Assembly (NCBI GenBank): GCA_030770425.1
Contig: JASJFT010000072.1
Location: forward strand, 1-64,000
DNA from: Darksidea phi
Lineage: Eukaryota > Ascomycota > Dothideomycetes > Pleosporales > Lentitheciaceae
DNA: 64,000 nt
Reading direction: 5' to 3'
Part shown: one piece after another, positions 1 to 64,000 of the stretch
Numbering within the stretch: the stretch's first letter is position 1
Layout of the letters: each line of letters starts with the position of its first letter
Program-made: the position numbers and the translations under genes
Notes under the pieces: model-generated
Databases searched by the model: none
What the model was told of the DNA's origin: nothing
The model's input: the letters and a program-made list of their open reading frames with translations, nothing else

Positions 1-3000
1 TTAATTATTCTACTCTTTTTATATATAATTAAAATTTTAGTACTAGTCTTTAGATATATATAGTTTATTATTAAGTAGAAAAACTCCTTTATAATAGTAT
101 AGTTACGTAATATAGCTTTTCCTTAAAAAAAAAAAAAAAAAAAAAAGTATATAGATAATATTAATAGTCTATTAATTCTATATAATTTTAAGATTATTAA
201 TCTTAAATATCTCTTCTATTCTATTATCTTACTTCTATTAATACTTAAAATAGCTCCGAAGCTCTTTTACTACTATTTAAAATTAATTCTTTTACTAAAA
301 TTAATATTAAATTACTATAAATATTCCTTAGATATTCTAATAATATAGTACTTAATAGACTTTCTATACTAAAGTCTTCTAAATATTAAAATTATTAACT
401 ACCCGTCGGATAGCTAGATTCTAGATTAACTTTTTAAAAAGGTAGCTATCTTTTATAAAGAAGATCTATATAGTCTTTATCTAACTTTTTTTCTTACTTC
501 TTAATAGTCTATTAGGTTTATATACTATATATAGGAAGTAAGTAATCTCTTCTAATTTATTTAAATAGTTATTATTAAGAATTCTTAAATTAGTAATAAA
601 GAAGACTTCTAATAACTTATTATATTTATTAATAATATAGTCTATAAATAGCTCTAAGTCTTTCTCTTCTTCCTAGAATTAAACTTATTCTTCTAGCTAA
701 AGATATCTTAATAAGGTATTAGTAATTATATTCTTCTTCTTAGGTCTATATTATATTTTAAAGTTCTAAAGTAGAATTATAATAAACTATTAATTTATTA
801 TTAATCTAGGAAGATTAGTAGATAACTAATTAAGTTATATAATTAAGATACTAGTATTAGTCTTAATAGTAAATTAAGTACTATAAAGATATAGACTAAA
901 CTTCTTTAATATTTAAAGTACTATCTTATATTCTAATTTAGTAGAGTACTACTTTAATTTAGTTTTAGACTATAATATACTTTTAAATCTAATAAGGTAT
1001 TAAAGATTATTCTCTCTAACCTATTTAAATACTATTTTATTATCTTATTAACTAGTATCTATATATAGATAAACTCGGTATTCTAATTTAATATCTAGTA
1101 CTACTAAAGTAGGTACTAATATAATATTAGTCTTTAAGATTCTTATAGCTTTTCTTTAAAGTTCTCTTTATATCTATTTAATATCCTTATAAAGTAGTTA
1201 GAATAAGGGTTCTACTTTAAAGAAAAAGTAAAAGATCTATTACTAATAGTAAATATAGATTCTAATAAACTATTAGACCTTCTTAATATTTCTATATTCT
1301 AGCTAGTCCTAAATCTTTACTACCTTACTACTATTAGGAAATTACTCTTTAATACCTACTTTATAGCCTATAATACCTAATTAGAAGACTTTCTAATAGA
1401 ACTTTATATCTAATACTATTATCTTTATATACTTAATATCTATTATTATTATATCTAGTTTTTAGATATACTTAAATATATATTAGTAGACTCTAGATAA
1501 TACTTCTTCTTTATTATAAGTACTAGAAGGACTAGCTACTATAATATTATTAATAAATAGTAATATATTAGAGAAGTATTTCTCTAGAATCTTTATTACT
1601 ATTCTTTAAAATACTACTACTAAATTAGTTATATCTATTAGAATAGTATACTATCTTACTAGTTTAATAGATATCTAAAAGGCTATCTTATCCCTTAAAC
1701 TTATATAAAATAGTATCTAATTATAGCCTAAGAATAGATTAAAGAGTAAATAGATAGCTCTTCTAACTAGCTACTCTAAAAACTTATTAATAGAAGGTAG
1801 GAGGTTTATATCCCTCTTAGTAAAATTATTTAAGATTTAAGTATTATTAATTAATTAGTAGTCTCTATTCTTCTTAAATATTAGAAATTATAGGTTATAA
1901 TATTAGCTATTATATATCTTAAGGGTACCTTAAATAATTCTTTTATAAATTATTTAAATAGTAATTAATTTAAGTCTTTTAGAGTATTAAAAGTCTTTTA
2001 CTTACTAGGTCTTATAAAGTACTATCTAAATCTAATATAAAGGCGCTATATTAAAATAGATAGTTATTATCTTTAAGAAATCCTATACTAAAATACCCTT
2101 TTAATAGTATATTAGTTTATATATAAGTTCTACTTTAGTAGATTAAAGATCCTCTTTAATATATATCTTCTTTATTTAACTAAATATTAACTACTAATCT
2201 TTTAAGAAGTTAGTATATCTAGGCTTAAAGATCTTATTAAATATATCTACTTTTACTTTCCTTAGTAACGTATACTTAAGTTACTATTAGATAACTCTTT
2301 CTTTTTAATCTTTTCTTTTAAAATCTATCTTAATATCCTTATAGGGCTTATTAATAGATTAAATCTTTTTATTAACTATTTTATAGAGAGTATTAATTTA
2401 TCTATTTTATTATTAAAAATACTAATTTCTTCTTATAGTACGTTAACTTATCTCTAAAAGTATTCGCTTAATCTTAGTATTAGGGTCTAAATCTTAATTT
2501 AACTCCTTATTATAACTATTTAGATAAATTAACCCCCTCTATTTAAAATATTACTAATATTAACTAATTATTAATACTTCTAATACCTTTATTCTATTTA
2601 CTTCTTTATTAGTCGTCTACTACGGAGGTACTAGTACCTTTATTCCCCCTCTATTCTTCTCTTCCTCCTCTTCTACCTTCTTAATACCCTCTCCTTCTAA
2701 TAGAAAGTTAATAGTATTAGCTTTAGTAAAAGCTAATATATTATTAACCTCTACTTTATTAGTAATATAGTTATAATTATTTAAGTTATTTAAATTAATA
2801 TTACTACTACTTTCTATATCTCTATTAGACCCCTTCTAATCCTCTAATAGTTGAAGTTCTAAGTATTAATAGAATAGGGAATATACTACCCTAGAAGGTA
2901 TACTCCCTAGGCTTTTCCTAAAGGGCTATTATCTATCTTATAGTTAGCTATTAGAACTAGATCTAACCTAAGGAATAAAATAGTCTTCTATCTATCTAGT

Positions 3001-6000
3001 ATAGTAATTTTATAGTAATAATAGCCTATTAGAGTAAATTTTATCTCTAAATATATAATTATATATTAAAGAGTACCTAGTATTAATAGCTTCTAAATAT
3101 TCTTTATAACCTTAAAATAGATAGATATAATAATAGTATTAATTATTACTAGTATATTATAAACTATCTTTACGTACTTATCTATTAATCTATTAGTAGT
3201 AACTATTCTAGTATACTCTTTAAGTAGAAGATAACTTTAGTCTTTATTCTAAATATAGATATTTAATACTTATATAGTAAAGAGATATATTATATTTAAT
3301 TTTATATTATTATTAAGAATTACCTTATAAAGGTTATCTATTATAGTAATCTAATAGATAGAAATCTCTAATTTTATAGTTATTACTTTAAGCTAGCCTT
3401 CGAAATATTTATATTTATCTATTATAATATAATCTAACTTATTATTATATCTATCTCTAGTTTCTTAGATATTATAGTACTAAGCTATTTATACTTCGAG
3501 TATCTCTCTAATTTATTAAGTTAAATATAGGTTTAAAGTCTAAAGCTTTATTAGTATAAATAGATCTAAGTCTACTATTATTTCTCTTCTATCTATAGTA
3601 TATATCTCTTTTAATTTACTACTAGAGTTATAGCTTCTTACTTACTTAGCTATATTAAGAAGTTTTAATATAGTATTAATAATCTAGTCTTAAGATAATA
3701 GTATAGCTACTATTAGTCTATAAACTTCCTACTAAAGAGTAATAACTAGAATTAAACTTATTATTAGTTACTAAATTATATATATTAACTCTTTATTAGT
3801 AGATATCTATATAATTACTACCTTTAGTATCTTTCTTTTAATAACTAGTTAAAATTCTTAGTTTATCTAAACGATCTATAAACTTAATACTTCTAATACT
3901 ACTCTTTAATCTAAAGGTTACTCTATTATATCTATTATAGCTTCTTTATTTAGATTAAATATAGGGATAGAACTATAAAACTTTCTAATTACTTATTAAT
4001 ACTATTCTATCTCGTTAGCCTCCTCTATTAGAAGATTAATAGGTTTAATATTCTTAATTTTTACCTTCGACTTTAGCTTTATAATATAGTTATCTAATAC
4101 CTTATTAGTTACTATAAGGAAATAATTCTAGTCTCTTATCTTAATACTATTTACTTCTATTAATAATACTTTAGTACTCTTAATTACTAGTTATTTTTAT
4201 AGTATATAATAAAAAGCTATAACCTTCTCTAAACTCTCCTTCTTAAGAGCTAATAACTTATTATTAATAGTATTATTTACTATTTTAATAGTATTTATAT
4301 TACTACTAGTTACTAGGTAGTTTTTCTTTCTATCGAGCTCTTTTATATTAGTAAATAGTCTTATTAACTCTATATTAGTTACTCTATAGTACTCTATTAT
4401 TTAAGAAATAAGATACTTTTATATATTATTAAGAGTAGTATAAGATCTTTAGTTATAAAGTTTCTTTCTATAAAGATAAAATAAACTATAATACTATTTA
4501 AACTAGCTAGTCTTCTTATTCTTCTTCTTATAATATTAATTATTATTAAGAAACTTTCTTTATAAAAGGTATCTTTAAATTTAATAGTTTATTAAGCTAT
4601 AAATAATATATTCTATTTTCTAGAACTTCTAATTACTAATTATTTATATATTTACCTTTAGATTTTATATCTAATTATAGAAGCTTATATATAATTTATT
4701 ATTATACTTAAAATAGAGAATAGATTTAATTAATTTATAGAAAGTATAGTAATAATTATTCTTTTATACGAATACTAATTAGGTTATAAAGATATTCTAC
4801 TACTAAATATTAAACTACTATTAGATTAAAATTAATCTTTTTATACTATTAATAAGCTACTTAATCTAAGAATTAGATAGTAACTAAGTAATTACTATTA
4901 ACCTTTCTAATAGTACTATAGGCTTTTATTACTAAGGACGTATAAACTTAACTAGATAGAGAAGTTACTACTTAATATAAGCTTTAATCTCCTTACGTAT
5001 TAGTTAGCTAGTTACTAGACTAATATCTAGGCTTAGTATAAGTATAGCTTCTTTCTATTTATATAATAATTAGAGGTACTAGTATATCTTCTTTAACTTA
5101 AAGAAATATATATCTTTATTAACTAGTTAGTACTTTTTATCTATATTAAATATAATTATTATTTAGTTATTATATTTTAACTCTTTAAAGAATAACTATT
5201 TAAGCTTAATCTCTATAATTTATAATTAGTTTAATACTCTACTATTATATATTAAGAACTAGTAATAGTATTTATTAAGTAGAAGAAGTAATTAATAGAC
5301 CTCTACTAGTTATAATTTAAAAAAGATATAAATAGTCTTCTATTATTTAATATCTCTACTAGTATATTTCTTCTAGAGTACTAATTTAAATATAGTTTAA
5401 CTTTATATTAAAAATATATAATAATATATCTTAATAATATATACTTTTTAAAATAAATTATAGAAATAGAAAAAAAACTTCTTCTTATTCTATTTATTTT
5501 ACTCTACTTCGTCCGTACTAAACTTATAGTTTTTTAAAAACTATATAATATTTATACTAGTAAATAATAATATATTAGAATTATATAGTAAAAATAGAAA
5601 ATAGATATTTATTCTTTTACTAATTAATTACTAAGATTAGTCTATAATAGGAATAGTAGCTACTCTAAGAATTAGTAGATTAAATACTAGTACTAGTAGT
5701 TTCTTAGACTTCTTCTTCTAAAGTTCTAGATAGTAAAGCTTATAGTCTATTATATTATCTTTATTATTATCTAACTTATTCTTACTTTTAGAGCTATTAT
5801 CTAAGCTAACTTTACTAACTCTAGTATAAAACTAATAACTCTTCTAGATATCCTTCTTTCCTAACTTCTTCTAAATTAATTAGATTAGATATTTCTTTTT
5901 TTAATTATATTTTATCTTCTTTCTTTTCTTTTTACTTTTTTTTTTCTAGACTAGTCTTACTCTAAAGTACTAGTAGGTATATTAATAAATAATAAATCTT

Positions 6001-6527
6001 TAACCTTAAAGATCTTTTCTTTTCTTTTATTAACTAAGTTTTCTTTCTATTTAAGGGGTAGTTAGTTACTTAACTAGGAGTATTTAAAGGGTAACTACTT
6101 AAAGCTAACTAGTACTATCTTAAATATTAACTAATAAAGTTTCGACTAAGTATAGTAATAATAATAAGAAAGTATATTTAGTACTTTTAATTTTTTAAAA
6201 GATATTACTCTTATATACCTTCTTTATCCTTATAAACTAGTTAGTATTATTATTTTACTTAGATCTACTAATATTAGTATTAACCTTCTAACCCGATAAC
6301 TATACTATAGTACTAGTAGTTCGTATTATTATATCCTTTTTCTCTTTCTACTAATAGATAAGATCTAATAGAGAGCTATACTATTCTCTTTAATTTTATA
6401 CTAAGATTTCTAAATATTCTAACTATATACTTCTCTTTCGGGAATCCCCTATAATTCCTTTTACTAGAATTTCTAAAATATTCTAACTAAGTACTTTCCT
6501 TTTAGAGATTTTCTATTATTATCTAAT
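1..6527 (-). mobile_element. RIP-degraded Ty3/gypsy retrotransposon remnant, running off the left edge
   Basis: This is extreme AT-rich sequence in which CpA and TpG dinucleotides are almost missing while TpA dominates, the footprint of repeat-induced point mutation. No open frame survives. Reading the minus strand through stops at about 1480-1720 gives a reverse-transcriptase core (KILEKYFSNILLFINNIIVA), where FINN is the expected F-V-D-D altered by C-to-T changes. At about 800-1100 an RNase H-like stretch follows (KKFSLYLYSTQFTIKT). The order RT then RNase H with decreasing coordinate places the element on the minus strand. Its integrase and 3' LTR would lie left of the window. No LTR pair is visible, and the upstream gag side (about 2.3-6.5 kb) is too degraded to read. 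Part of this stretch may be nested or unrelated RIP-hit repeats. Confidence 0.65.
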
Positions 6528-6713
6528 TATAAGGTACGTATAGGTAGATAGGTATAAAAATACTAAGGTAGTAAAAGGGTTATATTTAGATAGAGATAAG
6601 ATAAATTCTTAAGAAGACGTAATAGTAGAACGTAGAACTATATAAGATCCGGTATATAACTATAACTAGGCCGATAATAATCTAGAAGTCCTTTAGTAGA
6701 AGTAGATATAATA
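6528..6713 (-). repeat. 3' LTR of the chromovirus (left copy)
   Basis: This 186-bp copy is colinear with 14919-15104 and differs mainly by C/T and G/A transitions, as expected for RIP. The adjacent purine-rich tract on the minus strand (about 6714-6735) identifies it as the 3' LTR. The preceding pentamer is ctaat. Confidence 0.85.
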
Positions 6714-9700
6714 TAGCCTCCCCCTTTCCTAAAGGCCGTCCCGGCCCTTATAGAGAGTTATTTACTACGACGTATTCTATTAGTCTTCTTACTTTCTTTA
6801 GAAAAGTTTATCTAAGTATCTATACTCCTAAAAAACCCTATTTCTAAAGAAAAAATAATTTTATAGAGAAGACCTTTTAGGTATTTAATATCTATATTAT
6901 ATCCTACTACCTTATTAGGGGGTTTCTATAGTCCTTTTAGCCTCGTAGCCCTTAATCCTAACCTTATAATATATAGTTAGTTTAATTAAAAAGTATATAT
7001 AATTTAAGTATTAATCTATTATTAGTATACGTTTATAACTTTTATCTATTACTATTATAGCTTATAGTCTATACGTATTCTTATAAGTTCTTATACTAGT
7101 AGTAATAGCGTCGCCGCTCCTCTTATAGGCGATTTTCGATAACTTCTATCTAGTAGATACTTACTATCTTTATATAAAAGCTATTTATTAAGTATAATCT
7201 CTATAATTACTTCGCTTACTTATAATATCTTTATAAAGGCTTTAGAACTAGCCTAGACTCTATTTAATTTAGTCTTAATATCTATTATAATAATATAACC
7301 CGATAGTACTTAGTAATTATTAACTACTACCTATTATAACTTATAATTATATTAAATTACTTATTTATCTATAGCTCTTCTAGTAAGAGAAATTCCGTTT
7401 ATATCTTTATAGACATTTATCTAAGAGATAATAAATTACTATATATTATATCTCTTTAGATACCTTTATTTCTATATTTTTAAGCTCTTACTAGTAAGTA
7501 CCTAGAACGTTATTAGCTTAGATATAGAATAATCTCTCTTAGTATAAGTATAAGAAGGTATATCTATTTCTAAATTTCTCTACTTTATTCCTTAATACTC
7601 TTAAGATCCTATTTCTTATTATAATTACCTTTACTAGCTAGTATAGTAATACTATCCTTCCTAAGTATATTTATACTCTTTCTATCTATTTAGAGCCGTA
7701 GCCCTCCCTTATATATTATTAGTATATAAATTACCTTCTCTAATTTATATAGGAGTTTAATATAGCTAAGCTCTATTAGATTACTTCGAGTAACTAGTAC
7801 TAAAAGGCTAATATCTATACTACTTATAGTAGGTATAAAGCTCGTTATTAGACTTATTTAGTAGTATATACTAGTCTTCCCTTCTTCCTACTAACGTAGT
7901 TCTACTAATAATTTATATAAATTAAGTCTACTTTCTACTACTACTTTAACCTTCTTACCTTTACTATTAAGTATATCTAATATTATAACGTCTAAGCTAC
8001 TCGTAATAATAAAGATATAAATTCTAATATACTTAAGAAGATTTAGTAGGATATATAATTTTATACTTTTAATATTAATACTAGTTAGAATTAGTATAAG
8101 GCTAAGTAGAAGCGTCTAATTAAGGATACTAGTAGTAAGGTAGAATTACGTTAGGCTATAACTATAGTATATAAGCTTAACTTTTAGTACTATTAGATAT
8201 ATTCTACTATCTTTCTAATAGCTTCCCGTACTAATTCCTCTAATATAGATTAGATAGTATTAGCTATTTAGTATCTACTAACTTCGTAGCCTCTACTACC
8301 TATAAGACTTACTTTATTAAATATAACTCTTCGACTAGTACGCCTCTTAGAACTACTAATTATAAGTATTATTAGTACTATTATAGCCCTAATATTCCTA
8401 ATAGAAATATTATTAGTAGAGGTATAATATCTATTACCTCTTAGAAGAGGGTACTACGAAGCTCCTTTAGAAACTTCTTACCTAATATATATAGCTTACT
8501 TAAATCGTCTATAGACTATATAGTACTTAGTTAAGGTTCCTATTACTAGGGTATATAGATAGAATAAATATCTATATTAAAAATCTAGCTTATTAATTCT
8601 AATATTATTATTATTAGTTAGTCTATCTATTACTATAATTTATAAAGGCTAGCTTTACTAAATCCTTTAAGTCGTAGCTTATTACTAAAGTAGATAATAT
8701 CCTCTTTTTTAGCTAATTATTCCGCTTATATAGTATCCCCTAAGCGGGGTCTTAAGATTATCTTTTAGTTAAATCTCTTAGTCCTTCCTTTATATTAATA
8801 TTACTTATATAGTCTACCCCTTTAGGATTTCTTATATACGTTATTATTCCTTTATAAAGGTTACGATACTTCTTTAGTAGCTTTCTATTTTAGGTAATCT
8901 AATATTTAATTATCTAGATTCGTCTAATATTTCGTAAGAACCTTATTATAATTATTAAAAGAGGTCTTAGACTTCTATATACTATTCTTATATAATTAAT
9001 CTAGCTACTTTATAAAGAAAAGCTTCTTATTATATACTATCTTATAAGTAAAGATAGCTTTAACTTTATATTAATCGTCGTCGTTAAGCTTTAGATACTA
9101 TATAAACTTAGGTTTAAAATTTAGACCTTCTTTTAACTCTACCTATTTCTTTAGAAGAGATATATAGAAGATAGGATATAGCTAAAATATTAATAAAGGT
9201 AGCTTAAGCTAATAGCTTAGCTTTTTATACTTAGTTTAAATAGTAAAGGGTCCTAAGTACTTCGTATCTAACTTTTTTAAAGGGCGCTTAGTCTTAATAT
9301 TAGTAGCCTTTAAGATTACCTTTTTACTAATAGTAAAATACTTACTCGTTCTCTTTAAGTTATACTAATATTATTAGCTCTTCTAAGTATAGGTTAATAT
9401 ATTTTAAGTATTAGAAAATTACTATACCTAACTAGTTAGAAAGTTAATAACTCTTTAATATATACTTAAGGTCTTTCTATCTATACTCTAGTCGCCGGGT
9501 AGTTAACGAAGCTAATACTTATCTTCTATATTGTTAAAACTCTTAGATTTAATACCCGTTACGACCTTAATAAAATATATACTATAATTTAAATAAATCT
9601 TAGAGTTATACGCGTATTCTACTATTAAAAGTAGCTAATACTAGTTATCTTATTAATAGTTTAGGTATATCTATAGGTATACTTTAAGCTCCTAATTCTA

Positions 9701-12700
9701 ACGTTTAGTTTAGCTATCTATTTATAGGTAGAAGGCTATACTTATTTATTATTTAATATTAAAATAAAAATATATATCTAATTAGAATTTACTAGTAAAG
9801 ATAGAACTCTAATCTAAGATTAGTAATAATAGGGGTCTAACCTTTATAAATACTTCTATAAATAATAGGTTAACTAATATACTTATAGTAATATTCTTTA
9901 TTATAAGTAGATACTAAACTAGCTTTAAAAAGTAATTAATAAGTATTAGTATTATATTATAGACGTTACCCTTAGAATCTTTAAATTCTAATAGATTAGT
10001 AATAAAGTTTAGGGAGTAATTATACTATAGCTTCTATAATAAGAGGATTAGTTCTAGTAAGCCCTATAGCTTATACCTTTATACTTTATTTATTTAGTAT
10101 ACTATATAGTCTTATACGTACGTATTAACCTCTACTTAAAGCTTTAGCTAATAGTACTTCCTTTATAAGAGTTTAATAGTCTTATCTACTTTATAATAAC
10201 CCCCTAAGGGGTTATTATAATTTCTCGTAAAAATAGCTTAATAAAGAGCTTTATTATTAGGAATCTATACTTTCCCTATTCTTCGAAGGATACCCTTCGA
10301 ATCTATAATCTATAAAGATATATTCTTTTATTTTTTTCTACTCTTAGACTTTTATATATACTATATATTCTTATAATAGACTATATTATATTCCTATACT
10401 TTCTAAATATAGTCTAATAGTAGCCCGGAGGTTTCCTAGCTAAAGGGCGAGTTATCGTTTATAGCTTCTAGTAAAGACTTATATAATATAAAGGTAGAAA
10501 ATACTTTATAATATTAAAAGAATATTAAAGTTAGATTTAAGCCTTCTAATTATTCTTTAGGTTTATCGTCCCCGTCTATAAATAGATTAAGGTTAATAGA
10601 TAATATATCGTTAAAAACTAGTACTATACTAGGGAATCCTATAGTAGAATAGTTTACGTCGTCTTCGAATTCCTAATAGATTACTTATAAATCCTTATTA
10701 GTAAGATTAGATTTATATACTATCTAATCTTTAGTATATAGAGTTATAGGCTTCCGAAGTACCTATATTTAGAGTTTATTTTAGAGTATAAAAAGTATAA
10801 TATTTCTTAATACCCTTCTCTTTCTAAGCTAAAAGCCTTTAATATAATTAAATCGTTATAATAATATATTAGCTAGATTCTTTATACTAGGCTTATATTT
10901 AATCTTAAAATCGAAATAAGCTAACTCTTTAGCCTAATATACTTACTTAGGTAAGAGTACCTTTATAGTTATAAAATATCTTAGATTATTATAATTATAT
11001 AGTATATAAATAGTATTTAAAGTATACTTAAAATAGTATTACTACTATTTAAAGGTTTTTATAATAGCGAATAACTCTTTATTATAAGTATTCTACTAAA
11101 TCTATAGCCTAATAAACTTACGACTAAAGAATATAACTAGTTTTTAATATTTTTCTATTAAGAGTACTATTATTTATAACTATAATAGAATAGCTACTAT
11201 AATAAACTTAAAGGCGTTAGTAATAACTATTATAAGTTTTATTAAGTTAAAGTACTAAAGAATAGAGGCTCTTATAAAGAGTTTATAGAGTATAAGAAAT
11301 ATATTATATATATCCTTTAGCTAAAATTAAGAGACGTACTACTTTATAAAATCCTTTTTAATTTTCTTTAACTTTTCTATTAACGTATTCTTACTAGAAT
11401 CTTATTAGACTAGTATTAGATTCTACGTAGAGGTTATATATTCTAAAAGTAGATAAATAATATCTAAGTAGTTATATATAAATTATTAGTAAAAGTTTAT
11501 AAATTTAAGAAATACTTAAATATCCTAATAGCCCTTAGGCTTTAACTACTCTTTAATTATTTAGACCTATATTAGGTTTATAACTACCTCGTAAGGGGTT
11601 ACTATAAAGCTAAGAAACTCTACTAACTTTATAGAAAAGGTATACTTTAAGACTTTATAATAAAATCTCTAATTATATAATCTCTTAAGAACTTTACGAA
11701 TATATTATTTATAATCCTCCTCCTTCTTAGAGTATATAAGGATATTATCTAAATAAATAATATATATTTTATCTAATAGGCTACCTAAGGCCTTATAGAT
11801 ATACGACTAAAACGTAGTAAACGCGTTTATAAGACTAAATAGTATTATTAGATATTTAAAATAGCTATAGTATATTTTAAATATTATCTTCTACTTATCG
11901 CCCTTCTTAATATATAATTAATAATATACCTTATAGAGATTAAGTTTTATAAAGACCTTAGTTCTAGATAACTAATCTAATATCTCGCTTATAAGAGATA
12001 TAGAATAACGATTTTTAATTATTATCTTATTTAAACCCCTATAATTAATATATAATTAAAGTATATTATTAGCTTTAGATATAAAAAGTATTAGGACCTC
12101 TATTAAGAACTTATTAGGCTAAATCTACCCCTTTTTTAAAGAGTTATTAAGGTATTTCCTTAAGATTTTAAATTCTCTTCTAAAGAGATTATAAATAGGT
12201 AGATTTAATAATATCTTTTCCTTTTTAAGATTAATAATATAGTTATACTCTAAGTTAAAAGTAATTCTACTAGTAAGCTTAGAACTAAAGTACTAAAGTT
12301 AATTATAAAGATATTCTAGTATTTTTATAGCTTCCTTAGAGTCGATTTTTTTATTAGAATTATTATAAAAGGTATTTAGATAGTTCTTAAACTTCTATTA
12401 CCCCTTTTAATAAAGAGCTACGACCCTTTATAAAGGGATATTTATTATTAATACTATAACCTAAGAGATTATAGTCTTAGATAGCTATACTAATTTAGGG
12501 TATTACTTTATATAGTAGATAAGATAATTATAAAGTTATAGGACCTAATTTTTTAACTAAAGTAGACCTTACTTATTTTAATATTAAGTATTCTAAGGCT
12601 TATTATCCTCTAGGGTTCGTATTTTACTAATAGATATCTATAGATATTCTATAACCTTTACTATATTAAGAAATTAAAGTTAATACTCTTTTTTACTTAT

Positions 12701-14918
12701 AAGCGATTAAGTATAAAAGCTCTCTAGATATAGTATATATACTTTCTCCCTAGGTTATAGTTATTATATTAAGTTATTAAATATTATCTTAACTTTAATA
12801 TACTTAACTACTATACTTCTATTCTACTACTTAAAAGATTCCTTTTAATAATCTACTCGAAGGTCTATCTTGTATAGTTATAGCTAGTTAAGAATAAGAT
12901 TATAGCTATTTATAGGAGTAGTCTAAAATATCTAAAGATCTATTATTCTTATTATATTCTAAGAATTCTATATTATTATCGTAATAACGTATAGCTTTTC
13001 TAAATATAGTAGTATACTAAAGACTTAATATATTTATAACTTTATATATAATAATATCTTAAAGAGGTTCTATTATAGTATAAGGTCCTCCCTAATAATA
13101 TTTAAGTCTAATTTTATATTAAAAAGGCCCTAAGCCTATATTAGAACGTCTATAGGAAGGTATATTCTTATATTATTAATAATCTATAAAGATTTACTAT
13201 TAGTATTTAGTCCTAGTAGTATTATAGTAATATTAGTAACTAAGACTTATCTTTTTTTAAGAACGAATTAGCTTTCTCTTTATAAGTTTTATTTAACCTA
13301 TTATTACCTTTAGGGTAATACTTTTAATAGTTCTTCTTCTAGTTAGTCTTAGATTAGGATATTAATATTACGCTCTCGAAGCGTAATAGAGTTCTTAATA
13401 AAGACTATTTAGTATTATCCTACTAAGAGGGCTTCTAATCCTATTTCTTTTAGCTAAAATTACTTAAAGCTATTAAAGATATAATATACTTTCTACTTAT
13501 AATTAAATTAGGACTAGAAACCTTTAGAAGAGTAGCTAGTATAAAGATAGAGTATACTACTATCTCTATATCTTATAAAACGTATTTAAATTATAACTAA
13601 GTTCGTACGTTTTTAAGCTAGCCGCCCCTTTATATTTTATAATATAAAGGTTTTAGATACTTACTTTATACTATAGATATCTTTAATATATTAGGACTTA
13701 TATTACTACTAAAAGGCTTTACCTTTAGGATAACTTTATAAGTCGTAAAATAATTAAAAAAGAAGTTAAAGCTATCGTTCTAACGTTATTTAATATTCTA
13801 AAACTTAAAGTAGTTATTAAATTTTATTAGAATAGGGTTCTTTATAAGACTCTTAAGCTTTATCTATAACTAGGGCTATATAATAACTTTACTATTATTA
13901 ATAGCTTAAACTAGTAAGTTATAATATATATTATTCTTAATAAATATTATAATCTATATAGTACGTTTAAGGGTATTAGTAGTAGTAAAGTTAATTTAGA
14001 AGAGACTATTAATATCTCTAATTTAATAGTTTATAGCTTAGATTATTAGAATTTTCTTTAATAAGTCTAGTATAGGAGGATTCCTAATCTTAATTAGGTT
14101 AGATAGCCCCTAACGAGTATCGTCTACTAAGAGTAGGCTAATTATAGTCTAAAGGGTTACTATAGCTAGTTTAAAGGCTACTTAGACTATAATAAGATCT
14201 ATTCGTATAACCTTAATCTAGTTAACTAGTACGTCTTAGTATTAAAGATTAAGTAATATTTATACTACCTTAACTAAGAGTACTTTACCTAAGGCTAAAG
14301 TATAGATAGGTATAATATAGGCTATACCTAGGTAATTATTATCTATTAGGGTATTATTAGCTCCTAATATAGGTAGTATAGTAGGAGTTAAGGGTTAATA
14401 TAGTTAGAACTTACTTATATAAACCGTATTTTTATAGCTAGGTATTCTATTATTTTCTTATATAGATTAGTAATCCCTATTAATTATAGCTATTATTAAG
14501 GTTCTACTAAAAAATAGTAGTTTATTAAATACCTCTAAGGTATTTCCGTTATTATATTATATATAGATTATAGGGGTTTTAAAGACGTATTAACCCTCTT
14601 AAATATTTTTAGGATTAAATAGGTCCCCTAGCTAGTAATTATTCTTATCGTTTAATTCTAATTTCTAAACTTATTATCTACTAAACTTAAGACGCTACTA
14701 GTATACTTTATTAACTAGCTATATATTAGGATTATTTCGTCTACTAGATAAATAGATATTAAAGCGAGTACTCTTTTTCGAGTAGGTAGTATAAAAAGGT
14801 ATACTAATAGCTTTAAATAAACGTTATATAGTATAATTAATAAGAACTTTTAAAGTATTAACTTTTAGTATCGACGTCGTACTACTAGTTCTTAAAAAGG
14901 AGTAGAAAGGATTCGAAT

Positions 14919-15104
14919 TATAAGGTATATATAGATAGGTAGATATAGAAATACTAAGATAGTAAAAGGGTTATATTTAGATAGAGATAAGATAAATCCT
15001 TAAGAAGACGTAATAGTAGGACGTAGGACTATATAGGGTCCGGTACGTAACTATAGCCGGGCCGATAATAATCTAAGAGTCCTCCAGTAGAAGTAGGCGT
15101 AATA
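14919..15104 (-). repeat. 5' LTR of the chromovirus (right copy)
   Basis: This 186-bp copy is colinear with 6528-6713 and slightly less mutated (it keeps more G/C). On the minus strand the sequence just inside the element begins ATTCGAATCC, which resembles a tRNA T-arm and may be part of the primer-binding region. The following pentamer is ctagt. Confidence 0.85.
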
Positions 15105-15817
15105 CTAGTATTAGTTTATAATACTATTATTACTTACCCTAATTACTTCGTCCGATATACTATTATATTATTCTAAGTCTATATATATTTATTTATAGTA
15201 TCTAGTATTTATTATATCTAGGTATTATTAATTAAGTCTTAAGGTTATAGTAAAACTTCTAATTCCGTCGTCTCTTTTATCTAACTCTTCTCTTTACTCT
15301 AGTCTAATAGACTATTAGAAGCCCTATAGACGTCGCTAAAACTATAGTATATAGGTATATTAGAGATAGAGTAGTAGAGCTTATAACCCGTAGTTAAAAG
15401 AATAGAAGAGAAGGGTTAATAGAATAGACGGCTAAATAATTAATTAATTAAACTATTTCTTCTATCTACTATATATTAGGATGGATAATAAACTCTAGCT
15501 AAAGATACTCCTAGATAATAACCCTTCGGAGCCTAGTCTAATATTTCGCCGCTTACCTAAGCCTTTAACGCTCGATCGGAAGGCTCCCTTTACTACTATA
15601 CTATAATAGTAAAAGTATTAGCTCTCTATATATTAATTAATATTAACGACGAGGATAATAAGTTATTATTATTTAAGAGTAATTAGTTATAATCTAGGCT
15701 TATAACTATTATAGTAATTTTAGTATAAATTACTATAGTACGTAGTTTCTAAAAGTAAAAGCTCTAATTTCTATAAGTTAAAAAAGACGGTATTTTATAT
15801 ATAGAAACGACCCCTAA
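15105..15817. other. RIP-type AT-rich flank, no gene
   Basis: This continues the AT-rich, CpA/TpG-depleted composition without a readable domain. It ends abruptly at about 15.82 kb, where normal dinucleotide use resumes (CTGTACCTTAACACCAATAC). It is probably the edge of another destroyed repeat. I see no coding region here. Confidence 0.6.
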
Positions 15818-15840
15818 CTGTACCTTAACACCAATACTAC

Positions 15841-15867
15841 TGGACTCTGTTGGACTCTGTTGGATCA
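15841..15867. repeat. Tandem direct repeat at the AT/GC boundary
   Basis: The ten-base unit TGGACTCTGT occurs twice in a row followed by a partial third TGGA. It sits a few bases inside the GC-normal side of the isochore border, so it may mark an insertion or rearrangement junction. Confidence 0.6.
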
Positions 15868-15959
15868 CGAGATTCAGCAAATAGCCGTTAGTACTAGGCT
15901 AATCCTTGCGCCTAGCGAAATCTCTGATCGCGCTTAGTCCCTGAGCCGTCTGCTCCGCG

Positions 15960-16345
15960 ACACCTTTACTACACCACCAAGACGCTGAGTGACCAAACAG
16001 ACGTCAGTTGTAAGTCTGGACCACGTGCAGCTTCTGAGTCCATTCAAATACTGACCAAGTACAGACCACGCGGCAAACACATACCTGTGGACAGTGATTG
16101 AGGCATCCGTCGGTCTCATGTGCGCGTGCTTCCCCATCATCGGTCCGCTCTTCAAGACGCTACGGACAAAGGCGATGTCCAAAGGAGGTTCAGGGGTCAG
16201 CTCGCGACAGCAAGACTCTTCCGGAACCGGCACAATCGGCAGCAAGACTATAAGAAGCAAGAAGAACTTCCAGGAACTACCAGACGAAGAACTGACCATC
16301 TTGAACAAAAGTCAAAGACCAAGGTCCGGAGATGATCATATCTGA
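15960..16345 (+). pseudogene. 3' remnant of a Pth11-like/fungal rhodopsin-fold membrane protein gene
   Basis: The plus strand reads LYYTTKTLSDQTDVS at about 15.97-16.01 kb. After a probable small intron it reads YLWTVIEASVGLMCACFPII followed by GPLFKTLRTKAMS and a polar tail, ending at a stop at 16345. This matches the last two membrane segments and cytoplasmic tail of fungal Pth11-like (Rhodopsin_fung) proteins, in which a W-x-x-(I/V)-E segment precedes a C-x-C-x-P-x-x-x-P-L-F block. Everything upstream is missing: the GC-normal sequence begins only about 140 bases earlier, at the border of the RIP-mutated block. The gene therefore appears truncated by repeat insertion or rearrangement. An intact relative lies at 23076-24467. 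The function of this fragment is presumably lost. Confidence 0.6.
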
Positions 16346-17045
16346 TGCTACGGTTCTAGGGAAAAATAAAAAGCAAGAGAAGGATTTTGAACAGAGATAC
16401 CCCATTGTGATGTGATCACAATTTGTACATATATATCATACGTACCTTGATACCAACATTCAGCAAAAAGCAGTTTGTTTGCACTTTCAGAGACTCTTCT
16501 CTGTCGCGCACGTTGTCGGTAGTAGCTGAGGACCATCACCCGTTGCTCTCTGCGCCGAACCTCACCAGACCGCCCGAGGAGCCTGCTCGGTACCATCTCG
16601 TATGTCCCGGTGCCCTGGAACCCCTCATCCCGAGTCCGCGGAGGTTGTATCTGGCATGCGCTATCGTAATTCGTATATACTATATGGCTAATCAGTGGAT
16701 GAATAGATAGCCCTTTGCGCTATTTCTCTAGTCATATTTTAGGGGCCTACAATGCATACGGATGCATGCGCTAGGGAAGTGCGAAGTGTCGCGCCGACAA
16801 TTACTAAATGGGGCTAGATCAGCGATCTCACGTGGTGGGCATGATGTGGAGCTCACCACGCGACCCCACGTTTCCACCACGGCCATCATCCTGGCAGGAC
16901 GCGTGGGGGTCATGGATTCATGACCTAGTTCGTACTGGGAGGAATATGCAGGTATGTTTGCCTCACGAATCGCCTGGGCGGTTCTGATACGTCGCATAGC
17001 CTCGATACGGTTGGAAAAGCTTTGAAGACTGAACTTGTCCCAGAC
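16346..17045. other. Intergenic, nothing recognised
   Basis: Short frames on both strands have no recognisable domain, no consistent splice sites and no coding-like composition. Confidence 0.5.
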
Positions 17046-17609
17046 ATGGCTAGTGAATGGATTGACGAACTCCAGAAGGCCACGGTATCTTTACAGAATA
17101 TTGGAAAATTGCCACGCGCGGGTCATGGACAAAATTCGGAGGGAGGCGGCAACGCTTGTATTGCTGATAAAGAAAAAGATGATTCTATGGATCTTGCTAG
17201 AGCACTTGAAAAATTGGCGCATCAAATCCGTGCACTCTCTGCGACGGGAGGTGGGGGTGATGGAGGAAAACATGGTGATACTGTGCAGAGCTCAGGAGAA
17301 GTAAGAGCTATGCCATGCGGACAACCTCGTAGCAGATCGAGCGAACCAGGAAGCATGCTACCAGCGACAAACGACCACGCGTCCGATGGCCAGGAGCTAC
17401 GCGATACATCAGAGCACAGCAGTTTCGGCCCACGTAGCGGACCCGATATCGCCGCCATCGTGGAATCGGAACAGATATACTTTGACCCGAATGAACCACC
17501 ATCCATGGTTGCAGCTGAAGCTACGTCTGATTTGGATTTCGAGGATGAAGATATGTTGCTGAATCTCGGCCTGTGGGAGGTTGGAGGCATAGGTCTCCCT
17601 GTTCTTTGA
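17046..17609 (+). CDS. Hypothetical acidic/polar protein, 187 residues
   Basis: This is an uninterrupted frame beginning at the first ATG (MASEWIDELQKATVSL). The longer frame upstream lacks an ATG, so it may instead be a terminal exon. The product is polar and Gly/Ser-rich in the middle, with a leucine-containing amphipathic stretch (DLARALEKLAHQIRAL) near residue 50 and an acidic C-terminus (DLDFEDEDMLLNLGLWEVGG) that resembles an activation-domain-like tail. I recognise no family. It sits between the truncated Pth11-like fragment and P450 A. The last point is only a compositional impression; expression is unproven. Confidence 0.4.
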   Translation: MASEWIDELQKATVSLQNIGKLPRAGHGQNSEGGGNACIADKEKDDSMDLARALEKLAHQIRALSATGGGGDGGKHGDTVQSSGEVRAMPCGQPRSRSSEPGSMLPATNDHASDGQELRDTSEHSSFGPRSGPDIAAIVESEQIYFDPNEPPSMVAAEATSDLDFEDEDMLLNLGLWEVGGIGLPVL

Positions 17610-17899
17610 ATGTGGATATTGGTAATATGAGGAAAGGAATCCATAGTGGCACCATTTCGAGTTGGGCATTTTCAAGCACCAATGCGACCGAGCTAAGAAG
17701 CAATTCCACTTCTGAGCAATCCTTCACATTCAGGCGGCTGTGTAGTCGAAGGGTTGCTTTATTGTGAGTATCGTCCGGAATTTCCAGGAACTGAAGAAGT
17801 TCTTTAAGGTCGTCGGATATTGTAAGACTTAGAAGAGCCTTGAGGGTATTCTTAAATATATTGATAGGTATTGGAAGAGGGTAAAGAATAGACATTTCG

Positions 17900-18160
17900 T
17901 CCTTCGGTGTCCAGAGTATACCTTTGACTAGGAAATATATCGCTAGTAGTTTTACTATCTTAATCTCTACTCCTATTATCGTGGCTATCGTACTCTATAT
18001 ATCGACTAGCTTTATACCTATTAGTTTTTATCTATATAGTATAAGCGCACTATATACGTACTATCGTCTTAAGTAGTTTATTCGTTAGATTATTAAAGGG
18101 TTTTGCCCATTTATATCTGGGTAGTAATATATCCTTTTCGTGTATAGGTACCTTTATAAT
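17900..18160. repeat. Small AT-rich RIP-like patch
   Basis: Composition shifts to TpA-rich, CpA/TpG-poor sequence for about 250 bases (for example cgtactctatatatcgacta), then returns to normal. It is probably a fragment of a RIP-hit repeat; no element can be named. Confidence 0.45.
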
Positions 18161-18561
18161 GCCTTCTAGCTACGAAGAAGTCCCTAGAAGCGAACGAACC
18201 TTAGAAGCATACTCTTGTACACTTGGTTTGGCAGTCAGAATCGCATATAAGGGTGATGGTGGAGTCATCGAAGTAGCTCTCGCGTCCCGCAAGAGTTTCT
18301 CTAGTGTCTTGAGGACGGTTAAAAATGGACAAAGCCCAGAGTAGGGTGGTTTCCGAGGCTTTTAGATGTTGACAGTGAAGCCAACTGACGTAGCATATGG
18401 ATTTAGCTAGGCGCATTTGATGACACACGGAGAACCAGCGGGGTAGGTAGGACGCATTACGTCAGCCGAAACTTTGGAAAAACAATGTTCCTTTCTGACT
18501 AGTAACTCGGTGGTTACATGGCGTAGCAAAAGAAACAATGCTTTAAATATTTACAAAATAG

Positions 18562-18813
18562 TTAATTATTCGAACTATTGGCATTTCCATCCGTCACAAT
18601 TTTGCGTTCCAGGTCCGCCAGCTGCAAAGAGGCCGTTGAAGCCGCGGCCACTTGATGCCCATCCGAAGTGCTGTCGGAAGCGTTGCCCCCAGTTTGACGA
18701 TTGTTGCTGTTCACCCCTCCGTTGGTGTTCCCCTGACCTGTGGAAGTAGTGTTCTCTGAGGCGGGGGAAGGATTCGACGGGTCGCTCGGCATGATGGGCA
18801 GCGATGCTGGCAA
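18562..18813 (-). CDS. Hypothetical small Asn/Ser/Gly-rich protein
   Basis: This is an 83-codon frame on the minus strand starting MPASLPIMPSDPSNPSP and rich in Asn, Ser, Thr and Gly. Its C-terminal portion (AAASTASLQLADLERKIV) could form a short helix. There is no signal peptide and no recognised domain. Low complexity makes chance coding possible. The region 18.8-19.6 kb beyond it has further short frames that I cannot support as genes. Confidence 0.3.
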   Translation of the reverse strand: MPASLPIMPSDPSNPSPASENTTSTGQGNTNGGVNSNNRQTGGNASDSTSDGHQVAAASTASLQLADLERKIVTDGNANSSNN

Positions 18814-19636
18814 TGCCGTTGAGGTGTGGAGAAACGGTTAAGATGGTCCCTGTACCAACGTGAGTATACTATTGTGAAGGGGATGTTTGCTCCAACCTAT
18901 GGTAGACACCGGCAAAACTTTGTCGGTTGTAGACGCTAGAAAAGCGCAACAGGTAGTGCTTTACTGAATGAACAATTCGAAACGACCAACAGATTGCTAA
19001 TAACGGGGTGTCATTGGGGCTCGGGGGTGGCACAAGCGGTTACCTTAGAACGTACTCTTGCTAGCGAGAGCTCTGCTGCTGGAGGAAGATGTCAACAATG
19101 GTAATAAAGACGACGGACGACGAGGTTGACGTAGTCAAAAGAAGCGTGACGGGTGGCTGATCTTTGCGGGATATGTATATCGAGGAGTGGTTTTGAGATA
19201 GAAGATGAAGAACCCGGATTGAGAATAGACTTTATACGCCTCTTCTCACCCCTTGTACCGTATGCCATGCCTTCCCGCTCTCTCGATCTGTACCCTCTGG
19301 TATTGTCGAGCGTGGCTGCAGAAGCAGCTGCATCCCCCGTGCAGATGTTCCATTGTCCACATTGCATGCTCCAAGGCCCGAAGGAGTAAAGTCACAAAAC
19401 TCATAACTGTTACAGTGAGGAATCAGGGTGAATTACTGTGAGGGAAAGAAGTGAGAACTGCGGTTGATTGTAAGAGCTCTGTATGAGAGCGGTTTATATA
19501 GAACAAAATGAGGCGTAGCAGCCAGGAGCAATCATGTGATCTGACCTGGTGTGTGAGCTAGCCTGGTATACTACTATCGCGGAAAAAGAATTGCCCAGGC
19601 TTACGCATGAAACCATGCCAGCGACGGAGTTTGATC

Positions 19637-21533
19637 TTACAAGCCAGTCCCAAGTCGCCCCTTCAGCACCAGAATAACGTCGCCATTTTTGAAGGGCAGG
19701 CTAGCCCCCGGACTCGGCTTGCTATGGTTGATCTTCGGAAAGATGGGAACATTATGCTCCCACTCATTACCATTCAACTTGTTCGTCTTCTCTATGTCAA
19801 TCCTGATGTCGAACTTGTTGATCAAGCCTGCTACTGCAAACGCGATTGCACGGCGAGCCATATTGCGACCGGGACAAAGCGTGCTACCACCACCAAAAGG
19901 CCTATAGGACTTTGAGCTGAGAAGCTTTGGAGCAGACAGGAAACGATCCGAATGGAGAACCCCGGGTTCAGCGCCCCAGACGTCGCGGTTGCGATGGAGT
20001 TGATGAAAGGGAACCTTTCTCTTGTTAGCTATCTCGTAGTTATACTATGTACTTGAGAAAAAAGAAGACGCACCATCACTCTGCTTCCGGGCTCAAGTAC
20101 CTTGCCTCCGACGAGTGTGGGTTGGACAACGTCACGAACTAGCGGGCTCGCGACCGCGAGGCGTAGAGTTTCGTTGACCAAGGAGGTGAGGTGAGGGCAG
20201 TTCTGAAAAATATATTCCTCGTCATATTGGCCATTTTTAAACGCCCCTTCCACTTCTTGCCGAATGGCAGTGAGTAGATCGTGGTCGTAGATGACATATG
20301 CGAAAACCCAAAACGCGACTTTGTAAGTGTTCCCAAGAACTCTGGCTTCCGTTAGAATTCTTATATCTTCCAATTGTAGCAGAGAAACCTACGCCCAAAA
20401 GTGTAACATGACAGTCTTGGCCATGTCTTCGATATTGACGTCTACGTCTCGCATCATCTTTTCCATTGACTTGACGAAGTAGGCGCTGTCGCTGCGCTTC
20501 TCTGCCGGGAATTGTAAATACTTGACGAAGGTGTTCACGATAGCGTCTTTTGCCTGTACCATATCACGGCTGATGATATTAGGCATTGAGAACGTCCACT
20601 TCCAGTTCGTGACTTCCCAGACCATGAAATCACGGAGCAGAAGAGGATTCGCTTCCCAAATAGACGCACCGAAGAAAGCGCTTGTTATGCCTCCATCGAA
20701 GAGGTCAACCATCAAAGCCATGAGCGAAACTGGGGTCCCATCGCTCATATCAATGCGTTGTGGGTTTTCGATTGCGGTCGCCTTGCGCTCCAGTGTATTC
20801 CATATGTATGGTATGATTTTCTTTTCGTAGAGGTCGTCGAGATGGGGTCCGGGGGTCAGTTGCCGGCGATGGTATTCGTTCGTCATGAGGGCGGGAACTA
20901 TAGGCACGGTCATATCGGCATTGTGCTTGTGGGAGGCATCTAAGGTAAAGAGTTTATCAATGCCGTCATCGGATACGCCAATCATGTAGTGCATCTCTTT
21001 GATCATGCTGTGGTATGAGATGGTCTTCGTGTTCTTGTACATGTAGGCGACGTCTTCAGGATTGGTAAGGACATAAATACGTGCTCCAGCGAGCCATACG
21101 CTGAATGGTTCTTTGCTGTCTTTGAAGAACTCCCTGAGATGGCGTGTTAATGGGCAACACTCGGGGTGGTATTTGATAGGAAACCTTGCCTTGCGCTCTC
21201 GAGTGCAGCATTGTAGTCACTGAAGAAAGTGCGGAGATGTCCTAGCGTATCTAGTAAGCATAAGACTATCATTTGAAGAGAGTCCAATTACCGATATCTA
21301 CTGAGAGTTAGTTTTCTGCAGTTTTTGCAAGAATTTCCAGTTTACTTACATGGGATCCAGTACGGCAACTCTTTCGGACGCGTAGGATGTAAGAGAGGGG
21401 ATATAGTGAATCTCCAAAATCGCCAGAGTAGTAACGCAAACGTGGAGAGGGTCGCAATGAGGAGGGAGGTCCTCTGGGGGTCAATTCCAGCATTCAGGCC
21501 ATGATATATTTGTGCTGCGAGCAATTCTGCCAT
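19637..21533 (-). CDS. Cytochrome P450 monooxygenase A
   Basis: Five exons (21533-21350, 21250-21190, 21133-20393, 20341-20074, 20014-19637) join in frame to about 543 residues, a normal length. An N-terminal membrane anchor (LLIATLSTFALLLWRFW) precedes a PYWIP hinge. The helix-I region reads AVLGNTYKVAFW, the ExxR motif is ETLR, and the heme loop is FGGGSTLCPG with the axial Cys. The style resembles CYP7/CYP8B-like fungal P450s (prostacyclin-synthase-like), ER-bound and NADPH-reductase dependent. The second intron appears to use a GC donor (AG|GCAAGG), the only junction that keeps frame. A TATATAA box lies about 110 bases upstream. It looks intact. The substrate is unknown; a role in a secondary-metabolite or peptide pathway is inferred only from neighbours such as P450 B and the FAD oxidase. 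Confidence 0.88.
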
Positions 21534-21640
21534 GACGGAGTGAATCCTGTTTGGAAAAAGTCCGTGAGCTGATGGTCTGAAAAGTATCAAAAGATGATTA
21601 GAGGGTAACTGAATACTCTTTAGAGTCTAAGTGTGACGTC

Positions 21641-21650
21641 GATTATATAA
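21641..21650 (-). promoter_or_regulatory. TATA box of P450 A
   Basis: The minus strand shows TTTATATAAT about 110 bases upstream of the chosen ATG at 21533. This spacing is typical for fungal genes and supports that start over the upstream in-frame ATG at 21590. Confidence 0.5.
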
Positions 21651-21659
21651 ATCAGAGAG

Positions 21660-23075
21660 GAGTGGCTTTCGATCAGAGCATATCGAGCTTGCGTGCTATG
21701 AACCAGAAAGTGGTTGGTATTCTACGGATTCCTCTTCCCAGGTATCCTTGCAATTGCTAGATCAGAACTGGCCGATGGTCGGACCGAGGTGTAAGACCAC
21801 GCCCCATGGGCCCTGAAACGGTTGGCTACCACGAAACCGTTCACAAGAGTCGAGGGACTGAGTTTGGAATACCCGACTGTGCCGCAATTAATCCACAGTG
21901 CAAATATAAGGCGACTACAAACCCATGTACTATGGCATCGGGCATTAGTAGTGTACATGGCTAGAGCGTACAGGGATGAGGTCAGGGTTGAGCAAACCCA
22001 CTTACCGAAAACGTTAAGCGAATCAACGAAGCGTGCTCTGTCTATTCATCACAAATAAGCCCCGTGCTTGCATTTAAAACAGATGAATAGGAGGGTTTAG
22101 GTCGCCAGCCACCGCTCCGATCATGTACACTACTTATGTCTGATACCATAGTACTGGGATCCTGAAAGTGCTGGGGCGGCCCGACCTCGGTACGGGACAA
22201 GGCGGCCTGCTGATGCAGCAGGGATCCGTAAGCGCTCGGTATGCATGTGCCTTAGCCTTACCAAAACTATCGCCTTTCCCGGGATGGTAGCCAGTGCCAT
22301 TTCAGATCAATATGAGACGCCCCTTTGCCAAGATATCAAGTCAACTTGGTGAGCCAATAGGTGCACTCATGTTCGCTGACCGGGAATAGTTACCGGGACT
22401 CTCTTCCAGAAGAGCCGATTCTTCGCCCCGCGTTGGACCCGCAATGCGCGTCTTTTGATATTAAATTCGGACTCCGAACGTCCAATCATTGTAGAATGTG
22501 CGAACAGGGCCGCTGCAAGGCTATGAGGCTCGCGTCGGCTGCTGCTCGGGGCAGGAGTGAGAGGATCGAGGGGGCAAGGGGGGGGTGTCTTTTGTGATGC
22601 GATCTTGAGGAGTTTCGGAAGAAAAGTGCGCCAGCAATCTCAGCCAAAATACTCTTCATCGGCTTCAACAATGGACCTATAGACACATCAGTCGGTTCAT
22701 TACTTATGCGCAAACAAAGTAACAGAACCACTGCCTGCTCTGCCCGCAGCTTGTTGATGAGATTAACTTGTACGACCTTAAGTGTTCACTTCGGAGTTTA
22801 GAGGCTTTGAAACAACTGTATTCAAGAAAGCTGACAGAAAAATGCAAAGCTGAACCCGCAAGACTTGTAGAGCTCCTTGCTACTTCATACTGAACGAATA
22901 CTGGATCTGTTACCCTTGGTAGTCGTACCTTCCTGGACACCCGGCCGGACGACCTATATAGCAGTCTCCTCTCTGTAGATAGGCAGCTCATCTCATACAC
23001 CAATACAATCAGTACACCCTACCTTGTGTAACAGGATCCATCCCGAAGCCTTGCATGTCCGCCTGAAGCGCAACT
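21660..23075. other. Intergenic, 1.4 kb, nothing recognised
   Basis: Several short frames exist on both strands, but none carries a motif, signal peptide or consistent splice structure. It separates two minus-strand genes, so it should contain the promoter of P450 A and the 3' region of the membrane-protein gene. Confidence 0.5.
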
Positions 23076-24467
23076 TCATACCGTTGCTGCTGTTTGATCA
23101 ACAAGATCCACCATCTCATGCTCTTGGGTAAGGTTCCGGGTGCTGGCGGTTTCCACCTCTATGTTGATGTAGCTTGTCTTGTGGATTTGGTTGCTGTCCT
23201 TCTTCCATTTGCCGCTCGGGTCGCGAGAAAATGTGCTTTGATTGCCGCTCCCGAAAAGGCTTCGGAAGGGAGTAAGCAAGGAAGATCCCCAAGTGGTCCA
23301 TGATGTCCCTTTCCCTCGAAGATACCGCCAGAAAGCTGCAGTGGAGGGCATGCAGCTACATGATATTCCTACACACATCTCCACCAAAGCCAGAAGAAGA
23401 ACGGGATACGTCCAATAAGTGTAGTCGTCGAGATGTTCGTTAAGCTTATGCTTGAATGCAATACTCATCGAGGAGGCAACGCAGGCACTACGAATTTGTT
23501 AGAAATAAAGTTAGAAGTGACAGGACGACCACGTACAGGAAGCCAGTTGCAAAGATGGCCATAACGCCGAGACGTCTCCGCATGCTGAGCTGAAGGTGCC
23601 ATACGACCGAAATAGGTAGAACAAGGATGTAACAATCCAGAAAGAGGCTTCCCGCGGCAATAGGCATGGTCATGTTGAACGATTTGGTGTAGCGCGGATT
23701 CTGGGCACCTTCCAGCCATGTTTGTCCGGGACTGGGAGCGTTGAAGTATATGCTGGCGATAATTACGGCGATGTAAAAACCCCAATTGAGGAACAAGCCG
23801 CAGTAGACTCCAAGACGTAGCCATCGTAGCGGCTTGAAGAGATCGAGGTACATGAGGAAAAATGAGGTTTTAGCAAACGCCCACACTAAGGCGGTCGGCC
23901 AATTCGCAAAAAAGGAGAACTGAATGAATTAGCCTGGAGTAGGTAGGGGAGCTGCAATCTCACAATCAAGAAGTCGTCACTCATAGTATGAGCAATCGAG
24001 ATGTCCCAAAGATGGGTAGCGAACTTCGCGCGAGTAACGCCTGTTCAACGTCAACGTTTGTAGCGAGAGCATAAAGAGTGGTCTTACCAAAAACGCAGAT
24101 TGCGTAGTACAAGCAAGTCCCAATCTAGATACTCATTAATTAAGTCCTGTTGTTGAAGAACCGGTAGTCACCTACTGCTGCTACGAGGGTTGTCCCTGCC
24201 TCCAGTTCAGTCCTTGTACAGAAAGCACTGCCCAGGAAAGAGCCACTTACAGTCATCCGCACTGGACTTCCGCTGGACCTTCAGCTTAACAAATAGTCTC
24301 ATTCCTAAGAACAGAAACATGACCACCATCGCAACTCCGCCCACAGTAATGAGAACATAGCCCTCTGAATCTGGATTTTCGAGATTGGATGTTAACCCAG
24401 CTGGCGGACTGCCGGCCGGCATTTGAGCCAGCTGCTGAGGGGTCACGTTAGCAAGGGCACCTGACAT
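23076..24467 (-). CDS. Pth11-like seven-helix membrane protein (fungal rhodopsin-fold family)
   Basis: Six exons (24467-24251, 24195-24176, 24124-24088, 24040-23964, 23919-23537, 23487-23076) join to 381 residues. The first helix is YVLITVGGVAMVVMFLFLGM, followed by a basic RKSSADDW loop, GTCLYYAICVFG, then further segments including FAKTSFFLMYLDLF and FYIAVIIASIYF. The last membrane segment (YWTYPVLLLALVEMCVGI) precedes a CSCMP block, the family signature before the cytosolic tail. The tail is polar with charged repeats. These proteins are plasma-membrane, GPCR-like or of unknown ligand; many are accessory genes in plant-associated fungi. A truncated relative sits at the AT-block border (15.96-16.35 kb). 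All six junctions fit GT-AG and keep phase, so it looks functional. Confidence 0.85.
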
Positions 24468-25338
24468 GGCTTCAAGAATCGGTTCGAAGGCGGTACGCAG
24501 AGGGTTGTCTGGGATGGCGAAGTGAATAGAAATTCATGTCTGATGTGACGAAGAAGTCGTCGCAAGTCAACTAAGATATACACCAGTACCGCAAGAACTC
24601 AGCTACCGAAGAAGCGACTAGGGACCCATACCACTCGAGAGACTGAGACTGCCGCAGCTCCTGGTTAGCGCATCCAATGATGCATTGCGCTTTTCTTGAA
24701 CAGGCTGCTGTGCCACTGGATGAGTAGATTCCAGGCTTATTCCCGGTGCGCCGACCGATGGTAGCGTAATCGCCCCCATGTGATGTGATGTGATGTGAAA
24801 TTGATTAACGTCCTACTGTATATAGCCACCTGGAGGGCATGGGGACGCGCTGGGTACGGCCGGTAGGTCGCAAGAGCGGTTCTAGCATATATGCGGACTC
24901 TACTAGGAGTCTTTCTCTGTTCCTAGCATTCATCCAAAATGAATACAAAGTGAGATAGTCGTCGTGCCACTAACATATAGTAGGATGTAAAAAGGTGGGC
25001 CTGTGGATCCCTTGTAGGTTGTCTGCTGGAGGCAGTCCTGGCGCCTAGTTGCCCTTGCCTATAGGCTAGGAGGGGCCGTAATCGCCCCGAGTGAACATGG
25101 CTTGCAGGGACTGGGATGCGGCTGAAGCGGCTAAATATGTCGCTCCAATGTGGCTTAGCGTGCTAGTCAAACGTCAATTAAGGCACCGAGTACATTTGCG
25201 CCGCATATCTCTAACCTCAAGCGCCGCCACCTGGAAGTCGCACCGACGAAAGTGTTTCCAGAATTTTTGCCATCCCTTTCCACTCCTCACTTTCCTCTCA
25301 TCGCCTCGGATTCCTGCAGATACCCAGTCTCGACAAAA
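24468..25338. other. Intergenic between divergent genes
   Basis: This 0.87-kb region lies between the membrane-protein gene (minus) and the dehydrogenase gene (plus) and is presumably a bidirectional promoter region. A short imperfect microsatellite of TGATG units (tgatgtgatgtgatgtga) lies at about 24780-24797. No gene is supported. Confidence 0.5.
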
Positions 25339-26290
25339 ATGGCTTCTCCAACGGTTCTCATCACAGGCTGCAGCGACAATGGCATCGGAAGTGCGCTAGG
25401 CAAAGTGCTGCACGACAAAGGATATCACGTTTTCGCCGCGGCCCGGAATCCAGCGAAAATGACCTGGCTGAAAGGCCTACCAAACATCACCCCCATCACC
25501 CTAGACATTACCCAAGCTGCTGATATTCAGGCCGCTCTAGAGACGGTTACAAAAACTACTGGTGGGAAACTGGATCTTCTTATCAACAATGCTGCGAGAA
25601 ATCACTTTATGCCTGTTCTGGATGAGGACTTGAACGAAGTCCGCAAGCTCTATGAAGTCAACTTTATTGCGCCACTTGCGATTACCCAGGCATTTGCTCC
25701 CCTCCTAATCGCGGTATGGAAGATACTCCCAAGAGATCTGGTACATTTTTCTGACTTGTTTTTTATACAGGCTAAAGGAATGATCACATTCATTACTTCC
25801 ATCTCCGGATATGTGAACACTCCGTGGATGGGTACGTTATTCCCCCCCTGGAGATTCGCGACGACCAATCTGACATTATAAGCGACGTATGCCGCATCAA
25901 AGAGATCCATAGAGATTGTGGCCGATACCCTCCGTCTCGAACTACAGCCGCTCGGTGTAAACGTCCTCTGTGTGGTTACCGGCGGCGTGAAATCTGCTGG
26001 TCAGACCTACTTTGATGACCTTACACTTCCCGAGGCATCACTTTACAAGAACGTTGAGAAGACTGTTATTAGTAGAGCACAAGGGCATGACGGCATGCCT
26101 AGGATGGACGCGTTGGAGTACGCCCAAGCCGTGTCTGACCAGATTGTCGCTCGCGCGAGCGGCAAGTTCTGGTATGGAGAGCACGCAGACATGGTCAAGA
26201 ATGCTACCACAGCAGTCGCTGTGCCACAGGAAGCGTTTGTAAGTTCAACATTCTAATAGCTCACACTACTGTCCACAGGCGGGCCGCTAA
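25339..26290 (+). CDS. Short-chain dehydrogenase/reductase, AYR1-like
   Basis: Four exons (25339-25713, 25771-25831, 25883-26238, 26279-26290) encode about 267 residues. The N-terminal Rossmann motif is TGCSDNGIG, followed by the dinucleotide-binding AAARN turn, the NNAA motif (LDLLINNAARN) and the catalytic S...YAASK (SISGYVN, then TYAASK). This is a classical SDR. The TGCS-x-x-GIG form and the RLELQPLGV segment resemble 1-acyldihydroxyacetone-phosphate reductase (AYR1)-type fungal SDRs, which often act as tailoring ketoreductases. The Rossmann-proximal ARNP suggests NADPH preference (inference). The last coding exon is only 12 bases (AGR then stop). The product is probably cytosolic or ER-associated. 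It could be a biosynthetic tailoring enzyme or lipid metabolic; the sequence does not decide. Confidence 0.88.
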
Positions 26291-27329
26291 TTGGAGGCAG
26301 GATTCCCAGATTATACTGGGAACTGGGCTTGATGTGATGGGCAAATGAGCGTGACATGGTTGGATTTGGGTTGTTTTCTCCCGATTTCCTGGTTTCAATA
26401 CCTATACGACCAGTCGCTGAAATTCGCACCCTGTCATGACGGGTAATCTCATAGCTTGTGAATGCACCAATGATTCAGATTTTTACTTCCGCCCGTTGCC
26501 AAAGGAGGGCACATTCGCACTCCGCAGAATTTCAATGTTGGTCAGCAGATTGCACCGAGCTGCTTTGCGCGCAAGGCACCTTCCTATGAGCATGCGGATG
26601 ATAATATGTCTCCGGAGCCATTGTCTGACTGAATTGGCCTGCTCGTATTACTCACACGGAAGTGTCTCGCACGAAAGAGTGAGCCAATATAAATGAACGA
26701 ACGTAGGGTCAACTGACGCATTCCGTGGTCTTACGATGGCGACGAAAATGCCTTGTCACTAGCAAGGTCTTGACGCATGCTGCATCACTGTGCATGGCGC
26801 ACGGACTTTCGTGGACAGCCTTGAGAATGCTCTAGTCTGCGGATCTTACCTGCAGAACTGTATCATTGCCTTGCGCGCATCCCTGACATCAAGGCGGTAC
26901 TGCATGTGACGACGTGCAAGATATGCAAGGCAAAAGGCTGCGCCAAGCGAATAAGCTTGAACCCCAGCAACCTTGTGGGGTGTTTTATTGAAAACTCAAA
27001 AAAATGGAGCCACTAGGCGCGCCTTTCTTACTTTGCCGCAGCGTAGCACAATCCGCTTCGAGAAAAGCTCACACTTTTTCCTCGGCACTCAGGTGTAAGC
27101 CTTGGGCAGATCTCCACTTCTTAAACAATATCCTTGAAATTAAAGAAATATTTCGGACTCCGAGAGAGAGGAGGCCTGCCATGGGTGTATTTGGAATGAT
27201 GTTGATGCATAGCAGCAGGACAGGAAAGAGCCTACCATAGCAGACAGCGCTTCCAGTACCCCAACAAGCTAAACTGTTGTCCTTACTTCATCGACGGCTC
27301 GGTGGAAAGACAAGTCAATAACGAAAACA
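26291..27329. other. Intergenic, 1.0 kb, nothing recognised
   Basis: Only short frames without motifs are present. It lies between two plus-strand genes and must hold the promoter of P450 B. Confidence 0.5.
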
Positions 27330-29294
27330 ATGGTTTGGAATGGTTATGAAGTAGTGAGCTCACTTGAAACGGCGAAGTTGATCTTTAGTGTCGTCGTAGT
27401 GGTGGTGGTTGCTTACATCGGATGTACTTTCGTATATCAGGCAAGTTGATCGAGGCGGCATCTACGCGTTTTGGGCCTAATGCAACTTTACAGCATAACT
27501 TCGGAGAGCAGAAGGTTCGTCGATCGGATGCCTTGAAACGTCTCGGACGCATCGTTCATGATTTCGTGAGTACCTACGACTGCCTTGTACTATGCCACGC
27601 CATTGATTTCGAGCAGCGCTCTGGTCGTTACTACAAACCATGGAAAGCCGCGGAGGATCTTACCATAGTATCCTCTAAGAAACACATAGCCGAACTGAGT
27701 GAAGCGAGCTGTCTTTCTCAGCGTGCGGTGTATGCCGATGTGAGTCTGAAATCGCAATACTCTTACTCCCAGACACTGATAGTGAACAGATGTTTGGGTT
27801 CAAACATACTATGAACAAGCTCGAGCACAACACCGTGGATCACAAGCTTATTCGAACTCGATTGTACGCTCGCCTTCTTCAAGTGAAAGGTCCGGCGTAT
27901 CTCGATGGGATGTTTCCTTTCCTGAAGGTAAAGCTGAACACGGTACTTCAAGCGGAGCTCCAAAAAGGGAGACCGGGCAATGGTACGTCCATGCTTGCCT
28001 CTACAATAATCTCGTGGACGGATCAAGTCCCTCTAATGCCCTTCAGACGGCCTATCCATTCCTGTGGCCCAAACTGCTCGCTTGTTAGCATCGAAGCTTA
28101 TGGCTGTCGTCTTCTATGGTGACTTGCTAGGTATGTTTGCCCACTTAAACTTGGAAAAGCACTAGTGACACCTTAGATAGCTTCAGATAAGGTGTTCTCC
28201 GATGCTCTCTTGCGATATCCGAAAGACATGATCAAGTGCATGGCGGCATTCCAGTTAACGCCCGCTTTTATTTCTCCGTAAGCCTCCTCAGTAACATAAT
28301 CTTGGCTATTTCTCATCATACCAGAGCCGTGCACGCACTCCTCACAAACCGCGGAGCGGCAATGAATATTATTCAAGGACGTCTACGGCATATCATGGGC
28401 GCAGGAAGAAAGACTTGGCAAGAGCCTGAGAGTACCAAGCAGGTAATTCTGTTCATCCATGCGGGCGTTCAGTCACGTATACTGATTCTCTATAGCTCAC
28501 AATTCTGCACAACATGATGGAGATGACCAACGACAGCGATTACTGGGATCCCGATCTTTTGTCTCAATCCTTACTTGGGATCTGGTTTGCTGCATCCCAC
28601 CAGCCTTGGATGTTTCTGGACTTTGTGCTTCTTGAGCTGTGTGCTCGTCAGGATGCTCAACGCTTGCTCCAAGAGGAGTTGGAATCTCACGCGCCGTCCA
28701 ATTACCAAGAGCTCGAGAAGCTCCCTCTTCTTGACAGCTTCATCAAAGAGACGATCAGACTGAATCCTTTGGACAAATGTAAGAGGATTCCCAGGAACCG
28801 GTGGTCAACTTCTCAATCTCTAATCCATGCTCCAAATAGTTGCAATTCGCCGGAAAGCGCTAGAGCCATACACATTCTCGAGTGGATCGCCTTCCGTGCC
28901 ACTGAACGGTACAGTATGCGTGTCGGCATACGATCTGATGCATGACCCCCAGCACTATCCCGAACCGAATTCCTTCGAAGCGACCCGGTTTGTACCCAAG
29001 GCCGCAACTGAGTCACAGCACAAGTTCACGGAGGTATCGGAGAAATACCCGATTTGGGGATATGGATCCCTTGCATGGTACGAGCATAGTCTAATGATTG
29101 AATAGTGTGATGCTGACTTCTCACTCATTAGTCCTGGCCGCTTTTATGCTTCTTTGATCATGAAGCTGATTGTCTCTCAAATCCTCCTAAAGTATCAGCT
29201 ACGACTGGAGAATGAGAACGCAAGGACTAAATGGTACTGGGAGAGTTTTACCATGCCGTACGAGTCTACGCGGATAGTGTTGAAGGAGCGGTAG
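27330..29294 (+). CDS. Cytochrome P450 monooxygenase B
   Basis: Ten exons join in frame to about 491 residues: 27330-27431, 27494-27565, 27614-27739, 27790-27982, 28047-28130, 28181-28277, 28325-28442, 28496-28778, 28840-29077 and 29132-29294. The N-terminus has a strong anchor (FSVVVVVVVAYIG). Downstream come TIVSSKKHIAELSEA, a helix-I-like FAASHQPWM, ExxR as ETIR, the FAIRRKALEPYTFSSG strand and a heme loop WGYGSLACPGRFYA whose Cys codon is split by the last intron. This pattern resembles the many-intron fungal P450s found in secondary-metabolite clusters. The first two introns are the least certain; the second (48 nt) would keep frame if retained. It is about 0.75 kb upstream of the FAD-linked oxidase on the same strand. 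The substrate is unknown; participation in the nearby peptide pathway is a hypothesis. Confidence 0.85.
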
Positions 29295-30041
29295 TCTCAT
29301 AGATCGATTCTCAAAGCCCATCTCAAGTTGATTGGACTTCGTAGACCCGCCAAAGTTGTCCTGCTGTATTGGATTGACAGTTCTTATGCGATATAAATTG
29401 GAAAAGTGATTTTTAAATGCATGGTTCGCTGTCATCTCCAGTTCATTGTGTCTCGGAATCCGCTCGATTGGGGACAAAGTCGAGAAGGACGACCAATTCG
29501 TATACACTCCGCGCCCAAGAATACCAAGGCGGCTCAAAGTTGAGTCAAAACCCACGAGCCTCTCGAATACCCTGAAGAAGGATTGCTTATGTGATCAAGT
29601 CAAGTTTCTAGATTAATGGGGCCAAAATCCAGAAACTGGCGGTAATGTCCCAGATTGCCGAAACTTTACCGCTAGCTGGAAACCCGAGGCTAGGGCACCG
29701 TGTTACCGCATCAGTGTTGATTCCGGTGGTCTCCGGTAAGCGCTCTGCAGTGATGTGGCGTAAGGGTGGTGCATTACCTGGAATCATCGACAGGTGCACC
29801 GGTGATGCCGACCAGCGCGCTTATTCGGGTTTCAAAGCCATGCGAGTCATGCATGTCCGACCGCCTTGGCAACCGGCGGTTGGAGCCAGGAGCACCCAGT
29901 TGAACCTTTTGGGACACAAGATCCTTTACGGCGCAATCGACGCCCCACATGCAATTAAACTCCACGCCCATTGATCAGAGTTATATCAGTCTTCATTTGT
30001 ACGACTCTGTTTCACTCATCATCCAACATCATTCCACAGAC
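29295..30041. other. Intergenic between P450 B and the FAD oxidase
   Basis: About 0.75 kb with frames on both strands and no recognised domain. It presumably contains the terminator of P450 B and the promoter of the oxidase. Confidence 0.45.
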
Positions 30042-31623
30042 ATGGCATTTGCTTCTGTCCTTCTATTTGCCACTCTGATATTTCCAATCAATGTTTTATC
30101 GGCACCCGCTCCCCAATGCTGCGTTGCATTGCGCTCTATCTTTGGAAACCATGTTTTGTACCCGGGTTCCTCGGAGTATAACGCATCGGTCTCATCTTAT
30201 TTCTACTTGGAGCAACATACGCGCCCTGCCTGCATTGTCGTGCCGTCCAGCGCAGAGGAAGTGTCTACCATCTTGAAGTCACTAGGAACCTGTAAAGGTA
30301 TCGAAGTCGCCGTTCGAAGTGGCGGACACTCTCCGAACCAGTTCTTTTCCAATACGAACAGCGGTATAACGATTGACTTGCGTGGACTCAACTCCGTAGC
30401 ACTAAAAGAAGATGGGAAAATTGTTGCTGTTGGAACAGGCGCACGATGGGGAGATGTCTATGGGATGTTGGACCCTTTGCAAAAGACTGTGGTGGGCGCA
30501 CGTGTCTCTAGTGTCGGAGTAGGCGGTTTTCTAAGTGGTGGTAAGATTACTCATTCAACGAACTTTGCGATTAAGCTAATTACGGAGCGAGGCGGTATTT
30601 CATTCTTTTCTCCTTCTGACGGGTTTGGATGTGACAACATTCGCAACATGCAGGTGGTCCTAGCAAACGGCACAGTCGTTGACGCCAACGCGAAATCAAA
30701 CCCGCTCCTCTTTCGCGCTCTTAAAGGAGGGCAGAACAACTTCGGCATCATTACACGGTTCGATATTCAGGCCAAGCAGACATCGAAATTCTGGGGAGGG
30801 GCCATCTTATCTCCCAGTGAGGCTGATCCCGCACAGCTTGACGCCTTCACTGCCTTCAAGCTTGGGACTTATGACCCATTGATCGAGATTGAACAGACCT
30901 TTGTCTATTACGGATCCCAAAATTCTTTCTTTAGCTCCAACAACTTGTTCTATTTGACAGATAGCGCCAATATCAGCGCACTAGACCAGTTCACGAGTAT
31001 ACGACCGCAAATTAGCAGCACCTTAAGGCTGTCAAATGCTTCTGATTTCGCTAAAGAAGTTGAAGCGGGACAACCAATGAACCAATAGTAAGGCAGTCTC
31101 CCTTTCTGTCCGGCCCCCTTGACTAATTGAATACAGTTCAGTCTATGCGACCGTCACGTTTCCTATTCGCCCAACCATTCTGAAGCAAGTATACGACCTC
31201 TGGAAAAACACCACTACTAGTTTGGCTTCTATTCAAGCCAACTCTGTCTCCGCTCTCACATATCAATCGATACCGCCACCGCCCGATCGGAACGAACCCG
31301 GTAACTCCTTCCCGTTCTCCGACCCGTCGCAAACCAACAACCTGGTTTTATTGTTGGTGTCGCTTTACACCCCAGAGGAGGAAGACTATACTATCCTCAA
31401 TCAATTAGCAAAGAGCTTTATTGATTCTGTCGAAAGTACTTTAGCAAAGTCCGGTGGAATGTCTACTTACAAGTATCTGAATTATGCTGCAAGCTGGCAG
31501 GATCCAATCTCGGGATATGGCCATGAAAGGATCACGTCCATGAAGAAGGTGGCAGAACTTTATGACCCTAAGGGTTTCTTTCAGACGGTCGTTAAAGGAG
31601 GCTTCAAGCTGCAGCATGTGTAA
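30042..31623 (+). CDS. Secreted FAD-linked oxidase (BBE/PCMH type)
   Basis: Two exons (30042-31087, 31137-31623) encode about 510 residues. An N-terminal signal peptide (MAFASVLLFATLIFPINVLS) was used to choose this start; an upstream in-frame ATG would bury it. The FAD-binding PCMH domain shows VPSSAEEVSTILK, then RSGGHSPNQ whose His is the usual site of 8-alpha-histidyl flavin attachment, followed by TIDLRGLNSV and VGVGGFLSGG. No second covalent Cys is evident. Near the C-terminus KYLNYAASWQDPISGYG and YDPKGFFQ match the berberine-bridge C-terminal module. Family members oxidise secondary metabolites (for example solanapyrone synthase-like or 6-hydroxynicotine oxidase-like enzymes) in the secretory pathway or outside the cell. 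Its place next to P450 B makes it a candidate tailoring enzyme. Confidence 0.88.
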
Positions 31624-31967
31624 ACTTGTAGTTATAAGATCTCGTATCTAGAAAAGTGTCATTGAACTGTGTCGCTCGGTCTTCCTACTGTTGAATGTAT
31701 TGTATAATCTGAAGAGGTAGATGATAATAAATGAGCACTTTTGAGCATACAAAGAATGAGTTATGTTGTATGCATCTTCCCGTGCATGGTGTGCTTGGTG
31801 AGCTTGCTTGAGCACTTTAATCCTAGCTTCTATTTGTTAGACAGGACTCTTTGATTGCTTTGAGGCTTTAATCTCTGCTTGATATTGAGCAAATCGTTGT
31901 TCAAACCGACAAATAAGAGACGAGCAGCGGACGCTGTGCTAGTAGCGGCTGCAGCAAACATTTGATT

Positions 31968-31975
31968 CTATAAAT
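31968..31975 (+). promoter_or_regulatory. TATA box of the small hypothetical gene
   Basis: The sequence CTATAAAT lies about 100 bases before the ATG at 32070, supporting transcription of that gene and the chosen start. Confidence 0.5.
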
Positions 31976-32069
31976 CACCTCTTTCCCTTCACTCATCTTC
32001 ATTCATTCTCCAAACGATATACTGTACAAAACTCAGTCTCGTGCTTTCTATCCTCTAGATCCACTCAAC

Positions 32070-32597
32070 ATGAATAACGCAACCGTTACGATTAATGACA
32101 CAATATCTACAACATACCCACCCAAGTTTTTGGAGTTCCTGTCACCAGAGAATATTCAAAAATTGGGACGGCTTGCAGTGTATCGCGTAGGAATGGAACG
32201 TGAAATCAAAGGTAAGTTCTCGCTGGGCGTCGTAGGCGGGCTACATATTTTAAACCTGCTTATAGTACACGTGAACATCATATGGGGAAAAGACGAATAC
32301 CACATCGTTCGGACAGAAGTAGCTGGCGGCCGTCTTGATGTCTTCCTGGTGGTTAGAGACAAAGAGAACGCAGGTGGCCCTTGGAAAACGCTTCTCAAAG
32401 CGATTACTCATGATATGGAGGAACAAAAATATGATATAGCGCTTCGGTGCATGCTACCATATTTGAACGCTCTGATGGTCTCAAAGATGAGTACGGAACT
32501 CTCCTCTAACAGACCATTGGCGAATGCTAACGTTCATAGATGGAGTAGAGCCAGACAAAACTTTCTCCGACAAACGTTTCGCCAACTCAACGGTTAA
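32070..32597 (+). CDS. Hypothetical small cytosolic protein, 157 residues
   Basis: Two exons (32070-32211, 32266-32597) with a clean GTAAGT...TATAG intron give a 157-residue protein. Reading through the intron also stays open, but splicing yields the smoother EIKVHVNIIWGKDEYHIVRT. There is no signal peptide and no membrane segment. The C-terminal part is basic (RWSRARQNFLRQTFRQLNG). I recognise no family. A TATA box 100 bases upstream and a codon pattern similar to neighbours make it a credible gene. It sits between the FAD oxidase and a patch of decayed genes, about 3.2 kb from the repeat-peptide gene. Confidence 0.55.
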   Translation: MNNATVTINDTISTTYPPKFLEFLSPENIQKLGRLAVYRVGMEREIKGKFSLGVVGGLHILNLLIVHVNIIWGKDEYHIVRTEVAGGRLDVFLVVRDKENAGGPWKTLLKAITHDMEEQKYDIALRCMLPYLNALMVSKMSTELSSNRPLANANVHRWSRARQNFLRQTFRQLNG

Positions 32598-33400
32598 GAA
32601 ATAGTTTGTGCACGCGGTGGGACATTGGGTATGGATTTTCCAGGGCTGCGACCTAGGAATTTGGCTTGGACGGAGACTGCAATTTTTAGATAGGAATCGC
32701 CTCGTTTCATGTAGTAGACACTAGCTTTTTCAAGAAAAAACTTCTTACAGACAAAGCGCAAGGGAATGCATGCGTCCAATTGGCATTCAGGCGTTGTTGG
32801 GATTTTTCCCTGAGGCTTTCCGGCTCCATGAGACTCCATTGAGTCTGGAAAACAACCGGAAGTTTGTATATAAAACCAGCTTGCTACTCATTCTAGTACC
32901 TATGTAAAGTCAATCATGAATTTCTCCCTACGTTTATGTTGGCGAAGGTGGGCGAGTCCACAGCCCCGAGAAGAGACCGTCGGCAATTGCTTCAGATGTG
33001 CTTGTTGGGTGTATATTTGGGGACGGAGGAGAGAGTCGGAGAATGAATGAATAAATCCAAGCTTAGGAAGATAGACTGTATATTAGCTGTGGATAGAAGG
33101 CATGAAGGTGTACCTAAAGGTCTGTGAGGAGTGGGAGGCGCAGTCGGAGTTACAGCGGGACCTTCCAACAGACAAGAGCCTCTTAGATGAAGCGTTTGTT
33201 TAGTGTTCTTTGTCGATAAAGTACCGGCGTCGGCTGCTGGGTGGCTTTCAACACGCTGTTGTAAATTATGACACGGCGGCTCAACCAAGATTCAACTCGT
33301 ACTTAACGATGCAGCTCACTCCCTCCTTTCACCAACCTCCTACTCCGTATCCCCTACTCTCCACTTCTCCTATCTTCTTTACCTCCCCACACTCTTTCTC
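32598..33400. other. Intergenic, nothing recognised
   Basis: Short Pro/Ser-rich frames occur on both strands (33.0-33.45 kb) but look like low-complexity chance frames. A pyrimidine-rich stretch at 33.33-33.42 kb lies next to the decayed CorA-like fragment. Confidence 0.4.
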
Positions 33401-33860
33401 GTCCATAACAACCACCCCATCATCACAAGTGCAGTCAATGGTGCAGTAACGATCCAATACACCCCAAAGCATCTTTGACACTGTGGGCTCGCCACCATTG
33501 TCAGGGTACTACTGAAACATATCCATGCTGAATAGCGTTGCGGCAAAGGTGCCAGGAAGGAAGAGGATAGTGAGTACAGCAATGGTCTTCATGGCCGCAC
33601 TGTCGCGACATGTTTCGAGCGCTATTGTGGCGGTGTAGTTAGATTGTTTGAGCTGCTGTGTTGAGGAGCTGGAAAGTGTTAGGAGAGGTGCAACGTACGC
33701 GAGAGGAGGGTAAGCCTTCCAAGTACTTACAAAGGTTGTTTGGCTTTGCACCCGGGTCGATAGAAAGTCACCAAACATTGTGGGAACTTCATGTTGACGT
33801 ATCTTCTCGAAGCACCAGATGAATTCTCGAACAGTCCGGCAGGTTTCAACACCCATTAGA
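33400..33860 (-). pseudogene. Decayed CorA-like cation-channel C-terminal fragment
   Basis: The minus strand reads CRDSAAMKTIAVLTILFLPG then TFAATLFSMDMFQ, the hallmark first transmembrane helix of fungal CorA-like proteins (S-x-x-M-K-x-I-A-V-L-T-x-x-F-L-P). It is followed, after a stop and a frame change, by YWIVTAPLTALVMMGWLLW, the expected second helix. A GT-AG intron at about 33.67-33.73 kb could remove one interruption, but I find no splice that rescues the break between the two helices. The large N-terminal soluble domain of a CorA protein is not present, so this is a fragment or pseudogene. Confidence 0.55.
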
Positions 33861-34089
33861 TACCGTTACCGATGTACCGACGTGAACCTGAAATAGGCTG
33901 ACGGGGACCGGGAGTAGCATGCCGTGCAAGCTTAGAAAATGACCAACAGATATGCTGCGAGTCATGCAAATTGGCAACGGGATCTGCAGCTTAAATTCCT
34001 AGCTCGCTGCTGGCCGGACTTCAGCTAGCGTCGCGTTGGAGTTTTATGCATCATAAATTCATAGATTACCTGCACAAAGGCCTCAAGCT

Positions 34090-34830
34090 TCGCCATGGAC
34101 ACTACTCCTTTCGACATGCTCTTGCAAAGGCTAAGACTCTCTAGCCAGTAGAGGTATTGCTGTCTTAGAAAGCTGTCGACAGCGCCTCCATCCTCGATAT
34201 GATCTTCTCAGAAAGAGTGGCCTGGAATTGAATGTAAGTAAAGCTCTCGCCAAAGACAATACTACTTACCGCAGGAAAGATACACTTTCGCTACTTGTTC
34301 ATTCTCGCCAGGAACGCAAATTGTAAAGCCAGTTCCATAACACTTAATAGCTCCAGAAATTCGCGCATGTGCACTGTTGTTGCAGTACAATTCATCAACC
34401 AAGGTCTGAGGTAAGCTCGTTATAGCCAATCTCTCCAAGTATTCGACAGCCACTCTAGCTAAGTACTTCGCGGAACTGATTTCCGAAATCATTGGTTTAA
34501 TAAGGCATGGACCGCAATAGAGCTATTAGAGTTAATGTACGGGCTAAATACGTGGCCTGCAGTGTACATGTACTTACACATTTGCAAAATGGGAGGAAAT
34601 ATGCAACGTCTGCAGAGTCAAACGCCTGAGAGCATCCAGCGCATCGAACAGGGGCTAGTCCTATAGACATGAATAAACACTAGGCTCGCATAATGAAATG
34701 ATACGATCGTACCGTTGCGCCTTCTCTTCCTCGGGGGTGTCGACTCACTGATCGAATAGTTCTCAAGATCAATAACATCATCTATTCCTGAGGGTGATTT
34801 TGTAGAGCTCTTGTGACAGTCAGCAAGAGC
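34090..34830 (-). pseudogene. Cluster of gene fragments (RING-like and NLR/WD-linker-like)
   Basis: On the minus strand an exon at about 34.1-34.2 kb reads FLRQQYLYWLESLSLCKSMS, resembling the conserved H/Y-W-L-E-(A/S)-L-S-L linker after NACHT domains of fungal NLRs. Upstream exons at about 34.26-34.5 and 34.57-34.65 kb read CAGCSQAFDSADVAYFLPF, then CKC, then YCGPCL, which look like a degenerate RING-type zinc finger. Plausible GT-AG sites link the pieces, but no complete architecture emerges. It could be a real gene of unknown family with several exons. I prefer mixed debris because the neighbouring CorA piece is broken. Confidence 0.3.
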
Positions 34831-35164
34831 ATCAGCGCAGTTCTTATAGACGTCCAGCGTGTTTGGTCAAGTGCAACGGTAAAAACAATCTCAATCCCCA
34901 TAGGCGCGCTTCCACTCTAAATCTAAGACTAGAACCTTCGCGTAACAGCCGGTTGGCCGTCGGGAATACGATATCGACACTGAGGCAGCACTTTTCCGGG
35001 CCCATTGACGCCATGAATACCTCGCCAAACCCAGCCCTGCTGATCCCCATAGGTCCCAGACGGGCTTGTATGTCCGGGCGGGGCCTGTGCGCGGCGCGGA
35101 GGCGGCAGCGATAGTTAGCAACGGTCGGACGCGCATTGTGGATGGCGGGGCTGAATGTCATATC

Positions 35165-35464
35165 TTATTGCCGTCCAGCGGTATCCGGTGGGAGGCTTGG
35201 TTTCATATGCACAAGCTCGGCTGCGCCGGGTTGGCGCGGTTGGCCCATACTCGATATCAACTCCACAGAAAGTTGAGCCAATTGGACTGTTGCATCTACT
35301 GCGACCTGGGTCTGATTAGGGAAGAGTTTAAATATATCCTTCCATTCCATATCCATACCGTTCCTGTATGCGAGTAACCGCAGGTCGTCCGACCTCAACC
35401 ACGGTACACAAGTTCGTTGCCGGAAGCGCACATCCCCTCCGTTGAACCCCGGACCAAGACCCAT
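35165..35464 (-). CDS. Possible Myb/SANT-like DNA-binding protein
   Basis: The minus strand encodes PWLRSDDLRLLAYRNGMDME followed by WKDIFKLFPNQT, matching the fungal Myb/SANT-like spacing of W...D..L..(Y/L)R..G..W.DI...FP.RT. The frame extends upstream without ATG into an acidic stretch (DDDGDEEEDKEEDE), so an upstream exon may exist; the ATG at 35464 is the first in frame. The product would be about 99 residues with a C-terminal Pro-rich end. It lies directly beside the repeat-peptide gene (same strand, about 0.7 kb upstream of nothing else), so it could be a local regulator. That is inference. Confidence 0.4.
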   Translation of the reverse strand: MGLGPGFNGGDVRFRQRTCVPWLRSDDLRLLAYRNGMDMEWKDIFKLFPNQTQVAVDATVQLAQLSVELISSMGQPRQPGAAELVHMKPSLPPDTAGRQ

Positions 35465-35822
35465 ATCATGAGGCTTATATTCGGTTGTGCCTTCATCTTC
35501 CTCCTTGTCCTCCTCTTCATCCCCATCATCGTCGGGCTGAAGAAGAGAGACGAACCCAAGCACGAGCGGGCCTTAACTGAGGCGAAGCTGGCTACGACAA
35601 TGCGAGGGTTTGATCTGTGGACCGTCATTGGACACGCATAGGCTTCTATCTCTTTAGAACATCAAACCTAAAATTCATTCGTACTAATCTCAGAAAACCC
35701 GTTTACTATGTCCTTCGCCAATATATCACCAGTTAGAGTCACCCGCGTGTTGTTTCATGATTTCTTGCAAGACACCGCGCTGCCCATGCCTCCCATCTAA
35801 CACTATGCCAAGGCACTCTTAT

Positions 35823-36933
35823 CTAGGAAGAAGACTCATTCTCGGTCTCTGCATCGGCCTCAGCACGAAGCTACAATTCATTAGTTGTCTGCTGGCTCTA
35901 TGGTACGGAACGTAACTCACAATGTAGATAGAGTTGAAGCCAGCCTCAGCATCGGGAATAGAAGTGCCCTGGAATGTCGTTTTAGAAAAGTGTAATTGAC
36001 TCTACAAAGCATCAGATCCATACGTACGCGCTTCTAATTTGTAGCCTCGGTCTCAGCCTCCGTATCGGCTTCAGCACGGAGCTTCAAAAGTCAATTTCGT
36101 TTCAAAACAAGATATATAGCATCAGCTTACGATATAAAGGTTGCTAAAACCGGCATCCGCATCAGGAATAGACGTACCCTAGAAATCACTTAGGTTAGTG
36201 TGTTAGAAAACGTAAGGAAAGTTGACATACGCGCTTCTCACCAGCGGCCTTCGCTTCCTGCTCTGTGTCGGCTTCGGCACGAAGCTTCGGCAAGTCAGTG
36301 TCGTTGGTAGTTAAGTTAATACTGAGCAATTTACAATATAAAGGTTGCTAAAACCAGCATCCGCATTAGGAATAGACGTGCCCTAGAAATCACTTAGGTT
36401 AGTGTCTTAGAAAAGGTAAGGAAAGTGGACATACGCGCTTCTCACCAGCGGCCTTCGCTTCCTGCTCTGTGTCGGCTTCGGCACGAAGCTTCGGCAAGTC
36501 AGTGTCGTTGGCAGTTAAGTCAATACTAAGCAATTTACAATATAAAGGTTGCTAAAACCAGCATCCGCGTCCGAAATAGACGTTCCCTAAAAGTCCAGTC
36601 AGCGCTAACACCCCGCAGCCGCGTACTTTATGGTGGTTTACCCTCTTCTCGAGCATAGTGGCAACGTATTCGTCGCTGAATAACTGTATCAGGTCAGCTT
36701 CATATCTCTGCAGGGTTGGCATAACAGCCACTCACAAGGTACTTCGTGCCCTTAGATTCCGCAACCTGCAGGCCAGGTAGCTGAACAACTTGGGCCAAAA
36801 CATCATCGGGAACTACGACAGTGGTCATTGTGGGCATTTCGTCTGGCGCAAAGCGGGCATTCTTTGCCGTGGGCGCGGCGGTGGTAGCACCAAAGAAGAT
36901 GAGAGTTGGAAGAATGGTGGTGGAGAACCTCAT
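35823..36933 (-). CDS. Secreted Kex2-site repeat peptide; candidate dikaritin-type RiPP precursor
   Basis: Ten small exons, all in phase 0: 36933-36736, 36683-36642, 36586-36539, 36488-36435, 36382-36335, 36284-36231, 36178-36131, 36081-36028, 35968-35921 and 35870-35823, with introns of 49-59 nt. Exon 1 gives a signal peptide (MRFSTTILPTLIFFGATTAA) and leader. Exon 2 ends ATMLEKR, a Kex2 site. Then 48-nt 'core' exons alternate with 54-nt 'linker' exons. Cores are GTSISDADAGFSNLYI, GTSIPNADAGFSNLYI, GTSIPDADAGFSNLYI and GTSIPDAEAGFNSIYI. Linkers are LRAEADTEQEAKAAGEKR (twice), an acidic variant with an in-frame TAG at 36034-36036, and a terminal one. The TAG ends the predicted product at about 179 residues, after core 3. 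Repeated peptide plus acidic spacer plus KR is the design of ustiloxin/phomopsin/epichloecyclin precursors. The UstYa-like enzyme 2.2 kb away supports this. The mature peptide is unknown. Confidence 0.85.
36034..36036 (-). other. In-frame TAG stop inside linker exon 3 of the repeat-peptide gene
   Basis: The linker exon 36081-36028 reads in frame to ...EATN, stop, then K-R just before its donor site. The other complete linkers have a sense codon at this place. A single C-to-T transition would explain it. It removes the Kex2 site before core 4 and all downstream sequence. Confidence 0.8.
36179..36586 (-). repeat. Two tandem 204-bp units (intron-linker-intron-core)
   Basis: 36179-36382 and 36383-36586 are the same length and nearly identical, including both introns. 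They duplicate one whole core-linker cassette. The flanking units (core 3/linker 3 and core 4/terminal linker) are diverged members of the same series with slightly different intron lengths. Confidence 0.9.
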
Positions 36934-37060
36934 CTTGTAGTAAGTACTCGTTAAGGATGGGTTGACTATGGGCTCTTTGGGAAGAGTGCTGGAAATGCAG
37001 TAAAGATGGCGAATGCGTAGAAGGGTGAGCTGATGATCATTCGAGGGAGGATACAGGACT

Positions 37061-37069
37061 CTTTATATA
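37061..37069 (-). promoter_or_regulatory. TATA box of the repeat-peptide gene
   Basis: The minus strand shows GTATATAAAG about 130 bases upstream of the ATG at 36933, consistent with the chosen start and a strong fungal promoter. Confidence 0.55.
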
Positions 37070-37079
37070 CTCTTTCTCT

Positions 37080-38540
37080 GAATTTTCATCACCAAGCTTT
37101 AAAAGAACGACCCTTCAACGACGAACTCCGCTAGAGCGATGCTGTTCGTGATTCCCCCTCCGACCATCCTCAAACCCATGTCACCACCGTAGCCCCTCAT
37201 GAAGACTTTTTTCCTATCTGTTCATAGTGCCTGACGTGGGGGAACTCTACACCGCCCTTTGCACTCTGCCCAGGTGTTCCCCAGCTGAATCATTAACTCA
37301 AGATAGCTAAGAATCATTATATCCATCTTAGCCTAAAAGGCATGCAGGAGCTCAGGGTAAGAACATTACGCAGACAACCAAAATCACATACTCCAAGCGT
37401 CATCCTGATGATAAAGGATCTTTTAGTTGCATAGACTAAAATGATCCACTCCACCCTCCCGGTTTTTCACCTTTCGGAGGAATTGACCGGTGCGAATAGT
37501 TTTCACCTTCCGTTATTAGTACCATGTACACATATCTTGGCCAAGCATATTTTGAATCCTATTCAGACCCAGAACGTAGTCGATCGATTATCAGCACCCG
37601 ATATAAGGCCGATACTGCAGCTCTACCGTACCGCCCACCTTTGCCTAGAAGAAACGTCCCGCTTTATTAACTCAGTATTGTCTTAGGTCTCCACTTGAAC
37701 TAACTCAAAATGGAGCGTGCTACATCTTGTTCCTTGCTCGGAAGTAAAAACACCATTAGTTCGGATGTCTCCATAGTGAGATTCGGATTGAACGGGTCTG
37801 TGCTGCGGCCTTATAGATATTCGACGCATTCCTATGAGAGTAGAGCATATGCCCAATCAGTACATGATCACCCCCTGTACTCTGGCATCGACTTAAAGTC
37901 ACGCCATATGCGATCCTTCCGCAGGTGTTCTGTGCAGATCCCTGTATTATCTCTTTACGATTGTAAAGCTCACTCGAGCGTCGTGCAGCCACAGCCGAAC
38001 ATCGCTACTCCGCAATATCATGGATTGGCCCAATCCTCCGAGAAATGCGACGTGATGCTGCTGATGAAAATACAGGATTACAGTTAGGATTTCACGTCTT
38101 GGGGTTCATGCGCGTCTACGGAAAGCACTTATTGTATCCAGAAGACTATAGAATTCGAAGAGCCACAAAGCACCTCGCGTAGAAGGTTACCCGAGGAATC
38201 TGACTGCATACGATCAGCAGCTCTAGCCTCTCGTGCGGGGTAATCTGACACGACCAAAGAGATAATCCTCCCTAGGTACGGAGTAGACAATAGCAGATTT
38301 GGTGGTAAAAGAAAATTTGGCTTCAAGATGGAATAGGCAGGTAGACCAGATTGTTCAAGTGTGGCTCGTGATTTCAAATCGATGGCCCTCACCCGAGCTA
38401 GGATGTTTCTTGTAATCGGCAAATGGTGCTTACAGGGTACCAAAAGTATGCAGTGCCAGGATATACGCTATAGGTTAGTTGTCCGTCCCTATGGTTCAGA
38501 CAGACTAAGCGCAACGGGCAAATAACCGACTGGAAGGAGT
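37080..38540. other. Intergenic between divergent peptide and UstYa-like genes
   Basis: About 1.5 kb without a supported gene. Frames of up to 125 codons at 37.4-38.4 kb lack motifs, signal peptides or splice structure. With the tandem repeats at 38.55-38.80 kb, this is the shared upstream region of the peptide gene (minus) and the UstYa-like gene (plus). Confidence 0.45.
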
Positions 38541-38551
38541 GTCGCTGCATT

Positions 38552-38803
38552 GCTTAGTTTCCTATAGGGGTATTGCGTCAACCTTCGGTAAGCCATTTCT
38601 ATAACTATTATGGGTTTAGCTTTATGCTGTATCGCTTAGTTTCCTGTAGGAAGCTCGGTATTGCGTCAACCTTCGGTAAGCCATTCTTATAACTATTATG
38701 GGTTTAGCTTCATGCTACCAGCTTAGTTTCCTATAGGAATCGGTGTTGCGTCAACCTTCGGTAAGCCATTCGTATAACTATTATGGGTTTAGCTTCATGC
38801 TGC
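38552..38803. repeat. Three tandem 82-87 bp repeats
   Basis: Units begin at 38552, 38634 and 38721 with GCTTAGTTTCCT. Each contains TTGCGTCAACCTTCGGTAAG and ends TATGGGTTTAGCTT. Differences are small indels after the first 16 bases. They lie about 340-590 bases upstream of the UstYa-like start codon, so they might be regulatory, or simply a minisatellite. Confidence 0.9.
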
Positions 38804-39142
38804 ATTGAATCCACTCTATGACCTTATCGGATGCACAAGTGTTTAGCCGGAGAAAATGAGTCTCCTTCTCTCTACGTGGTTAATGGGCCTATCTGGCAAC
38901 CTTGCAAGAGTAACAACTCCATGCAGTACCGGATGCGACCAAGAGTTGTGTGATTGCACGACCGGGGTTCTTTTGGAGACCAGTGCGTATCGAAACGCAA
39001 TTTAGCCTCGCATTGATTAACAATCAAGCGATAAGAGAATGATGGTGCAATTGGGTTTCAGTAGCAGGATCGTTATATTGCGCACACCTCCCATACACGA
39101 CGCTTTGTGGTGCACTTCCAGCTTCTTGAGTCTTCTCCAGCT

Positions 39143-40360
39143 ATGGACAAAGATAGTGGCGAATCCATGACCTCTGACGCGGACTCTTACTCCGATCAAG
39201 GGGAAAGTCTCCTTCGAAAGGGATATACATACACGCCCGTATGGTTCAACAGGCTTCGACAGAAGCCATCACTTACGGTGTGGCAATTGCTACCTCTTTA
39301 CATCCTCAACACTGTTATTCTTCTCATCATTGTCACCCACTACGGCGGAGAGACTTCACAAAATAATGATCCTTTACTCGACCTTTACTGTGAGTTCAAC
39401 CAATCTCAACCGAGCTATAGCCTGGCATAAAGATTGCTAACATTCGCAGCTCCCGCGAACGAAGCAGTCAGATATCGCGATGTTACATTTACTGCGGCTT
39501 TTGGTACAGATATCAGTCCTTACCAAGGATGGCCTGATGACCACAAGGACGAGATATGGGAGGACTTGTACAAATGTAAGCCATTGAAAGCAGTCCACTT
39601 CCTCATAGTCGTAGCTGCTGCACGCTTCGAGCTTAGTGCTCGTGAAAGTGAACTGACTGCTAGCAGTTGGCATGTCGCTTCATGTCCCTGCCGAACAGGC
39701 ATCCAAACTGGAGCGGGGAACCGAGAACTTTGCCGGAGCATTGGGATACGAGAATGAGTTCCAAATTGGGATCGGTAAGCGCTGCCATACAACAGGGAAT
39801 CCGCAAGTTAATAATATACTCCACTAGATGTTTTCCACCAACTTCACTGCCTGGTATGGCTAAACTTAGTTTCAGCCGAAAATCACTAACTGACATAACT
39901 AGAACATGATTCGGAAAGCTTTTTACCCAGAACGCTATCCAAAAGCGGCTGTCTATGACTCTGACGGCAAAGTTTCCTATCCAAACTGGATCCACATCGG
40001 TATGTCACCTCCCCACCACTGATAGCAACTCCACTCACTCATTTAGATCACTGCATCGAATCGATCCGCCAATCGCTCACCTGCTCTGTCGACATCTCCG
40101 TGATGACGTATACTTGGCAAGAAGAGCACAAATTCATGAAGCCGAACCTTGACATCCAACACAAGTGCCGCGATTTTGATGCCATTCGCACCTGGGCGTT
40201 TTCTAAGCATCCACCCGGTAATTATAGCAACAGAGCACACGTTGAGGCGAACGGTAAGATCAGAGATTGGAATGACTGGGGAGACCCGCTAGAGGGTGTA
40301 GATTTGAACAAGCTAGGGTTAGGCAAAATTCCAGAAGAGTTAAGGATGGAGGTCCTGTAA
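39143..40360 (+). CDS. UstYa-family (DUF3328) oxidase
   Basis: Six exons (39143-39389, 39450-39575, 39667-39774, 39828-39853, 39903-39999, 40047-40360) join exactly to 305 residues. After a polar, acidic N-terminus comes one membrane helix (LLPLYILNTVILLIIVTHYG). The lumenal domain has both HXXHC motifs of the family: HQLHC, in the 26-nt exon 4, and HIDHC, whose first codons span the exon 5/6 junction. A conserved RQSLTCSVDIS, an acidic W-QEE stretch and the HKCRDFDAIRTWA block follow. UstYa-like proteins catalyse oxidative macrocyclisation or side-chain crosslinking of ribosomal peptides (ustiloxin, phomopsin, asperipin, cyclochlorotine pathways) on the secretory route. Divergent placement 2.2 kb from the Kex2-repeat peptide gene makes that its likely substrate (inference). 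The gene looks intact. Confidence 0.93.
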
Positions 40361-40379
40361 GATAAGAGGCCTTCGGGTA

Positions 40380-41374
40380 AGAAATCATAAGGCTATTATA
40401 GTAGCTATCCTAGCTTAAGTAATATCTATAGTATCCTTCTTACATGTTCGTGAGTTGTGGCCAGTCTCTCCGCAGCGCCTGCAGCGCGCCGAAGCGCGCC
40501 GGCCCGCACCTGATCGCACCTTCTCTTGACGCGTTTCGCTCTCTACCTGCTGATCAATCTCCTTTTGAGCAATAATCTCCTCTCCTTCTGCCTTTGTCAA
40601 GGTGCCTTGCTTCTGGATTCCCTTCTTTTTGCGCTGTTTGCGCTTTGTAGCTGCTTGATTTGCCTTCTCTAGAGCAGAGACCTGATCGCGCAGCAGCACG
40701 ATTGAATGCGCCATTATCTCAGCACCTCTAGCAAGCTGATTAACTGATCTTACAAGCGACGTAGGAGAAGAATCTTGATGCCTTTGAATCCTCTCACGAA
40801 CTAGAGCTGATTGAGCGCCTAGCTCGCGCGCGGTGCTTGGTGTTTGAGACTCCCAGAGAGCCTCTACTGCAGCTAGTGGCGACGGCGTACGAAGCTTCAT
40901 ATCAAGCTTTGATAGCACTGCCTCTGGATTGTATGTAACTAAGCCAGCTGCTCGAAAGCTTGAGCAGATATTTTTCTCTATAATTGAGTGCTGGTAGGCT
41001 GCGTGAAGGCTGGTAGAAACTCATGCTTCGTAATGTGGTTGATATGGCTGCGTATCAGGCTGCTGATCTGATACCCATACGCGCGCTTCAATGGCGAGAA
41101 GCAGCCAACGTCAAGTGGCTGCAAGAGGTGTAATGAATGTGCTGGCATACAGAGAGTATAGATCTGATTCTCTCTACAGATAGCTTGGAATTCGAGCGAG
41201 TTGTGGCTCTCATGGCCGTTAATCACTAGTAGCTGCCATGCGCCTACTCTGCGATCTTTTGTATGCGCTCAAAGTGCTCTAGCTAGGTAACTCCTAGCTT
41301 GTTTGTGGCATGGCGTCTATGCTGTCCACGCTACTCATTGTATACTATTGTCTGCTAATCCCTCTGAGATACCA
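40380..41374 (-). mobile_element. Decayed pogo/Fot1-like (Tc1/mariner superfamily) transposase
   Basis: The minus strand holds part of a DDE-1-type catalytic core: LLVINGHESHNSLEF (around the second Asp) and the highly typical CMPAHSLHLLQPLDVGCFSP then LKRAYG. Further downstream comes a C-terminal region with a basic Lys-rich stretch and a CCHC zinc knuckle (CRRCGETGHNSRTC), ending at 40415. Upstream of 41226 the frame is interrupted by stops and at least one frameshift around WLEHFE, and the N-terminal helix-turn-helix part is missing. The 3' end of the kinase gene abuts it at 41375, so the element is 5'-truncated. No terminal inverted repeats were found by eye. Confidence 0.8.
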
Positions 41375-43830
41375 CTATCTGGGGAATTCGGCAATCGATG
41401 ACTGACGACTCTGTAGCCAAAAAGTTCTGGCTTCATCCCAGCTGTTGATGACAATCTTCTGCAGCGGTATTTCCGGATCCGCAAGATAATCCGAAATGAG
41501 TGAGCCCTTCAATCTCAATGAAGGCAAGTGAATCGGAGATGACGAATCTTCCTTATTCTCCTTCGACTTTTCGTAGGTATACCGACAGGTGCTGCATGGC
41601 CGGACCAGCAAATATCTGCTATAATCCGAATTCGGAGTCTGGAGCAGAGAAGAGAGTTGGGGTGCGTTTAGCCGTAGGAGAGGCTCAGGATCTAACATGA
41701 AGAATGCAAGATCGGCAAGCAGTGACCCTGCAAAAAGATAATCCATTCGCGCTGGGGTGCCTTGTGCATCGGGTGGGGTTTCCGAGACGCTCACATCGAA
41801 TGATCGCGGGGTTGAAGTGTCCTGAGAGAGCGTAGTGTTGGATAGTTCCGTTTGGAGACCCTCTGCGTAGCTTAGAGACCATAAATAAAGTAACCAATGG
41901 ACAATGGAAATAGCTGAGGAACAGTACGCTCTTGATTCCGTGCTCCTGTGTGGCCGATTCTCGATGAGATGGGCTCTCCCTCCCGGAGGGCAGATTAAGA
42001 CGGGGGCAAGTTCCAAGAAAACGCAACCCAAAGAGAAGATGTCAGCCGGTCTACCACGCCTTACCGAATCTCGGACGCATTCAGGAGCGCAATATCTAAG
42101 AGTAACAGGTCCAACGGAACCACTAGTCCCAGAAGATTCCTCGTTGCTCATATCCTTCGCAAACCCGAAATCTGTGAGATAGACCTTTCCGTCCTTGATA
42201 AGAATGTTCGATGGCTTGATATCCGTGTGCCTTATTAATTCCTGGTGCAGATAGTTCATAGCTTGAATGAGACACCCGCACCATCCCGGGATGTGCTCGA
42301 GCAAAGCAATCCTTCCAGGACCATCAGCAGCATCGATCTGGTCGAGGAGGGCCGATAGATCGGATTGGGCAATAGGCAACATGATTATGCCAAAGTGTTG
42401 TCGCCATTGATAAGTTTCGATGACTCTGACTATATGCCAGTGTTGGAGTCGATTGGCAATCCTAGCTTCCTCTTTAATCTTTTCTATTTGCTTTTCTCGT
42501 TTTGGGAAGACTGTGTGTAATCGAAACAACTTCCGCGCAAAGACGGCGCGATTCTGTAACCGGGCTTCAACTTGGTCTACAAAGCCATACGACCCTGTTC
42601 CTAAAAGTGCCTTTGATATAAATGGATCTTCTTTCTCGGCGTTGTAGTCGTGGTGTATAAGGGATGCATCTGCCGTGGTGGGGAAAATCTCATTCAAGGG
42701 AATTCTCCAAGTAGAGTTGAAATGTGACATTAGCAACCACATGAACTCTTCGGCTACGTGGCCGAATCCACTGGCTTTGACACACAATTCGACAGTGTGA
42801 ATTTTCATATAATCAATTCGTGTCAGGCGATCCAGCCGCCAGCGTGCGTCGTCCGGCACAATCTTGATGGGATCAAGCATGCCCACCTCGCCCACTCTTG
42901 GCTTTTCTTGTTCCGCGGGCTCCGGAGGACTTTGACCAGTGAATGCCATGGAATGATGGGACTTCACTTTGTTGGAAGGCACCCCGCGACGTCCGTACGT
43001 TAGAAGTGGCCTTTCTCACAGTCAGTGTTCCGGCTACGATCAAGGTTAGGAGGTGCTTACAAGCATGTACAACAATCATATCCCATTCGAAGCACTACAA
43101 ACCTTCGAATTTTGATCTCAAACCTTTTCTCGGGCAGAAAAATAGAGGTCACAATCGTGGGCGAATCATTTATGTCACCGGCGGGCTCAGGCCATAAAAC
43201 TTCGAACACTTTTCCGACTTTGAAGAAGTCAAGTTCTTGTTCTCCGAACGATGGGTCCAGTTTTTCGTATGCTTCCGGACTCGCTCCAAGCCTCCTGTGT
43301 GCGGTTATCACCGTTGGGCGTGACTCTCGGTTTGATACGCCCAACGTTTCCGTACCGCTTCCAAGTGGATTCTTCGTGATTGCGTACCCTATTGCTGTTG
43401 GATCTTGAGTGTAAGTCTCGTCTTGCCGCACATCGGGTAACGCGAGGATCTTATGGGTTGTGGCAATGGGCGGCGAGGGATCTGATTTCCAAGTAAGTAA
43501 TGGCATGAATCGGTCGTTTGATCACTCACTAGGTTTGCTATGTGTCTGTGGATGGCCTCCATTTGCATCGATATCGTCTACCTTGCTTTGTTTATTGAGT
43601 AGCTCTTCTTCGTGGAGCGATTTGCTGGAGAGCGACTTCAGAAATTCCTTGCCGACTGTCGTGCCGTGCTGGCCAATTTCGAGTTGCGGAGAATCGCATT
43701 GGATGGGAATCTCGCGTCTCGGTGTGATTTTAACACCGGACTGAGAAAAGTGACATTGTTGTGGTTCGCACCAGTGGTACCACTCTCCTATTGAAGCATC
43801 CCACAACCATTGCGGCATTGGTGGGGGCAT
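41375..43830 (-). CDS. DUF6590-protein kinase fusion
   Basis: Three exons (43830-43530, 43481-43061, 43010-41375) give 785 residues with frame kept at both junctions. The N-terminus has a Trp-rich segment (PQWLWDASIGEWYHW). Residues about 160-370 form a DUF6590 domain: FFKVGKVFEVLWPEPAG, RRFVVLR, then after the second intron LPLLTYGRRGV and IKIVPDDARWRLDRLTRI. The C-terminal kinase domain shows the G-loop LGTGSYGFV, VFARKLF with the likely ATP Lys, HTDIKPSN in the catalytic loop, DFG in LTDFGFAKD, CAPE and ADIFSLGCVF. HTD replaces the usual HRD, so the Arg that senses activation-loop phosphorylation is absent, but Asp, Lys and Asn remain. Cytosolic. A similar kinase lies 1.4 kb upstream. The function is unknown; the family is common in accessory fungal genomes. 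Confidence 0.85.
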
Positions 43831-44497
43831 GTTGCTTGGCAATTTCAACGGTTTTCGTAGCAAAGAGTTCAGTGTAGGCAGCAAGATGGCGATGTCCTGG
43901 CCCGGCTAAGATGGTTGTCGCGAGGCAGAGCGCGTGGATGACGTGGCGCTGCTTACGGGTAACCGAACAATATGCGAGGCGGAATTTGAGGCGTTTTCCT
44001 AGATGCGCAGAACATGCATTACCGTTGACTTGCATGCCACATGGAGAGTAACGGGCCGACAATATCCAACGTAGACGCAAGAACACAACCCGGCGAAGGT
44101 TCGCCGGCCCGACATAGAAGCGGACCAGATGATTCCAATTCATTACCTTGCTTTAATGCAGCGATACGATATGGCTTCTGGCCCTGAGTTAGTGATTCAA
44201 GAGGTTAGAGATACTATTGATATTCCGAGCGCTTGTGCGTTCCGTCACAGTCACATACCTCGTAATAAAATACCCGCAGGTGTATGAGGTAACACATGCG
44301 GGGTCGTTGCGCATTAACCCGGATTAGGGTTCGCTTCCGCTAGAGGTACCAATCGACATGGCGGCCATACATGAAATTGCGCCCTGTAGTGCGGTTGGTG
44401 GGCCGAGCTAAAATTATGGTGGGCCGAGCTGCCCCCTCTGATTTTCGGATGTGCGTGGGATTTTTGTCTCTTTACCCGTTAACAGACCCCCGTAGTC
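43831..44497. other. Intergenic between kinase and bZIP genes (divergent)
   Basis: About 0.67 kb. A minus-strand frame at 43.73-44.14 kb lacks a motif and overlaps the kinase N-terminal exon, so it is not supported. This should contain both promoters. Confidence 0.45.
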
Positions 44498-45121
44498 ATG
44501 TCCAGCAAAAGCCGAGGAACTCCAGCCTCAATACGAATCCGCGATAACCAGCGCCGCTCTCGTGCACAGCGCAAAGAATTCGTCGACAGTCTGCAGCGGC
44601 GCGTCCAGGAGTACGAGCGGCGTGGGATCGCAGCCACGGTGGAGGTGCAGCAAGCAGCGCAAGCAGTGGCCCGGGAGAATGCCGCACTCCGCCGCCTCCT
44701 CGCTCGCCACGGCATCACAAAGGAAGAGATAGCCCGAGAAGTTCAATCTGCCAATGGGGGCCCGATATCCACTAGGCTCGATGCCGCCCTTAGGCCCCAG
44801 TTTCCGCAAGCAGAATGCAATCGCTCGACAGCTCCGGTCCCCGTCGGCTGCGATCAAGTTCAGAACAGCTACGAGGCTGCGGAGAGCACCGAGGAGCTAC
44901 CGACCGCAAGAGAGCCGGTTTTTGCTATTCCTACACCTCCGGCGGCCGTCTCAGATGCCAGCTCTGCAGCCGAAACTTCTTGCGTAACTGCAGCAATCAT
45001 CGTCGCCCAGATGCGCGGCGATGGCGATGATGAATACGCACGTACCATGCTGGGTTGCGAGGGAACGACGGAATGCAGAGTCAAGAACACGACTGTTTTC
45101 CAGGTCTTGGACCAGGTGTAA
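44498..45121 (+). CDS. bZIP transcription factor
   Basis: A single-exon 207-residue protein. Near the N-terminus the basic region reads RIRDNQRRSRAQRKEFVDSL, fitting the N-x-x-x-S-x-x-x-R bZIP signature (N-Q-R-R-S-R-A-Q-R). It is followed by a short heptad region (VQEYERRG...VEVQQAAQAVARENAALRRLL) in which Ala and Val replace some leucines. The R-D-N-Q-R-R-S-R form and small size are typical of fungal bZIPs linked to secondary-metabolite loci. The rest is Ala/Ser/Pro-rich without a domain. It is nuclear and binds DNA as a dimer by family knowledge. It lies about 4 kb beyond the UstYa-like gene, so it is a candidate pathway regulator by position only. Confidence 0.85.
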   Translation: MSSKSRGTPASIRIRDNQRRSRAQRKEFVDSLQRRVQEYERRGIAATVEVQQAAQAVARENAALRRLLARHGITKEEIAREVQSANGGPISTRLDAALRPQFPQAECNRSTAPVPVGCDQVQNSYEAAESTEELPTAREPVFAIPTPPAAVSDASSAAETSCVTAAIIVAQMRGDGDDEYARTMLGCEGTTECRVKNTTVFQVLDQV

Positions 45122-45186
45122 AGTTACAAGCTGGGTCTGCTACGGATGATAGAGCGTTCAATTATATTGGTTCTGGATTGATGCAA

Positions 45187-46680
45187 CTACATACCGGCTG
45201 TTCTCGGATACATTCGCCGTAGCAATTTACTATATCGCGGGTCCTGGAATAAGTGGGCAAACTGGGGCCCTTTATCATCATAGTCTCCGCCTCCATCACC
45301 ATAATCTCCATCATAGTCTCCGCCTTCATCGCCTTCATATCCATCGCCTCCGCCCTCACCTCCATCACCATCGCCTCCGCCATACCCTCCCTCATGGTCT
45401 CCGCCTTCATCGCCTTCATATCCATCACCTCCGCCCTCACCTCCATCACCATCGCCTCCGCCATCACCATACTCTCCCTCATGGACTCCATATATATCGC
45501 CTTCATATCCATCGCCTCCGCCATCACCATACTCTCCCTCAGGGCCTCCGCCGCCTCCGCCATCATCAGGGCCTCCACCGCCTCCGCCATCATCAGGGCC
45601 TCCGCCTCCATGGCCTCCTCTGCCTCCATGGCCTCCTCCGCCTCCATTGTTGATGGTAGCTCCACATTCGATTGCCAGGTGCACCATTACGTTATGGCGT
45701 TTCCTAGAAGCTACCTCGAGCAACTCGTTGATTCCATTGACATTGTGACGCTCCGCCTCATCCGGAAATGCAGTGCATTCACAATCAGTCGGTGGCACGG
45801 GCCTAAAAGGCTTGTAGGACCAGCAAAGTTGCAAATCATCAATCTCCGGTCGCAGTTCTGGCTCTCTTTCCGTCATCCTTCGGCAAAGGAATAGGATTGC
45901 GGCGTTCCAAGGAATACCGTGAGGGGATTTCAGCAGGCGTGTTATTACTGCATCACGATGACGGGAATATTCGAAACCCTGCTCTTTCTTGATATTCCAA
46001 AGGTCGTAACCAGAATACACAATGAGCATATCCAGGAACACCGCTCCCAGAGAGAAAATATCTGCTGCTCGACCTTTCCGAACAACGAAAGTAGTTCCAT
46101 CAACCTCTCTCAATTCCGGGGCTCTGTAAGGCAGCGTTCCACGGGTAGCAGTGAGCGAATTACTAGTAATTCCTTCTTGGATTATTGCGATGCCAAAGTC
46201 GGCTAAGCGAACATGATCCTTTTTAATTAGGATGTTATGTGGTTTTATATCCCTATGGCGAATGTCTACACCGTGAAGATAAGCTAATCCGCTTATCAGG
46301 CATCCGAACCAGGGTAGAATTTGCTTTCGGAGTTCACCGTCGGAGGCTTGATGGAGGTAATCGTTGAGGTCCATATCTGCAACATCCATAATAATCCCAA
46401 ACTGTCGTGGAGATGCATAGGTGCAGATTATGGAAACGGTGTGTAAATGTCGAGCCAGATGAAGTGTACGAGCCTCCTTCCGTGCCTGCTTTATTTTGTT
46501 TTGCCGCTCCGTTGGGTTGTATGGGAGATTGAATTTTTTGGCGGCATAGAGATGCCCAGAGGTACGTTCTCGGACCTCAAATACTGAGGCATAGCCACCG
46601 CTCCCGAGTTCTCGTGTGAAATCAAGGGGGATCTGGCTGTTATCGGTGTAATCACGATGTTCGTACGACTCGCTTTCCAT
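45187..46680 (-). CDS. Serine/threonine protein kinase with Gly/Asp-rich tail
   Basis: A single-exon 497-residue protein. The kinase domain (residues about 17-290) has the G-loop LGSGGYASVFEV, YAAKKF with the ATP Lys, HRDIKPHN, ADFGIA, YRAPE and AADIFSLGAVFLD, so all catalytic residues are present. After the domain, at about residues 300-340, it has NGINELLEVASRKRHNVMVH then LAIECGA, reminiscent of one ankyrin-like turn. The last 150 residues are a low-complexity Gly/Asp/Glu repeat (GGGDGYEGDEGGD-type units) ending in FQDPRYSKLLRRMYP. Its kinase domain resembles the DUF6590-linked kinase at 41.4-43.8 kb, suggesting a local pair. It is cytosolic or nuclear. The tail length is probably variable between strains because the DNA is a minisatellite. 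Confidence 0.88.
   Translation of the reverse strand: MESESYEHRDYTDNSQIPLDFTRELGSGGYASVFEVRERTSGHLYAAKKFNLPYNPTERQNKIKQARKEARTLHLARHLHTVSIICTYASPRQFGIIMDVADMDLNDYLHQASDGELRKQILPWFGCLISGLAYLHGVDIRHRDIKPHNILIKKDHVRLADFGIAIIQEGITSNSLTATRGTLPYRAPELREVDGTTFVVRKGRAADIFSLGAVFLDMLIVYSGYDLWNIKKEQGFEYSRHRDAVITRLLKSPHGIPWNAAILFLCRRMTEREPELRPEIDDLQLCWSYKPFRPVPPTDCECTAFPDEAERHNVNGINELLEVASRKRHNVMVHLAIECGATINNGGGGGHGGRGGHGGGGPDDGGGGGGPDDGGGGGGPEGEYGDGGGDGYEGDIYGVHEGEYGDGGGDGDGGEGGGDGYEGDEGGDHEGGYGGGDGDGGEGGGDGYEGDEGGDYDGDYGDGGGDYDDKGPQFAHLFQDPRYSKLLRRMYPRTAGM
45285..45655. repeat. Coding minisatellite (Gly/Asp/Glu-rich tail of the kinase)
   Basis: Imperfect repeats of cctccgcc-, ccatcacc- and ccttcatatcc-type hexamer/nonamer units run for about 370 bases. 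The longest duplicated stretch is seen at about 45.33-45.38 and 45.40-45.46 kb. On the plus strand this creates an artefactual hydrophobic Ile/Ala/Ser frame. Confidence 0.8.
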
Positions 46681-48316
46681 AATAGAACCTTACTGGGGGG
46701 CCTCGCGTTAGAAGTCCTTACGACATTATTCTTGTAGGCAATATAGCTGGAGAAGGACCAGTAGGGACGGGAGAGCGCTAACTTACGTCAAGTCTCAGGA
46801 AATCAATAGCGGTGCTCCACGAAACAGTCCTGGCGAACTGGATGGAATGACAATAAAGCCTGGTGGTCGAAAGGCGGGGTCAGGCTGTCTTTTGGGCAGA
46901 CGTCGATTATCGAGCGCACAGGCCATAGAGACCTTTAACCAATTGCATGAGCCATAACGCACTGCCCCCACAACAGCAAGGGGCTGAAATGCGCGGCCTC
47001 TCAGTTAATATAACCATGCCATGAACGGATTGGCCCAGGGAGCCACCGCACAGACGAATTTGTATGGAAACGTACCGACGAGCGAGTTAAACCGTTTATT
47101 GGTTTGGAGCGGGCACCTTACTCCATTAGAGTACATGAAAATGCACTTCGCGCGAACTGGGAGGGCGACGGCCCGCACATTTCAGCCCCTTGCCTAACTT
47201 ATCGGCCGGATTTACCACAGTAAGCGAGTTCAGCCGCTTCCCAAAGGTCCTATCAAGCGGGGGGTTAGGACCTTGGCTATACTGGGCATAGCTTGTGGCG
47301 TTCCCATATCAGCTGGAGTGGCATTTATCCGGTTGTAGGTCGTAGTATCTGCATCAAAGTAGCCAACCACTAGCGAACCTCAACCTGAGACCAAGGGCAA
47401 GGTTGACTTACCAACCTGGACTGTCGGGATGGGGCTGCCTCATTAGTTGATATACATGCACGTCGAGCCGCAATAGGTAAGGGCCTGTTCGGTACAGAGC
47501 TTCAGTTTACCGTCAGATTGACCTCAGAAGGAGCTGGTGGCGTACAGGGGGTTGGGTTAGTGTTTGCGCTAGATTTATTAGTCACTGACGAGTTATCTGA
47601 AATCCTGTTCGGTAGGCCCAGAACGCCAACTTTCAGATACATATATAGCGAAAATCAAACCTCCTACTAACCTGATGTTACCCACCGATCGGCGCGCTAT
47701 TTCTATAACTGATATAACGCCTATTACTAATAAGCGGCTTGTTGAAAGAGGTAAGTACTGCTATAACGCTGCCTATTAACCCGGTAAGGGCAGCAGCTGT
47801 AGAGGAGTCGATTCGGGGTATACCAGGGACTTAATACTATACTAAGACTAGTAAGAATTGACGACAGAGATAACGACGGCTGGCTCTAACGGTTAGGGCT
47901 AGAGCCGAGTCAAAGTTGACGGGCTTACGGTACCTCTCGACTACTAGAAAACTTCTAGAGGCTCTAGATCGCTTAATAAGGTTAAATATAGGTTATATAA
48001 GTACTAGTAGGGGTTTTAAATTACCTTATTTTATATTGAATGTAACACCTCCAGAAGCCCGTACCGAACACGCCCTAATTTGTTCAGCGTATCCCCTAGT
48101 TCTAACCCAAATCCGACCATCAGGAAATCGCGTAAATTCGGTTAATCATTCCATGGACGTATAGTTAGCCACATTGGGCTCGATTAGTTGCTGACGGGGC
48201 AACTCCGTGGAGATAGCCATAGCTAGAGTTGAAGGTCTCGACACCCAAGAATGCACCGGTGAGCGTTCAGTGGTTGCGGAAGCTCGGTGTTGCCAAATAA
48301 TAATATACGTTAATTG
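46681..48316. other. Intergenic, 1.6 kb, partly RIP-like
   Basis: No gene is supported. At about 47.64-48.03 kb the composition becomes TpA-rich with tracts such as gcctattactaataagcggc, suggesting a mildly RIP-affected repeat fragment. The remainder is unremarkable. Confidence 0.45.
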
Positions 48317-51300
48317 CTACAAGATGAGAGGTCCTCCGCTATACGGGAGACAGTTGGGGTCGGAGACCTGGTAGACAAAATCGTCAATGTTGTGTTGAAG
48401 GTCAAGGATGTCGCCTACGTCGCAGCAAGCGCTGATCCCATTCATGCGGGGATCCCTGTGGCTGGGATTTGCGTACTCCTGCCAGTGGGTGGTTTCGCAC
48501 AAGCATTTTTCCACAGAAATACTGATTTCTTTATTCAGCTCATTACAGGCGACTCTGAAGAGCGTGAGTCTGCTCTCAAGGGTTTAGAATTGATTGCAGA
48601 TTTAGTCGACCTTTATTCGGAAGTAGAGAGGACATATCCCAAGTTAGACGAGAGCAGGTTGACGAAGAAATTCTTCAAAAACTGGAGAATCTTTACTTCC
48701 AAACCCTGGAGTTTCTCGCGAGAGCGGCGTGCTCTTTTGACAAAAAAAAAACAATCAAGAGGATCGCTGAAAGCATCCTGAAAGTCCAAGACTGGGCAGG
48801 CAAACTCGAAATGATCAAGGCTTCTGATAAGGATTGGCGAGAGTTTGCCAATAAAGTAAACTAGAAAGCACAACGAACTGGAATGGAGGTCATTAACGAG
48901 TTAGTGCAAAAGCAGACGCATAATATGGAGAAGCTTCTTACGGAATTCAAACTGCACTCGGATAGAAGCAGGAAGGTTATCTCGTGGGTGTCAACTGTTG
49001 ACGTCGAAGGTGATCATGACCGGGTCAGGGACAAGCTTGGAGTCTGGTATCAGAATTCCGGTCAATGGCTTCGACCGAGATACAACGCATGGATAGCATC
49101 AACTAACAAGCCGACTCTATGGCTAATCGGTTCAGGTACGTAGCGAACATTCTCGTTCATTTATAGCAACGTTTGCTTACCACTCTAAAATTATTATTGG
49201 GACGGGGAAAAGCTCTCCAGTATAAGGTCCAGGTGTCCATTTTAAGAGTGCCGATGGTGAGGCTGATGGCACATATTAGATCCCATGTCATTGAATGGCG
49301 TTTGAAGGACATCCAAGCAACCGCCGAAGAACGAGTAGCGTATTTTTACTGTTCTGGGAAAGACGGTCAACGGACTACATCGAGAGATGTCATATGCAGC
49401 CTGATAGCTCAGGTTGCTTGGTCTTCAGATCGGTCCTCAGTCTCTGCATTGATCGAAGCCGAATACGCGGACGGCTATGGCCAACGGAGCAAGTTTACTG
49501 AGGACTTGCTTGCTCGTCTTACCTCATCCTACCGACGTACGACGATAGTCATTGACGCGTTAGACGAATGTGAAGAGTAAGAGAGACTCCTTCTGATGCT
49601 TCAGACAGTTTCGACTGATTCCGATGGGCAAGTCGGATTCTTTTCTCGAGCCGACCCAACGTTGACCTCACCGTTTTCCCTCGTCGGGACAAAGCAGAGC
49701 TTAATGCCGAAAAAGGATTGACAGCCGCGGGCATGGAGACATATCCGTACATAAGTGAAGGAGCGAGTAGCGATAAAAATAGGCTATCCGATCCTTGGAG
49801 GCAAATTCCCAGACCTGGAGAACAGGCTCATTGAAACGTTGACACTTCGAGCTCAAGGAATGTGAGTTGGCGTCTATCATCCTGATAATGTGCTTTCGCC
49901 GCTGACAGTGTGTCGGAACTTCAGGTTCAGATGGGCTGAGCTGCAGCTGGCGAGGTTTTTCTCCAGAAATGCTGGGAGGCGTACGTCAGAGGATGTGGAA
50001 GATGCTCTTGCCAAGCTGACGGTAGAGGTCGGAGATCCGGATTTAGACAAAGTATACTCCCAAATATTCGACATGAACACAGAAGCCGAAACAAGAAGCC
50101 GAGATATGGCCGTAAGAGCATTTCAATGGATGATGTACGCGCAATGACTTTTAAGGGTTTTCGAACTTGCAGAAGCGGCAGCTGCTGGCGAAAGCGAAAA
50201 GACCAAACAACAGGCCGATGTCGAATACATATTGCAGATTTGCAGCAATTTCATCATCGCGGATGCATCGGGCAGAGCTCAATTCGCACACCTTTCGGTT
50301 CGGGAATACTTGGAGAAACGGCGAAGCAACGGGATTGAGGAATTTACTCAAGGTCGGATATACAGAGCAGTTGCAGAGACTTGCATCTCTTACCTACTCG
50401 ATCCTCCAGTTCCCATCAGTGACATTAAGGATTTCGAGTATGGTCTCGCAAGTTACTCACTGTTGTATTGGGCTGTCCATTGGGAAAGATCGATTGACAA
50501 CAGAGGATCGGGTTCTCTGGGGGAGCTGTATGCCACTTTTATTTCAGACGAAAAGAAAGGGTCCCCTTTAATGAATTGGGTTGAGGTACTTCCCAAGGTG
50601 GAGGAAGCTCTATCGTGGCCAAGCTATTCTTACTGGACTGAGCCAACGTTACGCGATAGACTACAGGATTCTTTTTCCTCGTCGACTCCATTCTTTGCTG
50701 CATGCGCCTGAGGATTCATTGAGATCCTTTACAAATCATTGGCTGATCCGAACAGTTCGCAGATGGGGTCGAATGACTGGGGAAGGTCTGGCTTAAATGT
50801 TGCCTGTAGTTACAGACAAGACGCGGTTGTACAGTTGCTGATAAGGAAAGTAGAAGACGAAGAAGACGAAGACGGAGCTTCTGTCACGGTAGAAGATCTG
50901 GGAGCCGCAGTTCAATCTGGGGGCGAAACGATAATCAAAAGCCTACTGGAACATGGCATAAATGTAAATGAGGTCGACAGTCGCGGAGAAACAGCGCTTT
51001 TAGATGCTGTACAACTAGGAAACTGTTCTACAGCGCGCTTGCTGCTCGAAATGGTGCTGATACGAAAGTTACATGTCCTTATGTAGATCGAGGTGGTGAT
51101 GCTGGCGGTTTCTATGGCATCTACGAAACTGCCGCTGCCTTGCACATAGCCGCTGGCCAAGGAAATTTGCAAATGGTGAAATTGCTAATCGAGTACGGAG
51201 CAGATGTCAAACAACGTTGTCATTAGGGAAGGGGAACGACTCCGCTGTCTTGGGCTCTCACAATTGGTAAAGAAGAGGTGGCTAAAGTGCTGATTGAGAA

Positions 51301-52919
51301 AGAGAAGGGACTTGCGGGAACAGCTGCCCTACACTGGGCGTTGACAGAGATATTATATCAGACTGCTGAGCATGGAGATGAAAAGGCGGTGTTGCAAATA
51401 TTGAACAGAAGGGCAGACGTAAATGCAAAAGACGAGGAAGGTCGAACAGCACTTCATGCAACATGCCGATACGGAAAGACCGAGATCACAAGACTGTTGC
51501 TAGACCATGGAGCGGATGTCCATATCAGAAATAGATCCAGGAGAACCGCACTCCACCTGTGCTTGCCGAGCTATGGAGACATTGCACAACTGTTACTAGA
51601 ACATGGAGTAGACGTTAATGCAAGGGATGACGAGGGGAGAACGGCATTGCACGAAGCAGCAAAGGGTGGAATTGGGTGTGTAGTGTTGTTGGTAGAGAAT
51701 GGGGCAGATGTGCAAGCGAAAGATTTCAACGGAACAACAGCACTACATGAAGCTGCGAGAACAGCATCTGCCGAGACGATAGATATATTACTGCAAAGAG
51801 GCGCTGATATCACTTCTGAGACAAGTGATGGATGGACAGCACTTCACTTCGCAGCCAAGAGGAATATGGTCGAGACGATGGAGCTGTTGCTTCAAAATGG
51901 TGCTGAGATTAGTGCTGAGACCGGTGACGGATGGACAGCACTTCACTTTGCAGCAGCAAATGGAAGCGAAGGAGGAGTAGACTTCCTTCTCCAGCAAGCT
52001 GGTATCAACCCAGACCCAAAGAACAAGGATGGACATACACCCTTGTCATTGGCTGTTCGCAAGGATGAAGGATCTGTAGTCCAACTACTACTTGAGCATG
52101 GTGGCGTCACTTGGGGTTCAAAGGGCGAAAACAATTATCTATGGCGGCCGATTGAGTATGGCGAGGCAAAGTTGGTATTGCAATTGATGGAATGCGGGGA
52201 GATGAACGTCGAAGAGACGGATTCGGACAAACTTCGTGCAGATGGAAGCTATTGCAACACATTACTACACAAGGTGGCCTATGACGGCTGGATCGCACTG
52301 ATTCGATGGCTTTTGGGCAAGGGCTGGGACATCAATGCGGTAAACTCCAAAGGGAATACTCCTCTTCATACTGCAGTCATGTCTGCAATCTTGTTTCCCG
52401 ATGATATGGTTGAAAGGGCTATGGAGGTTGTTTCCCTAATACTCAATTCAGGAGCAGATGTAGATGCGAAAGGTATGGGAGGAGACGGCATTGCATATGA
52501 TGGCCCAATAGGTATACAGGTCACAGAAGCTACTCCCATTGCTTCAACTATTCCTTGCAAAAGGAGCCGATATCAATGCCAAGAATACGTAGGGATCGAC
52601 TCCGCTAATGCAGTCTATGCGTTCGTGGACGGATTCGGAGGTGCCTCGGATCCTTCTAGAAGCAAGAGCTGATGTTGACATTCAACGAAATAATGGGGAC
52701 ACAGCACTGCACATTGCTGCTGATTGGTCAGAGGATGACGGAGGAGAGGCCCTTTTGAAGCATGGAGCGGATAAAACATTGAAGAACAACGATGGGAAAA
52801 CACCACTAGATATTTGGACTAGTAAGCGTCGTCGTCGGCCACGTTCTCGCCGTCGACGTCGGTCCTGCTCTGAATCGAGCAGGCATGAGAGCCCCGTAGA
52901 ATCTTCTTGCTTCCAGTAG
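48317..52919 (+). pseudogene. Disrupted NACHT-ankyrin NLR-type gene
   Basis: Domains appear in the right order but in several frames. They are: a NACHT N-terminal region (HAGIPVAGICVLLPVGGF; 48.3-48.65 kb); continuation EILQKLENLYFQTLEFLARA in another frame; a P-loop region (GTGKSS at about 49.2 kb) immediately followed by a stop; a NACHT core with YFYCSGKDGQRTTSRDV and TTIVIDALDECEE (Walker B-like; 49.5 kb); a winged-helix-like part (FAHLSVREYLEKR; 50.3 kb); and about ten ankyrin repeats (50.8-52.85 kb), including the long open stretch 51278-52672. Interruptions include TAG at about 48.86 kb, TAA after DECEE (49577), TAG at 51.22 kb and a frameshift plus TAG at about 52.57 kb. No initiating ATG is seen. 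NLRs of this kind act in non-self recognition; this copy is broken. Confidence 0.85.
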
Positions 52920-53106
52920 GTGGTGTAGAACAAGCACAGGCTTGGAAATAATGACGGGCTGCTACGCCTCCGATCAGGACGTTACAAGTATTGATTTGCA
53001 TATTCGAATCCCACAGATGTAGCTTCCTAAATCGCACTGCAAAAGCTGCAATACTTGCTACGTCTCAAAGGCATGTTTACTATTCATATCCAATTAGTAT
53101 TTGTTT

Positions 53107-53169
53107 TGGATTTGTATAGTGGGAGTCTCTTTTATAAGGTCCGTACGAAATATAGTAGGAGTTTATACA
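53107..53169 (+). repeat. Dispersed repeat, inverted relative to 58816-58876
   Basis: The stretch from TGGATTTGTATAGTGGGAGT through GGTCCGTACGAAATATAGTA to GGAGTTTATAC matches the reverse complement of 58816-58876, with scattered C/T-type differences and a two-base indel. Confidence 0.85.
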
Positions 53170-53182
53170 GAGCAGAGAAAAT

Positions 53183-53234
53183 CTTTTTGGATTATTCCAC
53201 GAGTTTGACGACGCGATGACTGCTATTCGTTCGA
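53183..53234 (+). repeat. Dispersed 48-52 bp repeat, copy 1
   Basis: Core ATTATTCCACGAGTTTGACG then ACGCGATGACTGCTATTC. It matches 57350-57400 (inverted) and 59008-59060 (direct). It may be part of a terminal region of a degraded transposable element. Confidence 0.85.
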
Positions 53235-53732
53235 TAGCAGAGGCAATATACCTATATAATAATAGGGCTATAGAGCTTTTGTCGTGTATGGGTATACCGT
53301 AGGTAGGAGGGAGGGGATCGCGACCTGTAGTCGGCAGGGTGGGAAAGGTAGTAGGATAGCCGTCGTATATTCGTTCTATGAGTACTCTGGTGTAGGGTCA
53401 TGTGATGATGTCCGACAGACTGTCGGACGGCGGCCTTATAGGCCCCTGCTTACATACATCCAGCCCCGAGAGCAGATCGGGTCGGGCCTACCTCATACAC
53501 CACGCTACATATAGACTATTAATTATAAAAGACTAATAAGGTAGTATTTAAATAATTAGGTATCTTTAGTAGTAAAGCTTAATGAATAACTATTGTATTT
53601 CTGTTTAGTCAGGGCCATTTTCGCTCCCTGATAAACATACTAAGCCTAGAACTAAACGCGAAGTTTTCGTATAAATCGCCTTAGCTATCGCTTAAGAGAA
53701 GATACTAAATTATCGCTGAGGAGCTAGGCTCT

Positions 53733-54320
53733 CTAATCCACTTCCCGCCCTTGGCAGACTAACGCTCTTCGGTGAGAACGATTTCCCCGCATGCAGGAAC
53801 GAACTACCCAACCCAGACCGACCAGTATTTTAGGTAACGTTACAAGGGGCACTGACTCCAGAGAACACGCAGTCTCTGGCCCCATCCTACTAACGCTCCG
53901 GAAGAAGAGATAAAATCGGGATGACCAATTTCCAGCACGCGTTGTCACCGTTGCGCACTTTCTCTCATCAAGCTTATAGCCTCCCCATCTCGGCTCTGTC
54001 CTTTCCATGTGAAGGCAAGATTGATTATGCTGGCCAGCATGTCTTGATGGTTCGCTCCCAGCTTCTCCTTCCGAATCTCCATCACTCGCACGCCAGTTTC
54101 TTCTGCTTCATCCCATGGTCCGCTCTCATAATGTCCGTATCTCCACATTGGATTCATCCGTAATTGCCAATATTTATCAGCAACATCAGAGTCCATTGCG
54201 AAACGGACATGTGGCAAGTACGTCCTCTTGATGCTTCTGTCCTCGTGTTTGTGGTCACGAGGCGATTTCAGCTGAATTTCAGCCGCACCTCTTGGCAGGG
54301 GTCGTGAATCTATAAAATGC
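53733..54320 (-). pseudogene. TPR (kinesin-light-chain type) repeat fragment
   Basis: The minus strand reads RVMEIRKEKLGANHQDMLAS followed by IINLAFTWKGQSRDGEAISL, a near-consensus TPR of the fungal NB-ARC/TPR type (x-E-K-L-G-x-x-H-P-x-x-L-x-S-x-x-N-L-A). The preceding stretch contains a less typical repeat-like part (YWQLRMNPMWRYG). The frame ends shortly after LMRESAQR and then runs into frame-changed, stop-containing sequence at 53.73-53.95 kb. No nucleotide-binding domain is nearby, so this is probably a relic of a larger NLR-like or TPR gene rather than a functional small protein. Confidence 0.6.
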
Positions 54321-54397
54321 ATAGACTGCCTCTCCCTGCGCCGATCTTCTCCTTCACCGGGTATGGCGTACGAAGTATATTGAATCTGATCGTCAAG

Positions 54398-57208
54398 ATG
54401 GTGTTTTTCATGTTTGGGCCCAGCTATGATGCCTGGGCATTGGGCAACGAGGTGTGGACCGCATGGAGCGATGACCTCGATCCTGGACTCAAGAAGCTTT
54501 TTGAAGACTCCGAGCTCAACGGAGACAACATCGACTGGGTTTCTACCGCCGCCGATGGCAAGATTTACATGCCTTTCTTTCCGAAGGTTCAGGGTTATGG
54601 GGGTCTTTACGTGGACAAATCTGTCGGTGCAACTTCCGGTGAGCTCCCCTCCAGAATATCAGGAATTCAGTCACGGCTAACCAATTCCAGTTTACAGAAC
54701 TCAGGATCCCACCCTTTTAGCGGATACGAAACCTGTTGCACTGGACAACTGGGGTATACAGACTCGAACTGTCGAACATATCAGCTTCTCCTCCGGTGGA
54801 GGCTGGGTTGTGGCATACAGCGACGGTACACTGCGAGTCTCCTCGACCGGAACTTTCCCAGACGCGTTTCACAACAACCTCAAGGGGCTCTTGAAAACAA
54901 GAGGATGTATGCATCCGCAGGAGACTACCATCAAATATGTCTTCTTCGGAGCGGGCGATACATTCGTGGTCCAGATGAAGAATGGGCCGGTCATGACGTT
55001 CGGAATCCCATCTGGTCTGAAAGATGCTATTCTTGAGGCCAATGAGCGAGAGCAAATGCTTACAAAGAGTACGGTTCTCTGCCCCTGGGATTCGCGCTTC
55101 TACTTTGCACATTTCCAGCCTTGGGACCGTTGGTCCATGGCATCCGGGCATTTTTCATGGAACATATGGCCAAACGGCCGGCTTTCCGACATTGTCCTGC
55201 GAGAAGTACTAGAGTATCAAGTACCGGCCTCCTTTGACGCAGTAGTGCCATTTAATCAACCTCCGCCGCCTCTTGGACAATCGAACGGTTCAACACCGGC
55301 CGCGGCTTCTAAGCCAAAGCCAACCGCTGGGCCCAAATCCCAACCGCCCAAGGTCACTCCGCCAAAACCGACTGCACCGGCTGCAAAGGGCAGTAACCCG
55401 TTTAGAAAGGCAGCTACCAAGAACAACCCAACGCTGGATCCTAGATCTATTTTCTCTGGGGAGGAAATTCAAATGTTTGAGGCCGAGTTCCGCGAGCTGG
55501 AGGCCGATGGTTCAGGGAAAATTGACGCTGATAACGCAGTTCTGTTCCTTTCCAGTTGCGCTGAGAATATTGGAGGGGTAACCAACGACATGCTTAGACA
55601 ACTGTGGGATAAGGTGGACAAGGACAATAGTGGTGATCTGGACTTCGAGGAGTTCGTGCATGCAATCGCACTACTAAAGAACCTACAAGATGGAGAAATC
55701 TCGAACGATGACATCTCGCCTTCTGCAGCTGTCAAGACTGAAGAGGACTTAATCGACCTGCCCATAGATCCACCTCCCGCCTACAGTAGTTCCGTACCTT
55801 CAACCACCAATGACGCCACGAGCCGTGCCCCTGTGGCCACCCGAGACATTAACAACATCCTGATCTGCGATCTCTGCTGCTCCACCATCACCGAACTAGC
55901 CTACTCCTGCAACCAATGCAACGACTGGGACATGTGCCGAAGATGCCACGACAGCGGCAAAACCTGTCCCGGCGCACACGCTCTTACCCTCACGAAGATC
56001 CAGCTGGGAGTGGACCTTGAGGACGCGCTCAGTGGCATGAACCTCAATGGCAGAAAACAGGGCCAAAACAATCCCAAGAATAGCGGTGGGGGAAGTAGCG
56101 AGAGTTGCAACCGAGAAAATGACGATGCCCAGCTCAAGGATTCCCTCATGGCGTCGATCATCACAGAGAAGCCAAACGTCAGATGGGACGATGTCGCTGG
56201 TCTGGAAGCCGCAAAACAGGAACTTCGCAGTGCAGTGGTGTTGCCAATCAAATTTCCAGAGCTGTTCAGTGGCCAGCGCAAGCAAAGGCGTGGAATGTTG
56301 TTGTACGGGCCACCTGGGACGGGCAAGAGTTTCCTGGCCAAGGCTATTGCCACGGAAGTGGAGTCGACGCTCTTCAGCATCTCGGCTAGCGATGTGATGT
56401 CCAAGTGGCTCGGTGACAGCGAAAGGTAAGCTTGCGGTCCAGCAGCAGTGAGATAGTTGACACCCACTAACCCCCTCATCAGACTCATCAAGCAGCTGTT
56501 CAAGCTCGCCCGCGAAAAGAAGCCATCCATCATCTTCATCGACGAAATCGACGCCCTCTGCGGCTCACGCGACGCGCCGGGCGCGAACCCGCATACGCTG
56601 GGCCTCAAGACGGAGCTGCTGGTGCAGATGGACGGCGTGGGCAATGACAACGAGGGCGTGCTGCTGCTCGGCGCGACGAACCTGCCGTGGACGCTGGATC
56701 CCGCGGTGCGACGCCGCTTCCAGCGCAAGATCCACATTCCGCTGCCGGACGAGAAGGCGCGCCGGCAGCTGTTCAAGATCAGCGCGGAGAAGATGGAGGT
56801 GCCGCTGGACAAGGCGGACTACATTGAGCTGGCGAGCATGACAGATGGGTTTTCGGGCAGCGATATTAGCAATGCGTTGCAGGATGCGCTTGATGTGCCG
56901 ATCAAAACGGTACAAAATGCGGGCTTTTACCGGAAGGTGAGTGGTGTCAAGTCCGCCAGGCGTTTGGCCGCTAACGATTGCACCAGGTACAAGAGGATGG
57001 AAAGGAACTGTTCACGCCATGCGAGGGGAGCGATGGAGGTGCAATCAAAATGACATTTATCGATGTACCAAGAGGAAAGCTCAAGGCGCCAGTCGTTCGA
57101 AGAGAGGACATATTTGCTGTTCTCCAGGATGTTAAGGCTTCTGTAAGCCAGGTGGAGATTAAGAAGTGCATGGAATGGACTGAGCAATTCGGATCAGAAG
57201 GTGCTTGA
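54398..57208 (+). CDS. EF-hand/ZZ-finger/Vps4-type AAA ATPase fusion protein
   Basis: Four exons (54398-54638, 54691-56425, 56483-56936, 56987-57208) join exactly to 883 residues; an upstream in-frame ATG at 54317 is possible. In order: an unrecognised N-terminal domain of about 280 residues; a Pro/Lys-rich linker ([20 protein letters not shown]); an EF-hand pair of the EH type with a full Ca-binding loop [12 protein letters not shown]; a ZZ zinc finger ([20 protein letters not shown] then [14 protein letters not shown]); and a C-terminal AAA module with GPPGTGKS (Walker A), [10 protein letters not shown] (Walker B), RRRF arginine fingers and a Vps4-type C-terminal helix ([12 protein letters not shown]). 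True Vps4 starts with an MIT domain, which is missing here. The ATPase part suggests ESCRT-like or remodelling activity; adaptor domains suggest altered targeting. It looks intact. Confidence 0.9.
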
Positions 57209-57349
57209 GGGTCGGACATGATATTCCGTTCTAAAATTATTTGATTATCTCCCTTTGAGCATTACGCTACACCGCACCACATCGTCTATAATTTAAAGGT
57301 GAAGATCGTTATTAAAAATATTTTTATTTCTTCTTTTCAGAAGGAAAGC

Positions 57350-57400
57350 TATCGAATCAGTAGCAACCATCGCGTCGTCAAACTCGCGGAATAACCCCGA
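57350..57400 (-). repeat. Dispersed 48-52 bp repeat, copy 2 (inverted)
   Basis: On the minus strand it reads GGGTTATTCCGCGAGTTTGA then CGACGCGATGGTTGCTA, matching 53183-53234 and 59008-59060. It lies about 150 bases beyond the stop of the AAA ATPase gene. Confidence 0.85.
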
Positions 57401-58273
57401 ACTGTATATATCTAAAGACTAGTACTAATATAATATTCCTATATATATTATAATTGAATAGTTCCCCTCCCCCAGGAGCTTGGGCCACTACCCAGCGTGA
57501 CGTCACGTTGGCTCCTGGGCTAGCTGTGCTTTTCGTGATTCTAATCACCTCATTGTGTTCCAATGTTTCGAAATCGCACGCAACAGATAGTCAAACGCGC
57601 CGACAACGCCGGACCCCCCACGCCACTTCTCAGTCCTCCACTCACCGGCAGCCTCCCCAGCCAGGTATCCCCGTCGCCCTCCGTCTTACCCGTCCCTACC
57701 GGTTTCTCCGCATTCGGCGCAAGGCCTACGCCATCGTTCGTACCGTATCCACTATAGCTACCAGCTCTATCTTCTATATTAGGTACCTGTTCTAGTATCC
57801 ATCTAAGAACGTTAGCTCGTACGCTATTAAGTACCTTCCTTATATAAGCCTCTCTCCTCTAGCGTACGTAGATAATATAACTACCTCTTAATAAAATACC
57901 TATCCTTATTATGCAGGTCCTTGGACAGGAATATATTATAGGTAACTACTAATAGCCATACGAGGATCCTATTACTACTTATTCCTTTAAATATATCCAG
58001 CGTATTGTTAGTTTTGTACTAATAGTTATTATAATCGAGAAGTCCTATTAATAGTACCTCCCGCCTATAGCGCCGGGGATACTCTACTACGATATTCAAA
58101 AGGTTTAGAGTACTATACTCGAATAGTTCATTATACTTTAGTTTATTCTACTAAAGGACTGGGCGAACGATCGTTGGTAAAGATATATAGTTGGCAAGTG
58201 TTAATAGTAAGTTTAAGGAAGAGGTAAGGAAGCTGGCTAGGTATAAGAGATAGATGTTAGGAAGCTAGCTAAA

Positions 58274-58522
58274 GTGATCACGTCAACTGCTTCTGCAGTG
58301 AGAGTTATTTTTCTTTTGTGTGTGCGTGTGCGGCTCAAGAGCCTCATGATCCGTGGATGACTTTGGCTCGCTACCAAGCTTGATAATGACTCTTCTCGTG
58401 ATCGCGTCAACTGCTTCTATAGGGAGAGTATTTTTTCTTTTGTGTGCGCGTGCGACTTAAGAGCCTTCTTATAATCCGTGCTTGATTTTGGCTCGCTACC
58501 AAGCTTGATAATAACTCTTCTC
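58274..58522. repeat. Tandem duplication of a 124-125 bp unit
   Basis: Units 58274-58397 and 58398-58522 both begin GTGATC(A/G)CGTCAACTGCTTC, contain TTTTCTTTTGTGTG(T/C)GCGTG and end AAGCTTGATAATNACTCTTC. Differences are mostly transitions. Confidence 0.92.
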
Positions 58523-58815
58523 AACAACCATGCTTCGAATATGGGCATAAAAGCTGCCTGTGCGAATAGTTTGTTCATCTCTACTTCTCATCGATCGAAT
58601 TGAATCGAATCCGGAAGCTGGCTAAGAATAAGAGATAGATTTAAGTAGGATACTAGTATCATCGTAGGCCATTTTTATACTGTAGGCGGTAGTATATATC
58701 ATTACTTATCGCCTTAATATTCGAAATATCACCTCGTCGCTTACGATCGATAGTACTGTATACAGCTCTAAAGCTCTATTATCGTATATAAGGTAAGGTA
58801 TAGTACCTCTACTAT

Positions 58816-58876
58816 ATACAAACTCCTACTGTATTTCGTACGGACCTTATAAAGACTCCCACTATGCAAATCCAAA
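58816..58876 (-). repeat. Dispersed repeat, inverted partner of 53107-53169
   Basis: Reverse complement of 53107-53169 with few differences. The pair brackets the TPR fragment and the AAA ATPase gene. Confidence 0.85.
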
Positions 58877-59007
58877 TCAAGTAATTGAATAGTTAACGCC
58901 CTCGCAGCCATGCCGTGACGTGAGCCTCAGGCAATCAGGCAATGACTGCAACCAACAACCTTCTTGCGTTTCAACGTATTCGGGACGAAGTCCCTTTTTG
59001 TGTTACC

Positions 59008-59060
59008 TTTTTGGGTTATTCCGCGAGTTTGACAACGCGATGGCTGCTATTCATTCGACC
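59008..59060 (+). repeat. Dispersed 48-52 bp repeat, copy 3
   Basis: Core GGGTTATTCCGCGAGTTTGA then CAACGCGATGGCTGCTATTC, in the same orientation as 53183-53234. Confidence 0.85.
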
Positions 59061-59665
59061 ATGGAATAGTTAACGTTAAAAAGTACTACTGAATCAACCG
59101 TCTGTCACGTGCAGGTGGGTGGAGCAGCGGGGCCAGTCGACACGGGCTTCATCGAACAACAGAGTCCCGTAGTGGAGAGAGGTAAGTAGTAGATTAATAG
59201 GGTAAGGAGTGATACTAAACCCCAAGGGGGAGTCCCGGACAGGGATTATGATAATCGTCCATATTCGGAGCTATTGGAGACTCTAATTGCCGAGATCATT
59301 AGCCGTGAAACATTTCATATTGCACTAACCGGCACTGCCGGCGTCTACCATGGGTAAACTGCCATTCGCCGAGCCTGTAGTCTTGGCGTTACTAACTACT
59401 ACTACACGCGGACTTTTTGGAATATGCTCGCTACAATGGCAGGGACCAAGGAAAAAAAAGTTCCGTCGCTTACGGGGAAGAGCGACATCAGCCTGTCAAA
59501 AGAGAAGCAATATAGAGAAGAACACGTAATCGGTTAATGAGGAAGCCATTTGCATCAAGCATAATCTAGTGTCTGAAATAGTCGAATATTTAAGCATCCT
59601 CCCTTTGCAATATCATCAGCTTCGACTTCGATCGTGGGCGTTGCAAGACCATCCTCCTCTCCAAC

Positions 59666-60508
59666 ATGTTTCGTTCAACCTCCCTTTTCGCGCTCGGTGT
59701 GCTTTGTCTATTCGCACTGTTCAATAATGTCCACGCTGCGACGGCCGGTTGTGGAAAGACGCCTACTCTAAAAAGCGGCACCCAGACTGTCACTATAAAC
59801 GGCAAACAGCGCAGATGGATCCTGCGTATCCCGGACAACTACAATAACACGCAACCCTACCGATTCATCTTCGGCCTCCACTGGTTGAATGCCGACATGA
59901 ACGGAGTCGACGGCGGAAGCGCTCCATACTATGGACTCAAGAACCTCGCTAAGAACACTGCTATCTTCGCTGCGCCTGACGGGTTGAACAAGGGCTGGGG
60001 CAACTCGAATGGCGAAGATATCACTTTCCTAGACACAGTCCGCAAGACCATCGACGAGGGGCTCTGTGTCAACGAGAACTTGCGTTTCTCGCTTGGCTTC
60101 TCCTACGGAGGAGCCATGAGCTTCAGCCTAGCCTGCAGCAAGGCGAAGGACTTCCGAGCCGTGGCCGTCCTCTCCGGTGCCACGCTGTCTGGTTGTGCGG
60201 GCGGCAACGACCCGATCGCGTATTACGGCCAGCATGGCGTCAGGGATAGCGTACTGCCGATCGACTCAGGCAGGCAGATCAGAGACCGTTTCGTCAAGAA
60301 CAATGGGTGCCAGGCTAAGAATGCAGCCGAACCGGCGAGGAACAGCAGGCAACGTATTACGACCGTGTACGACGGTTGCAAGTATCCAACGCAGTACACT
60401 GCGTTTGATGGTGATCATGTTGCGCTTCCTGATAACTCAGGGAATGATGCAGGGCCGAATAGCTTTACGCCTGCCGAGGTTTGGAAGTTCTTTTCGCAGT
60501 TTACATGA
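59666..60508 (+). CDS. Secreted feruloyl-esterase-like enzyme (CE1/PHB-depolymerase fold)
   Basis: A single-exon 280-residue protein. A clear signal peptide (FALGVLCLFALFNNVHA) is followed by AGCGKTPTLKSG, the usual mature start of fungal feruloyl esterases of the FaeC/FaeD type. The alpha/beta-hydrolase features are FIFGLHWLNADM (oxyanion region with H-W), FAAPDGLNKGWG and the nucleophile elbow GFSYGG with the catalytic Ser. A late Asp (around LPIDSG) and the C-terminal His in FDGDHVALPD are the likely remaining triad members. Four or more Cys suggest disulfides. Family members release ferulate from plant cell-wall xylan outside the cell, consistent with a plant-associated or saprobic fungus. 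Length is typical. Confidence 0.9.
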   Translation: MFRSTSLFALGVLCLFALFNNVHAATAGCGKTPTLKSGTQTVTINGKQRRWILRIPDNYNNTQPYRFIFGLHWLNADMNGVDGGSAPYYGLKNLAKNTAIFAAPDGLNKGWGNSNGEDITFLDTVRKTIDEGLCVNENLRFSLGFSYGGAMSFSLACSKAKDFRAVAVLSGATLSGCAGGNDPIAYYGQHGVRDSVLPIDSGRQIRDRFVKNNGCQAKNAAEPARNSRQRITTVYDGCKYPTQYTAFDGDHVALPDNSGNDAGPNSFTPAEVWKFFSQFT

Positions 60509-60937
60509 GTTAGTATCTCCACATACGTGCAGGTATTTCTCAAGAAGGCTTTAGGGGGCCCAACGCAGCAGTTTATTTGGTCGCGTAGTGCAGCTCAAAA
60601 GAAAAATGAAGATATCGTCCATCCGTCGGCAAAACGGACACTTTTCCTATATCGTACTATTTGTGCGAAGAATTGTTGTTGAACGTTTTCCACTCAACGT
60701 GTACATGTGTTGGTCAGCTAGCTTATTAATCGTGGCGCACCTGTAAATGTTTCGTGTTCCTCTATCTTTACGCAGTGCATACGAGCCGTCCAACGACATG
60801 TCTTTATCCGAATGTCACGAACTCTTATCTGCAGCTGCACCTCGTTTATCTAGTCAGCATGCGGGGAACTATACGGGATGGCGTCAGCATGCAACAGTTC
60901 TTATGAGTGATCATAGCTCTATGTCGCATCGTCAGCC

Positions 60938-62432
60938 ATGTTTTCCTCTTTCAAATTGAACAGCTCAGTTACTCACGAGCAAGCTGAACTACCCATCGCC
61001 ATCGTAGGGGGCGGCCTGGGTGGACTTGCTCTAGCCGTCGGTCTCCTCAAGCAGGGAATTAAGGTCCATATATACGAGGCTACCGCGGTATTCTCAGAAA
61101 TAGGCGCTGGCGTAGCTTTCGGAGCCAATGCAACGCGAGCACTTGGCTTAATTGACGAGGGACTGCTTGAGGGCTACAAGAAACATGCAACATTCAATGA
61201 GAATCGCGACCACGATGATACCTTTTTTAGTATAAGATGGGGCATGAACGAGAAGAAAGAAGGCGGGAAGAAGGCGGGCGATTTTATCGCGGATTTCAAG
61301 GACAAGTGGAACCCTGAGAGGGCGCGAAAAATTGGGATGAGGACGAGAAGCTGTATCCATCGCGCACGACTTTTGGATGTGTTGGTCTCACTGATACCCG
61401 AAGGCATTACGAGCTTCGGTAAGAGCTTTGAAAGGGTGGAGGAGCAACCTGATGGTACACTCAAGCTGCGCTTTACGGATGGCAGCACTGCACTTACGAG
61501 TGCGATGATTGGGTGTGACGGTATCAAGAGCAAGGCGCGAGAAATTGTTTGCGGGTCTATTGTCAAAGCAAACTATGCTGGCGAATACGCCTACCGTGCG
61601 ATGGTACCGAAAGCCGGGTAAGTCTGGGTGATACGGGTAGTCATAGTCTTTAGCTGATATACACGCAGTAAGCTACATCCCCGTTACTAGCATCACCCAA
61701 TCATCGCCCTTTTATGCCACTTAATATGGCTTAATCCGTCGCACAAGTTTGAAAACAACTGCTAATCGTCCTCTCAACATACTAGAAGCCGAAAAGGCCT
61801 TGGGAGCAGAGCTTGCGCGCAACGGACAACTCTATATTGGCTATGGCGCCTACATCATTACATACCCCGTTGAGCGTGGCGAATTCACTAATATGGTTGC
61901 AATACCGCATGAACCGGGCGAGTCGTGGGCTTGGAAACAAGCCGACTGGACCGTACCCGCAGCCGGAGACGATGTCCGCCGCTACTTCGAAGGATGGTAT
62001 CCTCCACTTCTAAACATCTTTCAGAAGTACTGCCAACCTTTTCGATGGGCTTTGTTCGATCTCCAGCATTCCGCGCCTTACTATCGTGGCCGGATGTGCT
62101 TGCTCGGCGATAGCGCTCACGCAACCACGCCGCATTTGGGCGCTGGTGCTGGGATGGCCATGGAAGATGCGTATGTACTGAGCCATCTCATCGCTTCCGC
62201 AAAAGGAACCGCAGGCATCGAGGATGCTTTTCGGGCGTACGATGCTGTTCGACGACCTCGCACCCAGAAGTTGGTTGAGAACAGCAGAAATGCGGGCCTT
62301 GTGGTCCACGGCATGATGCCTGGGATAGGAGATGATACCGATGCGATGCTAGTGCAACTTGAATCATGGTACAATTGGCTCTGGCACGAAGATTTGGAGG
62401 CGCACTTAGAACATGCGAAAAGCTTACTGTAG
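60938..62432 (+). CDS. FAD-dependent monooxygenase (salicylate hydroxylase-like)
   Basis: Two exons (60938-61617, 61748-62432) give 454 residues. The second exon start (ACAAG|T) was chosen because it is the acceptor that restores frame; the 130-nt intron is longer than its neighbours. The N-terminal Rossmann motif is IAIVGGGLGGLALAVGL, with acidic YEA at the ribose-binding end and a downstream MIGCDGIKSKARE (the second FAD/NADPH 'DG' motif). In exon 2 the third motif reads CLLGDSAHATTPHLGAGAGM then AMEDA. This is the class A flavoprotein hydroxylase layout of salicylate/3-hydroxybenzoate hydroxylases and of many fungal tailoring monooxygenases. Cytosolic, NAD(P)H-dependent. It may catabolise aromatics, fitting the adjacent feruloyl esterase; that link is inference. 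Confidence 0.88.
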
Positions 62433-62697
62433 GCGAGACGTGAAGTAGCAGATTGCATGTATTGTCATCTTAGTTTACAGGATTATAGTTTTTCTGATCG
62501 TATTTCGTCTTCTTGTTTAGTATTCAACTTTCTTTCGCAATTTACTAGGATGACAAATGTTATGCTGATGGTCGTTTCCTAAGTGGGCACTAGTGAGATT
62601 CCGAGATACTACCGATGGATATGCTTCGAAAGCTAACGAAGTCTTTCGCTTTGAAATACCGCCGGATCCGCCCGTGCCGTCCACAATCATAATCGCG

Positions 62698-62704
62698 TAT
62701 AAAT
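62698..62704 (+). promoter_or_regulatory. TATA box of the Old Yellow Enzyme gene
   Basis: GCGTATAAATATGG lies 100 bases before ATG 62804 and overlaps the upstream in-frame ATG at 62705. This argues that translation starts at 62804, where the protein begins as in other family members. Confidence 0.55.
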
Positions 62705-62803
62705 ATGGTACGTCAAGCACTCCTCTTGTCTCCAATATCGTCAATTCAGCCCCCAGATTGTTCAATTCAACTCTCCAAACTTCAAAACACTAAAACCTCT
62801 ACG

Positions 62804-63904
62804 ATGTCGGACTCAAGGCTTTTCCAACCCCTCAAAGTGGGCAATATCCAGCTCAAAAACCGCGTTGCTATGGCCCCACTCACGCGCTTCCGCGCCAATG
62901 ACGACCATGTCCCTCTTCCGATGGTCGCAGAATACTACGCCCAGCGCGCCTCAGTACCTGGTACGCTCCTCATCACCGAGGCAACTTTCATCGCCCCAGA
63001 TGCTGCTGGCTACGCAAATGTGCCTGGCATCTGGAGTCAAGACCAAATTGACGCTTGGAAAAAAGTCACCGATGCGGTGCACGAGAAGGGCAGCTTCATT
63101 TACCTGCAACTATGGGCGCTGGGCCGTGTTGCGGATGTGAAGCAAGCTAAGAAGGAGAACATCACGATCATGGGTGCAAGCCCGATTTCGGCAGGCGAGG
63201 GCTACGCAACGCCGAAAGAGATGACCGTCGATGATATCAAGAAAGCTGTTGCATCATATGCGCAAGGAGCTAGAAATGCTATTACAGCCGGATTCGACGG
63301 TGTAGAGATTCACGGCGCAAACGGCTACCTCGTCGACCAATTCCTCCAAGACAACACCAACCAGCGGACAGACGATTACGGCGGGTCTGTTGAGAACCGC
63401 TCGCGCTTTGCGGCTGAAGTCACGAAAGCTGTCGTTGATGCTGTGGGAGCGGAGAGGACGGGCATTAGGCTGTCACCATTCAGCACCTTCCAGGGCATGA
63501 AGATGCAAGACCCCTACCCGCAATTCGCCGACATCATCAAGAAACTCGCCACTTTCAATCTCTCTTACATTCACCTCATTGAGTCTCGTGTCTCAGGAAA
63601 CGTCGACGTTGAAAGTTCCGAGCGCCTTGATCCGCTCATCGACCTCTTTCCCGGACCTATACTCATCGCAGGAGGCTTCAAGCCCGATTCAGCGAAGCGG
63701 TTAGTGGACGAACAACACAAGGAGAGGGACATTGTTGTAGTTTTTGGAAGGTACTTTATCAGCACACCTGATCTCGTGTACCGTCTCCAAAAGGGCATTG
63801 AGTTGACGCCGTATAACCGCGACACCTTCTATCTACCTCAGCAGTCGGAGGGCTACACGGACTATGCCTTTAGTGAAGAGTTTAAGGCTACTGCAAATCT
63901 ATGA
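62804..63904 (+). CDS. Old Yellow Enzyme-type NADPH dehydrogenase
   Basis: A single-exon 366-residue flavoprotein starting MSDSRLFQPLKVGNIQLKNR. FMN-binding features include RVAMAPLTRFRAN and GTLLITEAT. The substrate-pocket pair is in VEIHGANGYLVDQFLQD (His-Asn), and NQRTDDYGGSVENRSRF is the near-universal OYE signature. A C-terminal phosphate-binding part (ILIAGGF, VVVFGRYFISTPDL) follows. The lid region reads YLQLWALGRVADVKQAKKEN. Family members reduce activated C=C bonds of enones using NADPH. In fungi they are stress-response enzymes or tailoring reductases (for example ergot pathway EasA). The catalytic Tyr of the classic lid (Y after HxxN) is not obvious by eye. The gene is complete within the window. 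Confidence 0.9.
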   Translation: MSDSRLFQPLKVGNIQLKNRVAMAPLTRFRANDDHVPLPMVAEYYAQRASVPGTLLITEATFIAPDAAGYANVPGIWSQDQIDAWKKVTDAVHEKGSFIYLQLWALGRVADVKQAKKENITIMGASPISAGEGYATPKEMTVDDIKKAVASYAQGARNAITAGFDGVEIHGANGYLVDQFLQDNTNQRTDDYGGSVENRSRFAAEVTKAVVDAVGAERTGIRLSPFSTFQGMKMQDPYPQFADIIKKLATFNLSYIHLIESRVSGNVDVESSERLDPLIDLFPGPILIAGGFKPDSAKRLVDEQHKERDIVVVFGRYFISTPDLVYRLQKGIELTPYNRDTFYLPQQSEGYTDYAFSEEFKATANL

Positions 63905-64000
63905 GGGAGCGATTTGCAATGGACGCATGGGTAATGTGGTAGCGTTACTGCTAGCATTTTATCTGGCTGGTTACTGTGGATGGTACATTGTGCTTAGACT

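What the first reader, a model, noticed from the sequence alone, without database searches (positions are those of the whole stretch)
35823..36933. Unannotated repeat-peptide gene that looks like a dikaritin-type RiPP precursor
Seen: signal peptide and leader, a Kex2 KR site, then 16-residue units (consensus GTSIPDADAGFSNLYI) alternating with acidic linkers ending EKR. Each lies on its own phase-0 exon with canonical 49-59 nt introns. No single frame is longer than 77 codons, so ORF callers miss it. Known: ustiloxin, phomopsin, asperipin and epichloecyclin precursors are secreted, Kex2-cleaved repeat proteins. Inference: the conserved single Tyr (and Phe) in GF(S/N)(N/S)(L/I)YI marks the modified core. 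I do not recognise this core among the described families.
Basis: partly seen in the sequence, partly recalled or inferred. Interest (0 to 1): 0.95.

Follow-up and report, generated by a model that had tools for sequence, protein, structure and literature searches.

The report
Fungal repeat-peptide gene beside cyclase UstYa
A fungal gene that encodes several near-identical short peptides, each on its own tiny exon, sits next to a UstYa-type peptide-modifying enzyme gene, so it most likely makes a new cyclic peptide of a known kind.

Summary
The gene is real. On the minus strand (36933 to 36034) it encodes a 179-aa repeat protein: signal-peptide-like start, leader, then three GTSI..ADAGFSNLYI cores alternating with acidic linkers, with Kex2 KR sites, each piece on its own phase-0 exon. 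The one relative found is a Byssothecium circinans protein, 60% identical over its whole length, also with three cores. An in-frame TAG (36036-36034) ends the protein after core 3, so core 4 lies behind a stop. And an intact UstYa (DUF3328, PF11807) oxidase gene with both HxxHC motifs lies 2.2 kb away, divergently transcribed. Its best full-length relative (73%) is also in Byssothecium, on a contig of the same length as the precursor's. Kex2-flanked repeats beside a DUF3328 gene are the genomic signature of dikaritins; no tyrosinase was found on the contig. I read it as a minimal precursor plus UstYa pair making a Tyr-crosslinked peptide. The core is new, the kind is known; the one-exon-per-core layout is the unusual part. 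Cyclisation, expression and splicing are untested.

The parts
36736..36933 (-). exon 1: signal-peptide-like start and first part of leader (MRFSTT...GTKYL)
   Evidence: aligned to P0001
36642..36683 (-). exon 2: end of leader, LFSDEYVATMLEKR, first Kex2 site
   Evidence: aligned to P0001
36539..36586 (-). exon 3: core 1 GTSISDADAGFSNLYI
36435..36488 (-). exon 4: linker 1 LRAEADTEQEAKAAGEKR
36335..36382 (-). exon 5: core 2 GTSIPNADAGFSNLYI
36231..36284 (-). exon 6: linker 2 LRAEADTEQEAKAAGEKR
36131..36178 (-). exon 7: core 3 GTSIPDADAGFSNLYI
36028..36081 (-). exon 8: linker 3 LRAEADTEAETEATN, then in-frame TAG (36036-36034), then KR codons
35921..35968 (-). core 4 exon GTSIPDAEAGFNSIYI, behind the stop
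   Evidence: mostly synonymous differences from cores 1-3
35823..35870 (-). linker 4 exon LRAEADAETENESSS and its own stop, behind the first stop
39143..40360 (+). UstYa (DUF3328, PF11807) oxidase gene, 305 aa, exons 39143-39389, 39450-39575, 39667-39774, 39828-39853, 39903-39999, 40047-40360; motifs HQLHC and HIDHC
   Evidence: 73% identical to P0002 over 304 columns with one gap

Best explanation
A minimal dikaritin-type (ust-RiPS) locus: a Kex2-processed repeat protein and one UstYa oxidase, transcribed head to head. The precursor enters the secretory pathway (signal-peptide-like start, judged by eye). Kex2 cuts after each KR, giving GTSI..ADAGFSNLYILRAEAD... fragments of 31-34 residues, and a Kex1-type carboxypeptidase removes the KR (inferred from the known class). 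The neighbouring UstYa, membrane-anchored by one hydrophobic stretch (by eye), oxidises the fragment and most likely forms a Tyr side-chain crosslink in the conserved GF(S/N)(S/N)(L/I)YI segment (inferred). Proteases outside the locus trim the acidic follower (inferred). Array size changes by duplication of a whole 204-nt intron-containing module (shown by the 95% identical copies). As assembled, the protein has three cores. The TAG in linker 3 is either the normal end (about 0.5), a fairly recent truncation of a four-unit gene (about 0.35), or is bypassed in some transcripts (about 0.15).
For: Repeat and exon structure. One full-length relative with three cores and the same leader, junction and linker plan. 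Intact UstYa 2.2 kb away. The Byssothecium genes P0001 and P0002 are both reported on a contig of 773,647 bases, so almost certainly one contig. No other Pfam domain at E up to 0.01 in the six frames of 34300-39140. Four of 20 other UstYa regions of this genome also hold a repeat array, one of them weak, all divergently transcribed from UstYa. Between unit 4 and units 1-3 synonymous change exceeds non-synonymous (cores: pS 0.70-0.96, pN 0.14-0.16; short sequences, no significance test). Class knowledge: DUF3328 genes accompany 1,758 of 7,878 Kex2 repeat protein genes and asperipin-2a has just one (PMC7329392 section 7; PMC6514808 passages).
Against: No transcript, peptide or product evidence. 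Only one relative of the precursor is known. Co-location in Byssothecium is inferred from equal contig length, not read from DNA. No tyrosinase match on this contig, although ustiloxin and phomopsin need one. UstYa proteins also serve non-RiPP pathways (PMC12048977 section 22). The conserved stretch runs on from the core into LRAEAD, so the 16-residue exon need not equal the mature core. Core 4 behind a stop is not explained.
Confidence: 0.8

Rival explanations
1. A Kex2-processed repeat protein whose peptides stay linear (signalling, hyphal surface or pheromone-like), with the UstYa neighbour unrelated or used for another pathway.
For: Most Kex2-processed repeat proteins have no DUF3328 neighbour (6,120 of 7,878; PMC7329392). 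The genome has UstYa matches on 22 contigs including this one, so chance neighbours are possible.
Against: UstYa is only 2.2 kb away, and both genes have close relatives in Byssothecium on contigs of equal length. Pheromone-type repeat proteins almost never (three exceptions) have a DUF3328 neighbour (PMC7329392 abstract).
Confidence: 0.13
2. A decaying gene: the in-frame TAG marks loss of function, and the array is a relic.
For: Stop in linker 3 with an otherwise clean core 4 behind it.
Against: The three units before the stop are intact, with little non-synonymous change. The Byssothecium protein likewise has three units and ends ..VSN. UstYa is intact.
Confidence: 0.05
3. A secreted non-RiPP effector or inhibitor: UniRef names the Byssothecium relative an Inhibitor I9 domain protein.
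For: The name given by UniRef.
Against: No I9 match at E up to 1 and nothing over a curated Pfam cut-off for either protein. No I9 chain in the sequence search of the PDB. The I9 search of the whole genome hit three other contigs, not this one.
Confidence: 0.02

Closest known systems
Asperipin-2a (aprA precursor with single DUF3328 oxidase AprY, Aspergillus flavus)
   Same: Repeat precursor, one UstYa-type gene, no tyrosinase among the four cluster genes named (PMC6514808 passages).
   Different: Core FYYTGY versus GFSNLYI; the asperipin cluster also has a transporter and an isoflavone reductase gene, while no Pfam domain was found in 34300-39140 here.
Ustiloxin / phomopsin (dikaritins)
   Same: Repeat precursor with KR sites and UstYa family; Tyr-Ile crosslink chemistry, and the core here has Tyr next to Ile.
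   Different: Cores YAIG/YVIG and YVIP (PMC7329392 section 3); these need a tyrosinase, none found on this contig.
Epichloecyclins (GigA, Epichloe)
   Same: Repeat precursor, likely Kex2-processed, with an internal Tyr in the core (PMC9233826 passages).
   Different: Cyclic nonapeptides; GigA was not compared by sequence here.
Other UstYa-linked repeat arrays in the same genome (L024, L027, L035, L040)
   Same: Repeat array divergently transcribed from a UstYa gene.
   Different: Cores look unrelated (by eye); arrays uninterrupted in three of four, one intron inside the array in L027.

Membership tests
Kex2-processed repeat proteins (KEPs) | signal peptide | tested here: inconclusive
   MRFSTTILPTLIFFGATTAAP reads as one by eye; no predictor was run
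Kex2-processed repeat proteins (KEPs) | at least three tandem repeats of 8 or more residues between dibasic sites (Umemura's rule) | tested here: met
   three cores, each preceded by KR; the third unit runs to the stop rather than to a further KR
Dikaritins / ust-RiPS | DUF3328 (UstYa) gene beside the precursor | tested here: met
   close relatives of both genes in Byssothecium on contigs of equal length
Dikaritins / ust-RiPS | intact HxxHC motifs in the UstYa protein | tested here: met
   HQLHC and HIDHC in the spliced protein
Dikaritins / ust-RiPS | oxidative side-chain cyclisation of the core | not testable with these tools
   needs LC-MS and gene deletions
Ustiloxin/phomopsin subgroup | tyrosinase gene in the cluster | tested here: not met
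   none of the 27 tyrosinase matches listed lies on contig C448
Inhibitor I9 proteins | I9 domain | tested here: not met
   no I9 match at E up to 1; fold not tested

The most novel reading that the evidence does not exclude
A peptide precursor built as interchangeable phase-0 exons (one core exon, one linker exon per unit) that uses exon gain, loss and skipping to vary its peptide set. Core 4, kept clean behind a stop, would reach the protein only in transcripts that skip the stop-bearing linker exon. That would be splicing-controlled RiPP diversification.
Probability: 0.1. Interest if true: 0.75.

Novelty: new member of a known kind. Interest (0 to 1): 0.45.

Why it matters
It adds a conserved precursor plus UstYa pair with a core that I found in no paper of the library, and a very small locus (two genes) in which the chemistry of a single UstYa enzyme could be worked out. 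Its exon layout is a practical warning: repeat precursors cut into 48- and 54-nt exons may be lost by gene finders and by repeat searches run on predicted proteins, so counts of fungal RiPP precursors may be low (inference).

Tried and rejected
Considered and set aside: linear repeat peptide or pheromone, decaying gene, I9 inhibitor (see rivals). A second copy of the gene in the genome: none found. Wider relatives by a two-sequence profile: only P0001 again (in only the 8,000 candidates sharing most words were scored). Tyrosinase or other tailoring enzyme beside the gene: no Pfam match in 34300-39140; P450 pieces (19.6-20.0 and 28.5-29.1 kb), SDR (25.2-25.9 kb) and a FAD_binding_4 oxidase (29.9-31.1 kb) lie about 5-16 kb away, but nothing ties them to the pair. 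A mechanical search for UstYa gene models printed none; the model was then built by hand and checked against P0002. Repeat hits in L025 and L037 were not counted as precursor arrays, because their spacing or composition looked like simple DNA repeats (by eye). L040 is a weak case: dibasic sites are seen at only some repeat boundaries. Papers: of PMC7329392 the outline, sections 3, 7 and 13, part 1 of 2 of section 6, and a passage search; passages only of PMC6339444, PMC9769878, PMC9233826, PMC6374014 and PMC6514808; outline and section 22 of PMC12048977; the rest as search listings; no supplementary files. For one exon per core, searches (listings) and passage searches turned up no report; the original papers on ustA, phomA and gigA were not seen.

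Full report
What is there. The window is the first 64 kb of contig C448 of a 51.35-Mb, 477-contig assembly. On the minus strand, from ATG 36933, eight phase-0 exons encode a 179-aa protein: signal-peptide-like start, leader ending ..VATMLEKR, three 16-residue cores (GTSISDADAGFSNLYI, GTSIPNADAGFSNLYI, GTSIPDADAGFSNLYI) and acidic linkers beginning LRAEAD. Introns are 49-59 nt, GT..AG. Two 204-nt copies, 95% identical with their introns, hold linker 1 plus core 2 and linker 2 plus core 3, so the array grew by duplication of a whole two-exon module. Introns sit at the same places in all four units, which suggests that the module was already split when the array formed (inference).

Linker 3 has an in-frame TAG at 36036-36034 just before its KR codons. 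Core 4 (35968-35921) and linker 4 (35870-35823) follow with GT..AG introns. For a natural end: the Byssothecium relative also has three units and ends ..VSN, as the window protein ends ..ATN, and of the five other arrays looked at (Byssothecium, L024, L027, L035, L040) four end in Asn before the stop. For a recent truncation: core 4 differs from cores 1-3 mostly at synonymous sites (pS 0.70-0.96, pN 0.14-0.16; 16 codons, no significance test), so it was probably translated long after it diverged, and its GFNS is shared with cores 2 and 3 of Byssothecium rather than with window cores 1-3. In L027 a further repeat unit also follows the stop. A sequencing error cannot be ruled out. I leave the point open.

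Relatives. A search of 5.8 billion proteins (8,000 candidates scored) gave one hit, P0001, Byssothecium circinans (Pleosporales, Massarinaceae), 171 aa, 60% identity over the full length, E 4.5e-54. A profile of the two found nothing more. Only one copy was found in the own genome.

The neighbour. At 39143-40360 on the plus strand lies a six-exon gene for a 305-aa UstYa protein with one hydrophobic stretch (by eye) and both HxxHC motifs. Of 151 relatives (120 listed) the best is P0002 of Byssothecium, 73% identical over the full length; the next named fungus, Lophiotrema, has 49% over 76%; a short metagenome protein, P0008, has 76% over 41% and is probably a piece of a close relative. P0001 and P0002 are each reported on a contig of 773,647 bases, so they are very probably on one contig. 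In 34300-39140, six frames, no Pfam domain reached E 0.01. None of 27 tyrosinase matches listed for the genome is on this contig.

Comparison inside the genome. PF11807 matches lie on 22 contigs including C448 (lower bound). I fetched regions on 20 of the other 21 (L031 was cut to 5.4 kb by the contig end; C456 was not fetched). Four of 20 hold a repeat array (L024, L027, L035, and more weakly L040), with cores that look unrelated, and in all four the array lies head to head with UstYa, as in the window. Three arrays are uninterrupted and one has a single intron inside (by eye), so the fully split layout of the window gene is unusual here, though the sample is small.

How it most likely works. 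Secretion, Kex2 cleavage after KR, trimming of KR, oxidation by the adjacent UstYa at the conserved Tyr (perhaps to the Ile or Leu beside it, or involving the Phe), then removal of the acidic follower. Only the anatomy, the conservation and the gene pair are shown; the chemistry is inferred from ustiloxin, asperipin and phomopsin (PMC6514808 passages, PMC7329392 sections). UstYa proteins also act outside RiPP pathways (PMC12048977 section 22).

Novelty. By genomic signature this is a dikaritin-type precursor; its core strings occur in no paper of the library, though supplementary tables were not open. Umemura (PMC7329392) found 7,878 Kex2 repeat proteins in 838 types plus 2,560 stand-alone ones, 1,758 of the 7,878 with DUF3328 neighbours, so a new core is a new member of a known kind. 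What seems uncommon is the exon layout, and possibly the unit behind the stop.

Noticed in passing
L027 (G000:C59:50600-60500), about 7000-7700: UstYa-linked array with cores like KGLGALFGANKR; after a stop (..FGAN) a further similar unit follows and ends ..FFGN then stop, like the window gene.
   Followed up: partly
L024, L035, L040: Three more repeat arrays near UstYa genes, cores around LNSRFAKYQ, VVGNLWHAKDD and DADDLINNVW (the last weak), head to head with UstYa.
   Followed up: partly
window array, P0001, L027, L035, L040: Five of six arrays (all but L024) end in Asn right before the stop codon; reason unknown.
   Followed up: no
window 38552-38802: Minisatellite of 85-nt period, 2.9 copies, in the space between the two divergent genes.
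   Followed up: no
window 1-16000: Very AT-rich start of the contig (GC 0.19-0.29 in 2-kb steps, against 0.45-0.55 further on), possibly repeat-induced mutation or a centromere or telomere flank.
   Followed up: no
window 41378-43015 and 45190-46689, minus: Two protein kinase frames, the first with a DUF6590 part.
   Followed up: no
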